A stretch of DNA of 64,000 nucleotides from Henriciella sp. AS95 (GTDB lineage Bacteria; Pseudomonadota; Alphaproteobacteria; Caulobacterales; Hyphomonadaceae), in contig NZ_JBBMQM010000001.1 in the NCBI RefSeq assembly GCF_038900055.1, positions 2,418,001 to 2,482,000 of the forward strand, in the 5' to 3' direction. Of the stretch, positions 1-64,000 are shown piece by piece (the stretch's first letter is position 1; the number at the start of each line of letters is the position of its first letter). The position numbers and the translations under genes are program-made. The notes beneath the pieces were generated by a model that saw only the letters and a list, made by a program, of their open reading frames with translations, had not been told where the DNA came from and did no database searches.

Positions 1-75
1 CACCTGCAAACCGGGCTCATCGCGCAGCAGCAGAATGGTCGAGGACAGCAACGGATCAGGCACGGGTTTGGTCAC
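1..75 (-). CDS. NUDIX-like hydrolase N-terminus (partial, cut by window edge)
   Basis: Only the first 25 codons are in the window, read leftward from a GTG at 75-73; the rest lies beyond base 1. A purine-rich ribosome site (AGAGGA) sits about 8 bases before the GTG. The peptide reads V-T-K-P-V-P-D-P followed by S-S-T-I-L-L-L-R-D. That resembles the opening strand of NUDIX hydrolases, which start a few residues after a proline-rich leader and run into an L-L-x-R-D strand. The NUDIX box itself is outside the window, so the family is a guess from a short stretch. Confidence 0.4.
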   Translation of the reverse strand, partial: MTKPVPDPLLSSTILLLRDEPGLQV

Positions 76-192
76 TCAGTCTTCCTCTGTATTTCCAGCA
101 AATTTGAAAGAAATCAGAGCGCCCTTGTGCGCGTGATCTCAATTCCCTTGCTCTATATCGTTCTTATCAGACGATCACAGAACAGGTGAAAA

Positions 193-879
193 ATGCAACA
201 GCTCAGAACGCGCGCCACGCCTAAAGCCTACAATCCGGGCCTTTTGCCAGCGCTACGTTTCGAGCCCGTCATACACCTCATCAATGGTGACATCGTCAAC
301 CTGATTGCCGAAACGCCCAAGCGCTATGAAGAGCGTGCGTCCTTCGGCACGACAGGGCTGATCGCAGAACGCATCAGCCCTGCCCTCTGGCTCGCGCACC
401 AGGTCGAAGCAGCCGCTCGCCTGGCCCATGAGGAAGTCGCAACGGCCCGTCCAATCATCGTCGCCGCCCCCATAGCCGCCATGATGCATCCCGATACACC
501 GATGGCGTGCGATGCTGCAGCTGCCCGTAGCCACATCTGCCCACAGGAAATCTGCATCGAGGTGGAAGACGCTTCACTCGCTCAATCGCGAACAGACATA
601 TCCAACAGCATCAAAGCCCTCCGCAGCAAGGGTTTTCGGGTCGGGATCAATGCCACTAAGTCCTGGTGTACGCCTATGGACACCGGCCTTCGACTGATGC
701 TGGATTCGGCCCGCATCGACGCTAAAGAGCTCTGGACGTCGGATGATCTCGCTGGCCGCGTTGAAGCGGCAGTAGCTTGTGGAATGGCGATAATTGCGGA
801 AAACGTGAACTATCGGGACGGCGAGGACCTGGCAGAGTTCGGTATCGAGCTTGGCTTGCGCCCCCGCACAGACGCTTAG
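193..879 (+). CDS. Degenerate EAL-domain protein (probably catalytically dead)
   Basis: A 228-residue protein with the outline of an EAL (cyclic-di-GMP phosphodiesterase) domain and nothing else. Residues 22-40 match the opening strand (F-E-P-V-I-H-L followed by N-G-D-I-V). Residues 119-151 match the central helix and strand (I-C-I-E-V-E, then G-F-R-V-G-I). Residues 199-206 (I-I-A-E-N-V-N) match the usual V-A-E-G-V-E segment. The E-A-L signature itself is lost (I-A-E-T near 38-41) and the D-D-F-G-T-G metal loop reads N-A-T-K-S-W, so hydrolysis is unlikely. A sensory, binding or scaffold role is inference. An AGGTGA site precedes the ATG. It meets the DUF2336 gene tail to tail with a 4-base overlap. 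Confidence 0.6.
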   Translation: MQQLRTRATPKAYNPGLLPALRFEPVIHLINGDIVNLIAETPKRYEERASFGTTGLIAERISPALWLAHQVEAAARLAHEEVATARPIIVAAPIAAMMHPDTPMACDAAAARSHICPQEICIEVEDASLAQSRTDISNSIKALRSKGFRVGINATKSWCTPMDTGLRLMLDSARIDAKELWTSDDLAGRVEAAVACGMAIIAENVNYRDGEDLAEFGIELGLRPRTDA

Positions 880-2048
880 CCAGCGCTGAAAATGCGCTCC
901 GAGCCTTGGTCGCCTCCGGATATGGCGGACTGCTCGGAGTAAGCATCGAGCTTCTCAAGAAGATAATCGAGATCGTCCTTCGGAATGGCCTGAAACTGGG
1001 TCAGCACCCGTTCGATCATGCGCGAGCGGAAACGGGCCTTGTCGTCCGTGCCGCCATCTAGTTCTGTCTCGTGATAAACGCTCACCGCAGCCTTGAACGC
1101 CGGCAACAACTTCCGCGGAAGACCCGCTCTGTCAAAAATGGCGGCAAGACCGCGAGGTCCGGCGTCATGCACCATCAGCCACACACGGCTGTGTGGAACG
1201 CCTGAGAGCTCTGCGAGCGCATGCTCAACGAAGCTCATATGGCCGACACACAGCGCCCGCATCAGCAGCGACTGGGTAAGGCGACCGTTCAAATCGAGCT
1301 GGTGAACGAAGCGGGGCATATCCTGGCTGCGGTCTGCCTGCTCAACGAGATCGATCGTGGCGCGCTCCCTGGCACCAGACGCCAGATCAATGGCCACCTG
1401 AGCCGGAAGCTCATGACGATTGACCAGGATGTCGAACACCTGCCCCGACACCAGCGACACCAGCTTTTCAGCAATATGGACGGGAATATATTCGCGATCG
1501 ACGATGGCCGTTTTCAGCTCATCATTGTCGGCAAAGCGCGAAATTGAGTTTTCAAAGGCCTTCTCGGTCCAACTCGCAGTCTTGTTACGCGCAAGCGTGA
1601 CAACCGCTTCGGATGCGGCATGTTCGCTGATGATTTCGCAAAGCTCGGTATTAATTCCTGAGCGCGCCGCAATCGCCGACTGCTTGCTGGCCGTAACCGC
1701 AAGGACGAGTTCAATCAGGTCCTCATCGGTAAATGATGGCGAGAATTCCAGAACCGGCAAAGCCACCGATTCGATATCTTGAGCCAACTTCAGCGCAATC
1801 TCACGCGGCAGACGTGGCGAATTACGCAGGGCGATTGCCAGCGTGCGACGAACGAGGTCTGCCGTATCATCGGCGAGAATCTGGATAATGCCTTCGGCGT
1901 GCTCCCGCTCATCGTCGGTGAGAGCGTCCGTAGCGATGCGACGGCACAGACGATGCGCGATACTGGCACGCTCTTCGGAGGTTTCTCCTCGCATCAGCCT
2001 TTCGATATCATCTTGCGACAAATGCGGACGCATGGTTGCAACGCTCAT
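876..2048 (-). CDS. DUF2336 domain-containing protein
   Basis: A 390-residue protein of the DUF2336 family, common in Alphaproteobacteria and of unknown function. The N-terminal part (L-S-Q-D-D-I-E-R-L around residues 10-18, then R-A-S-I-A-H-R-L) and the repeated alpha-helical pairs through residue 300 are typical of the family and look like a HEAT-like helical repeat. No signal peptide or membrane segment is visible, so it is probably cytoplasmic. Some family members sit near cell-cycle or flagellar genes, but the context here gives no role. It converges on a degenerate EAL gene, sharing 4 bases, and diverges from the CoA transferase across 113 bases. Confidence 0.75.
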   Translation of the reverse strand: MSVATMRPHLSQDDIERLMRGETSEERASIAHRLCRRIATDALTDDEREHAEGIIQILADDTADLVRRTLAIALRNSPRLPREIALKLAQDIESVALPVLEFSPSFTDEDLIELVLAVTASKQSAIAARSGINTELCEIISEHAASEAVVTLARNKTASWTEKAFENSISRFADNDELKTAIVDREYIPVHIAEKLVSLVSGQVFDILVNRHELPAQVAIDLASGARERATIDLVEQADRSQDMPRFVHQLDLNGRLTQSLLMRALCVGHMSFVEHALAELSGVPHSRVWLMVHDAGPRGLAAIFDRAGLPRKLLPAFKAAVSVYHETELDGGTDDKARFRSRMIERVLTQFQAIPKDDLDYLLEKLDAYSEQSAISGGDQGSERIFSAG

Positions 2049-2161
2049 TTGGACGCCTTCTCTTGTGCTCCGATTTCAAATGACGACAATTGAGTCGGTC
2101 CGGTTAATTTCCGGTTTACCAATCTGGAAATTGCCGCAGCAATACAAGTGAGGAAACTGCA

Positions 2162-3370
2162 ATGCTCGAAGGACTGCGCGTAATTGAGTACGCAACTTAT
2201 ATGGCGGCTCCGGGCGCTGGCAGCATTCTGAGCGACTGGGGCGCAGAGGTCATCAAGGTCGAACCACCCGGCGGCGACCCCATTCGGAAGTTCTTTCGCA
2301 CGATCGGCACCGACCTCCAGGACAACCCGGTTTTCGACTTTGACAATCGCGGAAAGAAATCGATCGCGATCGATACCCGCACTGACGAAGGAAACGCCCT
2401 GCTCCGTGAGCTCGCAGCGACTGCGGACGTGTTCCTGACCAATGTTCGGCCGGGTGGTCTCGCCCGTTCTGGGCTCGACTATGAGGGCTTGAAAGCGGTC
2501 AATCCAAAACTGGTATACTGCAGCCTCACGGGCTACGGCCTGGACGGCCCCGACGCCGACAAGCCAGGCTTCGATATTGCGAGTTTCTGGGCCCGCTCAG
2601 GCGTGGCGCGCTCGACCATCCCGAAAGGTAGCGAACCATTTCCGTGCCGAACAGCTTTTGGTGATCACACGACCAGCATTGCTGCGGCTGCAGGCATTTG
2701 TGCGGCACTCGTAGAAGCCGGGCGAACCGGACACGGGCGCCTGGTTGAAGCGTCCCTTTTGAGAACTGCCCTCTTCACGATGGGTTCGGATTTTGCGATC
2801 CAGCTCTTCTTTGGGCGGCTTGGGTCGACCAAAGAGCGTCATGAGCAGACGGTACCGATCATGAACTTCTTCAAGACCTCCGACGACCACTGGCTCTGCA
2901 TCGTCGCGCGCCAAGGCGAGTCGGATTGGGCGCCGATCTGCAAGGTCATCGGCCGGGAAGACCTGATCGATGACGAACGATTCAACAATGCTAAAGGCCG
3001 CCGCGCCAATAGTCGTGAATGCGTGGACGTCCTCGATGCTGGCTTCGGTGCGCTCACAAAGCAGGAAGCTGGCGAGCGGCTGGACAAACATGCCGTCGCA
3101 TGGTCGCCGGTACAGACCATGGCGGAGGCCGCTAAGGACCCGCAGGTCCTTGCAGCAGGCGGCGTCGTGCAAGTGCCATCATCCGCCGGTGACGGATCAA
3201 CCTTTTCGTCACCCGCCTCGCCTGTCCGGTTTCCCGGCGCGAATGATGGCCCCAAGGGCCCGTCACCACAGTTCGGGGAGCATTCCCGTACAATTCTGGA
3301 ATCGCTCGGCAAAAGCGAAGAGAAGATCAGTCAATTGATCTCATCAGGCGTGGTATCTTCGGGCAGCTGA
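2162..3370 (+). CDS. CaiB/BaiF (family III) CoA transferase
   Basis: A 402-residue family III CoA transferase, which moves CoA between carboxylic acids. The N-terminus (L-E-G-L-R-V-I-E, then G-A-E-V-I-K-V-E-P-P-G-G-D-P near residues 29-42) is the family's nucleotide-fold opening. The catalytic aspartate is probably the D of A-F-G-D-H-T-T near residue 168. Length fits the usual 380-420. A GAGGAAAC ribosome site precedes the ATG. The acyl substrate cannot be told from sequence. Its last 40 bases lie antisense to the end of the M1 peptidase gene. Confidence 0.88.
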   Translation: MLEGLRVIEYATYMAAPGAGSILSDWGAEVIKVEPPGGDPIRKFFRTIGTDLQDNPVFDFDNRGKKSIAIDTRTDEGNALLRELAATADVFLTNVRPGGLARSGLDYEGLKAVNPKLVYCSLTGYGLDGPDADKPGFDIASFWARSGVARSTIPKGSEPFPCRTAFGDHTTSIAAAAGICAALVEAGRTGHGRLVEASLLRTALFTMGSDFAIQLFFGRLGSTKERHEQTVPIMNFFKTSDDHWLCIVARQGESDWAPICKVIGREDLIDDERFNNAKGRRANSRECVDVLDAGFGALTKQEAGERLDKHAVAWSPVQTMAEAAKDPQVLAAGGVVQVPSSAGDGSTFSSPASPVRFPGANDGPKGPSPQFGEHSRTILESLGKSEEKISQLISSGVVSSGS

Positions 3371-6111
3371 TCGGTCGGCAGCTCAGGCTCGACAGGCGTT
3401 AGAAGCGAGAAATATCGACGAACTTCTTCGGACTTTGCATCGCGCAGCGCCACGCACAACTGGATGCTTTCCTGCGCTTCAGCAAGCGCTCGCTCATGCC
3501 CCGGCGCCAAATCGCCATATCGCTCGAACAGCCGACTGAGCTGACCCGATGCTTCTGCGCTACAGAGGTCTGACGCCAGTCTGGGTGTCGCCCGAGGCCT
3601 TTGGCCTGGAATGACCCTTACAAAGGTGGGAAAGTTGTTACGCAGCCATATCCATGTCTCAGCGCGGGTTTCAGCACGCCCCATTTGTCCGGATACGATC
3701 GTGTAGGCCTCACGCGTTCCCAGCGCTCCTGAAACGGCCAGTTCCAGAATTTCGCCGTTGAGCGTGGGATCGGTGTTCTGCCCGATGGCGTAGGCGCCAG
3801 CCCGTTCAAACATCGGATCATCGATCTCGTCCAGCGCAGACAGAAGCGCTTCATATACTGGTCGCCCACCATCCTGAACCGCGATCGCGAGGGCTGTCGA
3901 GAAATCATCACTCGTCAGCGTTCGTGTCTCGTCTTCGACGTGCATACCAATATAGGAGCGTGCTGCCCCGGAGAATCCAGCCCTCAATTCCGCATCGTTT
4001 CCGTACCTTGCGACGAAGGATTCCAGTTTCGACGCCAGGATCCGGCCGTTCTCGTCGCTGGCTTGCGCCAACAATTCGATCTGAGGCTTGAACAGGCGTT
4101 GTATTTCCGCCTCATAGCTTGCGCGCGCATCACTGTTCTTTGGCAGGAATTGAAGCAACGTCGCATATGCTGATATGGCTTCGGCAACCACCTGGCGCTC
4201 GGACCGCAGAGCAGCTGCGTTGACGACGGCCATAACCGATACGAGTGACGCATCACCCGCCCTGAACGCGCCCATCGCACTGTCCACAGCAACCAGCGCC
4301 TCTGCGCCGCTCAACTCAGAGAAGTTGACCGCCAGCGTTGCCCATTGCGGCGCTTCCAGATTGAATCGCCAATAGCCTGTCCCGCCCGCGTTCGGGAGTA
4401 TCCAGTCCGGACACGGCGCGCCCGCGTCCAGGGAAATGGTCGCTGTTTCCCGATCGATCATCGCGCACTGACGGGACCGTTCGGCACCCGCACCGGTGAC
4501 GACACAAAACGGAATTGTCCATCGGCGTTCCTCCTCGATGGGACTGCCGAGAGGCTTGTAGCGGCTTTGACGAACAGTAATGGTCGGCGCTTCATCTTCC
4601 AGACACTGAAGCTGCGCATCTATTCGAGGCAATCCTGATTGTTCGACGAAGCTCCGGAAGGCTTTTGTGAGATCTGGTTCATCGGTTTCCTGGCCGATAA
4701 CTTCGAAAAACTCCGGGCTGTCGGCGATACCATCCTCAAACCGTTCGATATATCGGCCAAGCGCCGGTCGGAATATGTCTGCGCCAAAATAGCCGTCGAC
4801 CATTGCAATGACGGCTAGCCCCTTGTCATAGGTAATCGAGTCGTAGGCGTTCCGGATATTCTCATTCAACGTGATGGGTTCACGCACCGCACGCGCACTT
4901 TGCAGGCTGTCGAGTGACATCGCGCTGACGCTCTCTGAAATCGCATCGAGCTCAAACCCGCCATCAGGCTCCAGATCCGACAGCACGATACCGGTGGCCC
5001 AGCTTGCGAAGGCTTCCTTTAGCCAGAGGTCATCCCACCAGGGCGGGGTCACAAGATCCCCAAACCACATATGCGCGAGTTCGTGACTATGAATATTCAA
5101 CAGCGAGCGGCGTGCGGCCGGTCCGCTGGACGGGCCATACAGGATGCGGCTTTCGCGATAGGTGATCGCCGCAGCCAGTTCCGTGGCACCACTCGGCCAT
5201 TGCGGCGCAGCGATGATATCGAGCTTCTCATAAGGATACGGAATCCCGAGCGCATTCTCGAAAAAATCGATCATCGCCCCGGTGGTCGACAGCGCATAAG
5301 CGATCTCTTCTCCCTTTCCGCGGCGTGTGTAACCGGTGAGCGGAACGACGGCCCGCCGGACGGCATTCGGCGCGAGCGCTGGTGCCTCCAGCACGTCAAA
5401 CGGCCCAACGGCCAGAGACAGGAGATAGGTCGGCATCGGCCGCGTGCGTTTGAATGTGACGCGCTCCAGACCGTTCTCGACCGGGTCGCGGCTCAGAATT
5501 GGAGTATTCGAGATCGCTTCGTAGCCTTCCGGCACCGTGAGGCTGATGTCGAAAGGCGCCTTGTACTTCGGTTCATCAAAACCCGGCATGAACCGCCGCG
5601 CCTGAATGCTCTCTGATTTGGCAAGCGCATAGGCATCGCCCTGCTCTTCCACACGAAAGAGTCCGGAAAGATTCTTGTCGAAGGGGGCTGTGTAGTCGAC
5701 CCTGACGGTCACCGTTCCAGGGCTCACTCGACGTGGAAATCCGACCCAGGCAACGCCTGACTTCAAAACGTCCCGCCAATAGCCATCGTCTTCATCAAGC
5801 GTACGCCCGCTGAGGATTACGTCTTTGATTTCAAGGCCTTGCCCATGCAACCAAAATCCCGTCGCCGATTGGTCAAAGGCCACATCCATCGTGACAGAAC
5901 CGCCAAATCTCTGTTGGCGCGGATCAAGCGTCAGGTCGACACGGTAGGCGGTAGGCCGAACGCCGTCGGGCAGCTGACCCCGCGGGGCTCTTTCGTACAA
6001 TTCGGACAAGTCTGGCTGTGCAGGATGCGGCGTAGGCCCGCACGCGGCGAGAAACGCCCCGGACAGGACCATGACAAACAAGTTCCGAACGAACAAATCG
6101 CCCTCCCGCAT
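3331..6111 (-). CDS. M1-family aminopeptidase, probable lipoprotein
   Basis: A 926-residue zinc metallopeptidase of the M1 (gluzincin) family, which removes N-terminal residues from peptides. The zinc motif H-E-L-A-H is at 343-347 and the third ligand glutamate at about 366. The exopeptidase motif reads S-G-A-T-E-L at 307-312 instead of the usual G-A-M-E-N, so substrate preference may differ. A hydrophobic leader ends in a lipobox L-A-A-C with Cys near residue 24, which puts the enzyme in the periplasm or on a membrane. The C-terminal third is the helical ERAP1-like domain. The ATG at 6111 is taken; an in-frame TTG five codons later, nearer a GGGAGGG site, is an alternative. Confidence 0.88.
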   Translation of the reverse strand: MREGDLFVRNLFVMVLSGAFLAACGPTPHPAQPDLSELYERAPRGQLPDGVRPTAYRVDLTLDPRQQRFGGSVTMDVAFDQSATGFWLHGQGLEIKDVILSGRTLDEDDGYWRDVLKSGVAWVGFPRRVSPGTVTVRVDYTAPFDKNLSGLFRVEEQGDAYALAKSESIQARRFMPGFDEPKYKAPFDISLTVPEGYEAISNTPILSRDPVENGLERVTFKRTRPMPTYLLSLAVGPFDVLEAPALAPNAVRRAVVPLTGYTRRGKGEEIAYALSTTGAMIDFFENALGIPYPYEKLDIIAAPQWPSGATELAAAITYRESRILYGPSSGPAARRSLLNIHSHELAHMWFGDLVTPPWWDDLWLKEAFASWATGIVLSDLEPDGGFELDAISESVSAMSLDSLQSARAVREPITLNENIRNAYDSITYDKGLAVIAMVDGYFGADIFRPALGRYIERFEDGIADSPEFFEVIGQETDEPDLTKAFRSFVEQSGLPRIDAQLQCLEDEAPTITVRQSRYKPLGSPIEEERRWTIPFCVVTGAGAERSRQCAMIDRETATISLDAGAPCPDWILPNAGGTGYWRFNLEAPQWATLAVNFSELSGAEALVAVDSAMGAFRAGDASLVSVMAVVNAAALRSERQVVAEAISAYATLLQFLPKNSDARASYEAEIQRLFKPQIELLAQASDENGRILASKLESFVARYGNDAELRAGFSGAARSYIGMHVEDETRTLTSDDFSTALAIAVQDGGRPVYEALLSALDEIDDPMFERAGAYAIGQNTDPTLNGEILELAVSGALGTREAYTIVSGQMGRAETRAETWIWLRNNFPTFVRVIPGQRPRATPRLASDLCSAEASGQLSRLFERYGDLAPGHERALAEAQESIQLCVALRDAKSEEVRRYFSLLTPVEPELPTDQLPEDTTPDEIN

Positions 6112-6233
6112 TCGTAATTCTTACGACCAGGTTTTCCAGCCTACCAACCTATTACAGCGAGCCGTAAAGCGATTTGGCAGATTTTCGAAGCGGCAAGATG
6201 GTCCTCACTGTGATTGGTGATTATACGGGTGCC
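6112..6233. promoter_or_regulatory. Divergent promoter region, M1 peptidase / exonuclease III
   Basis: This 122-base gap separates two divergent genes and must hold both promoters. No convincing -35/-10 pair or operator palindrome could be picked out by eye. An in-frame TTG at 6174 would extend exonuclease III by 20 residues, but these do not match the family. Confidence 0.3.
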
Positions 6234-7022
6234 ATGAGAGTCGCCACCTGGAATGTAAATTCGATCAAGGCCCGCTTGCCGACCGTTCTTGAAGTGCTGA
6301 AAGAGATCGATTGCGATGTCATCTGCCTTCAGGAGATCAAGTGCGAGACGGACGCCTTCCCATACCTCGAAATTGAGGAGCTAGGCTATAATTGCGCCGT
6401 GCATGGGCAGAAGAGTTACAATGGCGTCGCCCTGCTCTCTCGCCATCCGTTAGAGGATGTGCGCAAAGGGCTACCCGGCGACGAAAGCGATGACCAATCT
6501 CGCTACATTGAAGCGCTGGTGCTCAGCGATCAGCCGGTTCGGGTTGGCGGAATATACCTGCCAAACGGCAACCCTGCCCCCGGCGACAAATATGATTACA
6601 AGCTGGCCTGGATGGACCGGCTGGCAGACCACGCAAAAGCACTCCTCGAACAGGAAGAGGCATTTGTGCTCGGGGGCGATTACAACACGATCCCGCGCGA
6701 TGTGGACTGCTGGGATATTGCTGTCTGGCGCGATGACGCCCTCGCCCTGCCGAAGACCAGGCAGGCCTTTCAGAAGCTCAAATGGCTCGGTCTGACGGAG
6801 GCCTACGACGTCGCCGACGGCCGGGCGCACGAATATTCATTCTGGGATTATCAGGGCGGGGCATGGCAGAAAGGCCACGGTATTCGCATTGATCATCTGC
6901 TGCTCTCACCCCAAGCTGCGGACCGTCTCGAAGGCGTCGAGATTTTCAAGAAGGCACGCGGGCTCGAGAAACCGTCCGATCACGTACCGGTCATTGCAAC
7001 ATTGAGAGACGACGAGATCTAG
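6234..7022 (+). CDS. xthA: Exodeoxyribonuclease III
   Basis: A 262-residue exonuclease III, a DNA repair enzyme that acts as AP endonuclease and 3'-5' exonuclease. The ATG at 6234 is chosen because the protein then begins M-R-V-A-T-W-N-V-N-S-I, the standard family start. The metal-binding L-Q-E-I-K segment near residues 33-37, the G-G-D-Y-N-T-I-P loop and the C-terminal S-D-H-V-P-V motif are all present. Length is close to the 268 residues of the E. coli enzyme. The last 4 bases overlap the end of a convergent small secreted-protein gene. Confidence 0.93.
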   Translation: MRVATWNVNSIKARLPTVLEVLKEIDCDVICLQEIKCETDAFPYLEIEELGYNCAVHGQKSYNGVALLSRHPLEDVRKGLPGDESDDQSRYIEALVLSDQPVRVGGIYLPNGNPAPGDKYDYKLAWMDRLADHAKALLEQEEAFVLGGDYNTIPRDVDCWDIAVWRDDALALPKTRQAFQKLKWLGLTEAYDVADGRAHEYSFWDYQGGAWQKGHGIRIDHLLLSPQAADRLEGVEIFKKARGLEKPSDHVPVIATLRDDEI

Positions 7023-7402
7023 TTCTTGGTCGCGCAGCTGCGATTGTAGGCGGCCACGCCTTCGTTCAGACTGACAACTTTCTCCTGCAGCTCGGCTTCA
7101 AGCGCGTAGAGTTCGTCCTTTAGCGAATTGTATTTCGCTTTGGTCGCGTCTGCGGTTGCGGTATGTTCAGGCGTCCAGCCACGCGTGGCTTCGGCTTCTT
7201 CCCAGACATCTCCTGCATCTTCAACGCTGACAAGAAGTGCGTCGCGTTCCGTTTTCAGGTCAGCCGCCTCGGCCTGCTGGGCATTGAGCGACTTGCCCTG
7301 ACTGTAACAACTTGCCGACGCCATAGCCGGTGTGAAAGCGGCTGAGACGATCGCGGCAATCGAAATGGCCGCACCAGAGCGCAAGGAAAGAAGGTGTTTC
7401 AT
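7019..7402 (-). CDS. Small secreted protein with coiled-coil tendency
   Basis: A 127-residue exported protein of no recognised family. The ATG at 7402 has a strong TTAGGAGTG site and begins a signal peptide (M-K-H-L-L then a hydrophobic run ending A-S-A). The mature part has a cysteine near each end (C-Y-S-Q and R-S-C-A-T-K-N), which could form a disulfide. Between them lies a long charged helix with heptad-like leucines (A-L-E-A-E-L-Q-E-K-V). It is likely periplasmic. Longer upstream starts would run over the 3' end of ilvD and are not favoured. Confidence 0.7.
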   Translation of the reverse strand: MKHLLSLRSGAAISIAAIVSAAFTPAMASASCYSQGKSLNAQQAEAADLKTERDALLVSVEDAGDVWEEAEATRGWTPEHTATADATKAKYNSLKDELYALEAELQEKVVSLNEGVAAYNRSCATKN

Positions 7403-7488
7403 GGAAAACACTCCTAACTTCAGTTTCGTGAAGCCTTGCTGAACAGATTGGCCATTTCTGGACCACATTTGGGCATCTGCAATGGACC

Positions 7489-9216
7489 TTACAGATCCGC
7501 GTAAACGTGACGCTCTCCGTCGAACCCTTCGTGCGTGACCGCGCCGAGATGAGCCGGCCCAACCAGTTTCGAGAATTTTGCGAGCGCCCCGGAACCATAG
7601 CGGGTCTGGCGGGGCTCCCACTTACGCTTGCGGTCGGCCATCTCCGCCGGAGAGAGGCGGACGTCGATCGTTCCTTTTTCAGCATCGATCGTGATGATAT
7701 CGCCATCCTCGAGCAGGCCGATCGGCCCACCTTCCTGCGCTTCCGGGCCGACATGGCCAATGCAGAAGCCGCGTGTCGCGCCAGAGAATCGACCATCCGT
7801 GATCAGCGCGACCTTGTCGCCCATGCCCTGCCCGTAAATCGCCGCCGTGGTCGACAGCATCTCGCGCATGCCAGGGCCGCCTTTGGCCCCCTCATAACGG
7901 ATCACGAGGACATCACCTTCCTCATACTCCTTGTTCTCAACGGCTTTGAAGCAGGCTTCTTCGCCATCGAAGACGCGAGCCGGTCCCTGGAACTGAAGTT
8001 TTTCAAGCCCTGCGACCTTCACGATCGCGCCGTCTGGCGCAAGTGAGCCCCAAAGGCCGACAACGCCGCCCGTTTTGGTGATGGGCTTGCTCGCCGGGTA
8101 GATGACCTTCTGCTCTGGGTTCCAGGTCACCTCTTCGAGGTTTTCGGCCCAGGTTTTGCCTGTGACCGTCATACAGTCCCCGTGAATGAGGCCTTCCTCA
8201 TGCAGCGTCTTCATCAGCATCGGCACACCGCCCGCTTCGCCGAAATCCTTGGCGACATATTCGCCGCCCGGCTTCAGGGACGCAATGTATGGGGTCTTCT
8301 GGAAGATTTCGGCGACGTCCTTCAGCTCAAACTTCACGCCGCACTCATTTGCCATGGCCGGCAGATGGAGCGCCGCATTGGTCGAGCCACCTGTGGCCGC
8401 CACAACGATCGCAGCGTTCTCGAAGGCTTCTCGTGTGCAGATATCCCGCGGGCGCAGACCGCTCTCGATGAGGCGCATGACAGCCTTGCCGGACTCAACA
8501 GCATACTCGTCGCGATTGGTATACGGCGCAGGAAGAGCTGAAGACAGCGGCAGCGCAAGACCAATGGCTTCGGACACGCAAGCCATTGTATTTGCGGTGA
8601 ATTGGCCGCCGCAAGCGCCGTCACCGGGACAGGCGAGCTTCTCCAGGGCGTGGAGCTTCTCCTCGGTCATCTGATTATTGCCAGCGGCGTGGGCACCGAC
8701 GGCTTCGAAGACGTCAAGGACGGTGACGTCCTTGCCCTCAAACTTGCCGGGCATGATGGAGCCGCCATACAGGAAGACCGATGGCACGTTGAGGCGGAGC
8801 ATCGCCATCATCATGCCGGGCAGTGACTTGTCACAGCCAGCGACGCCGACGAGCGCGTCATAGCCGTGGCCGCGCATCGTCAGTTCGACAGAATCTGCAA
8901 TGACTTCACGGGAAACCAGCGATGAGCGCATGCCTTCATGGCCCATGGCGATGCCGTCCGTGACGGTAATCGTGCAAAACTCGCGCGGGGTGCCGTCCGC
9001 TTCCTTGACGCCTTCGGAAACCGCATGGGCCTGGCGCATCAGCGCGGTATTGCATGGAGCGGCTTCATTCCAGCAGGAAGCAACGCCGACAAAGGGCTTC
9101 TTGATGTCCTTGGTCGACAGGCCCATTGCGTAATAATAGCTGCGGTGCGGCGCGCGCGCCGGGCCTTCGGTCACATGACGGGATGGAAGGCGTGACTTGT
9201 CCCAGGTCTTGCTCAT
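7489..9216 (-). CDS. ilvD: Dihydroxy-acid dehydratase
   Basis: A 575-residue dihydroxy-acid dehydratase, which converts 2,3-dihydroxy-isovalerate and -methylvalerate to the 2-keto acids of valine, leucine and isoleucine synthesis. Iron-sulfur cysteines are in [10 protein letters not shown] and [14 protein letters not shown]. The C-terminal [10 protein letters not shown] segment is intact. Length is typical for the 560-615 residue family. A GGAGG site lies about 10 bases before the ATG. No other branched-chain amino acid gene is next to it. Confidence 0.96.
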
Positions 9217-9405
9217 ATCGGGGGCCTCCAGGGCGGAAATTGAACTCGCCGCCTGAATAGGACGCCAAAGCCGCTGGCGCTAGTCGTTTGGAGAAATTTC
9301 CGCCTGATCAACTGTGAAATATCCTGCCCTTCGAGCTTCATTTGACAGGCCGAAACCAGGCCGATTTTCGCACAATCGTCAGTTAAGTGGTCTATTTGAG
9401 CAAGA

Positions 9406-9945
9406 TTATGCCCTTGTCCAACACATCAGGTACTCAAGGTCCCTGTGTTCACCGACCGGGAACCAGAATTCATCCACCTTCTCAAATCCCATGCGATGAT
9501 AGAGCCTTTGAGCCCCATGGTTTTCGGAGAAGACGGAAAGGAACATCTGCGGTGCGCCTTGCGCCTTTGCCCAGACAAACGCCTCCTCAGCAAAGCGCGT
9601 CCCGAGCCCCTGCCCCTGCAAAGGCTCATCGACATAAAGGCGCTTCAGCTCAACAGCGCCCGGCGCCGGATCTTTTGCCGGCAAGCTGAGCGGCCCGCAA
9701 AGGAGGTAGGCGCCAAGGTCACCATCAGCGCTTTCGGCGACCCGGATCAGGAGATCGGCGCGACCTAGACGGGGCCTGTAGAAAGCCTCGCTGTGCGACT
9801 CTTCCAGAAAGGCGTCGAGATCCTCTCGGCGGTAGAGATGGGCGAACTTGTCACAGAATGTTTTCCGCGACAGCGCCGCGATGGCCTGCAAGTCATCCGG
9901 TGTCGCGTCGCGAACGACGAGATCGGTCGCATCGGTGTCAGGCAT
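9406..9945 (-). CDS. GNAT-family N-acetyltransferase
   Basis: A 179-residue GNAT acetyltransferase that would transfer an acetyl group from acetyl-CoA to an amine. The pyrophosphate-binding loop Q-G-Q-G-L-G-T-R is near residues 110-117 and the C-terminal G-A-Q-R-L-Y-H-R-M-G-F is the usual final helix and strand. The substrate is unknown. The start overlaps the upstream aldo/keto reductase stop by 8 bases, so the two are translationally coupled. No signal peptide is seen. Confidence 0.85.
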   Translation of the reverse strand: MPDTDATDLVVRDATPDDLQAIAALSRKTFCDKFAHLYRREDLDAFLEESHSEAFYRPRLGRADLLIRVAESADGDLGAYLLCGPLSLPAKDPAPGAVELKRLYVDEPLQGQGLGTRFAEEAFVWAKAQGAPQMFLSVFSENHGAQRLYHRMGFEKVDEFWFPVGEHRDLEYLMCWTRA

Positions 9946-10879
9946 CGTTCAGCTTTTTTACCTCGTCGATGCTCAACCCAATGCCGGCAACACCCATAAT
10001 GTCTTCCAGTTGCTCGAGACTGGTGGCACTGGCAATCGGCGCCGTTACGCTCGGACGTTCGAGCAGCCATGCAAGCGCGATCTGCGCCATCGTCGCATTA
10101 TGCGCCTCGGCAACCTCTTCCATCGTGTCGAGTAGCGCCAAGTTGCGATCGGTCAGCCACTCCTTCATTCGGCCGCCGCGTGGACTTTTGTCTAGATCGG
10201 CTTCGCTGCGGTACTTACCGGTCAAGAAGCCCATGGCGAGCCCGAAATATGGAATGACGCCAATTCCGTTCTTGAGGCATAGGTTTTCAAGATCGCCGAC
10301 ATAATCGTCCCGGTTCATCAGATTGAGATGCGGCTGCAGGACGGTGTACGACGCTCGGCCATCTTCCTGACCCGCTTCGAGCGCTTCGGCGAGCTGTTTC
10401 GCATCATAATTCGAGGCCCCAACGAATCGCACCTTGCCCTGATCAATCAGTTTCTGGTGCGCCTTAAGCGTTTCCTCGATGGGCGTGTCCTCATCGGGCG
10501 CATGAGAGAAATAAAGATCGATATGATCGGTCTGCAGACGCTTTAACGACGCCTCGCAATTCTCGATGATCCGATCTGCTTTGAGGCCGACATTCCCGTC
10601 ACCCATATCCATGCCGACCTTGGTGATCAGGAACAGCTCATCGCGGCGCTTGTCGGCGGCCAGCCACTCGCCGATCACCGTTTCGGACTCGCCGCCCTTA
10701 TGGCCCGGAATCCAGCGCGAATAGACATTGGCGGTATCAACCGCATTGAAACCGCCATCGAGGAAAGCGTTCAGAATATCGAAGCTGGTCTCTTTGTCCG
10801 CTGTCCAGCCGAAGACGTTTCCGCCCAGGACAAGCGGGGCAATTTTTGCGTCGGGTTGGCCGAGAGTGCGCATGTCCAT
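9938..10879 (-). CDS. Aldo/keto reductase
   Basis: A 313-residue NADPH-dependent aldo/keto reductase of the TIM-barrel superfamily. The ATG at 10879 is chosen because an AGGAGA site lies just upstream and the protein then begins M-D-M-R-T-L-G, the usual start. The D-T-A-N-V-Y segment holds the catalytic Asp and Tyr. H-I-D-L-Y-F-S-H-A-P-D is the conserved mid-barrel strand. Substrate is unknown. It heads a two-gene unit with the acetyltransferase. A longer reading would run into the region just before the peptidase gene. Confidence 0.88.
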   Translation of the reverse strand: MDMRTLGQPDAKIAPLVLGGNVFGWTADKETSFDILNAFLDGGFNAVDTANVYSRWIPGHKGGESETVIGEWLAADKRRDELFLITKVGMDMGDGNVGLKADRIIENCEASLKRLQTDHIDLYFSHAPDEDTPIEETLKAHQKLIDQGKVRFVGASNYDAKQLAEALEAGQEDGRASYTVLQPHLNLMNRDDYVGDLENLCLKNGIGVIPYFGLAMGFLTGKYRSEADLDKSPRGGRMKEWLTDRNLALLDTMEEVAEAHNATMAQIALAWLLERPSVTAPIASATSLEQLEDIMGVAGIGLSIDEVKKLNDA

Positions 10880-10945
10880 GATGGTATCTCCTGAAACTGT
10901 TACATCAGTCAGGTAGGGTGCTGGCGCACCGTTACCAACCGGCAA

Positions 10946-11932
10946 TTACTCGGCAGCGAAAATTGCCGTTTCCAGCGTCCCGCTCGCGTCCATCATACCG
11001 CGATACATGCCGGCGGAGTTGAAGACAAAAGCATATTGCCCTTCGCCGCCCATGACGATGACACCCCCGTCACCGCCGAGGGTTTCGACCTGACCAAGAG
11101 CGTTTTCTGCTGCCGCCACGATCGTTTCGCCAGCGAGCTCGACGCGCGAACAGATGGTTTTGGCGACACCGACGCGGATGAAGTATTCGCCGTGGCCGGT
11201 CGCAGAGACGGCGCAGACACCGTTCTGGGCATAGGTCGCAGCGCCGATAATGGGCGAGTCGCCGACCCGGCCGGCCGCCTTTGCGGTCATCCCGCCGGTC
11301 GTTGTCGCCGCAGCGATGTTGCCTTGCCGGTCAATCGCAACGGCGCCGACGGTGCCGTGACGGTCTGCGTCGGTACGGGTCTGCTCCCTGAGCACACGGT
11401 CGAGCGCCTGGCTGCGACGCTCGGTTGTGAAATAGGAATTATCGACCATCTCCAGCCCGGCAGTTTCAGCGAAATTGTCGGCGCCTGGCCCGGCGAACAT
11501 CACATGTTCGGACTGGTCCATCACGGCGCGGGCGGCAAGGATGGGGTTGCGCACGCGAGTGACGCCTGCGACAGCGCCGGCATTGCGGTCGCGGCCATCC
11601 ATGATCGAGGCGTCAAGTTCGTGAATGCGGGCAGCTGTCATCACGGCGCCGCGCCCTGCATTGAACAGCGGATCATCCTCCATGGTCAGGACGGCAGCCT
11701 GAACGGCATCGACGGCGCTGCCACCGGAGGCCAGCACATCGCCGCCTGCCTTGAGCGAGGTTTCGAGTGCGGCCGTGTAGGCCGCTTCCCGTTCAACCGA
11801 GAGGTTCTCGCGCAAGATGACCCCTGCCCCGCCATGAATGACGATGCGCCATTCAGGTGTGTCATCGGCATGCGCGGGGGCGTGGATAATCGTGACCATT
11901 GTGGCAAGCGCGCAAAAGACTGAACGGATCAC
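10946..11932 (-). CDS. Isoaspartyl peptidase/L-asparaginase (plant type, Ntn hydrolase), secreted
   Basis: A 328-residue N-terminal-nucleophile hydrolase that cleaves isoaspartyl dipeptides or asparagine after self-processing. A signal peptide (M-I-R-S-V-F-C then A-P-A-H-A-D) points to the periplasm. I-H-G-G-A-G-V near residue 32 is the family opening. The processing site and nucleophile threonine lie in R-H-G-T-V-G-A-V-A near residue 198, followed by the T-T-T-G-G-M segment. The residues needed for activity appear intact. Cytosolic forms lack a leader, so export is the notable point. Stop and next start are 2 bases apart from the small downstream protein. Confidence 0.88.
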   Translation of the reverse strand: MIRSVFCALATMVTIIHAPAHADDTPEWRIVIHGGAGVILRENLSVEREAAYTAALETSLKAGGDVLASGGSAVDAVQAAVLTMEDDPLFNAGRGAVMTAARIHELDASIMDGRDRNAGAVAGVTRVRNPILAARAVMDQSEHVMFAGPGADNFAETAGLEMVDNSYFTTERRSQALDRVLREQTRTDADRHGTVGAVAIDRQGNIAAATTTGGMTAKAAGRVGDSPIIGAATYAQNGVCAVSATGHGEYFIRVGVAKTICSRVELAGETIVAAAENALGQVETLGGDGGVIVMGGEGQYAFVFNSAGMYRGMMDASGTLETAIFAAE

Positions 11933-11934
11933 GT

Positions 11935-12078
11935 TTAGTCTTTGCTCTTGTCAGCAACAGCAGATCTGGCCGGCTCGAGCCGCGCCTCCGCCTTGTCCAG
12001 AAGACGCGAAAACTTCGGAAGGATGACGGAATCGATAAGCACGAAAATGGCGATGCCGAGAGCGATGTTCCAGATCAT
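11935..12078 (-). CDS. 47-residue single-pass membrane protein
   Basis: A short open frame of 47 residues from an ATG at 12078 to a TAA at 11935. It opens with a hydrophobic segment (M-I-W-N-I-A-L-G-I-A-I-F-V-L-I-D) and continues into a charged amphipathic tail (L-L-D-K-A-E-A-R-L-E-P). Its stop is 2 bases from the isoaspartyl peptidase start. The ribosome site is weak (GGACC). It resembles the 46-residue protein upstream in hydrophobic pattern and in an F-V-x-x-D core, which supports a real gene. No function is known. Confidence 0.55.
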   Translation of the reverse strand: MIWNIALGIAIFVLIDSVILPKFSRLLDKAEARLEPARSAVADKSKD

Positions 12079-12221
12079 TAGCGGGGTCCAATCAATTGCC
12101 TGCCTCAGTGTTCCCGCGCCGCGAGCGGTTTTTCAAGGGCCGCGCAACAATCTTCCGGGTCATTGCTTCATTTTACCTGATCGCATTGGACGGATCAGGG
12201 TATTTGTCGGCGTTTCAAACT

Positions 12222-12362
12222 TCAGCTGTCGTCGCGGTGCTCATCTTCCAGCGTGCGCAGGCCCGGCTGGGCATTGCGGTTCTGGCGTTTGAACAGCCAG
12301 GCCAGCACGATCATGTCCAGAACCACGAAAGCCATTATGCCAATCACGATCCAGATATTCAT
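12222..12362 (-). CDS. 46-residue single-pass membrane protein downstream of valS
   Basis: A 46-residue frame beginning 15 bases after the valS stop with a clear AAAGGAGC ribosome site. Residues 3-25 form one membrane segment (I-W-I-V-I-G-I-M-A-F-V-V-L-D-M-I-V-L), followed by a basic then acidic tail (F-K-R-Q-N-R ending E-H-R-D-D-S). The good ribosome site, the tight spacing to valS and the likeness to the next small protein argue for a translated gene. The role is unknown. Confidence 0.6.
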   Translation of the reverse strand: MNIWIVIGIMAFVVLDMIVLAWLFKRQNRNAQPGLRTLEDEHRDDS

Positions 12363-12377
12363 GTTGCGCTCCTTTGG

Positions 12378-15269
12378 CTAGGCAATCGAGGCTAATTGGT
12401 CGCGCGCAGAGGCGAGCTTGGCAAGCGTGGCTTTCCATTCAACCACGCGTTCGCGATTTTCCTCAACGATTTCTGGCGGCGCCTTGGAGACGAAGTTCTC
12501 GTTCTGGAGTTTCTTCTCAGTGCCGGTGATGTCCTTGTCGAGTTTCGCCATCTCCTTGTCGAGGCGGGCGATCTCGTCGGCAGGCGTGATGAATTCCTCG
12601 ACTTCGAGGGCGATAGTCTCGTCACCAGAGGCGATCGTCACGGCACCGGCGGGCTTATCATCCGCGATGGCGAAGGCCGAGAGGCGCGCCATCTGTTTGA
12701 TGGCCGTTTCGTTCTCGCTGGCCCAGCCTTTCACCTTGTCGGACGCGCCGATAAGGGAGGCCGCAATCTGCGAGCCAGCGGGGACGTTCAGGACAGAGCG
12801 GGTCGAGCGAATTTCGGAGATGGTATCCAGAACCCACTGAAGTTCCTCTTCAGCATCTGTGTCAGCCCACGCGCCTTTGAAGTCTGGCCAGGACTGCCTC
12901 ATCAGGAAGCCCGGACGTTTGCGCGCGTCGTCTTCCGTCTGTTCCCAAAGCGCTTCTGTGACGAACGGCGTGATCGGATGGAGGAGTTTCAGCGTCTGGT
13001 CGATGACCCAGCCGCATGTCTTGCGCGTTTCGGCCTTGGCCGCCTCGTCCTCGCCGTTCATGACGGGCTTGATCAGTTCGATGTACCAGTCGCAGAGGAC
13101 GTTCCAGATAAACTGGTAGAGCGCATCGGCGGCTTCGTTGAACTTGTAGGCTTCAAGCGCGGCGGTGACGGCGTCTGCGGCCTCGGCGAGCTCTGCGGCG
13201 ATCCAGCGATTGAGTGGGAGTTTGAGGTCGCCGGGCTGAAGGTTGTGGCCGAACTCGCACTGATTCATCTCAGCGAAGCGGGTCGCGTTCCAGAGCTTGG
13301 TGGTGAAGTTGCGATAGCCTTCGACGGCCTGGTTGGAGAGGCGGATATTGCGGCCCTGGGCGGCCTGGCGGGCGAAGGTGAAGCGCAGCGCGTCGGCGCC
13401 ATACTCATCGACCAGTTCCAGCGGGTCCATGGCGTTGCCCTTGGACTTCGACATCTTCTGGCCCTTCTCGTCGAGGACGAGTGCGTGGATGTAGACATCG
13501 TGGAACGGGATTTCGTCCATGAATTTGAGGCCCATCATCATCATCCGGGCGACCCAAAAGAAGATAATGTCATGCGCGGTGATGAGCACACTGGTCGGGT
13601 AGAAGGTTTTCAGATCCTCGGTCTTCTCAGGCCAGCCCTGCGTCGAGAACGGCCAGAGGGCGGAAGAGAACCAAGTGTCGAGGACGTCTTCGTCTTGCTC
13701 AAGGCATATGGGGTCACTTTTGTATGCCGCGCAGACAATCTCTACGATTTCATCTGGCACGTTCTCATCATGATAAAATTGCTGGTAGTGTGACTTGGCC
13801 TGCTCGACGGCCTCTTCCCTGGACACCGCGACAAAAGGTTTGCCATCCGGGCCATACCAGACTGGAATCCGATGCCCCCACCAGAGCTGGCGCGAGATAC
13901 ACCAGGGCTGGATGTTCTCCATCCAGTTGTAATAGGTCTTGGTCCAGTTCTCGGGCACGAACTTGGTCTTGCCGGAGCGCACCGCCTCAATGGCGGGCTT
14001 GGCGAGCTCTTCGGCGTTCACGAACCACTGGTCCGTCAGCATCGGCTCGATCACGACGCCGGAGCGGTCCCCGAAGGGCTGGGTGATCAGCTTGTCCTCG
14101 ATCTCGATCATCAGGCCGTCGGCATCGATATCCTCGACCACGCGTTTGCGGGCCTCATACCGGTCAAGCCCGCGATAGGCTTCCGGAACGAGGTTGAGCG
14201 CATCGATCTCAGCTGTTGTGGCAGATTTACCGCCCGCGATCTCTTTCGCCGCAGCCGCGCTCTCTTCATAGCTTGGGCCATCCGTACGCATGCGCGCTTC
14301 GACATCCATGAGGCGGTACATCGGGATATTGTTGCGCTGCGCGACGCCATAATCGTTCTCGTCATGCGCACCGGTAATCTTGACCGCGCCGGAGCCGAAG
14401 TCCGGGTCCGGATAGTCGTCCGTAATAATCGGGATCAGACGGCGATGCTCTTTCGGGCCAACCGGGATCTCGCACAGCTTGCCGACAATTGGGGCGTAGC
14501 GCTCATCATCCGGATGGACCGCCACAGCGCCGTCGCCGAGCATTGTTTCGGGGCGTGTCGTGGCGATGGAGATGTAGTCGCGGGTTTCTTCGAGCGTGAT
14601 GTTCCCGTCCTCGTCCTTCTCGACATAGGTGTAGGTCTCGCCGTCCTGGAGCGGGTATTTGAAGTGCCACATGTGGCCTTTGACATCGCGGTTCTCGACC
14701 TCGAGGTCCGATATCGCCGTCTGGAAGTGCGGGTCCCAGTTTACCAGGCGCTTGTCGCGGTAGATGAGGCCGTCCTCGTAGAGCTGCACGAAGACCTTCT
14801 TCACCGCGTCCGACAGGCCCTCATCCATAGTGAAGCGCTCATTGTCCCAGTCGCAGGAGGCGCCGAGGCGTTTCAGCTGGTTGATAATCTGGCCGCCGGA
14901 CTTCTCTTTCCATTCCCAGACGCGGTCTACGAACTTTTCGCGGCCGAGGCTGGCGCGGCTCTCATTGCCATCTGCAGCGAGCTGGCGCTCAACCACCATC
15001 TGGGTCGCGATACCGGCATGGTCGGTGCCCGGCTGCCAGCGCACATTCTTGCCGCGCATCCGCTCGAACCGGATCAGCGTGTCCTGCAGCGTGTTGTTGA
15101 GCGCGTGGCCCATGTGAAGGACGCCGGTGACGTTCGGCGGCGGGATAACGATGGAATAAGCCTCGGCGCTGGTATCGCCGGAGGGACGGAAGCATCCAGC
15201 TTCCTCCCAGCGCTCATAGATGCGCTGTTCGGCACTCGCAGGGTCAAAGCGTTGGTCGAGCATATTCAA
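12378..15269 (-). CDS. valS: Valyl-tRNA synthetase
   Basis: A 963-residue class I aminoacyl-tRNA synthetase that charges tRNA-Val. The HIGH-type motif reads H-M-G-H at 52-55 after P-P-P-N-V-T-G-V-L. The K-M-S-K-S motif is near residue 605. The editing (CP1) domain lies between, and the C-terminal anticodon domain ends in the coiled-coil arm typical of ValRS (L-D-K-E-M-A-K-L-D-K). The protein is full length. popZ, tolC and pcm lie upstream on the same strand, and a terminator separates popZ from valS. Confidence 0.97.
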   Translation of the reverse strand: MNMLDQRFDPASAEQRIYERWEEAGCFRPSGDTSAEAYSIVIPPPNVTGVLHMGHALNNTLQDTLIRFERMRGKNVRWQPGTDHAGIATQMVVERQLAADGNESRASLGREKFVDRVWEWKEKSGGQIINQLKRLGASCDWDNERFTMDEGLSDAVKKVFVQLYEDGLIYRDKRLVNWDPHFQTAISDLEVENRDVKGHMWHFKYPLQDGETYTYVEKDEDGNITLEETRDYISIATTRPETMLGDGAVAVHPDDERYAPIVGKLCEIPVGPKEHRRLIPIITDDYPDPDFGSGAVKITGAHDENDYGVAQRNNIPMYRLMDVEARMRTDGPSYEESAAAAKEIAGGKSATTAEIDALNLVPEAYRGLDRYEARKRVVEDIDADGLMIEIEDKLITQPFGDRSGVVIEPMLTDQWFVNAEELAKPAIEAVRSGKTKFVPENWTKTYYNWMENIQPWCISRQLWWGHRIPVWYGPDGKPFVAVSREEAVEQAKSHYQQFYHDENVPDEIVEIVCAAYKSDPICLEQDEDVLDTWFSSALWPFSTQGWPEKTEDLKTFYPTSVLITAHDIIFFWVARMMMMGLKFMDEIPFHDVYIHALVLDEKGQKMSKSKGNAMDPLELVDEYGADALRFTFARQAAQGRNIRLSNQAVEGYRNFTTKLWNATRFAEMNQCEFGHNLQPGDLKLPLNRWIAAELAEAADAVTAALEAYKFNEAADALYQFIWNVLCDWYIELIKPVMNGEDEAAKAETRKTCGWVIDQTLKLLHPITPFVTEALWEQTEDDARKRPGFLMRQSWPDFKGAWADTDAEEELQWVLDTISEIRSTRSVLNVPAGSQIAASLIGASDKVKGWASENETAIKQMARLSAFAIADDKPAGAVTIASGDETIALEVEEFITPADEIARLDKEMAKLDKDITGTEKKLQNENFVSKAPPEIVEENRERVVEWKATLAKLASARDQLASIA

Positions 15270-15292
15270 ATTCCATCAGGACAATAAACAAA

Positions 15293-15316
15293 AGGCGCGC
15301 CGGTTATGGCGCGCCT
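15293..15316 (-). terminator. Rho-independent terminator after popZ
   Basis: A perfect 9-base inverted repeat (AGGCGCGCC and GGCGCGCCT) with a 6-base loop, followed on the minus strand by a T-rich tail. It lies 29 bases past the popZ stop and before valS, so it should end popZ transcripts and leave valS with its own promoter. Confidence 0.8.
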
Positions 15317-15345
15317 CGTCTCTATATCAAAGAGTGTGAGCTGTT

Positions 15346-16134
15346 CTAGCCTGCCATGCGCGCAATACGGCGGACTTCTTCTTCCACCTTGCGCTCGACG
15401 ATGGCTGGCAGGTTGGCATCGAGCCACTCTTTCAACATCGGACGGAGCATTTCCATCATCAGGCCTTCGAGCGTGTTCGGGTCGCCGCTCTCGGTAGATT
15501 GCTTGACCATCAGCTTGCCAAGCGCACTCGCGGCGGCGCCGGCGATGCGCTCATCGGTGATGCCGCCGCTTTGTGCGGCTGGCGCTTCAGTCTTGCCACG
15601 TAACATGTGCGTTTCCTCGCTATGAGAGACTGGTGCCGGTTCGGCGGCGGGCTCATCTTCTTCTTCGGTGACCGAGACGAACTCTTCCTCAAGATCGGTT
15701 TCGGGCGCCGACAGTGTATCCTCGATGACCGGTTCAGAAACATCCAGATCGACAGCATCGAAGTCGAAATCCTCGAGGTCCGGGTCAACCGGAGCTGCGG
15801 TCTCTACCGCTTCTTCTTCGATGGATTCGGCGGTCAGATTGTCGAACATGTCCTCGTCGACGTCCGTGAGAAGATCGTCATCGTCAGAAAGCGATTCGAA
15901 CTCGTCATCCGGGTCGCTGGCCAATGCCTCAGCGGTGCTGTCTGAATCCTCAAGCACATCATCCAGCGACAGATCGTCGAACTCATCCGGCTCGCCAACC
16001 GATACAGCCACTTTCGGTTCCGGGGCTGCACGCGTCGCCGTCGCGCCGCCCGTGTCGCTATCATCAGCGATAATCTTGCGAATGGAGGCGAGGATTTCCT
16101 CCATTGTCGGTTCTGCTTGCGCTTTGTCGGCCAT
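15346..16134 (-). CDS. popZ: PopZ-like polar organizing protein (DUF2497)
   Basis: A 262-residue protein with the PopZ layout. The N-terminal helix P-T-M-E-E-I-L-A-S-I-R-K-I-I is at about 9-22. A long acidic region rich in D, E, S and few aromatics (about 30-190) matches the disordered spacer. The C-terminal multimerisation helices follow (M-L-R-P-M-L-K-E-W-L-D then I-V-E-R-K-V-E). In Caulobacter, PopZ forms polar hubs that anchor the ParB-bound origin and recruit cell-cycle kinases; the same role here is inferred. The acidic spacer is longer than in the 177-residue Caulobacter protein. A GGAG site precedes the ATG. Confidence 0.88.
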   Translation of the reverse strand: MADKAQAEPTMEEILASIRKIIADDSDTGGATATRAAPEPKVAVSVGEPDEFDDLSLDDVLEDSDSTAEALASDPDDEFESLSDDDDLLTDVDEDMFDNLTAESIEEEAVETAAPVDPDLEDFDFDAVDLDVSEPVIEDTLSAPETDLEEEFVSVTEEEDEPAAEPAPVSHSEETHMLRGKTEAPAAQSGGITDERIAGAAASALGKLMVKQSTESGDPNTLEGLMMEMLRPMLKEWLDANLPAIVERKVEEEVRRIARMAG

Positions 16135-16190
16135 TCCCAGCTCCCGAATGGTATGTTGTCATGTTGCCCTTCTGGGCTACACCGCGTCGG

Positions 16191-16205
16191 TTAATAGGGT
16201 GTTAT
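16191..16205. promoter_or_regulatory. CtrA-like site upstream of popZ
   Basis: TTAA, seven bases, then TTAT: one base off the CtrA full-site consensus TTAA-N7-TTAA. It lies 57-71 bases before the popZ start. A cell-cycle gene is a plausible CtrA target in this group, but a near match of this length also occurs by chance. Confidence 0.3.
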
Positions 16206-16241
16206 GATGGATTCGCTGGACGATTGCACGTCAACGAACAG

Positions 16242-17531
16242 TTAGCGAATGCCAATGCCCAGCATTTCTGGGGATAGACGTCCCATTGCGGCGAGCAACT
16301 GGTGCACGGCGACGTACCGGTCCCGCTTGGCCGTGACCACTGCCAGGCGCGCCTCCAGCAATTGCTGTTCCTGATCCAGGACATCCAGCGTGGTCCGAAA
16401 GCCGACCTTCAATTCTTCCTGAGCGCCTTCATAAGCAATCTCGGCGGCTTCGACCTGCCGCTCCGTCGCTGCAACTGCACGTGACGCGGCCTCATGAGCG
16501 TACCAGGCCTGAGCGACCTGGGCCCGGATCAGACGCTCATTCAACGCAATCTGACTCAGCGCCTGACTGCGCTGGAGCTTGGCTTCGCGCAGGCGCGAGG
16601 CGTTGAGGCCTCCGGTAAAGAGAGGAACGCTCGCTTGGGCCCCCGCCACAAAGTTCGTGTCCGTGAAACCATCGGTATGGTACTCCTGCACGCCGGCCTG
16701 AGCGATGGCGGCAAGCTCGGGCCGAAGGCTTCCCTTGGCAAACTTTATGGCTTCGCGCGCGGCCTGCTCCGCGTGCCGGGCCGCTTCGATGGCTGGATTG
16801 GAATTCAACGCTTGATCAAGCGCCTGTTCGAATGTCGCCGGAAGCTCTGGCGCTGGTGGGACTGGCGCCAGCTCTCCGGCCTCGGTTCCCGTCAGATAAA
16901 CATAATAAGCGAGGCTGCCTTCGAGCTGAGCCTCCGCCGCTGCCAGCTGAGCGCGCCCCCCTTCCAGCCGGGCTTCAGACAAGGCCACATCAGTGCGTGT
17001 GATGTCACCGACCTCAAACCTGTCTTCCGAAGCGGTCAGCTGTCCTTCCAGAAGCTCTATGCTGCTATTGCGGATATCGATGACGGCGCGATCGCGGATG
17101 ATGTCTACATACGAAGTGATCGTGTCGAGCATCAGCGACTGGGTCGCCGCGTCCAGCTGCGCATCAGCTGCGAAGGCGTTGGCTTCGGCCTGTCGCACAC
17201 CTGCTCCAAGACGACCGCCCGAATAGATGGGAAAACGAGCCTCAAGCTGTGCTGAAGCAACCGGCCGGTCACCATTGTTGAAGGCGAACGGACGGCTGGA
17301 GTCGATCGACTCATAAAGGTAGCTGCCGAACACACTGACGGTCGGCTTGCCGCGAGATCGCGCCTGATTGATCCGCTCTTCAGCGATATCGGCGGCGTCT
17401 CTCTGAACGCGAATATCCGGATTGTTGAGGTAGGCGGCGCCGAGCGCGTCCTGAAGCGACTCGCCAGATGCTGGCGGCGCACCAACAAGCAGGAGCGAAG
17501 ACACGCTTGCCAATAGGTATGTCAGCCTCAT
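16242..17531 (-). CDS. tolC: TolC-family outer membrane efflux protein
   Basis: A 429-residue outer membrane factor that would form the trimeric exit duct of a type I secretion or efflux system. A signal peptide ends near residue 23 (P-P-A-S-G-E). The two tandem OEP repeats are visible: N-N-P-D-I-R-V-Q-R-D near 36-45 and its echo N-S-P-like N-S-N-P-A-I-E-A-A-R near 236-245, each followed by long helical coiled-coil stretches. No pump or membrane-fusion gene is adjacent. It lies 105 bases after pcm, with an operator-like palindrome in the gap. Confidence 0.9.
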   Translation of the reverse strand: MRLTYLLASVSSLLLVGAPPASGESLQDALGAAYLNNPDIRVQRDAADIAEERINQARSRGKPTVSVFGSYLYESIDSSRPFAFNNGDRPVASAQLEARFPIYSGGRLGAGVRQAEANAFAADAQLDAATQSLMLDTITSYVDIIRDRAVIDIRNSSIELLEGQLTASEDRFEVGDITRTDVALSEARLEGGRAQLAAAEAQLEGSLAYYVYLTGTEAGELAPVPPAPELPATFEQALDQALNSNPAIEAARHAEQAAREAIKFAKGSLRPELAAIAQAGVQEYHTDGFTDTNFVAGAQASVPLFTGGLNASRLREAKLQRSQALSQIALNERLIRAQVAQAWYAHEAASRAVAATERQVEAAEIAYEGAQEELKVGFRTTLDVLDQEQQLLEARLAVVTAKRDRYVAVHQLLAAMGRLSPEMLGIGIR

Positions 17532-17581
17532 CCCGCATCCTCCTCATCCACTCAACGTAGACTAGGCACGAATTTCAAAAA

Positions 17582-17598
17582 AGTGAACACTGTTCACT
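17582..17598. promoter_or_regulatory. Perfect 8+1+8 palindrome upstream of tolC (operator candidate)
   Basis: AGTGAACA, one base, then TGTTCACT: a perfect inverted repeat flanked by A and T runs, 51-67 bases before the tolC start. The GAACA/TGTTC core with a single-base centre is the style of operators bound by TetR-family repressors of efflux genes. No TetR gene is in the window. Confidence 0.5.
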
Positions 17599-17636
17599 CT
17601 TTTGCTAACGACAGGTAATCAGTGGGGCTCGGCCCG

Positions 17637-18290
17637 CTAGAATGCGAAGCTTTTCTTCTTCCGGAAACCGGGAAGCTCCGGTGGGCAGCCATCGAAGACA
17701 TCGCGATAAGACGTCGTGTCCCCGGCACGTGTATAGACACGGCCGCGCGCCAGATCCCGTCCGACAGGAACCGGTACGCCAAGACGCCCGCCTTCTGCCA
17801 ACTGGCTGAACCAGGCCTCAGGAGCTTCTTCAACGGTGCCCGTGACAAATATGATGTCGAACGGCCCCTGGTCCGGCAGCCCGTCTCTGAGATTGCCCTG
17901 CACGGCCACGGCACGATCGATGCCCAGCTTGCCGAACCGGTCCGACATTTCATCCACGAGGGTTTCGTCATCTTCCAGAGCGATCGCCGTCTCGATGATG
18001 CGCGCCAGCAGGGCCGTTTCGTAACCGGCACCGGCGCCAATCACGAGCGCAATATCATTTGGCTGGGGATCGAGAGATTTCAGCATTTTTCCGAGATCGC
18101 GCGGCGTCCAGAGCGCGCGGCCCTCGCTCGTTTCAATCTCGTATTCCGCATAGGCAATCGCCTGATCCGCTTTGGGGACAAAAGCTTCCCGCGGCGTATG
18201 CAGGAAGGCTGAAACGATTTCAGGATCCGTCACATCATTCGGGCGGACCTGAGTGTCGACCATGGTCTGGCGCATCTTTGCGAAATTCAC
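17637..18290 (-). CDS. pcm: Protein-L-isoaspartate O-methyltransferase family protein
   Basis: A 217-residue protein of the PCMT family, which methylates isoaspartyl residues in aged proteins using S-adenosylmethionine. The GTG at 18290 is used because it gives M-N-F-A-K-M-R-Q-T-M-V-D-T-Q-V-R-P-N-D, the usual alphaproteobacterial start; a GAGGA site lies upstream. The SAM motif I reads V-I-G-A-G-A-G-Y-E-T-A near residue 80. These tolC-linked homologues differ from E. coli Pcm in the N-terminus, so true isoaspartyl activity is uncertain. Confidence 0.82.
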   Translation of the reverse strand: MNFAKMRQTMVDTQVRPNDVTDPEIVSAFLHTPREAFVPKADQAIAYAEYEIETSEGRALWTPRDLGKMLKSLDPQPNDIALVIGAGAGYETALLARIIETAIALEDDETLVDEMSDRFGKLGIDRAVAVQGNLRDGLPDQGPFDIIFVTGTVEEAPEAWFSQLAEGGRLGVPVPVGRDLARGRVYTRAGDTTSYRDVFDGCPPELPGFRKKKSFAF

Positions 18291-18440
18291 GGGGCAGCAT
18301 CCTCTTCAAGGCTCAGACTCGTTTGAGCCTCGCAATATATTAGCCGGCTCCAACTGGCAATGTGACCATATGTGAGAAAGGCCGCTTTCTTCGATTGCAT
18401 GCGGCAAGGCACGCTGCTATCAGATCGCCCTGCTCTGAAC

Positions 18441-18514
18441 GGCCCTGTGGCGGAGTGGTGACGCAGCGGATTGCAAATCCGTGTACCCCGGTTCGATTCC
18501 GGGCGGGGCCTCCA
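18441..18514 (+). tRNA. tRNA-Cys (GCA)
   Basis: A 74-base cloverleaf with acceptor stem GGCCCTG/CGGGGCC, anticodon GCA in the loop TTGCAAA, a T loop of TTCGATT and an encoded CCA end. It marks the left boundary of the purine catabolic region. Confidence 0.96.
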
Positions 18515-18566
18515 GATGCAAGCTTCCAGACAATTCAAGGCAATCACTCGGCCCCTACTCTGGGTC

Positions 18567-18902
18567 CTAGCTTCCGCGATAGGTCGAATAGCCATACGGC
18601 GACAGCAGCAGCGGCACGTGGTAGTGGCGTCCCGTGTCCGAGACGGTGAATTGAATATCGATCACGTCAAAGAAGGGGGCTTCGCCTTCGCCCGGATGGG
18701 TCGTGCGCAAATATGACCCCGCCTGAAACGTCAGCTTGTAAATGCCTTTTTCCAGCGACCCGCCGTCCAGCAGGTCCGCGCAGCGGCCATCATCATTCGT
18801 CTTATCGCGTTTGATTTCCTTGCCGTTAAGCGACACTGAAACCGACACGTCCCGCGCCGGCTGTCCGGTGACAAGGTCAAGCACATGCGTCGACAGTCCC
18901 AT
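18567..18902 (-). CDS. uraH: 5-hydroxyisourate hydrolase (transthyretin-like)
   Basis: A 111-residue transthyretin-related protein that hydrolyses 5-hydroxyisourate to OHCU, the second step after urate oxidation. The start at 18902 gives M-G-L-S-T-H-V-L-D, the family opening with its catalytic His. The protein ends in the diagnostic Y-R-G-S. It has no leader, so it is cytoplasmic. Its ATG overlaps the TAA of the flavoprotein gene by 1 base, so the two are translated together. It is the last gene of the ten-gene ureide operon. Confidence 0.95.
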   Translation of the reverse strand: MGLSTHVLDLVTGQPARDVSVSVSLNGKEIKRDKTNDDGRCADLLDGGSLEKGIYKLTFQAGSYLRTTHPGEGEAPFFDVIDIQFTVSDTGRHYHVPLLLSPYGYSTYRGS

Positions 18903-20320
18903 TATGCCCTTACCTTTTCGTCCGGCGTCCATTCGCTAACAAACTCTTCATCGTTATAGCCGAGATAGGCTTCCAGCCATGCGCCCTTGTCGTCAAGGAA
19001 GAGCTGATCAGCAACCGCCTTTGCCAGGCGTGGGAGCGCGTAAGGCAGCCCTGTCAGCGCGGACGCTGACAGCCCGAGGCTGACCAGCGTAGAGTAATTA
19101 AACGCGAAGAGGCCGTGCACATCCGCAGCGTCTTCCGGCGTACGGGGCGTGAATTCGAATCCGTCGCCGAGATAGGGATGCAAGTCGAGGAGCCGGTTCC
19201 TGATCGCTTCCGGCGCGTCGAATACGTCGCCCCAGCGCGCAATGCTATCGGCGACTTCTGAGAGTTCGGGGCGCAGCTCGACATCGGTCAGCATGCCGGT
19301 CGAAAGAACAACGAAGTCATAGGTCAACGTGCCTTTTGGCGTCGTGACTTCGACGCCAGTCCCGGTGTCGCGCACCGCTTCCCAGGGAGAGCCGAGATGA
19401 AGGCCAAAGCCGGGATAAGCCGCTGCCCTCTGAAATGTGTCATTCGTCGGAGGTTGGTTCATCGTGATGAAGTGCGAGATGACCTCGTATTTGCGCGCAT
19501 CGTCCAACGCGGCAAAGCGGGGCACGACGCCCGTCTTCTCCATGAACCGGATCGGGTTGATACGCGGCATTTTCTTGCGGCGCATGAAGACATCGACCGT
19601 GTCGACACCGAGTGAGAGCGCATGCTGGGCATTGTCGAATGCCGAGGCTCCGCCGCCGAGGATACCGACACGCTTGCCTTTGAGCGCTTCATAATCGATC
19701 GCTTCGGAGGTGTGTGCGTATCGCGATTTCGGCAGCGCATCCTTGATGAAGTCAGGCGTGTGCCACTCGCCGCCCCCCTGGATGCCCGTCGCGAGGATCA
19801 CCTTGCGGGCCTTTATGGTTTGCGGGCCGGACGGCGTGGTTACGTTCAGCTCGTGAATGCCACCTCCTGTCGGCGTAATTTTCGTCACTTTCGACTCGTT
19901 CTGGACCGGCAGGTCGAGGATATCCCGATACCAGCGGAGGTAGCCCATCCAGTCCTTTCGGGGGATCTTGTCGATAGAATCCCAACCTTCTTCCCCGTGC
20001 TGGGCGACCCAGTATTCCCGAAACGTCAGGGAGGGGATACCGCAATCGATGGAAAGCAGGTCCTTGGGCGTTCGCAGTGTGATCATGCGCGCATAGGTCA
20101 CCCACGGGCCTTCGAGGCCTTTCTCATTCTCATCGAGGATCAGAACATTGGTGACGCGTTCCTTGCGGAGCGCGAAGGCCGCGCCCATGCCACTCTGCCC
20201 GCCGCCGACGATAACAACATCATAGACCCCTTCGCGCGGTTCAACCCAGGTCGGCGCGTTGAGCCCCAGGGCTTCGAGGTCATAGCGCACACGCGCATTG
20301 TGTTCGGCAAGGCCAGTCAT
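18902..20320 (-). CDS. Two-dinucleotide-fold flavoprotein monooxygenase-like protein; candidate urate hydroxylase
   Basis: A 472-residue FAD/NAD(P)H oxidoreductase of the class B flavin monooxygenase style. The FAD fold is V-V-I-V-G-G-G-Q-S-G-M-G near residues 35-46. A second dinucleotide fold, G-I-L-G-G-G-A-S-A-F-D, is near 220. Before it stands Y-A-H-T-S-E, where related enzymes carry their F-x-G-x-x-x-H fingerprint. L-S-T-G-M-L is the ATG-type hinge. It overlaps uraD by 4 bases and uraH by 1, exactly between the enzymes that consume the product of urate oxidation. No known urate oxidase is in the window. It is not of the HpxO (PHBH-like) type. Urate hydroxylation is inference; another purine-related oxidation is possible. 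Confidence 0.7.
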   Translation of the reverse strand: MTGLAEHNARVRYDLEALGLNAPTWVEPREGVYDVVIVGGGQSGMGAAFALRKERVTNVLILDENEKGLEGPWVTYARMITLRTPKDLLSIDCGIPSLTFREYWVAQHGEEGWDSIDKIPRKDWMGYLRWYRDILDLPVQNESKVTKITPTGGGIHELNVTTPSGPQTIKARKVILATGIQGGGEWHTPDFIKDALPKSRYAHTSEAIDYEALKGKRVGILGGGASAFDNAQHALSLGVDTVDVFMRRKKMPRINPIRFMEKTGVVPRFAALDDARKYEVISHFITMNQPPTNDTFQRAAAYPGFGLHLGSPWEAVRDTGTGVEVTTPKGTLTYDFVVLSTGMLTDVELRPELSEVADSIARWGDVFDAPEAIRNRLLDLHPYLGDGFEFTPRTPEDAADVHGLFAFNYSTLVSLGLSASALTGLPYALPRLAKAVADQLFLDDKGAWLEAYLGYNDEEFVSEWTPDEKVRA

Positions 20321-20820
20321 GACATGATCTCCTCCAGTCGGATCCCGACGATCTTTGAAACTTCGTCGAGCGCCGTGCGGAATTCGGTTTCGCGGTCATT
20401 CTGAAGTCTTTCGCGCATGGCTCTCAGAATGCCCGGCTTGTCGGTTAGTCGCACGCAGATGATGAATGGAAAATCGAAGCGCTCGCGATAGGCGGCGTTG
20501 AGCGCATGAAACTCCTCGTATTCGGCGGGCGTCATCCGGTCGAGACCCGCCGATGCCTGTTCGGCGGTGGACGCATCGGTCAGGGTCTTGTCCATGGCGG
20601 CCTTGCCAGCCAATTCCGGGTGAGCACGCAGAAGCGAGAGCTGCCGGTCCTCTCCGGCCGTTTCCACCACGTGCGTCATCGCAGACTGTAGATGATCGCG
20701 ATCCTTGAAGGGTCCGCGCTCAGCGCTTTCGGCAACAATCCAGGGGCTATGCTCGTATAGATCGCCGAATGCTTCGATGAAGGCGGAGCGGTCCATGGCA
20801 TTCACGTCATCGATCGTCAT
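20317..20820 (-). CDS. uraD: OHCU decarboxylase
   Basis: A 167-residue 2-oxo-4-hydroxy-4-carboxy-5-ureidoimidazoline decarboxylase, which converts OHCU to (S)-allantoin. The catalytic His is in A-H-P-E-L-A-G-K at residues 66-73, and the F-P-F-I-I-C-V-R strand and S-A-G-L substrate loop are present. Length is typical (about 165). It overlaps hpxZ upstream and the flavoprotein downstream by 4 bases each. Confidence 0.95.
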   Translation of the reverse strand: MTIDDVNAMDRSAFIEAFGDLYEHSPWIVAESAERGPFKDRDHLQSAMTHVVETAGEDRQLSLLRAHPELAGKAAMDKTLTDASTAEQASAGLDRMTPAEYEEFHALNAAYRERFDFPFIICVRLTDKPGILRAMRERLQNDRETEFRTALDEVSKIVGIRLEEIMS

Positions 20821-21197
20821 GAGCCGGACCCTTCTATCGAGACGTGCGCAGAGACGACCTTCCAGCCGTCAGGAAACTTCACCCAGGACTGGCTCTGCCG
20901 GCCGCGCCTGTCTGTCCCTTCACGGAAGAATTCGACATTGGCGGTGGCGAAACTGTCTCCATAGGTGGCGATCTCGACACGTCCGAGTTTTCGCTGTGGA
21001 GACCCACCGCGCCCTCTGCGAAAGGCCGCGATCTCATCATAGCCGTACAACACCTCGCCGACGCCGTATCGCACGGTCTGAGGCGCCTGCCGGAAGAGGT
21101 CGTCCATGGCCGCAATATCATCTTCCATGAGTGCTTTTTCGTATCGTGCCAACGCTTCGCGCACCTCGGAAACGACCGCAGGATCATCAATCTTCAT
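20817..21197 (-). CDS. hpxZ: HpxZ-like protein (SnoaL/NTF2 fold, DUF3225)
   Basis: A 126-residue protein of the DUF3225 family, named HpxZ in Klebsiella, where it belongs to the hpxWXYZ oxalurate group. The fold is NTF2-like: an N-terminal helix (E-V-R-E-A-L-A-R-Y-E-K-A-L) then G-V-G-E-V-L-Y-G-Y-D-E-I-A-A-F-R-R-G-R, and final strands Q-S-Q-S-W-V and W-K-V-V-S-A-H-V-S. The reaction is not established; it may assist the HpxXY amidase. It overlaps puuE by 11 bases and uraD by 4, away from the other three hpx genes. Confidence 0.85.
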   Translation of the reverse strand: MKIDDPAVVSEVREALARYEKALMEDDIAAMDDLFRQAPQTVRYGVGEVLYGYDEIAAFRRGRGGSPQRKLGRVEIATYGDSFATANVEFFREGTDRRGRQSQSWVKFPDGWKVVSAHVSIEGSGS

Positions 21198-22077
21198 ACG
21201 GATGCTCCTTTAGCCAATGATTTGCGATATCGATCCGCCGCGCGATCCACACATCGTCCGTGTTGAGAATGTGATCGAGAAAGCGGGATATGGCGAGCGT
21301 ACGGCCCGGCCGCCCGGCAATGCGTCCGTGAAGGCCGATCGACATCATTCGACCGCCTTCGGAATGCAGCACATCAAACGTATCCCTCAGATAACGGAAG
21401 AACTCTTCACCCTCCGCAAAGCCGTTATACGCCACGATCTTCATGTCGTTCACATCCAGCGTATACGGAACGATAAGCTGTGGCTTGCCATGGCGACTGT
21501 CATAGTAAGGCAAATCGTCGGCATAGCTATCAGCGTCGTAGGTGAAGCCGCCCTCTTCCACGACGAGACGCGCCGTATTCGGACTGGTGCGCCCCTGGTA
21601 AAAACCAAGCGGACGGCTGCCGGTCAGACGCGTGTGGATGTCGATGGCTTCGGCAATATGTGCCCGCTCCACGGCTTCATCGACATACTGGTAATCAATC
21701 CACTTCAGGCCGTGGCTGGCGACCTCCCAGTCAGCGGCCAGCATGGCCTCCACCGCTTCGGGATTCATCTCCATCGCTTTCGCAACGCCAAAAACTGTCA
21801 TCGGCACGCCTCGTGACGTGAAGAGGCGGTGAAGCCGCCAGAAGCCGGCGCGCGAGCCATATTCGTAGAGGCTTTCCATTGCCATGGACCGCATGCCTTC
21901 GTGCGACCCCGCGCCGACCATTTCTGACAGGAATGCTTCGGAGCCCTTGTCGCCGTTGATGACGTTGTTTTCGGCGCCCTCTTCATAGTTCACGACAAAC
22001 TGGACGGCCGTCCTGGCTCCACCAGGCCAATTTGGGTTGGGCGGGTTTGCTCCATATCCAACAAGATCGCGCATCAT
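21187..22077 (-). CDS. puuE: Allantoinase, PuuE type
   Basis: A 296-residue allantoinase of the metal-independent polysaccharide-deacetylase (NodB-like) fold, which opens allantoin to allantoate. Signature segments are Y-G-A-N-P-P-N-P-N-W-P near the start, N-Y-E-E-G-A-E-N near 30-37, the S-H-G-L-K-W-I-D-Y motif and G-F-Y-Q-G-R-T-S-P-N-T. Length fits the 300-residue family. It overlaps pucG by 4 bases and hpxZ by 11. Confidence 0.93.
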   Translation of the reverse strand: MMRDLVGYGANPPNPNWPGGARTAVQFVVNYEEGAENNVINGDKGSEAFLSEMVGAGSHEGMRSMAMESLYEYGSRAGFWRLHRLFTSRGVPMTVFGVAKAMEMNPEAVEAMLAADWEVASHGLKWIDYQYVDEAVERAHIAEAIDIHTRLTGSRPLGFYQGRTSPNTARLVVEEGGFTYDADSYADDLPYYDSRHGKPQLIVPYTLDVNDMKIVAYNGFAEGEEFFRYLRDTFDVLHSEGGRMMSIGLHGRIAGRPGRTLAISRFLDHILNTDDVWIARRIDIANHWLKEHPYED

Positions 22078-23300
22078 GACGCGTAGACCTCAAGCGCTGC
22101 ATCGACCCCTGCCCCGGCGGCGACGCCGAAACCTTCTGCGCGAAGGACGGCTTCAAGCGCGCCCAGCGTTATCAGGACTTTATGCTTGCGGGCATTGTAG
22201 CCCATCGCGCCGATACGCCAGATCTTGCCATGCAAAGGACCAAAGCTTGTGCCGATTTCAATTTCGAAGTCTTCGCGCATTCGTGTGCGCACACGCTCAC
22301 TCTCCACGCCGTCCGGGATATAGACGCCAGTGACATTGGTCATTCGGGTGGCATCGTCGCCAAACACGGTCAGCCCCATCGCCCGAAGGCCCGCCGTCAT
22401 CGCTTCGCCGGCTGCGGCATGGCGGGCGAAGCGGGCGTCCAGGCCTTCGTCATGGCAAACGCAAGCGCACTCGCGGGCCGCATAAAGCATGCTGGTCGCT
22501 TCTGTATGGTGATTGAGACGCTTCTCCGACCAGTAATCCATGACCATGGCGAGGTCGAAATAATTGGATCCAATGCGCTGGCCGCTGCCCTGCTCCAGAT
22601 CATCCCGCTGAATTCCGAGTTCGGTATGCCGGCGCGCAAAAATATGCTCTGCGGCGTGATCGGAAATCGTTATAGGCGCTGAGCCGGAAGGCCCGCCGAG
22701 GCATTTCTGAAGACCGCCCGTCACGATGTCGACGCCCCACCGGTCCGACGCAATTTCCATCCCGCCAATCGTCGCCGTCGCGTCGACATAGGAGAGCGCA
22801 CCCGCTTCGCGGCAAAGGGCTCCCAAGCCTTCAAGCGGCTGCGCCATTGTCGTCGACGTATCACCGTGAACCGTCGCAACGACTTTGGGCTCAAACTCCG
22901 CAATCGCGGCGGCAACCTCATCCAGCGGTACGGTCTTGCCCCATTCGGCATCCACGGTTCGCACCTGCGCCCCGATCCGGCCGAGGATTTCCGTCAGCAG
23001 CAGGCCGAACCGCCCAAAGTTCAGCACCAGAACTCGGTCTCCCGGCTTGGCGAGAGAAATGAGCGACGCCTCGATGGCCGAGCGGGCGGTGCCATCGACG
23101 AGGAAGGTCCACTTGTTCTCTGTCCCGAATATCGGCCGGTAGAGCGCCATCACCTCATTCATATAGGCGGTGAACTCCGGATCGAATTGTCCGAGGAGGT
23201 CCGCTGACATGGCCCGTAGAACACGGGGATGCGCATTGACGGGGCCCGGCCCCATCAGCAATCGCTGCGGTGGATCAATTTGCTTGTAAGAGCCGGTCAT
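22074..23300 (-). CDS. pucG: (S)-ureidoglycine-glyoxylate aminotransferase
   Basis: A 408-residue class V aminotransferase that moves the amino group of ureidoglycine to glyoxylate, giving oxalurate and glycine. The opening L-L-M-G-P-G-P-V-N-A-H-P is typical. Asp173 (V-D-A-T-A) and the PLP lysine Lys199 (G-G-L-Q-K-C-L-G-G) are in place. Family members include alanine-glyoxylate transaminases; the ureidoglycine assignment rests on the ureide operon and the hpx genes that use oxalurate. It overlaps allC by 26 bases and puuE by 4. Confidence 0.88.
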   Translation of the reverse strand: MTGSYKQIDPPQRLLMGPGPVNAHPRVLRAMSADLLGQFDPEFTAYMNEVMALYRPIFGTENKWTFLVDGTARSAIEASLISLAKPGDRVLVLNFGRFGLLLTEILGRIGAQVRTVDAEWGKTVPLDEVAAAIAEFEPKVVATVHGDTSTTMAQPLEGLGALCREAGALSYVDATATIGGMEIASDRWGVDIVTGGLQKCLGGPSGSAPITISDHAAEHIFARRHTELGIQRDDLEQGSGQRIGSNYFDLAMVMDYWSEKRLNHHTEATSMLYAARECACVCHDEGLDARFARHAAAGEAMTAGLRAMGLTVFGDDATRMTNVTGVYIPDGVESERVRTRMREDFEIEIGTSFGPLHGKIWRIGAMGYNARKHKVLITLGALEAVLRAEGFGVAAGAGVDAALEVYAS

Positions 23301-24558
23301 CCGCCCGTGCCTCCATTAATTCGAGAAATTTCATCATGACCTGCAACGCGTCTTCCGCGTCGGCCGGTTCAGCATGTTCGGCAGGGTTATGGCTGATCCC
23401 GCCTTCGCAACGAATGAACAGCATCACGGCCGGACAAAGCTCAGACAGGATCATCGCATCATGTCCGGCGCCGCTGACCAGTGTTCGCCGCTTTTGCCCG
23501 CAGGCCTCCAGCGCATCTTCCATCAGATTTACCAGATCCGGATCGCACGGCGCCGCCGCAAGATCCTGAAGTTTGCCAAGCGTGATCTCCAGCTTGCGTC
23601 GCCGGCAGATATCCTCAGCCCGTTGAATAATACGATCGGCCAGCGCGTCCCGGCGCGTCTGGTCGCCCGCGCGCACATCAAGCAGAAAGCGCGTTTCTCC
23701 AGGAACGACATTCGCCGCACCGGGGAATGCCTCGATCCGGCCGACAGTCGCGACTTCGTCGACATCGCCGAGCCCGGCAAGGCGCTCAATTTCGACCATA
23801 ATTTCAGCTGCGCCGGCGAGCGCGTCGCGCCGCAAATGCATGGCGGTTGTCCCCGCATGGCCAGCATCGCCCTTGATCCGGACTTCATACCGAAGCTGCG
23901 CTGCAATACCGGATACCGCCCCGACTGACAAATCCTCTGCCTCCAGGACAGGGCCCTGCTCAATATGCGCCTCAAGAAAGGCCAACACATCGCCCGGATG
24001 GCGCCTGGCCGCAGACAAACTGCCTTCCGGCATCGGAATGGAGAGTTCACTTTCGAAGTGATAGAGCGCTTGAGCCATTGTGACGCCGTCCGCATCCTGA
24101 AGATCCGCCGCGCCGGTGACGACCTCCCCGACCACGGCGCGCGAGCACATCATCGCCACCTCGAAACGAGAGCCTTCCTCATCGCCGAAAGCGATCACTT
24201 CGATGGCAAATGGCATCCGCTTGCCAGCAGCATTAAGCGCAGCGACACATTCAATGCCGAGCATAACGCCGAGCGGGCCATCATAGCAGCCACCATTGCG
24301 GACCGAGTCGATATGCGACCCGATGAGCAGCACTTTGCGATCTGGAGCGACTGCTTCATAGCGCCCGATGAGATTACCGGCCGCATCCATGCGGACCGTC
24401 ATTCCGGCCTCTTGCATCCATTCGCTCGTTCTGTTGACGGCTGCGGCGTGCGCGGACGTGAGATAACCGCGATAGAGCGAGTTCGAAGTTGCACTAAAGG
24501 GCTGCTTTCCAAGCTCAAGACAGCGATCGATCGCGCGATGTCCGGATGCCCCTACCAT
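23275..24558 (-). CDS. allC: Allantoate amidohydrolase (hydantoinase/carbamoylase M20 family)
   Basis: A 427-residue dinuclear-metal amidohydrolase. Metal ligands lie in G-S-H-I-D-S-V near residue 80, Y-D-G-P-L-G, F-G-D-E-E-G-S-R-F and E-A-H-I-E-Q-G-P-V-L-E. Allantoate amidohydrolases release ammonia and CO2 from allantoate to give ureidoglycine. N-carbamoyl amino acid amidases share the fold, so the assignment depends on the position between puuE/pucG and hpxW. The start overlaps the hpxW stop by 7 bases and its end overlaps pucG by 26. Confidence 0.87.
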   Translation of the reverse strand: MVGASGHRAIDRCLELGKQPFSATSNSLYRGYLTSAHAAAVNRTSEWMQEAGMTVRMDAAGNLIGRYEAVAPDRKVLLIGSHIDSVRNGGCYDGPLGVMLGIECVAALNAAGKRMPFAIEVIAFGDEEGSRFEVAMMCSRAVVGEVVTGAADLQDADGVTMAQALYHFESELSIPMPEGSLSAARRHPGDVLAFLEAHIEQGPVLEAEDLSVGAVSGIAAQLRYEVRIKGDAGHAGTTAMHLRRDALAGAAEIMVEIERLAGLGDVDEVATVGRIEAFPGAANVVPGETRFLLDVRAGDQTRRDALADRIIQRAEDICRRRKLEITLGKLQDLAAAPCDPDLVNLMEDALEACGQKRRTLVSGAGHDAMILSELCPAVMLFIRCEGGISHNPAEHAEPADAEDALQVMMKFLELMEARADDRLLQAN

Positions 24559-26141
24559 GTCGCTACCGCCCCATCACTTCTCGGATCGCTGGCGCCTTCC
24601 ATCCTTCCATCCGGGTACAGACAGATCGCTCCGGCATGTCCCATCAAGGTCGAGAAATCCTCGACCATTTCTATGTCGTGCCCGGCCTTTGCCAGCGCGT
24701 CGCACAAGCCCTTGGGAAAGCGCGCTTCAAGTTTCAGGGAAATGCTCTGCTGGCCCCAAGTGCGCCCCAGAAGCCAGCGCGGTCGGTCCACAGCCTCCTG
24801 CAGCGGAACGCCAAACCGGGCGAAACGGGAGAAGATGGCAGCCTGCGTCTGGGGCTGCCCCTCGCCGCCCATCGTTCCGTAAGCCAGGACGCGCCCGTCA
24901 TGAAATTTCGCCAAGGCCGGGTTGAGCGTATGGAAGGGTTTGCGACCGGGTTTGAGAGCATTCCAGCCGGATTCCGCCAGGCGGAAACTCGCACCGCGAT
25001 TTTGCCAGACGATGCCTGTCTTTGGCAGCACGATGCCCGATCCGAATTCGAAATAGGTAGATTGAATCACGCTGACGACCCGGCCTTCAGAATCGGCGGC
25101 GCCGAACCATGTTGTGTCACCGGGCTGACTGGGCCGCGGCCAGGGCATGGCCATCGTGGGATCGATGTCTGCCGCCATGGCTTCAATGGCTGCCGTATCG
25201 TCCAGCACACTCTGAGCACTGGCCGTCATGTAGGCCGCATCGCCAAGGCCGATCTGCCGGTAGCGGATGAAGGCCTGCTTTGTCGCTTCGACGAGCCCGT
25301 GAATGTGATCGAAGCCCTCCGCTTCATTCGGATCCTGCCGATCAAAGAGAGACAGAATCAGCAACGACGTTAGGCCCTGCGTCGGCGGCGCGGTGTTGAA
25401 GAGCCTCGCCTCGCGGACCGTCATAGTCAGCGGCTCATGAAATTCCGCAGTATGGTTTTGCAGGTCTGATCGCGTGAGCGGGCTGCCGACCACTTCCAGT
25501 TCATCGGCAATATCGTTGGCGAGATCGCCCTCATAGAACGCGCGCAGTCCCTGTTCTGCGAGGCTTTCAAGCGTTCGCGCCAGTGCGGGTTGTTTGAGCC
25601 GATCGCCGGCTTTGAGCGGTTCGCCCGCCGGTCGAAAGACATCGGCATAACCCGGAACGTCTTTCAGCTCCGCATCCTTTGCGGCCGCGACGTCGGACCC
25701 GCCCTGGGTAACCGTGACGCCCTCTCGCGCATAGTGAGCGGCGTCACGCAGCAGGCGCGATAGAGGCAGCGAACTGCCCGTCTTCTCCAGGGCCGCGTCC
25801 CAGCCGGATATGGTGCCAGCCGTCGTGATCGCCGCAAGCGGACCGCGCCACGGCACGGTTTTCAGATTGGCGGCCTCGTAGAGCGACAGGGAGACCTTCT
25901 CCCCAGCCGCGCCGCAGGCATTGATGCTGTAGACCGAGCCATCCGGTTCGGAAACGAGCCAGAACCCATCTCCGCCAATGCCCGTCATATGAGGATAGAC
26001 CACGGCCAGCGCCGCTGCGGTGGCGACGCAGGCTTCGACAGCGTTGCCGCCATCTTTCAACACCGCCAGCCCCGCCTCGCTCGCGAGATGATGAGGGCTT
26101 GTGACCATGCCCTTGCTTGGAGGGGTGCCTTCCACCATCAC
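24552..26141 (-). CDS. hpxW: Oxamate amidohydrolase (HpxW-like, gamma-glutamyltransferase family)
   Basis: A 529-residue N-terminal-nucleophile enzyme of the gamma-glutamyltransferase family without a signal peptide. The processing and nucleophile threonine is in G-D-T-T-W-F-G-A-A-D near residues 341-350, and the G-I-G-G-D-G-F-W loop is near 54-61. Cytosolic members next to hpxXY hydrolyse oxamate to oxalate and ammonia. The lack of a leader and the overlap with hpxY (4 bases) and allC (7 bases) favour HpxW over a glutathione enzyme. Confidence 0.85.
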   Translation of the reverse strand: MMVEGTPPSKGMVTSPHHLASEAGLAVLKDGGNAVEACVATAAALAVVYPHMTGIGGDGFWLVSEPDGSVYSINACGAAGEKVSLSLYEAANLKTVPWRGPLAAITTAGTISGWDAALEKTGSSLPLSRLLRDAAHYAREGVTVTQGGSDVAAAKDAELKDVPGYADVFRPAGEPLKAGDRLKQPALARTLESLAEQGLRAFYEGDLANDIADELEVVGSPLTRSDLQNHTAEFHEPLTMTVREARLFNTAPPTQGLTSLLILSLFDRQDPNEAEGFDHIHGLVEATKQAFIRYRQIGLGDAAYMTASAQSVLDDTAAIEAMAADIDPTMAMPWPRPSQPGDTTWFGAADSEGRVVSVIQSTYFEFGSGIVLPKTGIVWQNRGASFRLAESGWNALKPGRKPFHTLNPALAKFHDGRVLAYGTMGGEGQPQTQAAIFSRFARFGVPLQEAVDRPRWLLGRTWGQQSISLKLEARFPKGLCDALAKAGHDIEMVEDFSTLMGHAGAICLYPDGRMEGASDPRSDGAVATW

Positions 26142-27463
26142 GTGGCCCCGGCAAATATTCTTGGCGTTTCGATAGCCACCACGCCCTCAGCCAGCAGGCG
26201 TTCGGCAACGTCAAACAACACTTCCTCGCGACCGCGCGCAGCAATGAGCTGCACGCCCATTGGAAGGCCTTTATTCTGACGAACCGGGACCGACAGGATC
26301 GGCACGCCAGGCAAGCTCAAAGGCTGTGTGTACAGCCCAAGGTTTGCGCGGGCGGAAACCATCTCCCCATCTATTTCGATCGTGCCGGCCTCAATGTCTG
26401 GCGCGGTGCATGGCGTCGCCGGCGCGATGAGTACGTCATACTCATCGAGCCTGTACCACACTTCCTGAATTGAGCGGTCCGCCATTTCGCGAGCGTCCGC
26501 CATCATCTTGTCCGGTAACATGGCCCCAGCGATCAGGCGGTCGCGCACAGCGGGGTCATAATCCATTGGCTGCGTGCGCAGATATGGCAGGTGAAGGCAC
26601 CCACCCTCGTACGCGGTGATCAGAAAAGACGCCGACCGGCCCGCTTCTGCCAGATCAAGAACGACCTCATCTTCGCCGCCCAGTGCTTCGAATACAGTCT
26701 GCGCCGCGTCGAAGGCGACCTGCTGACCGCCCTTTTTGAACCAACCGCCCAGCAGACCGACCTTCAGAGTGTCTGGCGCCGGGTTGGTTGCTTCCGTCTG
26801 TCCGAGGACGCGAAAGGCAGCGCGCATCAGATCCATTGACCGTGTGAAGATGCCAGCCGTGTCGAGACGGTCTACAAATGGGTACACCCCCTCCATTGGA
26901 AAGGCGCCATGCGTCGGCCTCAGGCCAAATATCCCGCACAGGCTCGCTGGCACACGCACTGACCCATTCGTGTCGGAGCCCAGTGACAGAGGCACCAGTC
27001 CAGCCGCCACAGCCGCCGCCGAGCCGCCAGAAGAACCGCCAGCGAGACGCGTTGGATCATGCGGGTTGTGCGTCACGCCGAAATGGCTGTTCACCGTTGC
27101 AAAGCCGTAGGCAAACTCATCCATATTGAGTGTGCCGGTGAGGATCGCCCCCGCTTGCTTGAGGCGTTCGACGACCGGCGCTTCTTGCTTCGCCGCAGGC
27201 GCATGCTGCAGGATCGCCGAGCCCGCTGTGGTGGGCAAGCCTTTGACATCAAACAGATCTTTTACCGCAAACGGCACGCCGGAAAGCGGCCCCGGCGCCT
27301 CTCCCTGTTTCAGGCGCTCGTCCAGGTCAGCGGCGGCGCTGAGCGCTTCCGACCGGCAAATCCGCGTAAAGCAATTCAGCTCATCATCGAAGCGTTCCAC
27401 AGCACCGAGTGCGGCCGAAACCGCTTCTACCGCGCCACCCGAGACGACACCGTTAACAGACAT
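26138..27463 (-). CDS. hpxY: AtzE/HpxY-type amidase, oxalurate hydrolysis
   Basis: A 441-residue amidase-signature enzyme of the AtzE/HpxY subgroup. The Ser-cisSer-Lys triad is visible: Lys68 (A-V-K-D-L-F), Ser144/145 (G-G-S-S-G-G-S) and Ser168 (D-T-N-G-S-V-R). With the small partner HpxX it is thought to split oxalurate, yielding oxamate. It overlaps hpxX by 1 base and hpxW by 4. AtzE-type enzymes act on other ureas and biurets, so the substrate is inferred from pucG and hpxWXZ beside it. Confidence 0.86.
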   Translation of the reverse strand: MSVNGVVSGGAVEAVSAALGAVERFDDELNCFTRICRSEALSAAADLDERLKQGEAPGPLSGVPFAVKDLFDVKGLPTTAGSAILQHAPAAKQEAPVVERLKQAGAILTGTLNMDEFAYGFATVNSHFGVTHNPHDPTRLAGGSSGGSAAAVAAGLVPLSLGSDTNGSVRVPASLCGIFGLRPTHGAFPMEGVYPFVDRLDTAGIFTRSMDLMRAAFRVLGQTEATNPAPDTLKVGLLGGWFKKGGQQVAFDAAQTVFEALGGEDEVVLDLAEAGRSASFLITAYEGGCLHLPYLRTQPMDYDPAVRDRLIAGAMLPDKMMADAREMADRSIQEVWYRLDEYDVLIAPATPCTAPDIEAGTIEIDGEMVSARANLGLYTQPLSLPGVPILSVPVRQNKGLPMGVQLIAARGREEVLFDVAERLLAEGVVAIETPRIFAGAT

Positions 27464-27636
27464 CAGTCGCCTGCCCTGGCCGCGCGGACCTTTGCATGAT
27501 GTGCCAACAGCAATTCCAGATTCTGGCGGATGGCCGGCAGCATCTCGTCTTCAAGCTTAACGCCAAGCCGATCAGCTTTCGCTTCCAGATCGTTCCGATC
27601 CAGTGATATTGGCGTCTGTTCCTGATCCGACGACAT
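27463..27636 (-). CDS. hpxX: HpxX/AtzG-like small subunit (DUF4089)
   Basis: A 57-residue protein of the AtzG/HpxX (DUF4089) type, which binds and stabilises the AtzE-like amidase. The ATG at 27636 has AGAGGG six bases before it; longer starts at 27648 and 27717 lack a good site. The family core L-E-A-K-A-D-R-L-G-V then R-Q-N-L-E-L-L-L-A-H-H is present. It is the first gene of the ten-gene operon and its stop overlaps the hpxY start by 1 base. Confidence 0.82.
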   Translation of the reverse strand: MSSDQEQTPISLDRNDLEAKADRLGVKLEDEMLPAIRQNLELLLAHHAKVRAARAGD

Positions 27637-27903
27637 GGTCCCTCTCATTGCGGTTCCGTCACCTGGGCCCGCAAAGTTCTCAGTTTCTGTTGTGGCACCG
27701 GCCTGCTTCGCGATCAATCAGAGCCGGTAATTCGTAGCAGCACATGCGCAATTCGCCCGAATTCTGAACACGGTTTGTAAGGTTCGGGGCCAACGCGTCA
27801 GTTCTGCGGGCAATGCGTGACTTCTAACGACGACTGGAACAGAAGATGCTGGCGCATCGCGTGGAGAGCCGTCTAGGCTGCGCGACGAAGCTTGAGGGGC
27901 AAC
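27637..27903. promoter_or_regulatory. Divergent promoter region, ureide operon / SBF transporter
   Basis: This 267-base gap must carry the promoter of the ten-gene ureide operon (leftward) and of the SBF transporter (rightward). Two short inverted repeats are visible: AATTC-GCCC-GAATT at 27750-27763 and GATGC-TGGC-GCATC at 27845-27858. Neither is strong. A long minus frame crossing the gap is not supported. Confidence 0.4.
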
Positions 27904-28908
27904 ATGAAGTTTATTCCAGACCGTTTCGTTTTGCTGATGATCGGCGCCGTCATATTGGCGCTTATCTTTCCGCAGCTCGGAACCAGTGATGGGCCATTGA
28001 GACTTGGCACCGTGACCGAGTGGGGCATCGCGCTTGTGTTCTTCCTGCACGGCGCGAACCTTGATCGCCAGAAGCTGGTGACCGGTCTGAAGAACTGGCG
28101 CGTTCACCTGCTGATCCAGACCACGACCTTTGTTGTGTTTCCAATCCTCGGCCTGATCCTCTATTTCAGCCTGAGGCAGACATTGCCGGAATTCCTTCTG
28201 CTTGGCTTTTTCTTCGTCGCCGCCCTGCCCTCCACCGTGTCTTCATCTGTCGCCATGACGGCGCTGGCGAGAGGCAACGTCCCCGTCGCCGTCTTCAATG
28301 CGACCCTTTCCGGGCTTCTCGGCATGATCATCACGCCGGCACTGATGTCGATTGTGACGGCGACAGGCGAAACGAACTTTTCGGTCCTCGACGCCATGGT
28401 CGACATTGCGATCACGCTGCTCCTCCCCTTCATTCTGGGTCAGCTTGCGCGACCATTGATCAAAACGCTGCTGGTCAAATACAAATCCATCACCTCCAAG
28501 ATCGATCGCGGTGTGATCCTGCTCATCGTGTTCAGCTCATTTGCGGAATCGACAGCAGGCGGGGTCTGGTCGCAGTTCTCTCTCGTCGAATTTGTCGTGA
28601 CGATCGCGCTCGTCCTGGTCTTTCTGGGCCTCGCCTTCAGCTATACGATCTTTGCATCCAAACGCCTCTCTCTGCCCTTGGATGATGAATCGGCAACCGT
28701 GTTCTGCGGATCGACGAAAAGCCTCGCCAATGGCGCCCCGATTGCGCAGATCCTGTTTGCTGGAAATCCAAGCCTTGGCCTGATCATGTTGCCGCTGATG
28801 CTGTATCACCAGCTCCAGCTGATGGCGTGTGCCGTCATGGCGCAGCGCTATGCGCGCAAGACCGAAGAGATGCTGGAAGCCGCTGCCGCCGACGCGCCGG
28901 CAAGCTGA
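27904..28908 (+). CDS. Bile acid:sodium symporter (SBF/BASS)-family transporter
   Basis: A 334-residue inner-membrane protein with about ten hydrophobic segments, of the YfeH-like SBF subfamily. The ATG at 27904 has AGGGG six bases upstream. Family features are F-F-L-H-G-A-N-L near residue 50, A-A-L-P-S-T-V-S-S-S-V near 110 and C-G-S-T-K-S-L-A-N-G-A-P in the last third. Known relatives carry bile acids, pyruvate or other organic anions with sodium. Its place in the purine region suggests a ureide or organic-acid substrate, which is inference. Its last 61 bases are antisense to the end of xdhC. Confidence 0.85.
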   Translation: MKFIPDRFVLLMIGAVILALIFPQLGTSDGPLRLGTVTEWGIALVFFLHGANLDRQKLVTGLKNWRVHLLIQTTTFVVFPILGLILYFSLRQTLPEFLLLGFFFVAALPSTVSSSVAMTALARGNVPVAVFNATLSGLLGMIITPALMSIVTATGETNFSVLDAMVDIAITLLLPFILGQLARPLIKTLLVKYKSITSKIDRGVILLIVFSSFAESTAGGVWSQFSLVEFVVTIALVLVFLGLAFSYTIFASKRLSLPLDDESATVFCGSTKSLANGAPIAQILFAGNPSLGLIMLPLMLYHQLQLMACAVMAQRYARKTEEMLEAAAADAPAS

Positions 28909-29879
28909 TGGAGTTGTGCAGCCACGGAGACGGCGATCATTGCAGGGGCCTTTCCGTCCAGCTCCGGCAATCCGATCGGTGACGTCAGGCGGGCGATCGC
29001 GTCTTCCGGGACGCCATCACCCTGCAAGCGTTTCAGGAAACGCGCCCGTTTCGTCTTCGAGCCGATCAGACCGCAATAAGCAAAGTCGCTTCGCAGAAGT
29101 ATGGCACGCGTAAGCTGATAGTCGAGCTCGTGATCATGGGTCAGGATGAGCCAGATCGCGTCGGGCTGGCCGCTGGAAACTGCGGCATCGGCGTCGTCAA
29201 GCGATTCGATTTCGATGCCACTCTTCTCGCCGGTATAGTCTTCGCGGCTGTCGAACCAACGAATATTGAAGTCGGCAATCGAAAGCACATGCGCGATCGC
29301 TTCTCCCACATGACCCGCGCCAAAGAGCATGATTGTCGGGGCCCGTTTTTCAATCGGTTCAACCAGGATCCCGCAGGCCTCACGCGGCGGGCGCGCGACC
29401 GGAAACGCGTCTCCATCTGTGCTCATGAACCATGGTTGTGCCACCGCTCGCCCCTCAGCGACGCGCCGGACTGACTTTCGAGGGGACTGCCCATCAAGCC
29501 GAGTAACAAGTTCAATGGGAGCCGAAGTTGTTTCCGCGTCAGCGCATGCGGTCAACCAATCGGTATCGTTCTCATCAAGGCGCTCCAGGAGCAGGCGCAC
29601 ATGCCCTCCACAGCACTGGCGCAGGAGCGGACCCAGCGGGTAATCCTGCAACAGGTGCGGGAGATCAGCTCGCTCCAGCAGCGCCCGAGCCTGACGGATG
29701 GCCTGGTGTTCGAGGTTGCCGCCGCCAATTGTGCCGATGACACTCGAAGCACTGACCAGCATTTTCGTGCCCGCTTCGCGCGGCGCCGACCCTTCAACGA
29801 TGCATTGCGTGATCAGGGTCGCTGCGCCCTCGGCTTCAATCAGCTTCAGCGCCTGTGCCGCCCATTCAAGACGTTTCAT
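28848..29879 (-). CDS. xdhC: Xanthine dehydrogenase accessory protein XdhC
   Basis: A 343-residue XdhC, which binds molybdenum cofactor, promotes its sulfuration and inserts it into xanthine dehydrogenase. The N-terminal XdhC domain carries C-G-G-H-V near residues 92-96 and the C-terminal Rossmann domain has L-F-G-A-G-H-V-G near 196. The ATG at 29879 overlaps the xdhB stop as ATGA, so translation is coupled. Longer starts would extend into xdhB. Confidence 0.93.
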   Translation of the reverse strand: MKRLEWAAQALKLIEAEGAATLITQCIVEGSAPREAGTKMLVSASSVIGTIGGGNLEHQAIRQARALLERADLPHLLQDYPLGPLLRQCCGGHVRLLLERLDENDTDWLTACADAETTSAPIELVTRLDGQSPRKSVRRVAEGRAVAQPWFMSTDGDAFPVARPPREACGILVEPIEKRAPTIMLFGAGHVGEAIAHVLSIADFNIRWFDSREDYTGEKSGIEIESLDDADAAVSSGQPDAIWLILTHDHELDYQLTRAILLRSDFAYCGLIGSKTKRARFLKRLQGDGVPEDAIARLTSPIGLPELDGKAPAMIAVSVAAQLHQLAGASAAAASSISSVLRA

Positions 29880-32212
29880 GTTGCCGCCTCGGCGCACGCA
29901 GCCTCAACAGCCATGAGGATGCGCTCGGGAGTCGCTGGCGCATCGAGGCGTGGCCAGACTTTATGCCCGGTCGCGCCGGAGACGGCATGCGTCAGCGCTG
30001 AGAGCACGGAGATCGCTAGCATGAAGGGCGGCTCACCGACGGCTTTGGAGCGGTGAATGGTGCGCTCTTCATTTCGGCCTTTGTCCCAGATTTTGATGTT
30101 CATAGCGGCCGGCCGGTCAGAGGCTGTCGGGATCTTGTATGTAGAAGGAGCATGTGTGCGCAGCCGCCCCCGCTCGTCATAGACAAGCTCCTCCGTCGTC
30201 AGCCAGCCCATGCCCTGAATGAATCCACCTTCGATTTGCCCCATGTCGATGGCCGGGTTCAGCGATTGCCCAACCTCGTGCAGGATATCAGTTCGGACCG
30301 TCCGGTTCTCGCCCGTCAGCGTGTCGATCTCGACCTCGGAGACGGCCGCGCCATAGGCGAAATAGTAGAAGGGCCGCCCCTGATGCTTCGCGCGGTCGTA
30401 ATGGATTTTCGGCGTCCGGTAATAGCCCGTCGCAGACAAGGATATCCGCGCCAGATAGGCCGCTTGAACGATCTCCTGAAAGGTGAATTCTTTGCCGTCA
30501 GCCAGAATCTTGTTGTTCGTGAAAACAACGTCGTCAGCGTCCACGCCTTCCCGCTCAGCCACAAAGGCGACGAGCCGCGCCTTGATGGTCTCAGCGGCTG
30601 CCTTTGCGGCCATGCCATTCAGGTCAGAGCCTGACGATGCCGCCGTTGCTGACGTATTTGGCACCTTGTCGGTCGATGTCGCCATGATGCGAATGCGATC
30701 AATATCGACCTGGAACTCGTGCGCCACCACCTGCGCGACTTTGACCATCAGCCCCTGCCCCATTTCGGTGCCGCCATGGTTCAGCTGAATGCTGCCATCT
30801 GTGTAAACATTGATGAGCGCGCCGGCCTGATTGAGATGGGTGGTCGTGAAGGAGATACCGAACTTGACGGGCGTCAATGCAATGCCGCGCTTGATCGTGC
30901 CTTCCTGCTTGTTGAACGCTTCGATCTCGGCCCGCCGGGCGCGATAGTCTGAGGACCCGGCGAGCTCATCCATCAACTGGCGGGCAACAAAGTCCTCGAC
31001 CGTCTGATGATATGGCGTCAGATCGCGGCCTTCACCGTAAAGATTGTCGAGCCGCACATCGAGTGGGTCGCGGCCCACCTCGAATGCGACGGCGTCCATC
31101 ATCTGCTCAACGCCCACCATGCCCTGCGGCCCACCGAAGCCCCGAAATGCCGTGTTCGACACGGTATGGGTTCGCATGCGGTTAGAGACGATCCTGGCGT
31201 TGCCGAAGAAGTAACAATTGTCCGCATGAAACATGGCGCGGTCATTGATCGCCAGCGAAAGATCTGTCGAGAAGCCACAGCGGCTGGCAAGATCGAAGCT
31301 CGCCCCCTGCAAAACGCCGCGCGCATCAAAGCCGGCGGTCCAGCCCACTTCGAAATCGTGTCGCTTGCCGGTCATGATCATGTCATCGTCCCGGTCCATG
31401 CGAAACTTGACGGCTTTACCGGTTTTCAAGGCGCCTAGCGCTGCTGCAGCGGCGAGGAGCGTCGACTGCGTTTCCTTGCCGCCAAAACCGCCGCCCATCC
31501 GTCGCACGACAACGCTGACCTGACTGTCGGGGATGTTGAGAAGAGCCGCGATCAGGTGCTGCGCCTCGGTGGGATTCTGCGTCGAGGAATGGATCAGGAG
31601 TTCGCCATTCTCGCCGGGAATCGCGAGCGCGACCTGTCCCTCGAGGTAGAAATGGTCCTGTCCGCCTTCGACCAGTTTGCCGGAGAGTTTGAACGGCGCC
31701 GCATTGATGGCAGCATCCGCATCCCCCAATGTCATCACCTGCTCATCCTCAATCAAGGACGACGCGGTACGGGCATCACCGATCGTGACGAGTGGAACCT
31801 GATCTTCGTATTCGACAGCGGCCCGCAACGCCGCGAGCCGGGCGGCCTTTCGGCTCGTTGCCACGACGGCGAAAAGGCACTGGCCGTGATAGAGCACCGT
31901 ACCGTCGGCAAAAAGCGGATCATCCTTGATGACTGGCCCGATGTCATTCGCGCCCGGAATGTCAGCCGCAGTGACCACGGCGACGACACCGGGTGATGCC
32001 TCGACAGAGGACAAATCCATACTCCGGATCTTCCCGTGAGCGCGCTCACTTTTGGCGACATAGAGATGCAGGCAGCCCGCCGGCTCTGGCACATCGTCGA
32101 TATATTGCGCCTCACCGGTGACGTGCAGGTGCGCGCTGTCATGCTTGCTTGCCTGTCGCACGTCGCCTTTCACCGTATCTTCCGGGGCATCTTGAGCGGT
32201 TTTGTCGAGCAT
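29876..32212 (-). CDS. xdhB: Xanthine dehydrogenase, molybdopterin subunit
   Basis: A 778-residue large subunit that binds the molybdenum cofactor and oxidises hypoxanthine to xanthine and xanthine to urate. Conserved segments are G-G-F-G-G-K-E near residue 238, A-F-R-G-F-G-G-P-Q-G-M, G-T-E-M-G-Q-G-L and V-G-E-P-P-F-M-L, which holds the catalytic Glu. Length is typical for bacterial XdhB. It lies between xdhA (1-base overlap) and xdhC (4-base overlap). No signal peptide is present, so it is cytoplasmic. Confidence 0.95.
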   Translation of the reverse strand: MLDKTAQDAPEDTVKGDVRQASKHDSAHLHVTGEAQYIDDVPEPAGCLHLYVAKSERAHGKIRSMDLSSVEASPGVVAVVTAADIPGANDIGPVIKDDPLFADGTVLYHGQCLFAVVATSRKAARLAALRAAVEYEDQVPLVTIGDARTASSLIEDEQVMTLGDADAAINAAPFKLSGKLVEGGQDHFYLEGQVALAIPGENGELLIHSSTQNPTEAQHLIAALLNIPDSQVSVVVRRMGGGFGGKETQSTLLAAAAALGALKTGKAVKFRMDRDDDMIMTGKRHDFEVGWTAGFDARGVLQGASFDLASRCGFSTDLSLAINDRAMFHADNCYFFGNARIVSNRMRTHTVSNTAFRGFGGPQGMVGVEQMMDAVAFEVGRDPLDVRLDNLYGEGRDLTPYHQTVEDFVARQLMDELAGSSDYRARRAEIEAFNKQEGTIKRGIALTPVKFGISFTTTHLNQAGALINVYTDGSIQLNHGGTEMGQGLMVKVAQVVAHEFQVDIDRIRIMATSTDKVPNTSATAASSGSDLNGMAAKAAAETIKARLVAFVAEREGVDADDVVFTNNKILADGKEFTFQEIVQAAYLARISLSATGYYRTPKIHYDRAKHQGRPFYYFAYGAAVSEVEIDTLTGENRTVRTDILHEVGQSLNPAIDMGQIEGGFIQGMGWLTTEELVYDERGRLRTHAPSTYKIPTASDRPAAMNIKIWDKGRNEERTIHRSKAVGEPPFMLAISVLSALTHAVSGATGHKVWPRLDAPATPERILMAVEAACAEAAT

Positions 32213-33666
32213 CAGGCCTGCGCCTCCAGAATGCGCGTGCGCGTTTTTCCTGTCGCCTCAAGGAAGGCTTTCTTGAGAAGATTTTGCGCCACCTTCAGGC
32301 GGTAGTCAGCCGACGCTCGCATGTCGGTGATCGGCGTGTAATCCTTCGCCATTTCAGCACAGGCCTGCTCAACGGTTTCCAGAGTCCACGGTTTACCTGA
32401 GAGCGCCATCTCGCAGGCTGCCGCGCGCTTCGGCGTTGGCGCCATACCGCCAAAGGCTATGCGGGCTGACTGCACGATGCCGCCGGATACTTTGATGGCA
32501 AAGGCCGCGCAGACAGCGGAAATATCCTGATCGAATCGTTTTGAAATCTTGTAAGTGCGGAACACGACATCGGACGTGATGGGCGGGACCGTGACCGACT
32601 TCACATATTCGCCTGGCCTCAAATCCTGCTTCCCATAGTCGATAAAGAAGTCTTCAAGCGCCAGCGACCGCTCCCCATTCGCCGACCCAAGTGTCAGCGT
32701 CGCGTCCAGCGCGATGAGGATTGGCGGTGTGTCGCCGATGGGCGACCCGTTCGCGATATTGCCACCAATCGTGCCGCTATTCCTGACCTGGACCGAGCCG
32801 AGGCGTGTCAGTAGGGCACCGATATCAGTGTGCAGGGCCGACAAGACCGACAGCGCATCACTGTATTTGACGCCTGCCCCAATCTTCAGCCCGGCATCGG
32901 TTTCGTCCACCGTCTGGAGCGAATTGATGTTGCCGAGAAAGATGACCGTTTCGAGGTTCTTCAGGGCCTTGGTGACCCAGAGACCGACATCCGTTGCGCC
33001 GGCGACCACTGTCGCGTCCGGATGGGCCGTCAGCAGGTCCGCCAGCGACGCTTCCGTCACCGGCACGTAACCGAGGCGCTCTGTCTGAAAAGCGGCGTCT
33101 GAGAAACGAAGTTCTCCAGCCGGTTCGTCAGCGATCTTCTGCAGGAGCTTGATTGTGTCCGGCCCACCGAACCGGTTCTGGATCGACGGGTCCGGCACAA
33201 CTTCCTCGGCAGATTGCTGGATCGGGCCGTAACCGGTGCACCGGCATAGATTACCGGCCAGCACCGTATTTGCCGATGAAGGCAGCGCCGCGTCGCTATC
33301 CTGATAGCGCGCAAAAAGCGACATTATGAAGCCCGGTGTGCAGAAGCCACACTGCGACCCGTGATTGTCGACCATGGCCTGCTGGACCGGATGCATCGCC
33401 TTTGACGAGCCGATCGATTCAACCGTCACCAGTTCGCGTCCGTGAAGCATGGGCAGAAAAACGATACAGGCATTGATGGCGCGGTAGCGGACCTTCCCGT
33501 CCACGAGATCTCCCAATGCCACGGTACATGCGCCGCAATCGCCTTCAGCGCAGCCTTCCTTTGTGCCGGTGCGGTTTTCTTCTTCGCGCAGCCATTCCAG
33601 TACGGTCTGGGTGGGATCGCAATTTTCCAGCGTCCTCAGCCGACCATCCATGACAAAGCGGATCAT
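32212..33666 (-). CDS. xdhA: Xanthine dehydrogenase, FeS/FAD subunit
   Basis: A 484-residue small subunit with two [2Fe-2S] clusters and FAD that passes electrons to NAD. The plant-type cluster cysteines are at 39, 44 and 47 (G-C-A-E-G-D-C-G-A-C). The second cluster set is C-G-F-C (106-109) and C-R-C (141-143). The FAD domain follows from about 190, with G-G-N-I-A-N-G-S-P-I-G-D near 300. It is the first gene of xdhABC, divergent from the permease operon. Confidence 0.95.
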   Translation of the reverse strand: MIRFVMDGRLRTLENCDPTQTVLEWLREEENRTGTKEGCAEGDCGACTVALGDLVDGKVRYRAINACIVFLPMLHGRELVTVESIGSSKAMHPVQQAMVDNHGSQCGFCTPGFIMSLFARYQDSDAALPSSANTVLAGNLCRCTGYGPIQQSAEEVVPDPSIQNRFGGPDTIKLLQKIADEPAGELRFSDAAFQTERLGYVPVTEASLADLLTAHPDATVVAGATDVGLWVTKALKNLETVIFLGNINSLQTVDETDAGLKIGAGVKYSDALSVLSALHTDIGALLTRLGSVQVRNSGTIGGNIANGSPIGDTPPILIALDATLTLGSANGERSLALEDFFIDYGKQDLRPGEYVKSVTVPPITSDVVFRTYKISKRFDQDISAVCAAFAIKVSGGIVQSARIAFGGMAPTPKRAAACEMALSGKPWTLETVEQACAEMAKDYTPITDMRASADYRLKVAQNLLKKAFLEATGKTRTRILEAQA

Positions 33667-33913
33667 GCGAAGGCTCCTGTGATCATTGCAGCATTATGCC
33701 CCCTGCGGCACGGCTTGTCAGTCAATCAGGTGAGCAAGCCGGCAGATTGGTGCGGTTGCATCAATTCTGCCCAGAAGTGCTGCGGTCCCGCCCTGGCCTG
33801 ACAGAAAAGCGCACAGCGTTGATGTTCCTGCAGGTTTTGATGTCGAGCGATTTTACGTCCTGACCGATGCACGCCAGTCTGGCGCGACTGAGGGAATGGG
33901 AGGTAACCGGGCG
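33667..33913. promoter_or_regulatory. Divergent promoter region, xdhABC / permease operon
   Basis: This 247-base gap holds the promoters of xdhABC (leftward) and the NCS2 permease-deaminase operon (rightward). At 33872-33884 is a perfect palindrome of CGCCAG, one base, CTGGCG, 29 bases before the permease ATG; it could be an operator. No riboswitch-like fold was recognised. Confidence 0.4.
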
Positions 33914-35212
33914 ATGCTCGACAGGTTTTTTGGACTTCAAGCGCGCGGAACGACTGTAAGGACGGAAGTGGTGGCAGGGCTGACCACTTTCCTGTCCATG
34001 TCCTACATCATCTTCGTCAATCCCGACATACTTTCCCAGGCCGGCATGGACCCGGGTGCCGTCTTCGTCGCCACATGCCTCGCCGCGGCTGTCGGCTCCC
34101 TGATCATGGGCGCTTACGCGAATTATCCGATCGCAATTGCCCCCGGCATGGGTCTCAATGCCTTCTTTACCTATGGTGTCGTGATCGGGATGGGCGTGGC
34201 GTGGCAGACCGCGCTGATGGCGGTCTTCATGTCGGGCACGATCTTTGTGATCCTCAGCCTGCTGCCGGTCCGCGAGTGGATCATCAACTCCATCCCCATG
34301 GAACTGAAACTCGCTATCGGGGCGGGCATCGGCTTCTTCCTGATTATTATCGGCCTCACAAGTGTCGGCATCGTCGTCGATAATCCAGCAACGCTGGTCG
34401 GCCTGGGCGACCTGTCCGCAACGCCGACCCTGCTCGCCATTCTGTGCTTCGTGACCATCGCCATTCTCGAGACGCGGAAGGTGCCAGGCGGCATTCTGCT
34501 CGGCATGCTGGGCATTACCATTCTGGGCATGCTGCTCGGCGTTGCCGAACCCAGCGGCATCGTCTCCGCACCGCCATCGATTGCGCCAACCTTCCTGCAG
34601 CTCGACTGGGCAAAAGCCTTCGAAGTCGCGCTCATCGCCGTGGTCATCTCCTTCCTTTTCGTCGACATGTTCGACACAGCTGGCACACTCGTATCTGTTG
34701 CGCACAAGGCAGGCCTTCTGGACGAAAACGGACACGTCAAAAACCTTCGCAAGGCGCTGCTGGCCGATAGTACCTCCACGATGATCGGGGCGGCACTCGG
34801 CACCTCATCGGCAACCTCCTATGTCGAGAGCATCGCAGGCGTGAATGCAGGCGGCCGGACAGGCCTGACCGCGATTGTTGTCGGCATCATGTTTCTGGTG
34901 GCGCTGTTCTTTGCTCCGCTCGCCGGCGCGATCCAATCCTATGCGACAGGGCCTGCCCTGGTTTTTGTCGGGTGCGTTATGGTGGGCGCGCTTGCGGATA
35001 TCGATTGGGACGACGCAACCTGCTACGTGCCGTCGGTCATTACCGCCGTTGCGATGCCGCTGACCTATTCGATTGCGACCGGCCTCGGCCTTGGCTTCAT
35101 CGCTTACACCGCAATCAAGATCGGTTCAGGCAAGTGGAAAGAGCTTAGCGTCGGCGTCATTGTCCTGGCAGCCCTGTTCCTGGCCAAGTTCATCTTCCTG
35201 GATGCGGCATGA
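33914..35212 (+). CDS. NCS2-family purine permease, AzgA type
   Basis: A 432-residue inner-membrane permease of the AzgA (adenine/guanine/hypoxanthine) branch of NCS2, with about 12-14 hydrophobic segments. The ATG at 33914 gives M-L-D-R-F-F-G-L, the usual family start; an ATG 18 bases earlier is less likely. Branch features are G-T-T-V-R-T-E-V, P-I-A-I-A-P-G-M-G-L-N-A-F-F and G-T-S-S-A-T-S-Y-V-E-S. It probably imports hypoxanthine, guanine or adenine by proton symport. Its stop overlaps the next start (ATGA). Confidence 0.9.
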   Translation: MLDRFFGLQARGTTVRTEVVAGLTTFLSMSYIIFVNPDILSQAGMDPGAVFVATCLAAAVGSLIMGAYANYPIAIAPGMGLNAFFTYGVVIGMGVAWQTALMAVFMSGTIFVILSLLPVREWIINSIPMELKLAIGAGIGFFLIIIGLTSVGIVVDNPATLVGLGDLSATPTLLAILCFVTIAILETRKVPGGILLGMLGITILGMLLGVAEPSGIVSAPPSIAPTFLQLDWAKAFEVALIAVVISFLFVDMFDTAGTLVSVAHKAGLLDENGHVKNLRKALLADSTSTMIGAALGTSSATSYVESIAGVNAGGRTGLTAIVVGIMFLVALFFAPLAGAIQSYATGPALVFVGCVMVGALADIDWDDATCYVPSVITAVAMPLTYSIATGLGLGFIAYTAIKIGSGKWKELSVGVIVLAALFLAKFIFLDAA

Positions 35213-36588
35213 GCGAGGCTGAGGCTCCGCGAAAGCCTTCGCCCACGCCTCTCATGACGGCTGAACAACGCCGCGATCCTGACTACTTCCCCGGCTTCGC
35301 CGCCGCGATCCCTCTGAGCATCCAACACATATTGGCGATGTTCATCTCGAATGTGACGCCGGCCATCATTGTCGCGGGTGCGGCTGGGTTCGGGTATGGG
35401 TCGCCTGACATCTCGGCCCTTCTCTACATGATCCAGATGTCGATGCTGTTTGCAGGCGCGGCGACGCTTTTGCAGACGATCGGCTTTGGGCCGGTCGGGT
35501 CGCAGCTTCCAATCGTGCAGGGCACCAGCTTCGCTTTCCTTCCGATCATGATTCCATTGGTGGCCGGCAAGGGCGTTGAGGCCATGGCGGTGCTCACGAC
35601 AGGCGCGCTATTCGGCGGGCTATTTCACGCTGGCCTCAGCATCTTCGTGAAACGCCTGCGCTTTGCCTTTCCGCCACTGGTAACAGGTTTGGTGGTGGCG
35701 ATGATTGCGCTGTCACTGTTACAGGTTGGCATTCAGTATGCTGCCGGCGGCGTCCCCCTCATCGGCACAGCTGAATATGGCGGCTGGCAGAGCTGGCTCC
35801 TCGCCGGAACGGTCATCGTCGCGACGTTCGGCTTCAAATTCTTCACGCGCGGCATGTGGTCATCCGCGTCTGTTCTGCTCGGGCTTTTGGTCGGGTACGC
35901 GCTGGCCTTCGCCATGGGGCGTGTGAACCTGGCCGAGGTGGGCGCAGCAGGCTGGGTGTCTGTCCCGGTGCCATTTGCGTTCGGCTTCAACTTCTCCATC
36001 GCCGCTGTAGTCGGGTTTTGCCTGATGGGAATCATTTCGGCGATCGAGACGGTTGGCGATGTCAGCGCGATTACAGAGGGCGGCGCTGGACGCGAAGCAA
36101 AGGACGAGGAGTTGTCGGGCGCGACGCTGGCCGATGGCCTTGGCACCTTCGGAGCAGCCATCTTCGGAAGCCTGCCCAATACGTCGTTCAGTCAGAATGT
36201 CGGGCTCATTGCCATGACCGGCATCATGAGCCGTCACATCGTCACGCTCGGCGCCATCTTCCTTATTTTGTGCGGCCTGCTGCCAAAGATCGGTGCGTTT
36301 ATCATCACGGTCCCGATCGAAGTGCTTGGCGGCGGCGTGATCATCATGTTCGGCATGGTCGCGTCGGCGTCAATTTCCATCCTGTCAAAGGTCGACTGGA
36401 CCCAGCGAAACATGCTTATCTTTGCGCTGTCGATTTCGCTGGGCTTTGGCCTGCAGCTGGAGCCCGGCGCGCTTCAACACGTGCCTGAAAGCATCCGCAT
36501 GTTTCTGACGTCCGGCCTTCTTCCTGCGACCTTTATCGCCGTCGTCCTCAACCTCTGCCTGCCTGAGCTTGAAGAAGACGTCGCGTGA
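35209..36588 (+). CDS. NCS2/NAT-family xanthine/urate-type permease
   Basis: A 459-residue nucleobase permease of the NAT (UraA/XanQ/UapA) branch. The NAT signature reads Q-N-V-G-L-I-A-M-T-G near residue 325, and Q-G-T-S-F-A-F-L is near 104. The T-G ending resembles xanthine-type carriers such as XanQ and PbuX, so xanthine or urate is likely, but uracil carriers share much of the fold. It overlaps the AzgA-type gene and the following deaminase by 4 bases each, so the three are one operon. Confidence 0.9.
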   Translation: MSEAEAPRKPSPTPLMTAEQRRDPDYFPGFAAAIPLSIQHILAMFISNVTPAIIVAGAAGFGYGSPDISALLYMIQMSMLFAGAATLLQTIGFGPVGSQLPIVQGTSFAFLPIMIPLVAGKGVEAMAVLTTGALFGGLFHAGLSIFVKRLRFAFPPLVTGLVVAMIALSLLQVGIQYAAGGVPLIGTAEYGGWQSWLLAGTVIVATFGFKFFTRGMWSSASVLLGLLVGYALAFAMGRVNLAEVGAAGWVSVPVPFAFGFNFSIAAVVGFCLMGIISAIETVGDVSAITEGGAGREAKDEELSGATLADGLGTFGAAIFGSLPNTSFSQNVGLIAMTGIMSRHIVTLGAIFLILCGLLPKIGAFIITVPIEVLGGGVIIMFGMVASASISILSKVDWTQRNMLIFALSISLGFGLQLEPGALQHVPESIRMFLTSGLLPATFIAVVLNLCLPELEEDVA

Positions 36589-37943
36589 CGACGACGCTGA
36601 TCTGCAATGCAGACGTCGTGGCGGTTATGGACGATGCCGGCACGGAAATCGAAATGGGCGCGATCCTGATCGAAAACGGCGTTGTCCGGCAAGTTGGCCC
36701 ACAAGCTGAACTCTCTGAGTGGCACACAGAGGCCGACGAGATCGTACGGGCGGACGGGTGTGTTGTCACGCCCGGCCTCGTCAACACACACCACCATCTC
36801 TTCCAGACACTCACCCGCGCTGTCCCGGCCGGTCAGGACGCGCTGCTGTTTGATTGGCTCAAGACGCTGTATCCGATCTGGTCTCGCTACCGGCTGGACG
36901 AGATCTTCCATTCAGCGCAGCTGGGGCTCGCTGAACTGGCCCTCTCCGGCTGCACGATGAGCACCGATCACCTCTATTTCCACCCACATCCAGACAGTCT
37001 TGAGCACTCGATCCAGGCGGCCCAGTCAATCGGCATTCGCTTCCACCCGACGCGCGGTTCGATGAGCATCGGCGAGAGCCAGGGCGGTCTGCCGCCGGAC
37101 TCAATGGTCGAGAACGAAGCGGATATCCTCAAAGATTGTATCGACGCCATCGACAGGTTTCATGACCCATCCGACGGAGCGATGCTTCGCGTCGCGCTGG
37201 CACCCTGCTCTCCTTTTTCTGTGAGCCAAGACCTGATGCGTGACACGGCCCTTCTTGCCCGCGACAAGGGCGTCATGATGCACACGCATCTGGCTGAAAA
37301 TGATCAGGATATCGCCTACAGCCTCGAAAAATTCGGCTGCCGACCGGGCGAATATGCCGAGCGTTTGGGATGGGTCGGGCCCGATGTCTGGCATGCGCAT
37401 TGTGTGAAACTCGATGCGGACGAGATTGAACTCTTCGCTCGCACCGGGACAGGTGTCGCGCATTGCCCTTGCTCCAATTGCCGGCTCGGTTCCGGGATTG
37501 CGCCGGTCCGGCAGATGCTTTCGGCAGGCGTCCCAATCGGGCTGGGGGTTGATGGGTCTGCCTCGAATGATGCTGGCCATCTCCTGCTGGAAGCGCGGCA
37601 GGCCATGTTGCTGCAAAGGGTCGCCAACGGCGCAGATGCCATGAGCGCACGAGCTGCCTTGCATCTCGCCACGCGAGGCGGCGCCGAGATGCTGGGCCGC
37701 TCCGATTGCGGGACCCTTGAAGCGGGCAAGCGGGCCGATCTCACCGTCTGGGACACGACGGGGCTGCAAACAGCAGGGGCATGGGACCCGATTGCCGCGC
37801 TCGTGCTCTGCGCGCCCGTGTCCGCCCGTCATGTCTATGTCGACGGCAAAGCGATCGTGGTGGACGGACACCTGAATGGCGACGATGACGTCAATGATAT
37901 CCGCAATCACGCCGAAGCTTCTCTGAAGTGGCTCATGGGCTAA
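36585..37943 (+). CDS. 8-oxoguanine deaminase-type amidohydrolase
   Basis: A 452-residue metal-dependent amidohydrolase of the 8-oxoguanine deaminase / ATZ-TRZ group. The GTG start overlaps the permease stop. The metal site is N-T-H-H-H-L-F-Q near residues 65-72, T-H-L-A-E-N near 227, H-A-H-C-V and G-V-D-G-S-A-S-N-D. The V-P-A-G-Q-D-A-L-L-F-D-W-L segment is shared with 8-oxoguanine deaminase, which gives urate and ammonia. Co-expression with two nucleobase permeases fits a salvage or degradation role. Isoxanthopterin or other ring deamination is possible. Confidence 0.82.
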   Translation: MTTTLICNADVVAVMDDAGTEIEMGAILIENGVVRQVGPQAELSEWHTEADEIVRADGCVVTPGLVNTHHHLFQTLTRAVPAGQDALLFDWLKTLYPIWSRYRLDEIFHSAQLGLAELALSGCTMSTDHLYFHPHPDSLEHSIQAAQSIGIRFHPTRGSMSIGESQGGLPPDSMVENEADILKDCIDAIDRFHDPSDGAMLRVALAPCSPFSVSQDLMRDTALLARDKGVMMHTHLAENDQDIAYSLEKFGCRPGEYAERLGWVGPDVWHAHCVKLDADEIELFARTGTGVAHCPCSNCRLGSGIAPVRQMLSAGVPIGLGVDGSASNDAGHLLLEARQAMLLQRVANGADAMSARAALHLATRGGAEMLGRSDCGTLEAGKRADLTVWDTTGLQTAGAWDPIAALVLCAPVSARHVYVDGKAIVVDGHLNGDDDVNDIRNHAEASLKWLMG

Positions 37944-37988
37944 ACGATCGATCGGCCCACAGCGACACACACGAGCACAACAAAGAAA

Positions 37989-38016
37989 ACCGCCCGGAGA
38001 TCACTCTCCGGGCGGT
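37989..38016. terminator. Bidirectional terminator between deaminase and TonB receptor genes
   Basis: A perfect 12-base inverted repeat (ACCGCCCGGAGA and TCTCCGGGCGGT) with a 4-base loop. It is followed by a T-rich tail on the plus strand and an A/T-containing stretch on the other side. It separates two convergent genes and can serve both. Confidence 0.88.
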
Positions 38017-38044
38017 CTCTTTTCTATGGCTCAGACCGTTTCGA

Positions 38045-40522
38045 TCAGAACTTGTAGATCACGGATGCCTGCACGCTCCGAGGCTTCTCAGGAAGCACGA
38101 TCGTTGAACCGAACAGCTCAGTGAAGTTGGCGCGGAAGTACTCTTCATCCGTTGCGTTCTTCACAGAGACCCGGAACAGCCAGTCGTCGATCTCATAGGA
38201 GGCAGACAGATCAACCAGCGTATAACCGGGCAGTTTGACGGCGCGAGACTGACCCGAGAAAACTTCTTCCACGTTCACAGCACTGCCTGATACCGAGAAA
38301 CCATTCCCGAAGTCATACGTCCCGGTGATCGAGTACATGTTCTCAGGAATACCCTGGCGCTTGGCAGCATCTTCATCCGGAATAAGGACGAGGCCAATTG
38401 GCTGACCGCCATAGATCAGTGACGGATCGGTCACGTTCGGCATATCGTCGATACCAAAGAAGCTGAACGCTGTGCCGTCAGTCAAAAAGGTTTCGTTGAC
38501 GATTTTGCTATTGGTGTAGGCCGCCGTGATGAGGAAGCTGTCGCTGACAGACCAGCGCATCTCAGCCTCAAGGCCTTCGGTCTTGATGTCCTGATTGACC
38601 GTTGTTGACTGAACGTTCCGATCAGTCCGCTCCTGCTCATAATAGGAAACGGCAGCATACAGACGACCATCAAGGAAATCGCCCTTAACGCCGACCTCTC
38701 TCATTTCTGTCGCTGTAAGGAAGGTTTTCGCCGCAACGTCAGGACCCGAAATGTCAGCACCCTGTCCAGCGATAACCACTGTCTGCTCTGAGAAGGTCAC
38801 ATACGGAATGACGCCAAACGGGGTCTTGTAGTTGACCGACGCATTCCAGGAAACGCCGCTATCAGACTCGTCACCGGACCCACCCTGGCTGTAGCGACCG
38901 GAAACCGCTTCTGCGGCGATCGTGTCGTGACGAATACCGAGCAAGACGCCCAGACCAAAGTCGAATTCAGCATCGACCAGGCCTGCGATACCATAATCGG
39001 TATAGTTGCCGACATTGTAGTCCGCCCAGCCACAGTCGCACTCAAGCGCCAGAAGACGATCTGAGCGCGCATCATAGCCTTGGGTAAGATCGACACGATG
39101 GAAGAACTCATAGTCAAAATCGTCGCCGTGACGGTATTCCGTGTAGCGGATGGACGGAGACAGCTGCGTATTCACCGTCAGACCATCGAACTCGAATTCA
39201 TTTGCGATGACGATCTTGTCTTCAAACACCCACGAGTCGTGAAACTGTGCGAAGCCGTAGGAGTTGAGGTTCCGGTTATCATACGACTCATAGAACATCT
39301 GATTCTTGATCTCGAAGCCGTCGTCCCCTTCCCAGATCAGGTCGAAGTACATGGCGATGTCTTCGTTTTGCAGCGAATCTTCAGGCCCGGTGAGAACATT
39401 CTGGCGTGAGAGTTTCGCTGTCCCGACATTCTCCAGGGCGAGATAGGGATAGGCCGCCGTCAGGCAGGCATCGGTCCAGCCATCGGCCGTGGCCCCGCCA
39501 CCGCACGCAAACGCCCCGAACGGGTTGAATACGCCCACGGCGTCGAACTCGGCTTGAGACAGTTGACCGTCGCCATCCGTGTCGAGCGGCTGAGCGGTGC
39601 CTGTGACATAGGTTCCATTGTCGACAAGGTCCTGGCTCAGGCGGTTCCAGCCACCATTCTGGGCCCCTTCGAAATCATGGTACATCACGCCGAACTCGGC
39701 CCGCAGCTTCTCAGTAATGTTCGTATCGAAGGCGGCCTGCAGAATCGTCTGCTGCGTCGAGATGTTGTTGTAGTAGCTGCCGGAATCTTCGATCTCAGCA
39801 TAGAGGTTGTAGCCGAACGCTTGGCCAAACAGGTTGCCCGGCCCCGTGATGGTCCCGCTGAGCACGCTCTTGTCCCAGCTACCGCCCGTATACGTGATCT
39901 CGCCTTCAGGTGCGGCCATGTATTTGCCGCCCTCGATCCGTGCGGACTTCGGCACGAAGTTCATGTACCCGCCTGACTTGGACGGACCGTAGATCGGCGA
40001 GGCCGGGCCGCGCACGATGTCGATACGGTCAGCCGCCGCGATTGGCGTTGCGTAGTTGCCCGGGTTGTCGAGGCGGCGGACACCACGGAAATAGGTCTCA
40101 CCGGCCTGTCCACGAATATCGAGCGCGCCACCAACACCGAAGAAGGAGTTGGTGAAAGTACCTGGCGATTGCGCGACGAGACCGTAAATGTCGGTAATGC
40201 CGAAACGTTCGATCTGGTCGGATGAAATGGTCGACGCGGAGCGCGGAATTTCCGTGAGCGTTTTGTCGAAACCGAAAACCGAACCGACATCTTCAACCGG
40301 AAGGGCGCGAAGGCTGCCCGTGACAATCACGGTTTCCTGCCGCGCTTCGGCTTCTTCTTCCTGCGCCAAGGCCGTATTTGGCATGGCGGCCAGCATGGCG
40401 AGACCAGCCGCTGACAACATGAATTTCGCCTGGAATGGCGATGTGGCGCTACGAGACTTTCGCTCCTCGCTACCCCCTACTGCATGGATGTTGGCCCCAG
40501 AGACCTCCTGCTTATTCGACAT
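38045..40522 (-). CDS. TonB-dependent outer membrane receptor
   Basis: An 825-residue TonB-dependent receptor. A basic leader is followed by a hydrophobic signal segment ending A-L-A-Q near residue 54. The TonB box region is E-T-V-I-V-T-G near 64-70. The plug follows with I-D-I-V-R-G-P-A-S-P-I-Y-G, then the beta-barrel, ending in F as V-I-Y-K-F. It looks like the siderophore-receptor class, but its place within the purine region makes nucleosides, nucleobases or their complexes plausible cargo (inference). An AGGGG site lies before the ATG. It stands alone between a terminator and a 362-base gap. Confidence 0.9.
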   Translation of the reverse strand: MSNKQEVSGANIHAVGGSEERKSRSATSPFQAKFMLSAAGLAMLAAMPNTALAQEEEAEARQETVIVTGSLRALPVEDVGSVFGFDKTLTEIPRSASTISSDQIERFGITDIYGLVAQSPGTFTNSFFGVGGALDIRGQAGETYFRGVRRLDNPGNYATPIAAADRIDIVRGPASPIYGPSKSGGYMNFVPKSARIEGGKYMAAPEGEITYTGGSWDKSVLSGTITGPGNLFGQAFGYNLYAEIEDSGSYYNNISTQQTILQAAFDTNITEKLRAEFGVMYHDFEGAQNGGWNRLSQDLVDNGTYVTGTAQPLDTDGDGQLSQAEFDAVGVFNPFGAFACGGGATADGWTDACLTAAYPYLALENVGTAKLSRQNVLTGPEDSLQNEDIAMYFDLIWEGDDGFEIKNQMFYESYDNRNLNSYGFAQFHDSWVFEDKIVIANEFEFDGLTVNTQLSPSIRYTEYRHGDDFDYEFFHRVDLTQGYDARSDRLLALECDCGWADYNVGNYTDYGIAGLVDAEFDFGLGVLLGIRHDTIAAEAVSGRYSQGGSGDESDSGVSWNASVNYKTPFGVIPYVTFSEQTVVIAGQGADISGPDVAAKTFLTATEMREVGVKGDFLDGRLYAAVSYYEQERTDRNVQSTTVNQDIKTEGLEAEMRWSVSDSFLITAAYTNSKIVNETFLTDGTAFSFFGIDDMPNVTDPSLIYGGQPIGLVLIPDEDAAKRQGIPENMYSITGTYDFGNGFSVSGSAVNVEEVFSGQSRAVKLPGYTLVDLSASYEIDDWLFRVSVKNATDEEYFRANFTELFGSTIVLPEKPRSVQASVIYKF

Positions 40523-40884
40523 ATTCGCTTACCCCTCACGTGTTCGATAATAATTCCAACTCAAAATTAAGGAGCCAACTCGCACTGTTCGCGGCCTTTT
40601 CAGAGGGTTCTGATCTTCCGAAAAGACTATCGCTATAGAGATCGCACGACTCGATAACCGATTTGACGCTATGAATGTCTGCATAGCGTGAGGAACAGAT
40701 TCTCGGCGCGGAAAGCGTTAATGAGTATTAATGCGTAGATATCGATCACAACATCACCGCCATGCCAGCGATGCGATCACGAAACAGGCATCGACCGCTT
40801 AAGGCGAAGCAGTGATTGCAGTGAAGCAGGAAGGCCACAACTCTGGGATCACACTAACCGACGTCGGCTTCAGAGAGCGCTCCA
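40523..40884. promoter_or_regulatory. Divergent control region, TonB receptor / nucleosidase lipoprotein
   Basis: A 362-base gap between divergent genes. It holds two clear inverted repeats. One is CGCTATG, eight bases, CATAGCG at 40667-40688. The other is TTAAT-GAGT-ATTAA at 40718-40731, whose arms extend to GC-TTAAT on both sides with one mismatch. Either could be an operator. No open frame here has support. Confidence 0.45.
40667..40688. promoter_or_regulatory. Operator-like inverted repeat (7+8+7)
   Basis: Perfect 7-base arms CGCTATG and CATAGCG separated by eight bases, roughly midway between the divergent TonB receptor and nucleosidase genes. It is too far from either gene end to be a terminator and lacks a T tail. 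Confidence 0.4.
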
Positions 40885-42684
40885 ATGAAATCTTTTTTAT
40901 CGACACTGCCAAATTGGCCGGCACGATTTGTCGGATTGGCCGCGCTGGTTTGTCTGACCGGGTGTCAGAGCAAACCGGTCGTCATGGAGGTGGACGCCAA
41001 TCCAGCGCCGAGCGGCGGCGAGACACCCCGGATCGCCATCGCCACGGCCTACGCACCTGAATTTGCAGCCCTGATTCCGGAACTGAAAAACGCCGCTGAG
41101 TACAAGATCAACGGTGTCTCCTACTGGACTGGCGAGATGCAGGGCGAGGACGTCATCCTGTTCGAAACAGGCGTCAGCTTGGTCAATGCCACGATGACCA
41201 CCGAACGGCTCCTGCGACGCTTCGATGTCAGCGCCATCATCGTCAGCGGCGTTGCCGGCGGTCTCGATCCATCGCTCAGCATTGGTGACGTCACCGTCCC
41301 GGCAAGATGGGCCCAGTATAATGAGTCCGTCTATATGCGAGAGACGGCACCTGGCGAATACAAGCCGCATGCGGGCGTCGAGCCGGAAATGCCAGCATTC
41401 GACTTCATCGGCACGCGCGGGGTTCGTATTTCCCGCCCCGGCGATAGCGATCCAGAGCGCAAGATCTGGTTTGACGCCACGCCGGACCTTCTGGCGCTTG
41501 CAGACACGGTCGCCAGCAGCGCGAAGCTCAAACAATGCGACGATCACGGATTGTGCCTGCCTGAAGCCCCCGAAGTTGTCGTCGGCGGAAATGGTGTCAC
41601 CGGATCCATTTTCATGGATAATGCGCGGTTCCGCGATTATCTCCACACGACGTTCGACGCGCAGGTCGCGGAAATGGAAACTGCCGCAATCGCGATGGTG
41701 GCCTACTCGAACGATGTGCCCTTCATAGCCTTCCGCAGCCTGTCGGATCTGGCGGGCGGCGGACAAGCTGAAGAGAATGAAATAACGGCGTTCCAGCATC
41801 TGGCGGCCGAAAACTCCGCCGCAGTGGTTCTGGCATTTCTGGACGCCTATGGAAGCGCTCAGGGCGCTCGGCCACAGGCCTTCACCCAGAAAGACTATTG
41901 CGAGATCAATTTCTCTGCTGCCTCGAAAGCCGCTGGCCTGTCATTGGGAGAGCCGAAGGCGGCGCAATTGATGGGCATGCTTTCAGACGATACGGCCCAC
42001 AAGGCTTTTCTGGCGACACAAATCCAGAGGGCAGAAGACATCGCGCAACTTGTGGCCCCTTCCTCCAAAGCGCTCTCCGATCCCGTGGTCCTGGAGGTCT
42101 GGGGCGGATGGAAAGGCCGAACGTCGCCGTCGCTCGCCATGCGCCTCGCATCAGATGAGCCTGATGACCTCGACACCGCTGCGGCTATCGCCAGCGCCTT
42201 CGGATATGTCTTTATGCAGGAAGGGGTTATCGCCCACTGCCCCGTATATGACGATCAGTCTGCAGATCTTTCTGCGTTTCATCTGATCGAGCACGGCCAA
42301 TACGACTTGCTATCCGTCGACAGCCTTGAATCCGTATTCGGTATGATGCTGGGTCAGGCGGACGGCAACTTTGATCTTGGTTACACCTATTATCCGGTCG
42401 AGGACCGTTTTTACACGCTGGGCAACACCGATGGCGGCGCGTTTGAGGCTGAAGCCATGAGTGATCTGCTCGATACACTCGACCGGATGAGCAGCGGACA
42501 TAACGATCTCAGCTTAAGCGAAACGGGCCGAAAAGTCGCCTGGCTGGGCAATGACTGGGCAGCGATGCCGGACGGCCACGGCTACCTTGCAAACCCGGCT
42601 GTGGCGGAGCACAAGCTCGCGCTGGACAGCCTGCGGGCGGAATTTCTGGCCGATCTCAGCGACCTCGCGGCGACGGCCCAATAA
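40885..42684 (+). CDS. Nucleosidase/phosphorylase-fold lipoprotein with extra C-terminal region
   Basis: A 599-residue protein. A leader ends in the lipobox C-L-T-G-C near residues 29-33, so it is a lipoprotein outside the cytoplasm. Residues about 48-310 match the MTA/SAH nucleosidase-nucleoside phosphorylase fold: V-S-G-V-A-G-G-L-D near 117, A-E-M-E-T-A-A-I-A near 263, and R-S-L-S-D-L-A-G-G near 284 with the catalytic Asp. Known relatives are about 230 residues and mostly cytoplasmic. Residues 330-599 match nothing I recognise and hold few hydrophobic stretches. It probably cleaves purine nucleosides in the periplasm (inference). LOG follows directly. Confidence 0.75.
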   Translation: MKSFLSTLPNWPARFVGLAALVCLTGCQSKPVVMEVDANPAPSGGETPRIAIATAYAPEFAALIPELKNAAEYKINGVSYWTGEMQGEDVILFETGVSLVNATMTTERLLRRFDVSAIIVSGVAGGLDPSLSIGDVTVPARWAQYNESVYMRETAPGEYKPHAGVEPEMPAFDFIGTRGVRISRPGDSDPERKIWFDATPDLLALADTVASSAKLKQCDDHGLCLPEAPEVVVGGNGVTGSIFMDNARFRDYLHTTFDAQVAEMETAAIAMVAYSNDVPFIAFRSLSDLAGGGQAEENEITAFQHLAAENSAAVVLAFLDAYGSAQGARPQAFTQKDYCEINFSAASKAAGLSLGEPKAAQLMGMLSDDTAHKAFLATQIQRAEDIAQLVAPSSKALSDPVVLEVWGGWKGRTSPSLAMRLASDEPDDLDTAAAIASAFGYVFMQEGVIAHCPVYDDQSADLSAFHLIEHGQYDLLSVDSLESVFGMMLGQADGNFDLGYTYYPVEDRFYTLGNTDGGAFEAEAMSDLLDTLDRMSSGHNDLSLSETGRKVAWLGNDWAAMPDGHGYLANPAVAEHKLALDSLRAEFLADLSDLAATAQ

Positions 42685-42711
42685 ATCGTTTTGAGTAAAG
42701 GAACCACACGC

Positions 42712-43290
42712 TTGAGAATATGCGTTTTTTGCGGATCGAACACCGGTAAGGGCGAAGCCTATATGAAGGCCGGTTACGAGTTTGGTGCCCTCATCGCCGG
42801 TAAGGGCTTTGGCGTTGTTTATGGCGGCGCCCGGGACGGACTGATGGGTGCTGTTGCCAACGGCGCCCTGGAGGCTGGCGGCGAGGTCATTGGTGTCCTG
42901 CCACGTCAGCTCTTCGATCTCGAGCAGGCGCACGAAACACTGACCGATCTACGCATCGTCGATTCCATGCATGAGCGAAAGCAGATCATGCACGATCTCT
43001 CCTCCTCCTTTGTCAGCCTCCCCGGCGGGATTGGCACAATGGAGGAAATGTTCGAGGTCTGGACGTGGACGCAGCTCGGCGTGCACCGCAAACCGCTGGC
43101 GCTCTATAATGTGAACGGGTTTTACGATGCGCTCGAAACCTTCCTGGACCATATGGTCGAAGAAGGCTTCGTGAAAGCGGTTCATCGCGGCATGACGCTC
43201 GTCGGCAATGACCCGGTCAAACTGCTTGATGAACTCACGACGTTCGAACCACCGCTGGTCAAGAAGTGGCTGAAGCCCGAAGAGCGATAA
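42712..43290 (+). CDS. LOG-family nucleoside 5'-monophosphate phosphoribohydrolase
   Basis: A 192-residue LOG-family protein. Such enzymes remove ribose 5-phosphate from N6-modified AMP or other purine monophosphates, releasing the base. The TTG at 42712 is chosen because AAAGGAA lies eight bases upstream and the protein then begins M-R-I-C-V-F-C-G-S-N-T-G. The catalytic P-G-G-I-G-T-M-E-E is near residue 106 and G-G-A-R-D-G-L-M-G near 38. An earlier TTG at 42691 would add seven residues. It is likely co-transcribed with the nucleosidase lipoprotein 27 bases before it. Confidence 0.88.
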   Translation: MRICVFCGSNTGKGEAYMKAGYEFGALIAGKGFGVVYGGARDGLMGAVANGALEAGGEVIGVLPRQLFDLEQAHETLTDLRIVDSMHERKQIMHDLSSSFVSLPGGIGTMEEMFEVWTWTQLGVHRKPLALYNVNGFYDALETFLDHMVEEGFVKAVHRGMTLVGNDPVKLLDELTTFEPPLVKKWLKPEER

Positions 43291-43294
43291 TCGT

Positions 43295-44620
43295 CTACTT
43301 CAGCTGGCGACCGGCGACGTAAGTGGCCGTGATGCTGCGGTCATCACCGAGCGTCTGCAACACGAACAACTCGTCCTGGAGGCTCTCAGCCGTTTCCATG
43401 CGCACCGTCATGGCTGGCGTGGCGAGACTGTCGAGGACAATGAGATCGGCGGCGCATTGCGGCTCGATTGACCCGATCTGATCCGCCATCGAGAGGGCGT
43501 CGGCGTTTCCGCGCGTCATCTGGTAAAAGCTCTCAAGCGGATTCAGGCTGTATCCCCGCATCTGACAAACCTTGTAGGCCTCGGCGGCCGTAGCCAACAT
43601 CGAGTAGCTGGTCCCCCCGCCAACGTCGCTGGCAAGCGCCACCGGGATGCCCGCATCCCTCAGCCCGTCATAGTCGAACAGGCCACTTCCGAGGAAGGTG
43701 TTCGAGGTTGGACAGAAAACGGCCACCGACTGGCTGGCCCGCATGGCATCACGCTCCCGGTCCGTAAGGTGCAGGCAGTGACCAAAGAGAGAGCGCTCAC
43801 CGAGCAGACCGGCAGTTTCATAGACGTCGAGATAATCGCGCGCCGACGGATAGAGCCGTAAAGTCTCTTCGATCTCGTCATGATTTTCGGACAGATGGGT
43901 CTGCAGGTAGACCCCCTCTTCTTCCTTGAGAAGCGTGCCGGCAAGTTCGAGTTGTTGAGCGCTGCATGTGATCGCGAAGCGCGGCGTGATCGCGTAGTGT
44001 AGCCGCCCCTTGCCATGCCAGGCATTGATGAGCGCCTTACTGTCGTCGTAGCCCGATCGGGCCGTATCAAGCAGCACGGCCGGAGCGCCGCGGTCCATCA
44101 GCGTCTTGCCCGCGATCATACACATGCCGCGCGCATGCGCCTCGCTGAAGAAGGCATCCATGGACGCCTTGTGAGACGACCCGTAAACGACCGCCGTTGT
44201 GACACCCTGCCGGATCAACTCATCCAGATAATGGCTAGCGACCTGCTCGGCATAGGCGGCATCTTCAAAACGCGCCTCTTCCGGAAATGTATGGCGTTCA
44301 AGCCAGTCGAGAAGTTGGGTACCATAGCTCGCGATGACCCGCATCTGCACGTAGTGAGCGTGCGCATCGATGAAGCCGGGCAAGATCAGCCCCGGCCGAT
44401 GGTCGACGACATCCATCCCGGCATAGTCATTCGGCAGATCGCCGAACCCGCCGCGCCAGACGATCTTGCCACTGGAAATCGCAACCGCGCCATCATCCCA
44501 GAACTCGTAGCTACCGTCGTCATCGAACGCGCGCGGACGCCGGACAAACGTCAGGACCCGCCCGCGCAGCACCTTGTCGGTCATACCAGTGTCGATGCCT
44601 CCAGCCGTGGTCATTGCCAT
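43295..44620 (-). CDS. guaD: Guanine deaminase
   Basis: A 441-residue amidohydrolase that deaminates guanine to xanthine. Zinc ligands lie in P-G-F-I-D-A-H-A-H-Y-V-Q near residues 77-88, Q-T-H-L-S-E-N, F-G-H-C-L-H-L and A-S-D-V-G-G-G. The N-terminus L-R-G-R-V-L-T-F is typical of guanine deaminases. Its product feeds xdhABC. A downstream ATG at 44584 (M-T-D-K-V-L) is an alternative start. It converges on the LOG gene with 4 bases between the stops. Confidence 0.93.
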   Translation of the reverse strand: MAMTTAGGIDTGMTDKVLRGRVLTFVRRPRAFDDDGSYEFWDDGAVAISSGKIVWRGGFGDLPNDYAGMDVVDHRPGLILPGFIDAHAHYVQMRVIASYGTQLLDWLERHTFPEEARFEDAAYAEQVASHYLDELIRQGVTTAVVYGSSHKASMDAFFSEAHARGMCMIAGKTLMDRGAPAVLLDTARSGYDDSKALINAWHGKGRLHYAITPRFAITCSAQQLELAGTLLKEEEGVYLQTHLSENHDEIEETLRLYPSARDYLDVYETAGLLGERSLFGHCLHLTDRERDAMRASQSVAVFCPTSNTFLGSGLFDYDGLRDAGIPVALASDVGGGTSYSMLATAAEAYKVCQMRGYSLNPLESFYQMTRGNADALSMADQIGSIEPQCAADLIVLDSLATPAMTVRMETAESLQDELFVLQTLGDDRSITATYVAGRQLK

Positions 44621-44823
44621 TTTCTTCTAGTGTTATTCAGACCACAGCAGTCAACAAGCTGAGTCCAGTTGGAAGTGATGCTGGCGAATACTCGCCGCGC
44701 CGCTGCCCTGGAGTTCAGCAATTGAGCATCCCTTGGGCGAACTGGTATGCTTCAGAGCAGATCAATCGACTTCAATCGCCTCAATCAACGCATCGTTGAC
44801 CAAAGAAAACCAACCGCCCCTTA

Positions 44824-44835
44824 CTGTCATGACAG
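44824..44835. promoter_or_regulatory. Perfect 12-base palindrome before the NUP-like gene
   Basis: CTGTCATGACAG is fully self-complementary and ends 30 bases before the NUP-like lipoprotein ATG, within the 245-base divergent gap to guaD (44621-44865). It is a candidate operator; nothing else was recognised in the gap. Confidence 0.35.
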
Positions 44836-44865
44836 ACATCATCAGACGGCACAGGGGGCCTACAA

Positions 44866-45999
44866 ATGACGATATTTTCAGCAGGCAAGACGCTCATCGG
44901 CGCGGCGACATTGGCAGCGCTCGTTTCTGGCTGCGCCAAAGTGCCCCCGCCCGCCGAGGCCGAAACCGAAACGCCGGTCTCTGTCCTGGACTGTGTGCCG
45001 GGCGATTATTGCCCCGTGTCGCTGCCCGTTAAAGTCGTCGTGGTGACCATGTTCGAGATTGGCGAAGACGAAGGTGACATACCGGCCGAATTCCAGCTCT
45101 GGAAAGAACGTCGTCCACTCGACATGCAGATCCCGTTTCCGCAGTCCTATCATGATCTTTTCTATGACGAGGAAAATCAGGTTCTCGCCATGGTGACGGG
45201 CATCGGTACGGCGCGCGCCGCCACCGCGACCATGGCACTCGGGCTGGATAGCCGGTTCGACCTTTCAAAGGCGTACTGGCTGGTCGCGGGCATCGCTGGC
45301 GTCGATCCGGAAGATGCGTCGATTGGCTCTGCCGTCTGGTCTGCCTATCTGGTCGATGGCGACCTCTCCCATGAAATCGACGCGCGAGAGAAACCGGAGG
45401 ACTGGCCGACCGGTTATTTCCCTCGCTACACGACGAAACCATATGATCCAGACAAGCCGGAGCCGACGGGTGAGATGTACAAGATCAATGAAGGCCTGCG
45501 CGACTGGGCGTATGAGCTGACCAAGGATCTGGACCTGCCGGACCTTGATGGCCTCGCCGAGGCACGGGCCGAATATGTGAATTATGAAATGGCGCAAAAA
45601 CCACCCTTCGTCCTGAAAGGCGAACATCTCGCCGCCATGACGTTCTGGCACGGCAAGATCCTCAATGACTGGGCCAATGACTGGGTCGACTACTGGACCG
45701 ATGGCCAGGGCGAATTCGTCACCTCGGCCATGGAAGAGACCGGCACCTATCTCGCCATCGATTATCTCGATCGGATTGAGAAGGTCGACAAGGACCGCTT
45801 CATGGTGCTGCGGGCTGGCAGCAACTATACGATGCAGCCTGAAGGCAAGACAGCCGCTGAAAACCTTCTCGACGAAAACAAGGGCTTTGCCGGCATGCTG
45901 GCATCATTGGAAAGTCTTTACCTGGTTGGCGGTTTTGTCGTGGACGAGATCACCGAGAATTGGGACGAGTACGAAGACACTGTTCCGGGCGTCGAATAA
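44866..45999 (+). CDS. Purine nucleoside permease (NUP)-family lipoprotein
   Basis: A 377-residue protein of the NUP family, first described as a fungal purine nucleoside permease but built like a nucleoside phosphorylase with no multi-pass membrane region. A leader ends in the lipobox L-V-S-G-C near residue 23. Family segments are V-V-V-V-T-M-F-E-I-G-E-D near 57-68, V-T-G-I-G-T-A-R-A-A-T near 110, A-G-I-A-G-V-D-P and F-V-T-S-A-M-E-E-T-G. A periplasmic nucleoside-binding or cleaving role is inferred from the fold and neighbours. It converges on the adenosine deaminase-like gene. Confidence 0.85.
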   Translation: MTIFSAGKTLIGAATLAALVSGCAKVPPPAEAETETPVSVLDCVPGDYCPVSLPVKVVVVTMFEIGEDEGDIPAEFQLWKERRPLDMQIPFPQSYHDLFYDEENQVLAMVTGIGTARAATATMALGLDSRFDLSKAYWLVAGIAGVDPEDASIGSAVWSAYLVDGDLSHEIDAREKPEDWPTGYFPRYTTKPYDPDKPEPTGEMYKINEGLRDWAYELTKDLDLPDLDGLAEARAEYVNYEMAQKPPFVLKGEHLAAMTFWHGKILNDWANDWVDYWTDGQGEFVTSAMEETGTYLAIDYLDRIEKVDKDRFMVLRAGSNYTMQPEGKTAAENLLDENKGFAGMLASLESLYLVGGFVVDEITENWDEYEDTVPGVE

Positions 46000-46017
46000 G
46001 GCGCTACCGGAAGTGCG

Positions 46018-47574
46018 TCAGCGGATATCCCATTCAGCGATGTCGTTTTCAAAGGCCGTGAAGTCACGCTCAAGCTGGCGCTGAAGGTCTGCTTTCGGAC
46101 TTTCCGCTGCCAGCGCATCGCATGCGGCGGATGAAAGCGAGTTACACGCATCCGAGATGACGCCAACTTCTCCCTCGCTCCAAATGCTATCTCCTGGCAC
46201 AAACGCGTATTCCAGACTGTTACGCGCGACCTGTTTGAGCGCTGCATAGTCGAGCCCATGCTCCAGTGCGGCGCGAACATACTGCTCCGTCATATCAGTC
46301 CGCAGAACGCCCTGATCATCCGTCGACAGAACAACGGGCACATCCGACGACAGATATAAGTTTAGCGGATGCTGCGCGCCGCGTACGCCGAGAATGACGT
46401 CGTTACTGACGAGGTTGATTTCGACCGCGATCTTTTCGTTTGCCATGCGGTCAAGCGTATCGCGGCTCTGATGCTCCCAGGCGATGTCGATGCCATGTCC
46501 AATGCGCTGCGATCCCGCAATCATGATGGCGTCACGAATATGGGTTCGAAGCGCGGAAGATGGTGCAAGCCCCAGCGTGAGTTCACCGGCATGTAAGGTG
46601 ACCTTTGCGGTCGGATATTTCTCACTCAGGAAAGCGATCATCCTCATGTGGAGGTCGTAATTTTCAATCGAACGCGGATCGTCCTCAGGCTCGACAAGTG
46701 AAATACCAACGGACTTCGGGTCAGCTTCAATAAGGGCAAAGCCGAGCGCGAGCTGCCGGAACAACTGCTCATTCGGGAAACGGCGAAGACCGTAAGTGTT
46801 GTAATAGACGGTCACGTCACATCCCGCGTCCGGCTGGTCATCTTCGCAACCAAGAAGCCCATTTGCGTCATCTTCGACCGCTCGCCTTTCAGCTAGCGAT
46901 TGCTGGATCAGAGGCTCAATTTCCGGCGCCAAACGCTGGAAAGCCGCTTCCAGGTCGTTTTCATCCCATTCAGGGTCCACCACTTGCGAGAAGTAACTGT
47001 CGATCGGACCCGGATTGAACATCAGCTCGACATAGGACACCCGGTCATCGGCCGCGAGGCGCTTCACCGATGCCAGCGTTCGAGCCGGCTCTTCACGCAC
47101 AATCGGAAAGAATTTTCCGAAGCTCGAAAAGAACTGCTTGTGGCCTGACTGTTCGGACTGCACGCCGCTTATCAGGTCACGGACAGACAAGGCATCGACC
47201 AGTTCTGAATAAAGGTCGGGGTCAGAGCGCATCAATCCATTCGCCGACACCTGGTCCGCCCCGTCACAAGGCGGCTCGACGATCGCTTCTTCCGCTTCAT
47301 CGATGCAGAAGTCCCGGCGCGCCGCCCAATCAAGATATTCCTCAGCATACGGTGTTCCGGACGCGTGATTGTGCAAGTCCCCGCCCTTCGGCATGTCGCG
47401 TAGGAAAACGCGCAGCAGAACCGGATCGTCTGAGATCCGCTCAAATAGCGCCTCTGTCCGGGCTTCGGCGCTCAATGGGGCGGTCGCAACCTTCATAGGC
47501 GCAGGCGGCGTGGTGCAACCCACGAGGTTTATCCCAGACAGGCCTGCAAGTGTAAGAAAGACGGAGCGCAGCAT
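46018..47574 (-). CDS. Adenosine deaminase-like lipoprotein
   Basis: A 518-residue protein with the adenosine deaminase fold, larger than the usual 330-350 residues because of an N-terminal extension and insert. A leader carries the lipobox N-L-V-G-C near residue 20. Metal ligands are in D-L-H-N-H-A-S-G near 66-73, T-L-H-A-G-E near 326, I-G-H-G-I-D and L-S-T-D-D-Q-G. It would turn adenosine into inosine outside the cytoplasm, like the secreted ADGF enzymes of animals. It lies 33 bases after the PhyH gene on the same strand. Confidence 0.88.
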   Translation of the reverse strand: MLRSVFLTLAGLSGINLVGCTTPPAPMKVATAPLSAEARTEALFERISDDPVLLRVFLRDMPKGGDLHNHASGTPYAEEYLDWAARRDFCIDEAEEAIVEPPCDGADQVSANGLMRSDPDLYSELVDALSVRDLISGVQSEQSGHKQFFSSFGKFFPIVREEPARTLASVKRLAADDRVSYVELMFNPGPIDSYFSQVVDPEWDENDLEAAFQRLAPEIEPLIQQSLAERRAVEDDANGLLGCEDDQPDAGCDVTVYYNTYGLRRFPNEQLFRQLALGFALIEADPKSVGISLVEPEDDPRSIENYDLHMRMIAFLSEKYPTAKVTLHAGELTLGLAPSSALRTHIRDAIMIAGSQRIGHGIDIAWEHQSRDTLDRMANEKIAVEINLVSNDVILGVRGAQHPLNLYLSSDVPVVLSTDDQGVLRTDMTEQYVRAALEHGLDYAALKQVARNSLEYAFVPGDSIWSEGEVGVISDACNSLSSAACDALAAESPKADLQRQLERDFTAFENDIAEWDIR

Positions 47575-47607
47575 GGGCGTGAGTATCAGTCTGTTGTCAG
47601 CGCTGGT

Positions 47608-48474
47608 CTATCGCGCTGCGTTTTTCACGAAGTCTTCTATGAAGTCTTCTGGCTGGACGTCTGGTTCGCCCGACATCCATCCGCCGCGCACATGACGACG
47701 GATCGCCCGGTCATTGGTCGCGACGGCCGCCGAATGCCAGAGATAGGCGTCGTGAAACAGCACATCGCCAGCCTCGCAATAGATGCCAATCTCTCCTGGC
47801 GCCTTCTCGAAGGCCAGCGGCATGTCGAACGGTGGCGGCTCGTCAGTGTAGCCACCTGTGGGCGCTGAGCCATCCGGAACGGGTACGTTGTTCGCGTTTT
47901 TGTAGGGCGCAGGCGTCGCCCATTTGTGGGAGCCCGGCACAACCCGAAGAAACCCGTTTTCGGGGCTGGTTGCATCGATGTTGATGGTGAAGGCCACCGA
48001 TGGCCAGCAATCGCGATGCGGACCGCTCTGCCAGTCAGAATGCCAGCCGATGCGCCGATAGCCGGAGTTCCGTCCGCCCCGTGCATCCTGATAGACAACG
48101 CCGAACCGGGAATGCTCCCTGAGGTGACCATCCGGAACCCACTTCTCCATGAGTTCCTCGATGGCCGGATGAAGCACGGATGCACGCGTCGCCGGAGACA
48201 CTTCGGTGATGTATTGGACGTAATTCGTGAAGCGAACCTCGCCATTCACGGCATCATCCAGCAGAACCGAATTGCCATAGCGGGCGGCCAGATCGCCCTC
48301 GATTACCTTGTTCTGTGCCGCGACGCATTCAGCCGTCAGCGCCTCGAGACCATCCTTGCTATAGAGCCCGCGAAGGATCGCGAATCCGTGCTCACGAAAG
48401 AATGCATCCAGCTCTTCCAGCTGATCGACGTGAAAAACGCCGATATCCGTATTCAGACTGACCGTTCCAACCAT
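47608..48474 (-). CDS. PhyH-family Fe(II)/2-oxoglutarate dioxygenase
   Basis: A protein of 288 residues if started at the ATG at 48474 (M-V-G-T-V-S-L-N-T-D); frames up to 48564 and an ATG at 48516 remain possible and none has a clear ribosome site. It matches phytanoyl-CoA dioxygenases: F-F-R-E-H-G-F-A-I-L-R-G-L near the start, the metal pair H-S-D in G-W-H-S-D-W, and the distal His and Arg in I-R-R-H-V-R-G-G-W. Oxidation of a small molecule using 2-oxoglutarate is expected. It is transcribed ahead of the adenosine deaminase-like gene, so a nucleoside-related substrate is possible but unproven. Confidence 0.8.
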   Translation of the reverse strand: MVGTVSLNTDIGVFHVDQLEELDAFFREHGFAILRGLYSKDGLEALTAECVAAQNKVIEGDLAARYGNSVLLDDAVNGEVRFTNYVQYITEVSPATRASVLHPAIEELMEKWVPDGHLREHSRFGVVYQDARGGRNSGYRRIGWHSDWQSGPHRDCWPSVAFTINIDATSPENGFLRVVPGSHKWATPAPYKNANNVPVPDGSAPTGGYTDEPPPFDMPLAFEKAPGEIGIYCEAGDVLFHDAYLWHSAAVATNDRAIRRHVRGGWMSGEPDVQPEDFIEDFVKNAAR

Positions 48475-48725
48475 CGCGAAAACTCTGTTCAAAAAGTAAA
48501 GCCGAGGCCGCATCATTCGCTTGGTGTCCAAGGCTGTCGAGTCCCCGCCCCTCAAGGCGCGCAAGTTTGGTGCTTTTGCTGGAAATCGTCACAAGACTGG
48601 CTGAGACTGCCCAGCAATCGGTCTCAAACGACCTGTCCCGACCAATCACACAGTCGCCCTGCTCGACCGGGTCCCATTTCTCATGAAGCTGAGAATGCGA
48701 AAAGGCAAAGAGGGATAGGCGGGCG
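48475..48725. promoter_or_regulatory. Divergent region, PhyH-ADA operon / nucleoside transporter
   Basis: About 250 bases. An inverted repeat TTCTCA, six bases, TGAGAA lies at 48678-48695, 31 bases before the transporter ATG. A GAGGGATAGG stretch closer to the start provides the ribosome site. No gene is supported here. Confidence 0.35.
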
Positions 48726-49994
48726 ATGGACTACTCATTCGATAATCTGCGGAGCGTTTTTGGCTTTCTTTTATTGCTCGCCATCGCCTGGGCCTGGTCG
48801 AGTGGCCGAAACCGCATTCCGTACAGGACGGTCGCTATTGCGATCGGCCTGCAAGTTGGCTTCGCATTCATCATGTTCACTGTGCCTTTCCTTCGAACGG
48901 CCCTTCAGTCGATTGCGGCGGGGCTTGGCGTGTTGCTCCAGGCGACAGGTGAAGGCACGCGCTTCGCTTTCGGATACCTTGCAGGCGGTCCCGCCCCCTT
49001 CGACGAGGTGAATCCGGAAAACAATATGATCCTCGCGATCCAGATCCTGCCCCTGATGATCGTGGTGTCTGCCATCGCCGCCATATTGTGGCACTGGGGC
49101 ATCCTCGAAAAGCTGTGCCAGGGGATCGGATTTGTGCTCCAGCGGACGCTTGGCCTTTCCGGCCCGCTTGGCCTCGGCACGGCGGCCAGCATCTTCCTCG
49201 GCATGGTCGAAGCGCCAATGATTGTCCGTCCCTATCTCGAGCGGATGTCGCGCGCCGACATCTTCCTTGTCATGACGGCAGCCATGGCGACGGTCGCCGG
49301 CACAGTCATGGCGCTCTACATTACCCTGCTCCAGGTCACGATTCCGGAAGCGGCATCGCACGTCATCGTCGCCTCCTTCATGGCAGCCCCGGCAGCGATT
49401 GCGATGGCGCGAATCATGCAGCCGCCCGAACCGGCTGACGACGCCATCCAGAAGGAGGTGCCACCGCCAAAACTGTACCAGTCGACAATGGACGCGTTCG
49501 CACGCGGCGTTCAGGACGGGGTGAACGTGTTCATCTTCGTCGTTGGGATGATTGTCGTAGCCGTCGCCCTGATCGCGCTGACTGACATCGCTCTTGCCGC
49601 CTGGATTCCCGACGTCGACGGCGGACCGGTGACAACAGGCCGACTGTTCGGTTGGCTACTCGCCCCCTTCATGTACCTTCTTGGCATTCCGTGGGAAGAC
49701 TGCGTGGATGCCGGACGACTCATCGGGATCAAGATGGTTCTGAACGAGTTGCTCGCCTTCATCGACCTGTCAGCGATTGCAGAAGGTCAATTGGCGCCCC
49801 GGTCGCGCGTCATGTTGATCTATATGCTGTGCGGTTTCGCCAATTTTGGCGCTTTGGCCATCATGGTTGGCGGCCTGTCTGCCATGTGCCGAAGCCGCAG
49901 GCAGGACTTCCTGGACTTGGGGCTTAAAAGCATGTGGGCCGGCGTGATGGCGAACCTGCTCAACGGCACATTGCTTGGTATCTTCCTGACCTGA
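48726..49994 (+). CDS. Concentrative nucleoside transporter (CNT/NupC family)
   Basis: A 422-residue inner-membrane nucleoside importer driven by sodium or protons. CNT hallmarks are L-G-L-G-T-A-A-S-I-F-L-G-M-V-E-A-P near residues 143-159, K-M-V-L-N-E-L-L-A-F near 337 and Y-M-L-C-G-F-A-N-F-G-A near 366. About eight to ten hydrophobic segments and two re-entrant helices fit the fold. It would bring in the inosine or guanosine left after periplasmic processing. It has its own promoter region and ends the purine region. Confidence 0.92.
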   Translation: MDYSFDNLRSVFGFLLLLAIAWAWSSGRNRIPYRTVAIAIGLQVGFAFIMFTVPFLRTALQSIAAGLGVLLQATGEGTRFAFGYLAGGPAPFDEVNPENNMILAIQILPLMIVVSAIAAILWHWGILEKLCQGIGFVLQRTLGLSGPLGLGTAASIFLGMVEAPMIVRPYLERMSRADIFLVMTAAMATVAGTVMALYITLLQVTIPEAASHVIVASFMAAPAAIAMARIMQPPEPADDAIQKEVPPPKLYQSTMDAFARGVQDGVNVFIFVVGMIVVAVALIALTDIALAAWIPDVDGGPVTTGRLFGWLLAPFMYLLGIPWEDCVDAGRLIGIKMVLNELLAFIDLSAIAEGQLAPRSRVMLIYMLCGFANFGALAIMVGGLSAMCRSRRQDFLDLGLKSMWAGVMANLLNGTLLGIFLT

Positions 49995-50144
49995 CGCTTG
50001 CCGACTCGGTTATCTCTGCACCGCCGTTTGGCAAACCGGTTTAAGGTTTGGTTTCAGAATAAGGGACAGGCCAAGCGTCCACGGCGTTTATGGCCTTAAT
50101 ATTGACGGGCGATCACAAGCTTCAGGCAATCTGTTTACGCCGCA

Positions 50145-50239
50145 TTAACCATTCCGCGAGATACCTAGTCTCGTCTTCTTTGGAGACACCCACCATCACC
50201 CAACGCCTCGGCGGGAGCTTGCCTCCCGCCGTTTTTTTT
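50145..50239 (+). ncRNA. Putative small RNA with its own terminator
   Basis: The 311-base gap 49995-50305 holds a promoter-like element and an RNA-like element. TTAACCATT at 50145-50153 resembles a CtrA half-site and a -35 region. GTCTC (50168-50172) and GAGAC (50083+100, at 50183-50187) can pair as a 5' hairpin. A C-rich single-stranded stretch (ACCCACCATCACCC) follows, and then a strong terminator. No open frame spans it. The 5' end is a guess; the transcript would be about 60-75 bases. Confidence 0.45.
50209..50239 (+). terminator. Strong rho-independent terminator
   Basis: A 9-base GC-rich stem (CGGCGGGAG and CTCCCGCCG) with a 5-base loop and eight T residues. It lies about 215 bases after the nucleoside transporter stop, too far for the transporter alone, which supports a separate small transcript. 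Confidence 0.9.
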
Positions 50240-50305
50240 CACCTCGCTGCAAGAGGGCGTTTGACACAGGGCGCTGCTTTGGTATTGGAGCCGTCTCGCA
50301 AGTGA

Positions 50306-50381
50306 TCCGCGATAGCTCAGTTGGTAGAGCAGGCGACTGTTAATCGCCCGGTCGTAGGTTCGAGTCCTACTCGCGGAGCCA
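50306..50381 (+). tRNA. tRNA-Asn (GTT)
   Basis: A 76-base cloverleaf with acceptor stem TCCGCGA/TCGCGGA, anticodon GTT in CTGTTAA, GGTTCGAGT T arm and encoded CCA. It marks the right boundary of the purine region. Confidence 0.97.
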
Positions 50382-50409
50382 CTTTCACCCTTCCCTGACG
50401 ATCAAGCCT

Positions 50410-50907
50410 TCAAGGTTGGCAGGCACGCACGCCGAGCACCGGAATCACCGTAGTCCACTGCTCTGTCGTGGTGATCGAGAGTTTTCCCGATTCGACGCGT
50501 TGTCCGCCGTCCAGCTGATCGCCTGGAACAACGCTCACGACAATCTGCTCGCCCGCCGGGCCAGCGAAACCTTGCTCGGTCAGAAACTGGCCAAAGATCT
50601 CGCCCGAATTGCGCGTCTGAACGACATTAACAGTCTCTGTTCCGAGTTTCATCGTGGCGGTGCCTGACTGTGCCTTCTCGAAAAAGATGAGCTGCGTCGC
50701 GTCTGTCTTGCTCCACAGGAAGAGCGCGCATTCTCTCGAGCCGAGTTGCTGAGGGCCGAGACCGCCTGTTGGCACGACATTGGTCGCGGGAATGAAGGAT
50801 GAGGGCGCGCTTTGTACGGGCGCTGCCACGTCTGGCTTTTCACCCTGCGAAGAGCAGGCCGCCAGCGCCGCACAGGCGATGATTGCAAGGCTGAATGTCG
50901 TTCTCAT
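50410..50907 (-). CDS. Lipoprotein coupled to gspN (candidate T2SS accessory/pilotin)
   Basis: A 165-residue lipoprotein: leader M-R-T-T-F-S-L then lipobox L-A-A-C near residue 17. The mature part has one cysteine (R-E-C-A-L-F-L) and a C-terminal one (V-R-A-C-Q-P), which could pair. The ATG at 50907 overlaps the gspN stop as ATGA, so it is the last gene of the secretion operon. No family was recognised. Pilotins (GspS) are small lipoproteins that carry the secretin to the outer membrane; that role is inferred only from position and type. Confidence 0.65.
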   Translation of the reverse strand: MRTTFSLAIIACAALAACSSQGEKPDVAAPVQSAPSSFIPATNVVPTGGLGPQQLGSRECALFLWSKTDATQLIFFEKAQSGTATMKLGTETVNVVQTRNSGEIFGQFLTEQGFAGPAGEQIVVSVVPGDQLDGGQRVESGKLSITTTEQWTTVIPVLGVRACQP

Positions 50908-51662
50908 GGCGTTACGCCTCCGCCGGCCTGGGTGGTTTGCTGATACGTCCACACGTCTCCAGACTTCGTAAAACCGCCACGCGCCAGAAGCGTCTCAATA
51001 TCGTCGCTTTCTGTTTCAGCGGTCACATCAATCCGCGAATTTCCGTTGAGGTCGGCGATCGCTTTGAAGTCCAGCACGTCGCCATCCGGGCTGTCCCCAT
51101 TCATCGCGATGTTGAAGGCGCCCTCTTCGCACGTGATCGTACCTGTGAGGGTGGAAAACTGCCGGCCAAATTGCTGGGCAGCACGGGTCAGCGCATCGGT
51201 CTGGACATTGCCGGAGGCGGACACGCACACATTATCGACGATTTCGACGCTGCCACCATTGATCCGCAGAATCCCGCCGATCGAACGAATTTCATTGGTC
51301 AGGCTTTCCAGAGCCGAGATGTTCTGCTCGACGCGCACGTCGCTCGCGGAGATATCACCTGACCCCTTCACCGTGACGACGCCAGCACCGCGGCCACCTG
51401 CCCCGCCCCACTGCACTTCCATTGTTGGCGACAGCGACAGCAACGACACTGGCCTCAATGCGACATCCACATCGCCAACCGGCTGGCCATTGATATAAAC
51501 GCCGGACATTCGTCCGTCCCAGACCGTGCCTTCTGATTGCGTCCACTCAACGCCCATATCGTTGAGCGGCAGACGGGTCAGCACCATGCCGAGCGGCACC
51601 CGGCTCGCGGCAAACCAGACAAGGGCGCCGAGCACCACCAAGACAAGAATGAAACGGATCAA
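50904..51662 (-). CDS. gspN: Type II secretion protein GspN
   Basis: A 252-residue GspN-like protein: one N-terminal membrane segment (I-R-F-I-L-V-L-V-V-L-G-A-L-V-W-F), then a periplasmic beta-rich domain with T-V-W-D-G-R near residue 48, the common GspN/LptC-like feature, and two cysteines (N-V-C-V and T-C-E-E). GspN is an accessory in some type II systems and its exact job is not settled. It overlaps gspM and the lipoprotein gene by 4 bases each. Confidence 0.82.
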   Translation of the reverse strand: MIRFILVLVVLGALVWFAASRVPLGMVLTRLPLNDMGVEWTQSEGTVWDGRMSGVYINGQPVGDVDVALRPVSLLSLSPTMEVQWGGAGGRGAGVVTVKGSGDISASDVRVEQNISALESLTNEIRSIGGILRINGGSVEIVDNVCVSASGNVQTDALTRAAQQFGRQFSTLTGTITCEEGAFNIAMNGDSPDGDVLDFKAIADLNGNSRIDVTAETESDDIETLLARGGFTKSGDVWTYQQTTQAGGGVTP

Positions 51663-52156
51663 GTACCGGCACCTCCACTGAGTTCTATCGTGGCTCTAAC
51701 GCGTCCATTGCCCGCTTGATCCACACTCATGCGCTCAATCCGCCCGCCGAGCTGAGTCTCGACGCTACTCATCCAGTAAAAAAGCTGGCGCGGATCGACC
51801 TGCTCGAAGACAAGCGAGAAACGACCCTCATCACTGCTTTGGAGGCGTGCGATTGAAAGACCCGCAGACTGCGCCTGCTGCGTGACCGCAGTCTTGAAGG
51901 CATCGGCATTCATGGCCGCATTCGATGAGACCGGGACAGCGGCGCTGGAGGCTGAGCGGGCCCGGATTGACGCGGCCAGGCGCTCGATGCGCGACAGCTC
52001 ATCTGCCGCCGCCAGGCGATCAAGCCGCGCGGTGTCTCGCGCCGAGGAGATTGGCGACACCAGACCGTACCAGACAAACACGCAAAGAAGGAGCAGCCCT
52101 GCTGCACCGATCAGGCCTTTCTCGCGGCCGGAGAGCGTTTCCCACCAACCGCTCAT
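51659..52156 (-). CDS. gspM: Type II secretion protein GspM
   Basis: A 165-residue inner-membrane platform protein. A short cytoplasmic start (M-S-G-W-W-E-T-L-S-G-R-E-K) precedes one membrane helix near 15-35, and a periplasmic helix and ferredoxin-like domain follow. GspM partners GspL. It overlaps gspL and gspN by 4 bases each. Sequence conservation in this family is low, so the call uses order and layout. Confidence 0.85.
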   Translation of the reverse strand: MSGWWETLSGREKGLIGAAGLLLLCVFVWYGLVSPISSARDTARLDRLAAADELSRIERLAASIRARSASSAAVPVSSNAAMNADAFKTAVTQQAQSAGLSIARLQSSDEGRFSLVFEQVDPRQLFYWMSSVETQLGGRIERMSVDQAGNGRVRATIELSGGAGT

Positions 52157-53322
52157 GTTGCTGCCTCGATGTTGAATTCGCCCAGAACACGCGCGCCAGA
52201 CTGACGGGCGGCACCAAGCGTGACAGACAGACCCATCCCTTCCAGTCGACTACCGATCTCATCGGCCTGCGCATAGTCATCGAATACGACCATCGCCGTC
52301 AGGCGTCCGGTATTCGCGTCATATCTGAGGGAGCGGACCTCGGTGTTCTCAACAGGCGCGACAGCTTCATATAGAGCGGCTGTGGCCGATGTCGGGCGCA
52401 TCGAGGTTGCGGCTGAGCGCTGGCTCTGCTGCATGCTCTGAATTGCGGCGGTAGCGTTTCCATTGGCCTCGGGCGCAAAATTGCGAACGATCATATTGGT
52501 GCGCGAGCGCAGGTCTGCAGCCTGGGTCTCGAGCGCCTGAGTTTCCAGCCAGGCTCCCCCGAGCCACGCCACGCCGGCGATGCAAGCCAGCGATCCCGCC
52601 AGGCGCCAGCGTTCAAACCCTTTGAGATCCATCGAACGGCGCACAGCGAAATCACCCTGCCTCAGCGAGACATGCGCGGACGGCGTTTTGGAGTTGTACC
52701 ACTCAGCCAGCTGCGCGAGCGCGGCTTCGGGGCCGTCCAGCGGCTCGACCCGGGCCGCCGAGTCCAATCGGCGCGCGAGCGCTGTGCCGTAAACCGTGTC
52801 GATGCTGTCTGGTGCGATCGACCGCACCAGATCGTCCGACGCGTCGCTGTCACAGGCGAACGTCGTGGCGTCACTTCGGAAAAGAAGCTCGTCACCAATA
52901 TCCACGACGACATTCCCGCCGGGCAGCAGAGCATGCACGCAAACGAGGTCAGCTTCCGGCACGCCGAGCGCGTTCAGATAGCCCAGCCACCGCTGCATGT
53001 CGTCCAGGGACGCAACATGGACGTCTCGGGTGGGCCCTTCGCCCGCAGGCCCAAGGGCGACGTGCAGCGCTTCAACGGGCTGGGCGAGATCATCCTCTAT
53101 GGCGAAGAGAGCCGTGCGCCGCGCTTCTGCCGGTTTGCGCGCAACAATTTCGGCCCGGTGGGCTGTGACCGATGTGCCGGGCACCAGCGCCACTGCAGAC
53201 TCGCCGTTCCCAAACCGCCCCTCCGGCCTTTCTTCACTGCAGTGCCATTCGCCCGATGCCCGCCATGCAAAAAGCGGACGCCCCGACGGCAGTTTCGGCA
53301 AGCGGATGAAAAGATCAGCCAC
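52153..53322 (-). CDS. gspL: Type II secretion protein GspL
   Basis: A 389-residue GspL. Residues 1-230 form the cytoplasmic actin-like domain that binds the GspE ATPase, one membrane segment lies near 240-257 (W-R-L-A-G-S-L-A-C-I-A-G-V-A-W), and the periplasmic end pairs with GspM. It lies 2 bases after gspK and overlaps gspM by 4. No enzymatic motif is expected. Confidence 0.85.
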   Translation of the reverse strand: MADLFIRLPKLPSGRPLFAWRASGEWHCSEERPEGRFGNGESAVALVPGTSVTAHRAEIVARKPAEARRTALFAIEDDLAQPVEALHVALGPAGEGPTRDVHVASLDDMQRWLGYLNALGVPEADLVCVHALLPGGNVVVDIGDELLFRSDATTFACDSDASDDLVRSIAPDSIDTVYGTALARRLDSAARVEPLDGPEAALAQLAEWYNSKTPSAHVSLRQGDFAVRRSMDLKGFERWRLAGSLACIAGVAWLGGAWLETQALETQAADLRSRTNMIVRNFAPEANGNATAAIQSMQQSQRSAATSMRPTSATAALYEAVAPVENTEVRSLRYDANTGRLTAMVVFDDYAQADEIGSRLEGMGLSVTLGAARQSGARVLGEFNIEAAT

Positions 53323-53324
53323 GA

Positions 53325-54323
53325 CTATCCTTTGCGCTCACGGCGAACAGTAAGCGTGCGGCCTTCGTCCACCGCAAACAACAAGTCAAATACCCGCCGT
53401 GTCCCGCGATACTCGATCGCCGCCCGCACGTCGATATAGGTGGATGTTCTCCCGAGCATATCTGCGCGTATCAGTTCTGGCGAGATCTCAGCGACGTCCG
53501 GAAGGCCAATGAACTCGTCGAGTGAACTCCATCCTCCCTGTGGGCGCTGAAAGACAAGATCGCGCGCGCGATCGACAGGAAGTGCACCTGACAGGGCCAG
53601 AGACAAAAGTGGGGCCTGGGCCTCAGTTATCGTATTGATATTGAAAGGCGGCTGCGTCTCCTCAGGCAGCGCGCAGATGAACGGCTCCATGGCATCAAGC
53701 GTGTCGGCGCTGAAATGCCGAACCGACAGAAGCTCGGACACATCCGCCAGCTTCTGTCCTGACGTTCGGTAATTCATAGTGGGACTGGAATAATAGCTGT
53801 CTTCAGCGCCATTAAGCCCTGGAGACTGGTCTGCATCGATCCAGTCCACAATGCTCGCGACCAGGCCTTCACCATCCACCGTGTCGAGCCCCGCTAATTC
53901 GATGAGTGCCAGGAGGTCGGTTGCCGGCGAATGGATTTGAGCTGCGGATCCGACAGTCCGGTCGTTCGAAGCCTGATGACCGGTGAGACTGTTCAGATTG
54001 AAGCAATTACTCGCATCACGGGCTGTGAGGGTGATCAGTCCACCCTCCGCCTCAAAAGTCAGCGGGGTATTTAGCCCTTCAATACTGTCAGACAGTGCGC
54101 CCGCCGTCGCGATCATGACGTCGTTGACGACCAGGCGCGCATATTCTTCAGCCGCATATGACAACCAGTCCGCCTGCGTGCTGGCATCAAGCGATTTTGC
54201 CCGGTTCGTACTCGACAAGACGGCGGTCGAAAGAGTGACGGCCACAACAGACATGGCGGCAACGATCATCAAAGTGGTGACGAGAGCCACCCCCCGTTCA
54301 TTCTGTCGGGAATGCTGGCTCAT
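53325..54323 (-). CDS. gspK: Type II secretion minor pseudopilin GspK
   Basis: A 332-residue GspK, the large minor pseudopilin at the pilus tip. The ATG at 54323 is chosen because it overlaps the gspJ stop as ATGA and leads to the prepilin site R-G followed by V-A-L-V-T. As in other GspK proteins, Glu at position +5 is missing (Thr here). The body has the large alpha-domain insert with the S-L-T-G-H region and the C-terminal helix-hairpin-helix-like D-R-A-R-D-L-V. Confidence 0.88.
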   Translation of the reverse strand: MSQHSRQNERGVALVTTLMIVAAMSVVAVTLSTAVLSSTNRAKSLDASTQADWLSYAAEEYARLVVNDVMIATAGALSDSIEGLNTPLTFEAEGGLITLTARDASNCFNLNSLTGHQASNDRTVGSAAQIHSPATDLLALIELAGLDTVDGEGLVASIVDWIDADQSPGLNGAEDSYYSSPTMNYRTSGQKLADVSELLSVRHFSADTLDAMEPFICALPEETQPPFNINTITEAQAPLLSLALSGALPVDRARDLVFQRPQGGWSSLDEFIGLPDVAEISPELIRADMLGRTSTYIDVRAAIEYRGTRRVFDLLFAVDEGRTLTVRRERKG

Positions 54324-54949
54324 GACGGCAACCCTCCGACAAGGCCGCTGATCGTGAGCACGCGGCCATCCTCCAGCGCGATACGCATATCGATCAGATC
54401 CGGTAGAACATTGTCGGGCGGCGCAATACGTCCTTCCCAATAGGCAGACGGCTGGCCATTTCGCCAGAAGACCAGGTCCACCGTTTCAACATGATCGAGC
54501 AGCACGCGGCGGGCGACATTGGTATTCGGGGTCGGGTCGGGGCGAAGGTAGGCTGCCCGCACCAGTTCGCCGTCTTCTGTCAGTTCGTAGCGGATGGTCT
54601 GTAGTCCGCTGCGGGGGATGACACGATTAGGATTGATCCAGCCATTGCGCACAAATCTCAGAAGCGCATCAGTCTGGTTGGTGCGCCCGCCGACAAGACT
54701 TACCGGTTCACCAAACCCGTCTTCAGGGATAGACCCGCGCGCCACCATGGCTTCGAGGTCATCTCGAATGAAGGCCTGCGCGATGTCCAATGTGCGGATC
54801 ACGGCTTCACGGTCTCTGACCTGCTTGCCCGCTTGTGTGGCCCGCAACAACAAATTGCCGCCCGCCACCGCAAGAATGGACAGGATAAACAGGGCCACGA
54901 GCGTTTCGGTGAGGGTGAAACCGGACTGGCTGGATGCCTGGTGCGTCAT
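54320..54949 (-). CDS. gspJ: Type II secretion minor pseudopilin GspJ
   Basis: A 209-residue GspJ. The prepilin cleavage site S-G then F-T-L-T-E near residues 9-14 keeps the glutamate at +5, followed by the hydrophobic helix (T-L-V-A-L-F-I-L-S). The globular domain contains the R-N-G-Q-P-S-A-Y-W-E segment typical of GspJ. It overlaps gspI and gspK by 4 bases. Confidence 0.9.
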   Translation of the reverse strand: MTHQASSQSGFTLTETLVALFILSILAVAGGNLLLRATQAGKQVRDREAVIRTLDIAQAFIRDDLEAMVARGSIPEDGFGEPVSLVGGRTNQTDALLRFVRNGWINPNRVIPRSGLQTIRYELTEDGELVRAAYLRPDPTPNTNVARRVLLDHVETVDLVFWRNGQPSAYWEGRIAPPDNVLPDLIDMRIALEDGRVLTISGLVGGLPS

Positions 54950-55329
54950 GGCTCGACCGCCCTTAATGTTGCCAATCGGGCCAACACCTGCTCGCGGTCG
55001 GATTCGCGCACCTGCACTTCAAGACGCAGGAGGTCTTCACGCTCGGTGGGAAGGATGGTGAGTGACCAGTCGTATTCGCGGCCAAGCTGTTCTTCTCGTC
55101 CATTCTCCTGACCAACCACGAGAGGCGCATTGTCAGCCATCGCCCGCGCGAGAACGTTCTCGGCGGTGGTCCGCGCCAGCAGCCGGGACTCCAGACGCGC
55201 AGTATTGACGACAGCATCTGACGACAGCTGCATGAGCGGCACCGCCGCCAGCGACAGGACGCCCAGAGCGGCGACCGTCTCAACGAGGCTGAAGCCCCGC
55301 TCCGCCTGATGAGCGCGCCTAGCTTTCAT
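54946..55329 (-). CDS. gspI: Type II secretion minor pseudopilin GspI
   Basis: A 127-residue GspI. The ATG at 55329 gives M-K-A-R-R then the prepilin site R-G then F-S-L-V-E, with Glu at +5. A longer start at 55350 would extend it by seven residues. The hydrophobic helix (V-A-A-L-G-V-L-S-L) leads to a short globular domain. It overlaps gspH by 11 bases and gspJ by 4. Confidence 0.88.
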   Translation of the reverse strand: MKARRAHQAERGFSLVETVAALGVLSLAAVPLMQLSSDAVVNTARLESRLLARTTAENVLARAMADNAPLVVGQENGREEQLGREYDWSLTILPTEREDLLRLEVQVRESDREQVLARLATLRAVEP

Positions 55330-55798
55330 TGGCTTCCACCAGGTCGCCATCTTCGGTGAGCTTCAGCGCAAAGGTGAGCGGCCCGGCGCGAAGGTCGAGC
55401 CGCACCGGTTCTGTCACACCGAGGGGGTTGAAGACGATGACGGACGGACCATCACTGCTGCGCCGAGCGCCGCGCTCGCGAACAATCTCGAGTTCAGCAT
55501 TGGGTGGCAGGTCAAACCCCGCTCTGCCTGTCGGCTGCCATTCCGTTCCTGTCCAGCTGACGATGGAGACCCGGTCATCGTGGATCGATACGCCCAGGAC
55601 CTCACCGGTCAGGATTGAACGATCACGGATCGCGCTGATTGTTTGCTGCACCTCGGCAAGCGTTTTTTCGTATGGATCTTCGCGCTCAGGCAGTGTCAGC
55701 ACAGCCACGCCGGTAATCAGGCTCATGATAAATACCACGAGCAACACTTCGACCAGCGTAAACCCGGTCTCGCAGCGGTATGCGGGCGCGTGTTTCAA
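55319..55798 (-). CDS. gspH: Type II secretion minor pseudopilin GspH
   Basis: A 159-residue GspH. The prepilin site T-G then F-T-L-V-E at about 11-17 keeps Glu+5, followed by V-L-L-V-V-F-I-M-S-L. The GspH domain ends with strands typical of the family (S-V-I-V-F-N-P-L-G near residue 120). It lies 3 bases after gspG. Confidence 0.88.
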   Translation of the reverse strand: MKHAPAYRCETGFTLVEVLLVVFIMSLITGVAVLTLPEREDPYEKTLAEVQQTISAIRDRSILTGEVLGVSIHDDRVSIVSWTGTEWQPTGRAGFDLPPNAELEIVRERGARRSSDGPSVIVFNPLGVTEPVRLDLRAGPLTFALKLTEDGDLVEANES

Positions 55799-55801
55799 AC
55801 C

Positions 55802-56251
55802 CTAGTTCCAGTTACCGATGTCGGCATTCTCTTCCTCGCCGCCATCCTGACCGTCCGCGCCAAGCGAGTATAGATCATACGCCTTGTCTGATTTCTCAGC
55901 AGGGCGCTGGTAGACAAATGGACGACCCCATGGGTCGAGCGGCAGCTTCTGAATGTAACCGCCCTTGCGGTACGTGCCTGCGGAATTGGCACCGGCCGGT
56001 TCAGTCACCAGCGCCTCAAGGCCCTGTTGTTCTGTCGGATAGTCATACATGTCGAGGCTATACTGCTCGAGCGCGTTGGTCAGGGCCGCAACATTCGTGC
56101 GCGCCGTCTTTACCTGCGCATCAGTACGGGCACCCAGGACATTGAACAGGACGACTGTCGACAGCAGGCCGATGATGAAGATCACGACCATGATCTCGGT
56201 CAGGGTGAAGCCGGCCTGCTTCGATGGTTTGCGCTTCTTTTTCTGGGTCAT
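55802..56251 (-). CDS. gspG: Type II secretion major pseudopilin GspG
   Basis: A 149-residue major pseudopilin. The lysine-rich leader is cut after Gly14 (K-Q-A-G then F-T-L-T-E-I-M-V-V), with Glu at +5. The conserved calcium-loop region follows: Y-P-T-E-Q-Q-G-L-E-A-L near 73-83, D-P-W-G-R-P-F-V-Y and Y-S-L-G-A-D-G-Q. It lies 15 bases after gspF. Processing needs a prepilin peptidase (GspO), which is not in the window. Confidence 0.95.
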   Translation of the reverse strand: MTQKKKRKPSKQAGFTLTEIMVVIFIIGLLSTVVLFNVLGARTDAQVKTARTNVAALTNALEQYSLDMYDYPTEQQGLEALVTEPAGANSAGTYRKGGYIQKLPLDPWGRPFVYQRPAEKSDKAYDLYSLGADGQDGGEEENADIGNWN

Positions 56252-56266
56252 TCGACGCCTCCTCTT

Positions 56267-57490
56267 CTAGCCAATGGCCAGCGTATTGATCTGTAGAATG
56301 GGTAGCATGATCGATAGCACGATCAGCGCGACAATACCTGCCAGGAACACAATCATCAGCGGCTCGAGCAGGCCGAGCGCGACGGTGGTGGCATTGTCGA
56401 ATTCGTCTTCGAGATAGTCGGCTGCCCGCCCCATCATGCCGGCGAGGTCGCCGCCGCGCTCGCCGCTGGCGACCATATGGATCAGCATTGGCGGGAAAAC
56501 CTGTTCGGTCCGCATCGCACGCGCAAGTGTGGAGCCTTCCTCCACCCGGCGACGGACACTCGAAACGGCCTTGCGGAAGACGGCATTCGACATGGAATTT
56601 CGCGCAGCGCCAAGGCACTCGGGAACCGGTGCACCGCTGGCGGACAATGTCGCGAATGTCCGCGCGAAGGCTGCTGATGAGACGCCGCGTGAAAGCTTGC
56701 CGACAACAGGCAGGGACAGGATGAAGCGATCACGCATTTCGGCCACGGCGGGCACCTGGAACAGGCGCCTGGCGCCCCAACCGGCGGCGATGATCACCAG
56801 GATCAGAACAATGCCCCAGCGTCGCAAGAAGGCTGAAATTGCGATCACGGCCTCCGTCAGCCATGGCAGGTCCTGGCCGAGCGTGTCGAATTGCTCAACG
56901 ATGGCGGGGACCACGAAGACCATGAGCAGCGTCACCACGACCAGCGCGATGACGCTCAGCACGATCGGGTAAATCAGCGCCGAGAGGATCTTGTTCTTCA
57001 TCTTGCGTGATTTTTCGAGGTGCGTGGCAAGACGCTCCAGCACTTCGTCGAGCTTGCTCGAGGCCTGTCCAGACGAGACCACGGCGCGATAGAAAGCCGG
57101 AAAGGCTTTCGGGGCACCATTCAAGGCCTCAGAGACCGAATAGCCATCCGTAATCGATGAACGAACGCCCATGAACACTTTGCGGGTCGCCGGCTTTTCC
57201 GCTTCGGCGGCAACTGAACCGATGGCTTCCTCAACCGGCGTGCCTGCCTTGACCAGAAGGGCGAGTTGGCGCGTCGCGACGACAAGATCACCGCCCGACA
57301 AGCGCTGATCATGTCCGGTCACGCCGTCTTTGGCTTTGGCCTTGCGACTTTCGCTGACATCGAGCGGCGAGAGCTGGCGCAAGCGCAGCTCTTTGCGTGC
57401 CGCACGCGCTGAGTCGGCGGTTATGACGCCGGACGTGCGCTTTCCATCCGCGCCGATGGCCTGATAATCATAGACCGCCACTGCGCTCAT
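56267..57490 (-). CDS. gspF: Type II secretion inner-membrane platform protein GspF
   Basis: A 407-residue polytopic protein with two repeated GspF domains. Each ends in a membrane stretch (V-I-A-L-V-V-V-T-L-L-M-V-F near 180, F-L-A-G-I-V-A-L-I-V-L-S near 380). The T-R-Q-L-A-L-L-V-K-A-G-T-P motif near 72-84 is the first repeat and F-A-R-T-F-A-T-L-S-A-S-G the second. It overlaps gspE by 23 bases. Confidence 0.95.
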   Translation of the reverse strand: MSAVAVYDYQAIGADGKRTSGVITADSARAARKELRLRQLSPLDVSESRKAKAKDGVTGHDQRLSGGDLVVATRQLALLVKAGTPVEEAIGSVAAEAEKPATRKVFMGVRSSITDGYSVSEALNGAPKAFPAFYRAVVSSGQASSKLDEVLERLATHLEKSRKMKNKILSALIYPIVLSVIALVVVTLLMVFVVPAIVEQFDTLGQDLPWLTEAVIAISAFLRRWGIVLILVIIAAGWGARRLFQVPAVAEMRDRFILSLPVVGKLSRGVSSAAFARTFATLSASGAPVPECLGAARNSMSNAVFRKAVSSVRRRVEEGSTLARAMRTEQVFPPMLIHMVASGERGGDLAGMMGRAADYLEDEFDNATTVALGLLEPLMIVFLAGIVALIVLSIMLPILQINTLAIG

Positions 57491-58973
57491 CCTCCTTGCG
57501 GCAGACGCGCAACACCTCTTCGACGCTCGTCTCCCCTGCGGTCACGTAACGCCGAGCATTGCGGAACAGGCTGTCATGACCTGCAAAGGCGTGGCGCTCC
57601 AGAGCATCTTCGGACGCATCGTCGCGAATGAGCTGACGCAAGTCCTGATCGACGAGGAGAAGTTCATAAACGCCGAGACGGCCTTCATAGCCGGTTTGCG
57701 AGCAGCTCATACATCCGGCTGGCCGAAAGAAGGTATGAGCTTCATGTTCCGGTATGCCGAACATCGCCTTCTCATCAGCGGTCGCTTCGTGCGGGGAACG
57801 GCAATGGTGGCACAACCGACGCACCAGACGCTGGGCAAGCACGGCGCGCATGGTTGCCGCCAGAACGTAAGGCTCGATCCCCATATCCCTCAGGCGCTGG
57901 ATCGCGCCCGCCGCACTGTTGGTATGCACCGTGGACAGCACTGGGCGGCCAGTTGACGCGAACTCAAACGCGACTTTTGCTGTCTCCAGATCGCGGATCT
58001 CACCGACCATGACGACATCAGGATCGTGGCGGAGAATAGCCCGGAGCGTCGCCGCGAAGGTCAAACCGACCTTATGATGCATCTGCGTCTGGCTAATGCC
58101 TTCCAGGCCATACTCGATTGGATCTTCAAGCGTCATGACATTGCGCTGACCATTGTTCAGCACAGAGAGCGCTGAATAGAGCGTCGTCGTCTTGCCGGAG
58201 CCGGTTGGCCCCGTGACGAGCGTAATGCCGTTGGGTTGAGCGAGAACGGATCGGAAGCGCGTCAGCGTCTCTTCATCCATGCCGAGCTCATTGAGGCTCA
58301 GCAAGGCGTTGCGCGTATCCAGCAGCCTCATAGTGACACGTTCGCCGTACCGGGATGGCAAAGTCGAAACGCGGACATCGATCGAGCGCCCGCCAATCGA
58401 CAGAGAGATACGCCCGTCCTGCGGAATGCGTTTTTCGGCGATATCGAGCCGCGCCATGACCTTGACGCGGCTGGTGAGCGGCGCTGCCAACCGGCGGGTT
58501 GGCGTCAGGACTTCCTGCAACACGCCATCGATCCGGTAACGAACCGACAGATTGTCCTCATGCGGCTCGATGTGGATATCGGACGCCCTGCGTTTCACCG
58601 CTTCATAGATCAAACCATTGATCAGCCGGACCACGGGCGCGTCATCGTCCCCGTCAAGAAGGTCGGCCGTTTGCGGAATATCGTCGATAAGCGAGTGAAG
58701 ATCGCCCTGCCCGTCCATGGCCGCTTCGGTTTCGCCGCCATCGACCGCGCTGCGCGCGTAGTGTTCGGAAAGTTCGCGCTCAAAACGCTGAGCATCAAGA
58801 TGCTGGAAGCGGAGCGGCCGTCCCAGGGCGCGGCGGGCTTCGATGATGGATTGAGGAGCGGCACCCGCGCGCACGCCGAGCTCAATCGTCTCTTCGTCGT
58901 CAGACAACACCACGAGGCCTTTGTCGCGGGCAAAGGCGTATGTCAGTGTGCGATGTCCGGCGATTTCACTCAT
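57468..58973 (-). CDS. gspE: Type II secretion ATPase GspE
   Basis: A 501-residue cytoplasmic secretion ATPase. The ATG at 58973 replaces an upstream TTG at 58979. The Walker A is G-P-T-G-S-G-K-T-T-T near residue 256, the Asp box and Walker B follow (M-V-G-E-I-R-D), and the zinc motif is C-H-H-C then C-M-S-C near 395-430. It powers pseudopilus assembly. It starts 28 bases after the gspD stop and overlaps gspF by 23. Confidence 0.96.
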   Translation of the reverse strand: MSEIAGHRTLTYAFARDKGLVVLSDDEETIELGVRAGAAPQSIIEARRALGRPLRFQHLDAQRFERELSEHYARSAVDGGETEAAMDGQGDLHSLIDDIPQTADLLDGDDDAPVVRLINGLIYEAVKRRASDIHIEPHEDNLSVRYRIDGVLQEVLTPTRRLAAPLTSRVKVMARLDIAEKRIPQDGRISLSIGGRSIDVRVSTLPSRYGERVTMRLLDTRNALLSLNELGMDEETLTRFRSVLAQPNGITLVTGPTGSGKTTTLYSALSVLNNGQRNVMTLEDPIEYGLEGISQTQMHHKVGLTFAATLRAILRHDPDVVMVGEIRDLETAKVAFEFASTGRPVLSTVHTNSAAGAIQRLRDMGIEPYVLAATMRAVLAQRLVRRLCHHCRSPHEATADEKAMFGIPEHEAHTFFRPAGCMSCSQTGYEGRLGVYELLLVDQDLRQLIRDDASEDALERHAFAGHDSLFRNARRYVTAGETSVEEVLRVCRKEDERSGGL

Positions 58974-59001
58974 ACACAATTGGCCTGGCTATGATTGGCG
59001 C

Positions 59002-60951
59002 TTACTCGGACGGCTCCGTGACAGGAACGGGCCCCGTCAGGACTTCGCCCAGAAATTCATCCATGCCAACGCCGACCCTGTTGTCGCGCAGCAAGTCCTG
59101 AGCGCGCAGATAGTTGTAACTACGCGCCGTCACGCGAGATGCATCGTCACGATCCCTGACAATCGTTGGCTTGATGAAGATCATCAGATTGGTTCGCGTA
59201 TTCGCCCGCCCTTCGGACTTGAACAGATTACCCGCCACCGGGATATCTGCCAGCAGCGGAACTTTTGAATTCACTTTCGAATCTGTCTGCTCAATCAAGC
59301 CGCCAAGAACGATGATCTCGCCGTCATCGGCCAGCAGGCTGGTCGAGAACTCGCGCGTGTTCAAGATGAGGTCCGGAGACGATCCACCAATAAAATCGGC
59401 CACATTGGACACCTCCTGATAGATATCGAGGCGGATGGTGTCGTCGGAGGAGATGCGCGGTGTCACCTCGAGCTTCACGCCGACCTGTTTGCGCTGAACC
59501 GTCCGGAACGGGTTGGAATTGGCGTCGCCCAGCACTTCGCCAGAAGTCAGCGGAACATCCTGGCCGACAAGCAAGGATGACGTTCCATTGTCCAGCGTCA
59601 TGTTGAAAGGTTTGGAAAGGACGCGGGAATTAGTGTCCTGTTCGACCGCGTTGATGATGGCACCAAACAGCGTGTCTCCATCCTGGCCGCCAATGCCAAG
59701 CAGCGAACCGTTCACACCCAGAAGCGAGCTGATCGCAGCGTTGGTGAAAGGGCTACCATTAGAGCCGCCGGGCAGGTCACCATCGGTCAGGATGGCGCCG
59801 GCCAGCGCCAGCAGATTGGGGGCCGAACGGGTGAAGTTGGTGCTGGCAAATGGTGTCGTGGAATCGCCCGTACCAGACAGCAGGAACTGAACGCCAAGCT
59901 CTCGGGCCGTGTCGTCGGACATTTCGACAATAATCGCTTCGACCAGCACCTGCGCGCGGCGCTTATCGAGCGCTTCGACCACTCGCTCCATCGCCAGAAG
60001 TGTGTCCGGAGTTGCACTGATGATCAGAGAATTCGACTCCGGGTGATGCGCGATTGTCGCGGTCGGCACGCCGCCCTCCGCCGGTCCGCGCTGCTCAGCC
60101 ATCGTCGCAGCGATCTTCTCGAGAATCGGGACGATCTCTTCGGCATTGGAATTGTTGAGCTCGATCACCCGCAGATTGTCCCGGGTCGGCTCAGCCTGGT
60201 CCAGCTCCTGGGCGATCTGGATCGACCGGGCCACCATGGTGGCGTCTCCGCGGACGATAATGGAATTGCTCGTTGGCGACGAAGAGACTTCGAAATTCTT
60301 GACGGCCTCTCCATCTCGCGTGCCGAGCAGACTCTTGAGGATTTCCGCCATCTCCTTGGACGGCACGCTTTTCAGGGCGAGGGACTGAACTTCGGTCCGG
60401 TCATCCGCGTCCAGCTGGTCAACGATACTACGAATGCGGGGCATATTGGACGCGTAATCCACCACCACGACGGAGTTCGACCGCGTATTGGCCACCACCT
60501 GACCTTGCGCATCGACGATTGGTTTAATCATCTGAGCGGCCTCGACCGCACCGAATGTGTCGAACCTGAAAACCTCAGTGATAAAAGTATTCGGCCCAGC
60601 GTTCACCGTTCCCGCTTCTCCTACAGCCAGCTGCTCTGGCACCACGCGGTAGACGCCCTTGCCTGCCGGAATGGCAGCGAAGCCGTGAACACGAAGCGTC
60701 GACAGGAAAACCTGAAACACCTCCTCCGTCGTCATGGGTGACTGAGACAATACCGTCACGCGCGTGCGCGCGACATCGGGGTGAAGGATAAACGTATAGC
60801 CTGTGATGATGGAGACATCGTCGATCAGCGCTGTGATCTCCACGTCGTCCAGACTGAGCACATGGCGCGCGGCCTGCGGCGACTGCATTTCGGCTGTAGC
60901 GAATGGTGCAGACAGGGCAGCGACGGCGCAAGCGGTGAGGAGCGTCTTCAT
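59002..60951 (-). CDS. gspD: Type II secretion secretin GspD
   Basis: A 649-residue outer-membrane secretin. The ATG at 60951 begins a signal peptide (M-K-T-L-L-T-A then A-T-A-E). N-terminal N0-N3 domains hold repeated K-S-V-P-S-K-E-M-A-E-I-L-type motifs, and the secretin domain includes L-V-G-Q-D-V-P-L-T-S-G near 500 and V-P-L-L-A-D-I-P-V-A-G-N-L-F near 590. The S-domain pilotin site is not obvious. It lies 7 bases after gspC. Confidence 0.95.
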   Translation of the reverse strand: MKTLLTACAVAALSAPFATAEMQSPQAARHVLSLDDVEITALIDDVSIITGYTFILHPDVARTRVTVLSQSPMTTEEVFQVFLSTLRVHGFAAIPAGKGVYRVVPEQLAVGEAGTVNAGPNTFITEVFRFDTFGAVEAAQMIKPIVDAQGQVVANTRSNSVVVVDYASNMPRIRSIVDQLDADDRTEVQSLALKSVPSKEMAEILKSLLGTRDGEAVKNFEVSSSPTSNSIIVRGDATMVARSIQIAQELDQAEPTRDNLRVIELNNSNAEEIVPILEKIAATMAEQRGPAEGGVPTATIAHHPESNSLIISATPDTLLAMERVVEALDKRRAQVLVEAIIVEMSDDTARELGVQFLLSGTGDSTTPFASTNFTRSAPNLLALAGAILTDGDLPGGSNGSPFTNAAISSLLGVNGSLLGIGGQDGDTLFGAIINAVEQDTNSRVLSKPFNMTLDNGTSSLLVGQDVPLTSGEVLGDANSNPFRTVQRKQVGVKLEVTPRISSDDTIRLDIYQEVSNVADFIGGSSPDLILNTREFSTSLLADDGEIIVLGGLIEQTDSKVNSKVPLLADIPVAGNLFKSEGRANTRTNLMIFIKPTIVRDRDDASRVTARSYNYLRAQDLLRDNRVGVGMDEFLGEVLTGPVPVTEPSE

Positions 60952-60958
60952 GTGTGTC

Positions 60959-61840
60959 TCAATCAATCTCAAAGTTGATATCCAGCGAGCGGCGTTCGCC
61001 ATTCCGGATAATAGTCACATTAACCCGAGGTGTATTCAGAAAACGGCTTGTCAGCGCAGCCGGGTCAAGCTGGCTGAGATCGGAGCCATTGATCTCGACC
61101 AATCGGTCGCCAGGCTGGAGCCCGGCCGACTGCATCAAGGAGGCGTCGCCGCGCGGGCGCAGGACAAACCCGCTGATCTGACCGGACGAGCCGGTCTCGG
61201 GCACAGCGTCGATGCCAGCCATAAGGGTCGCTGCTCTTACACCCGGTGTATAATTCGCCGGAGCGTCTGTCCTGACGCGGTTAGCCTCGGATCGCGTGGT
61301 CGATCCATCCCCGATCACCGACAGCCCGGAATCGCGACCGCTGCGCATCAGGGTTTCTTCAGCGCCATTGCGGGAGATGATCACACGATCTGAAAGGATA
61401 CGTTCCAGGACCACGCCGTTGATAATGTCATCGCCGAGCTCGTATCGCGTCGTCTCGCCGTTCGGCGTCACGATCGTCGCCGACCCGCCAGCGTCTCCGG
61501 TCGACATGAACAGCGCCACCAGCTTCAGGTTCAATTGTGTTTCAGGCGCATCCGGGACAATCTCAATGGCTGCGCCTGTGGCTTCAAACGGGTTGGTCGT
61601 CATCAGCAGGCTGAGATCTGCGCGCGCCGCGCTATCAGCGGACTGCCCAATCGGGGATGGCAGCGGACGCGGTTGCAATGGCGAAACAGCAGGCCCGGGC
61701 GCCAAGATGAGCCAGGTGATCTTTGCAACAAGATAAGCAATGGCAATGAGAAGCAAAAACTCCATAGCGACGCGCGCGGCTTCAAGGAAGCGCGGCATCC
61801 ACTGTGGCAGCGTCAATTTTCCCTCTGTCACCATCACCAC
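60959..61840 (-). CDS. gspC: Type II secretion protein GspC
   Basis: A 293-residue bridge protein: one membrane helix near 25-47 (F-L-L-L-I-A-I-A-Y-L-V), a proline-rich linker, the HR domain that binds the secretin (near 95-165, Y-E-L-G-D-D-I-I-N-G-V-V-L), and a C-terminal PDZ domain (L-Q-P-G-D-R-L-V-E-I-N-G near 243-254). It is the first gene of the operon; its true start could also be an in-frame ATG at 61834 or a later TTG/ATG near 61816-61798. Confidence 0.88.
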   Translation of the reverse strand: MVMVTEGKLTLPQWMPRFLEAARVAMEFLLLIAIAYLVAKITWLILAPGPAVSPLQPRPLPSPIGQSADSAARADLSLLMTTNPFEATGAAIEIVPDAPETQLNLKLVALFMSTGDAGGSATIVTPNGETTRYELGDDIINGVVLERILSDRVIISRNGAEETLMRSGRDSGLSVIGDGSTTRSEANRVRTDAPANYTPGVRAATLMAGIDAVPETGSSGQISGFVLRPRGDASLMQSAGLQPGDRLVEINGSDLSQLDPAALTSRFLNTPRVNVTIIRNGERRSLDINFEID

Positions 61841-62060
61841 TTTCGCGGTCTCATCAGAACGCGCACAATCGCGCCCCGCTGTACCGGCTTATCATTCCAC
61901 TCCCAACAGATACGACCGCAGCGCGCTATCGGGTGCTCCCCAATGTCTGGAATAGCATTTGTTCAAAAGTGTAACAGGCTTAAAGCCCGTTCTCGCCTCT
62001 TTATGCGAAGTCGATGACGTTTTTCTGACAGGCGCTGCAGACAGCAATGGAAGGAAAATG

Positions 62061-62136
62061 TGGTGCCGGCACCAGGACTTGAACCCGGGACCCCCTGATT
62101 ACAAATCAGGTGCTCTACCAGCTGAGCTATACCGGC
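62061..62136 (-). tRNA. tRNA-Thr (TGT)
   Basis: A 76-base minus-strand cloverleaf with acceptor stem GCCGGTA/TGCCGGC, anticodon TGT in TTTGTAA, a GGTTCAAGT T arm and encoded CCA. The 220-base gap between it and gspC (61841-62060) holds no other recognised feature apart from the gsp promoter. Confidence 0.96.
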
Positions 62137-62278
62137 CGACGTCTGCCCTTTAGTCTGTCAAAAGCGGCAGGGCAAGATTCCTTTGTAAGATCACCTGTTC
62201 GCCACAAAGTTCAACTTTTTGGGCACCTTTTTGCCAAAGCTGCGTTGTTTCATCACTGTGCAAGAAGGAGCACTAGAG

Positions 62279-62734
62279 ATGAAGAAGACGATTTTTGCTA
62301 CTGCCACCGCCATGGCCTGCCTGGTCGCCCCTGCTTTCGCAGATGATGCGCTGCCAGCGCCGCCAACCGAACCCTATTACGCCCCTGAAGTGCGCACCTG
62401 CGACACTGTCGAACTCGATGTCTATTTCGAGCCAGGCACTGCCGAGTTGACCAGCTTTGCCCGCGACGCCATTCGCGAAGTGCGTGAACAGATGTCAGGC
62501 TGCGCCGTCCTCAATATCGACGCGACGTCGAAGGCTGGCGATGCAACCACCGAGGCGACGAAACTGTCGCTCGCTGAAGCCCGCCGCATGACCGTCATGA
62601 GCGAACTTCGCGCACACGGCATCCAATCGGCCAAGACCAATCTGAAAACTGACGTGTCGGCTGAAGCCTCGAACGCCGTCATGGCGCGCGATGTGAAACT
62701 CAAAATGGACACTGAAGTCGCCGTCGTCGGCTAG
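62279..62734 (+). CDS. Small secreted protein with OmpA-like fold traces
   Basis: A 151-residue exported protein. The ATG at 62279 has AAGGAG nine bases before it and starts a signal peptide ending A-F-A near residue 20. The mature part begins with a cysteine pair region (R-T-C-D-T then S-G-C-A-V) and reads V-Y-F-E-P-G-T-A-E-L-T, then S-L-A-E-A-R-R-M-T-V-M near 101-111. This resembles the OmpA C-terminal fold, where V-x-F-x-x-x-x-A and L-S-x-x-R-A are conserved, but the peptidoglycan-binding D and R residues are not clearly kept. Function unknown. Confidence 0.6.
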   Translation: MKKTIFATATAMACLVAPAFADDALPAPPTEPYYAPEVRTCDTVELDVYFEPGTAELTSFARDAIREVREQMSGCAVLNIDATSKAGDATTEATKLSLAEARRMTVMSELRAHGIQSAKTNLKTDVSAEASNAVMARDVKLKMDTEVAVVG

Positions 62735-62757
62735 ACTTCTGCACAGTCCAGAGTTCC

Positions 62758-62789
62758 GAACCCCGAACGGCTCATGCCATTCGGGGTTC
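62758..62789 (+). terminator. Stem-loop terminator after the secreted protein
   Basis: A perfect 10-base inverted repeat (GAACCCCGAA and TTCGGGGTTC) with a 12-base centre, 24 bases past the stop. The T tail is weak (ATTCATATT), so efficiency is uncertain. Confidence 0.6.
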
Positions 62790-62853
62790 ATTCATATTGA
62801 TCGTGCATATTGAGGCTTAGTTTGCATGAAAGTCGCCACACGGGAGCATTGTC

Positions 62854-63345
62854 ATGTCCTTCACGCCTCCATTCAGCCGGACCGCATTTGTCCTAATTTT
62901 GCTGGCAGCACCCGCCATGATGGCTGCGGCACAAGGCGACAAGCGAATTGAAACAAAAGACGAAGTGCAATTGGCAAAACCAGGCATGTCCAAAGTAGAG
63001 ACGGGAAAGACGTCGGCTATCGTTTCCGATCAGAGCAAGTTAGCCGATCCAGCCAAACGCACTCTCGTGACGCCCTCCCAAAAAGGGAAGCTGAAAACTC
63101 CCGACCAATCCAAACTAACAAAACCTGGCAAGAGCAATTTGGCCGTCACAGGCGGCAAAGTCACATTTGAGGATCAGACGGAGTTTAGCGAGTCGCGCTC
63201 TTCTCAAGGATTTTCCACGTCCGACCGATCCGTTTTGGCGACGGAAAACAGCCGCGTCGGTGTGACAGGCGGCGCGTTCAGTGCCTCCGATTCATCCGAG
63301 GTGTCGACCAGCGACCAGAGTACAATCGGCGTCGAGGACGAGTGA
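62854..63345 (+). CDS. Secreted low-complexity repeat protein
   Basis: A 163-residue exported protein of no known family. A hydrophobic leader ends near A-A-A-Q (residue 28). The mature part is polar, rich in S, T, D, K and G, with no Cys or Trp. It carries a loose repeat of S/T/P-D-Q/R/S-S-x-L/V/I (S-D-Q-S-K-L, P-D-Q-S-K-L, S-D-R-S-V-L, S-D-S-S-E-V, S-D-Q-S-T-I), with two V-T-G-G units. This suggests an extended or beta-solenoid-like structure, perhaps surface exposed. GGGAG precedes the ATG. Confidence 0.6.
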   Translation: MSFTPPFSRTAFVLILLAAPAMMAAAQGDKRIETKDEVQLAKPGMSKVETGKTSAIVSDQSKLADPAKRTLVTPSQKGKLKTPDQSKLTKPGKSNLAVTGGKVTFEDQTEFSESRSSQGFSTSDRSVLATENSRVGVTGGAFSASDSSEVSTSDQSTIGVEDE

Positions 63346-63436
63346 GGCGCTTGCGGCTGCGAGGATTGAAACTCCTGATTGCCTGAACGCTGCTAGCCCG
63401 TTTGATTTTCAAATTGCGGCGCAATGAGTTGGCCGC

Positions 63437-63456
63437 AGACCGCAGGGTCTTTTTTA
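63437..63456 (+). terminator. Short T-tailed terminator
   Basis: A 5-base stem (AGACC and GGTCT) with a 4-base loop, followed by six T residues. It lies between the repeat-protein gene and the convergent DUF1761 gene. Confidence 0.6.
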
Positions 63457-63463
63457 TGCCTTT

Positions 63464-63925
63464 CTAGTCAAAGAATGACAGGACCGCGCAGCCGACCACA
63501 AAGGTGACGACCGTATGAGACGCGTCGACCAGGAATGCGGTAACTGAATGCCACGGCGAATAAACAAGCGCGTAGCCCATCAGCGGCACGCCAATCAGCA
63601 AGGATAGCCAGAGTCCGAACAGGACAGCCGTCTGCAATGATTTGATGCCTTTCTGCTTCATGTGCCAGCCTAGACCGAATGCCAGCACGATCGGAATCAC
63701 CATTCCCGCCAGCATCCAGGTGATATCCATCGGCATCTGCGTGTCTGTCCGCGCGCCCTCCGGCGTCATCCAAGTGACCGATTCCATGCCTTCGCCGAAA
63801 TACACACCGATGCCGTTCAAATACGGCTCGGCGAAGAGGAGCCCGTACCAAATGAAGCCGACAAAATAGATTGCGATGGCGGCGAGAAGCACTCCGAGCA
63901 GATTCACATTTGCAAGTCGTGGCAT
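63464..63925 (-). CDS. DUF1761 family membrane protein
   Basis: A 153-residue inner-membrane protein of the DUF1761 family with four hydrophobic segments. The opening V-N-L-L-G-V-L-L-A-A-I-A-I-Y-F-V-G-F-I-W-Y is the family hallmark, and H-S-V-T-A-F-L-V-D-A is near the end. The loop at about 45-60 is periplasmic or cytoplasmic and polar. An AGGGGAGGAAACC site lies before the ATG. Function is unknown. Confidence 0.82.
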   Translation of the reverse strand: MPRLANVNLLGVLLAAIAIYFVGFIWYGLLFAEPYLNGIGVYFGEGMESVTWMTPEGARTDTQMPMDITWMLAGMVIPIVLAFGLGWHMKQKGIKSLQTAVLFGLWLSLLIGVPLMGYALVYSPWHSVTAFLVDASHTVVTFVVGCAVLSFFD

Positions 63926-64000
63926 GGTTTCCTCCCCTTGCCCGTTTCATTTTTAATTCGCCGCGCTATGAGTGGCCCCCAGCCCAGCGGGTGCGAGCAT

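Follow-up and report, generated by a model that had tools for sequence, protein, structure and literature searches.

A flavoprotein gene between uraD and uraH

Which enzyme oxidizes urate in Henriciella sp. AS95? The stretch of its genome analyzed here (64,000 nucleotides, hereafter the window) encodes UraH, UraD, XdhA, XdhB, and XdhC, all of which score above their NCBIfam cut-offs (Table 1). The first-pass annotation had recorded these genes as well as a 472-residue flavoprotein lying between uraD and uraH with overlaps of four bases and one base, and the ORF coordinates agree with it on every point. Nine minus-strand genes overlap head-to-tail in the order AtzE-like, ggt-like, allantoate amidohydrolase, class V aminotransferase, puuE, hpxZ, uraD, flavoprotein, and uraH, making the flavoprotein gene number eight of the operon. 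Its overlap with uraD reads ATGA, and its TAA stop has one base in common with the ATG at 18902, at which uraH was taken to start; the longest reading frame for uraH extends to 18932. For eight of the nine genes, a model naming the purine role or family is matched above its Pfam and/or NCBIfam cut-off. The aminotransferase passes a Pfam cut-off only, and its role is therefore inferred. Two deaminase genes are also found near the purine cluster, one of the 8-oxoguanine deaminase type and one for guanine deaminase (window positions 36585-37943 and 43295-44620).

Table 1 Features of the purine degradation locus, in window coordinates
Feature	Position	Strand	Evidence
uraH, 5-hydroxyisourate hydrolase	18567..18902	-	TIGR02962 119.7 bits, cut-off 87.45; start taken as the ATG that has one base in common with the stop of hpyO
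hpyO, FAD- and NAD(P)H-dependent urate hydroxylase (predicted), 472 aa	18902..20320	-	ORF, ATG start; GGGQSG at residue 39, GGGASA at 222; clade with Xanthomonas-type homologues, support 100/99
uraD, OHCU decarboxylase	20317..20820	-	TIGR03164 197.3 bits, cut-off 96.25; 4-base overlap with hpyO
hpxZ/AtzH-like oxalurate catabolism protein	20817..21197	-	NF033625 161.8 bits, cut-off 135
puuE, allantoinase	21187..22077	-	TIGR03212 503.1 bits, cut-off 424.6
Class V aminotransferase, probably ureidoglycine-glyoxylate aminotransferase (PucG-like)	22074..23300	-	PF00266 68.1 bits, cut-off 21.5; no NCBIfam model above cut-off; role from position
Allantoate amidohydrolase	23275..24558	-	NF006775 561.5 bits, cut-off 479
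Gamma-glutamyltransferase-like protein (putatively HpxW-like, by position)	24552..26141	-	TIGR00066 368.5 bits, cut-off 357.85
AtzE-like amidohydrolase (putatively HpxY-like, by position)	26138..27463	-	NF006631 544.9 bits, cut-off 461
xdhC, xanthine dehydrogenase accessory protein	28848..29897	-	TIGR02964 277.8 bits, cut-off 161.6
xdhB, xanthine dehydrogenase molybdopterin subunit	29876..32212	-	TIGR02965 1226.9 bits, cut-off 849.5
xdhA, xanthine dehydrogenase small subunit	32212..33666	-	TIGR02963 619.5 bits, cut-off 467
NCS2 purine permease	35209..36588	+	TIGR00801 306.5 bits, cut-off 291.8; pbuX 397 bits, below cut-off 414.15

Search for other urate oxidases in the genome

The first-pass annotation saw no UaZ, PuuD, or HpxO-type oxidase in the window and allowed that one might lie elsewhere in the genome. 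The source genome (3.87 Mb, 100% complete) was searched beside 14 control genomes. Genome-wide, neither the cofactor-free uricase UaZ/Uox (PF01014; positive in the controls Bacillus subtilis and Haloferax volcanii) nor the membrane cytochrome c urate oxidase PuuD (PF06181; positive in the control Caulobacter vibrioides) had any match. Both act at the same pathway step, yet they are proteins unrelated to the flavoprotein, UaZ being a T-fold protein, and neither of the two models was among the Pfam matches of the window protein. The only match of the window protein within its own genome at E <= 0.001 was itself.

The HpxO model gave nine matches in the genome, the best of which (L012) reached 189.6 bits against a cut-off of 500; none of the 14 controls scored above this cut-off, so that a positive control is missing for the HpxO search. 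L012 scored 306.2 bits with the 3-hydroxybenzoate 6-monooxygenase model, which is beneath the cut-off of 459 and yet a better fit than to HpxO, and on this comparison it was rejected as an HpxO encoded elsewhere in the genome. Among PDB entries, it most resembles aromatic or tropone hydroxylases (up to 239.7 bits), with 3rp6 and 3rp8, which we take to be HpxO structures, at 126.6 bits. These matches identify L012 as a predicted group A aromatic hydroxylase. Its weak HpxO match is nevertheless one point in favor of a different reading of the locus, in which the window protein hydroxylates another purine or N-heterocycle and urate is oxidized by another enzyme. We consider this reading very unlikely, and the better fit of L012 to the hydroxybenzoate monooxygenase model is a first argument against it. 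Thus, the lack of UaZ, of PuuD, and of any convincing HpxO extends from the window to the genome.

Motifs and profile matches of the flavoprotein

The two dinucleotide folds described by the first-pass annotation were located at residues 39 (GGGQSG) and 222 (GGGASA). In an alignment of 20 purine-locus homologues, G39, G41, G44, G222, G224, and S226 were invariant. The protein had also been described as being of the class B monooxygenase style, which holds only in part. The fingerprint of class B flavin monooxygenases, FxGxxxHxxx(W/Y), was not found in the protein, the stretch with the invariant H203 being PKSRYAHTSEAIDY; the description therefore rests on the Rossmann motifs and on Pfam matches, all to general flavoprotein models such as Pyr_redox_3 and Lys_Orn_oxgnase.

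No NCBIfam model reached its cut-off on the window protein. The closest resemblance is to ArsO-type and class B-like flavin monooxygenases, which provide the best NCBIfam match (ArsO, NF040505) and the top PDB matches (the flavin monooxygenases 4c5o and 4a9w, 31 bits). However, the ArsO match, at 57.4 bits, is far beneath the cut-off of 425 and covers residues 33-227 only. HpxO of Klebsiella and Acinetobacter, to which the accessible text of PMC4562309 assigns the reaction, FAD, and NAD(P)H predicted here for the window protein, belongs to another flavoprotein family: the HpxO model NF033623 did not match the window protein at E <= 0.001, as the first-pass annotation had anticipated.

HpyO and its homologues in a genus taken as Xanthomonas

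A urate hydroxylase of this kind has already been described. According to the accessible text of PMC4562309, HpyO is a urate hydroxylase described in Xanthomonas in 2012, a flavoprotein without homology to HpxO; it represents a separate hydroxylase family and oxidizes urate with FAD as cofactor and NAD(P)H as cosubstrate, O2 being reduced to water. The same text counts four urate oxidation genes: uox, hpxO, hpyO, and puuD. The accessible part of PMC13210998 names a "FAD-dependent urate hydroxylase" with EC 1.14.13.113 and KEGG K22879, and in its annotation table a 336-base stretch from Caballeronia carries K22879 together with COG2072, which is weak evidence. No accession or locus tag for HpyO was found in the accessible parts of the literature searched. 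We take K22879 to be HpyO. The original HpyO paper (Michiel et al. 2012) reportedly used complementation of Acinetobacter baylyi.

Kinship was shown to homologues in a genus identified by markers (g480) and not to the assayed Xanthomonas campestris sequence. The X-Tfes XVIPCD domain (PF20410), which we assume to be a marker of Xanthomonadaceae, was searched in gammaproteobacterial genomes and matched 2 of 369, with 11 hits in one of them (G094). The window protein had no match in G094 itself at E <= 1e-50; at this threshold it matched 50 of 395 sampled genomes of the Xanthomonadaceae-like family to which G094 belongs (f46). Forty-nine of these matches are at the orthologue level (57-62% identity), and the remaining one, in G927, is a 36% paralogue. 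Genus g480 accounts for 31 of the 49 orthologue genomes, with 57-59% identity and alignments that mostly run from about residue 4-11 to 466 (167-466 only in G1134). Copies of sX9, presumably a Xanthomonas sRNA, numbered 29-71 in all eight g480 genomes tested and 5-6 in two of three g471 genomes; none were found in the other nine genomes tested, including G094 and the source genome of the window. Because of the XVIPCD proteins in the family and the many sX9 copies in the genus, g480 was taken as Xanthomonas, a presumptive identification.

Neighborhoods were read in 14 of the 31 matching g480 genomes (L070-L082 and L084). Two loci read over 16 kb (L083 and L084) have the order allC-aminotransferase-puuE-hpxZ-uraD-FMO-uraH, which is that of the window, and uraD, uraH, hpxZ, and puuE all lie within about 1.5 kb in 13 of 13 short loci (L070-L082). 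The window differs from the two 16-kb loci by its ggt- and AtzE-like genes, which were not seen there. It also differs in host lineage, as the nearest named relatives of the window protein are from Hyphomonadaceae. In a comparison with plasmids, the DNA of L083 matched 22 records, two of them from Xanthomonas and none over most of the query; it had no match among phages.

Phylogeny of the purine-locus proteins and their paralogues

The tree comprised 73 proteins; queried purine genes were present in the loci of 45 and absent from the loci of the other 28. Left out were short loci superseded by longer ones, the duplicates L062, L069, L081, and L065, the g480 locus L070, and L020/L090, which has an in-frame TAG. 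A single clade (support 100/99, inner branch 0.48) gathered 44 of the 45 purine-locus proteins, and the window protein was placed among those of Hyphomonadaceae. The exception, a 46% homologue from Niveispirillum (L051), fell outside the clade with a weak placement (77/88). All 28 paralogues, at 35-41% identity, were also outside, one of them (L030, on a very long branch) adjoining the clade with weak support.

This grouping bears on the claim of the first-pass annotation that the flavoprotein would be a new class of urate hydroxylase and a separate solution to urate oxidation. The window protein is not UaZ, PuuD, or HpxO and reaches no NCBIfam cut-off, as would be expected of a class unrelated to any described. 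However, HpyO already fills the description of a non-HpxO flavoprotein, and the window protein shares one fully supported clade and the same operon order with the homologues from the genus taken as Xanthomonas; a new class is almost certainly not what this gene encodes. The window gene is thus a new example of an enzyme type known since 2012. Its product is very probably an HpyO orthologue, that is, a predicted FAD- and NAD(P)H-dependent urate hydroxylase, as judged from the gene order with its position between uraD and uraH, the kinship to g480 homologues, the absence of UaZ, PuuD, and a convincing HpxO, and the two dinucleotide motifs. While the claim of novelty was not supported, the predicted urate hydroxylase function is well supported.

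Membership in the broader family does not suffice for such an assignment. Neither uraD, uraH, nor any other queried purine gene was found within about 1.5 kb in 26 loci encoding proteins at 35-41% identity (L021-L046; in L029 a contig end truncates the locus), and no queried purine gene was found in 12 loci read over 16-17 kb (L091-L102) or in a 13-kb plasmid stretch (L052). The idea that just any member of the broad family is a urate enzyme was rejected on the basis of these loci. A 44% homologue on Mesorhizobium loti pML2037 (L103 6926-12916) perhaps acts on a different heterocycle: its gene adjoins a cluster for a molybdenum hydroxylase of the xanthine dehydrogenase type, and no urate genes are annotated over 15 kb there. 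Because of this relative and of the paralogues whose genes lie apart from the queried purine genes, other substrates are probable for the wider family. The same observations would favor another substrate for the window protein too, but they are set against a whole clade linked to purine genes, mostly uraD and uraH, as seen in the named relatives and in the short g480 loci. That the entire clade acts on a purine other than urate, its hosts oxidizing urate by a still unknown enzyme, appears highly improbable.

Presence of PuuD in genomes with orthologues and paralogues

PuuD was searched in 72 genomes: the 49 f46 genomes with an HpyO orthologue, one further orthologue genome (G556), and 22 genomes with a paralogue only. 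It was absent from all 49 f46 genomes, which belong to one family, and present in 16 of the 22 paralogue-only genomes. The absence in the 49 argues against the reading in which the window protein uses another substrate; together with the lack of UaZ, PuuD, and a convincing HpxO in the source genome and with close homologues beside purine genes, it makes urate hydroxylase the likely function, as first proposed. As independent evidence, the contrast is weak, because the 49 genomes are all of one family and thus not independent, and because G927, the one f46 genome in the set with a paralogue and no orthologue, also lacks PuuD. The first-pass annotation had suggested looking for co-occurrence with uraH and uraD in genomes without any known oxidase. 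The survey of these 72 genomes covered PuuD only. In G556, which carries a 60% orthologue, a weak and split PuuD match was seen (36 bits, 62 with a neighbor) in a 186-residue frame (G556:C35:267218-267688).

Proposed pathway

Urate would be made by xanthine dehydrogenase (XdhABC). The window protein would bind FAD at its first Rossmann motif and NAD(P)H at its second; the flavin would be reduced and would then form a flavin hydroperoxide with O2. Urate would thereby be hydroxylated at C5 to 5-hydroxyisourate, with release of water and not of H2O2, an activity predicted by homology to be the same as that of HpyO. UraH and UraD, whose genes overlap hpyO, would convert the unstable 5-hydroxyisourate to allantoin, which would be carried on by PuuE and allantoate amidohydrolase. 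A described enzyme type would account for the opening step of urate breakdown, for which this genome had seemed to lack an enzyme.

Distribution of hpyO

A scan of named genomes, which detects only relatives sharing short exact peptides with the query, returned 10 relatives at 57-80% identity, from Ponticaulis, Henriciella (2), Acidocella (4), Acidiphilium, Novosphingobium, and a Caulobacteraceae MAG. Both uraD and uraH were present in the fetched DNA of nine of them, the tenth (L010) showing allC only. The gene lies between uraD and uraH in five (L002, L003, L004, L007, and L009). In three Acidocella loci the gene and a uraD-uraH-puuE group, separated by about 3-5 kb, are divergently oriented, and in L006 uraD is its direct neighbor while uraH is found about 6 kb away. 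Close homologues are found in purine loci of Hyphomonadaceae, Acidocellaceae, and Sphingomonadaceae, and of a Bacillota plasmid.

The distribution of hpyO is patchy, as few sampled genomes match and some genomes of the window's own genus and family do not. At E <= 1e-60, a sample of 398 Pseudomonadota genomes yielded matches in 23: the source genome itself, G345 (46%), and 21 genomes at 36-42%. Two genomes from the genus of the window and two more from its family gave none at this threshold. In a class sample, 3 of 369 genomes matched at E <= 1e-75, only G556 at the orthologue level (60%, full cluster).

Several more divergent or atypical loci were observed. The G345 homologue (L020/L090, about 45-46%) is near uraH and allC, and the in-frame TAG in its matched stretch may reflect a broken gene, a different end, or a sequencing error. 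The g182 loci (L063-L068 and L086) read hpxZ-flavoprotein-uraH; no uraD was seen within 1.5 kb of the flavoprotein gene in any of the six short loci, and the 17-kb locus L086 showed no uraD and no puuE. The 46% Niveispirillum homologue is encoded on a plasmid, between uraD and uraH (L051 7501-9751), and possibly represents a divergent urate-linked lineage.

Other plasmids carry closer homologues. A plasmid record of Novosphingobium PP1Y encodes a 60% homologue between uraD and uraH, and a Sphingobium V4 plasmid record also contains a 60% homologue. Plasmid p5 of Priestia filamentosa (CP136440.1; L049 5752-9434) has the order permease-uraD-uraH-HpyO, with 57-58% identity to the window protein, a possible case of transfer between phyla. 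This copy is annotated as "NAD(P)/FAD-dependent oxidoreductase"; given such generic annotation and the lack of an NCBIfam model at its cut-off on the window protein, genes of this type are easily mistaken for a missing or a new urate oxidase. A Tn3 transposase is located about 4 kb from the HpyO cluster on plasmid p5.
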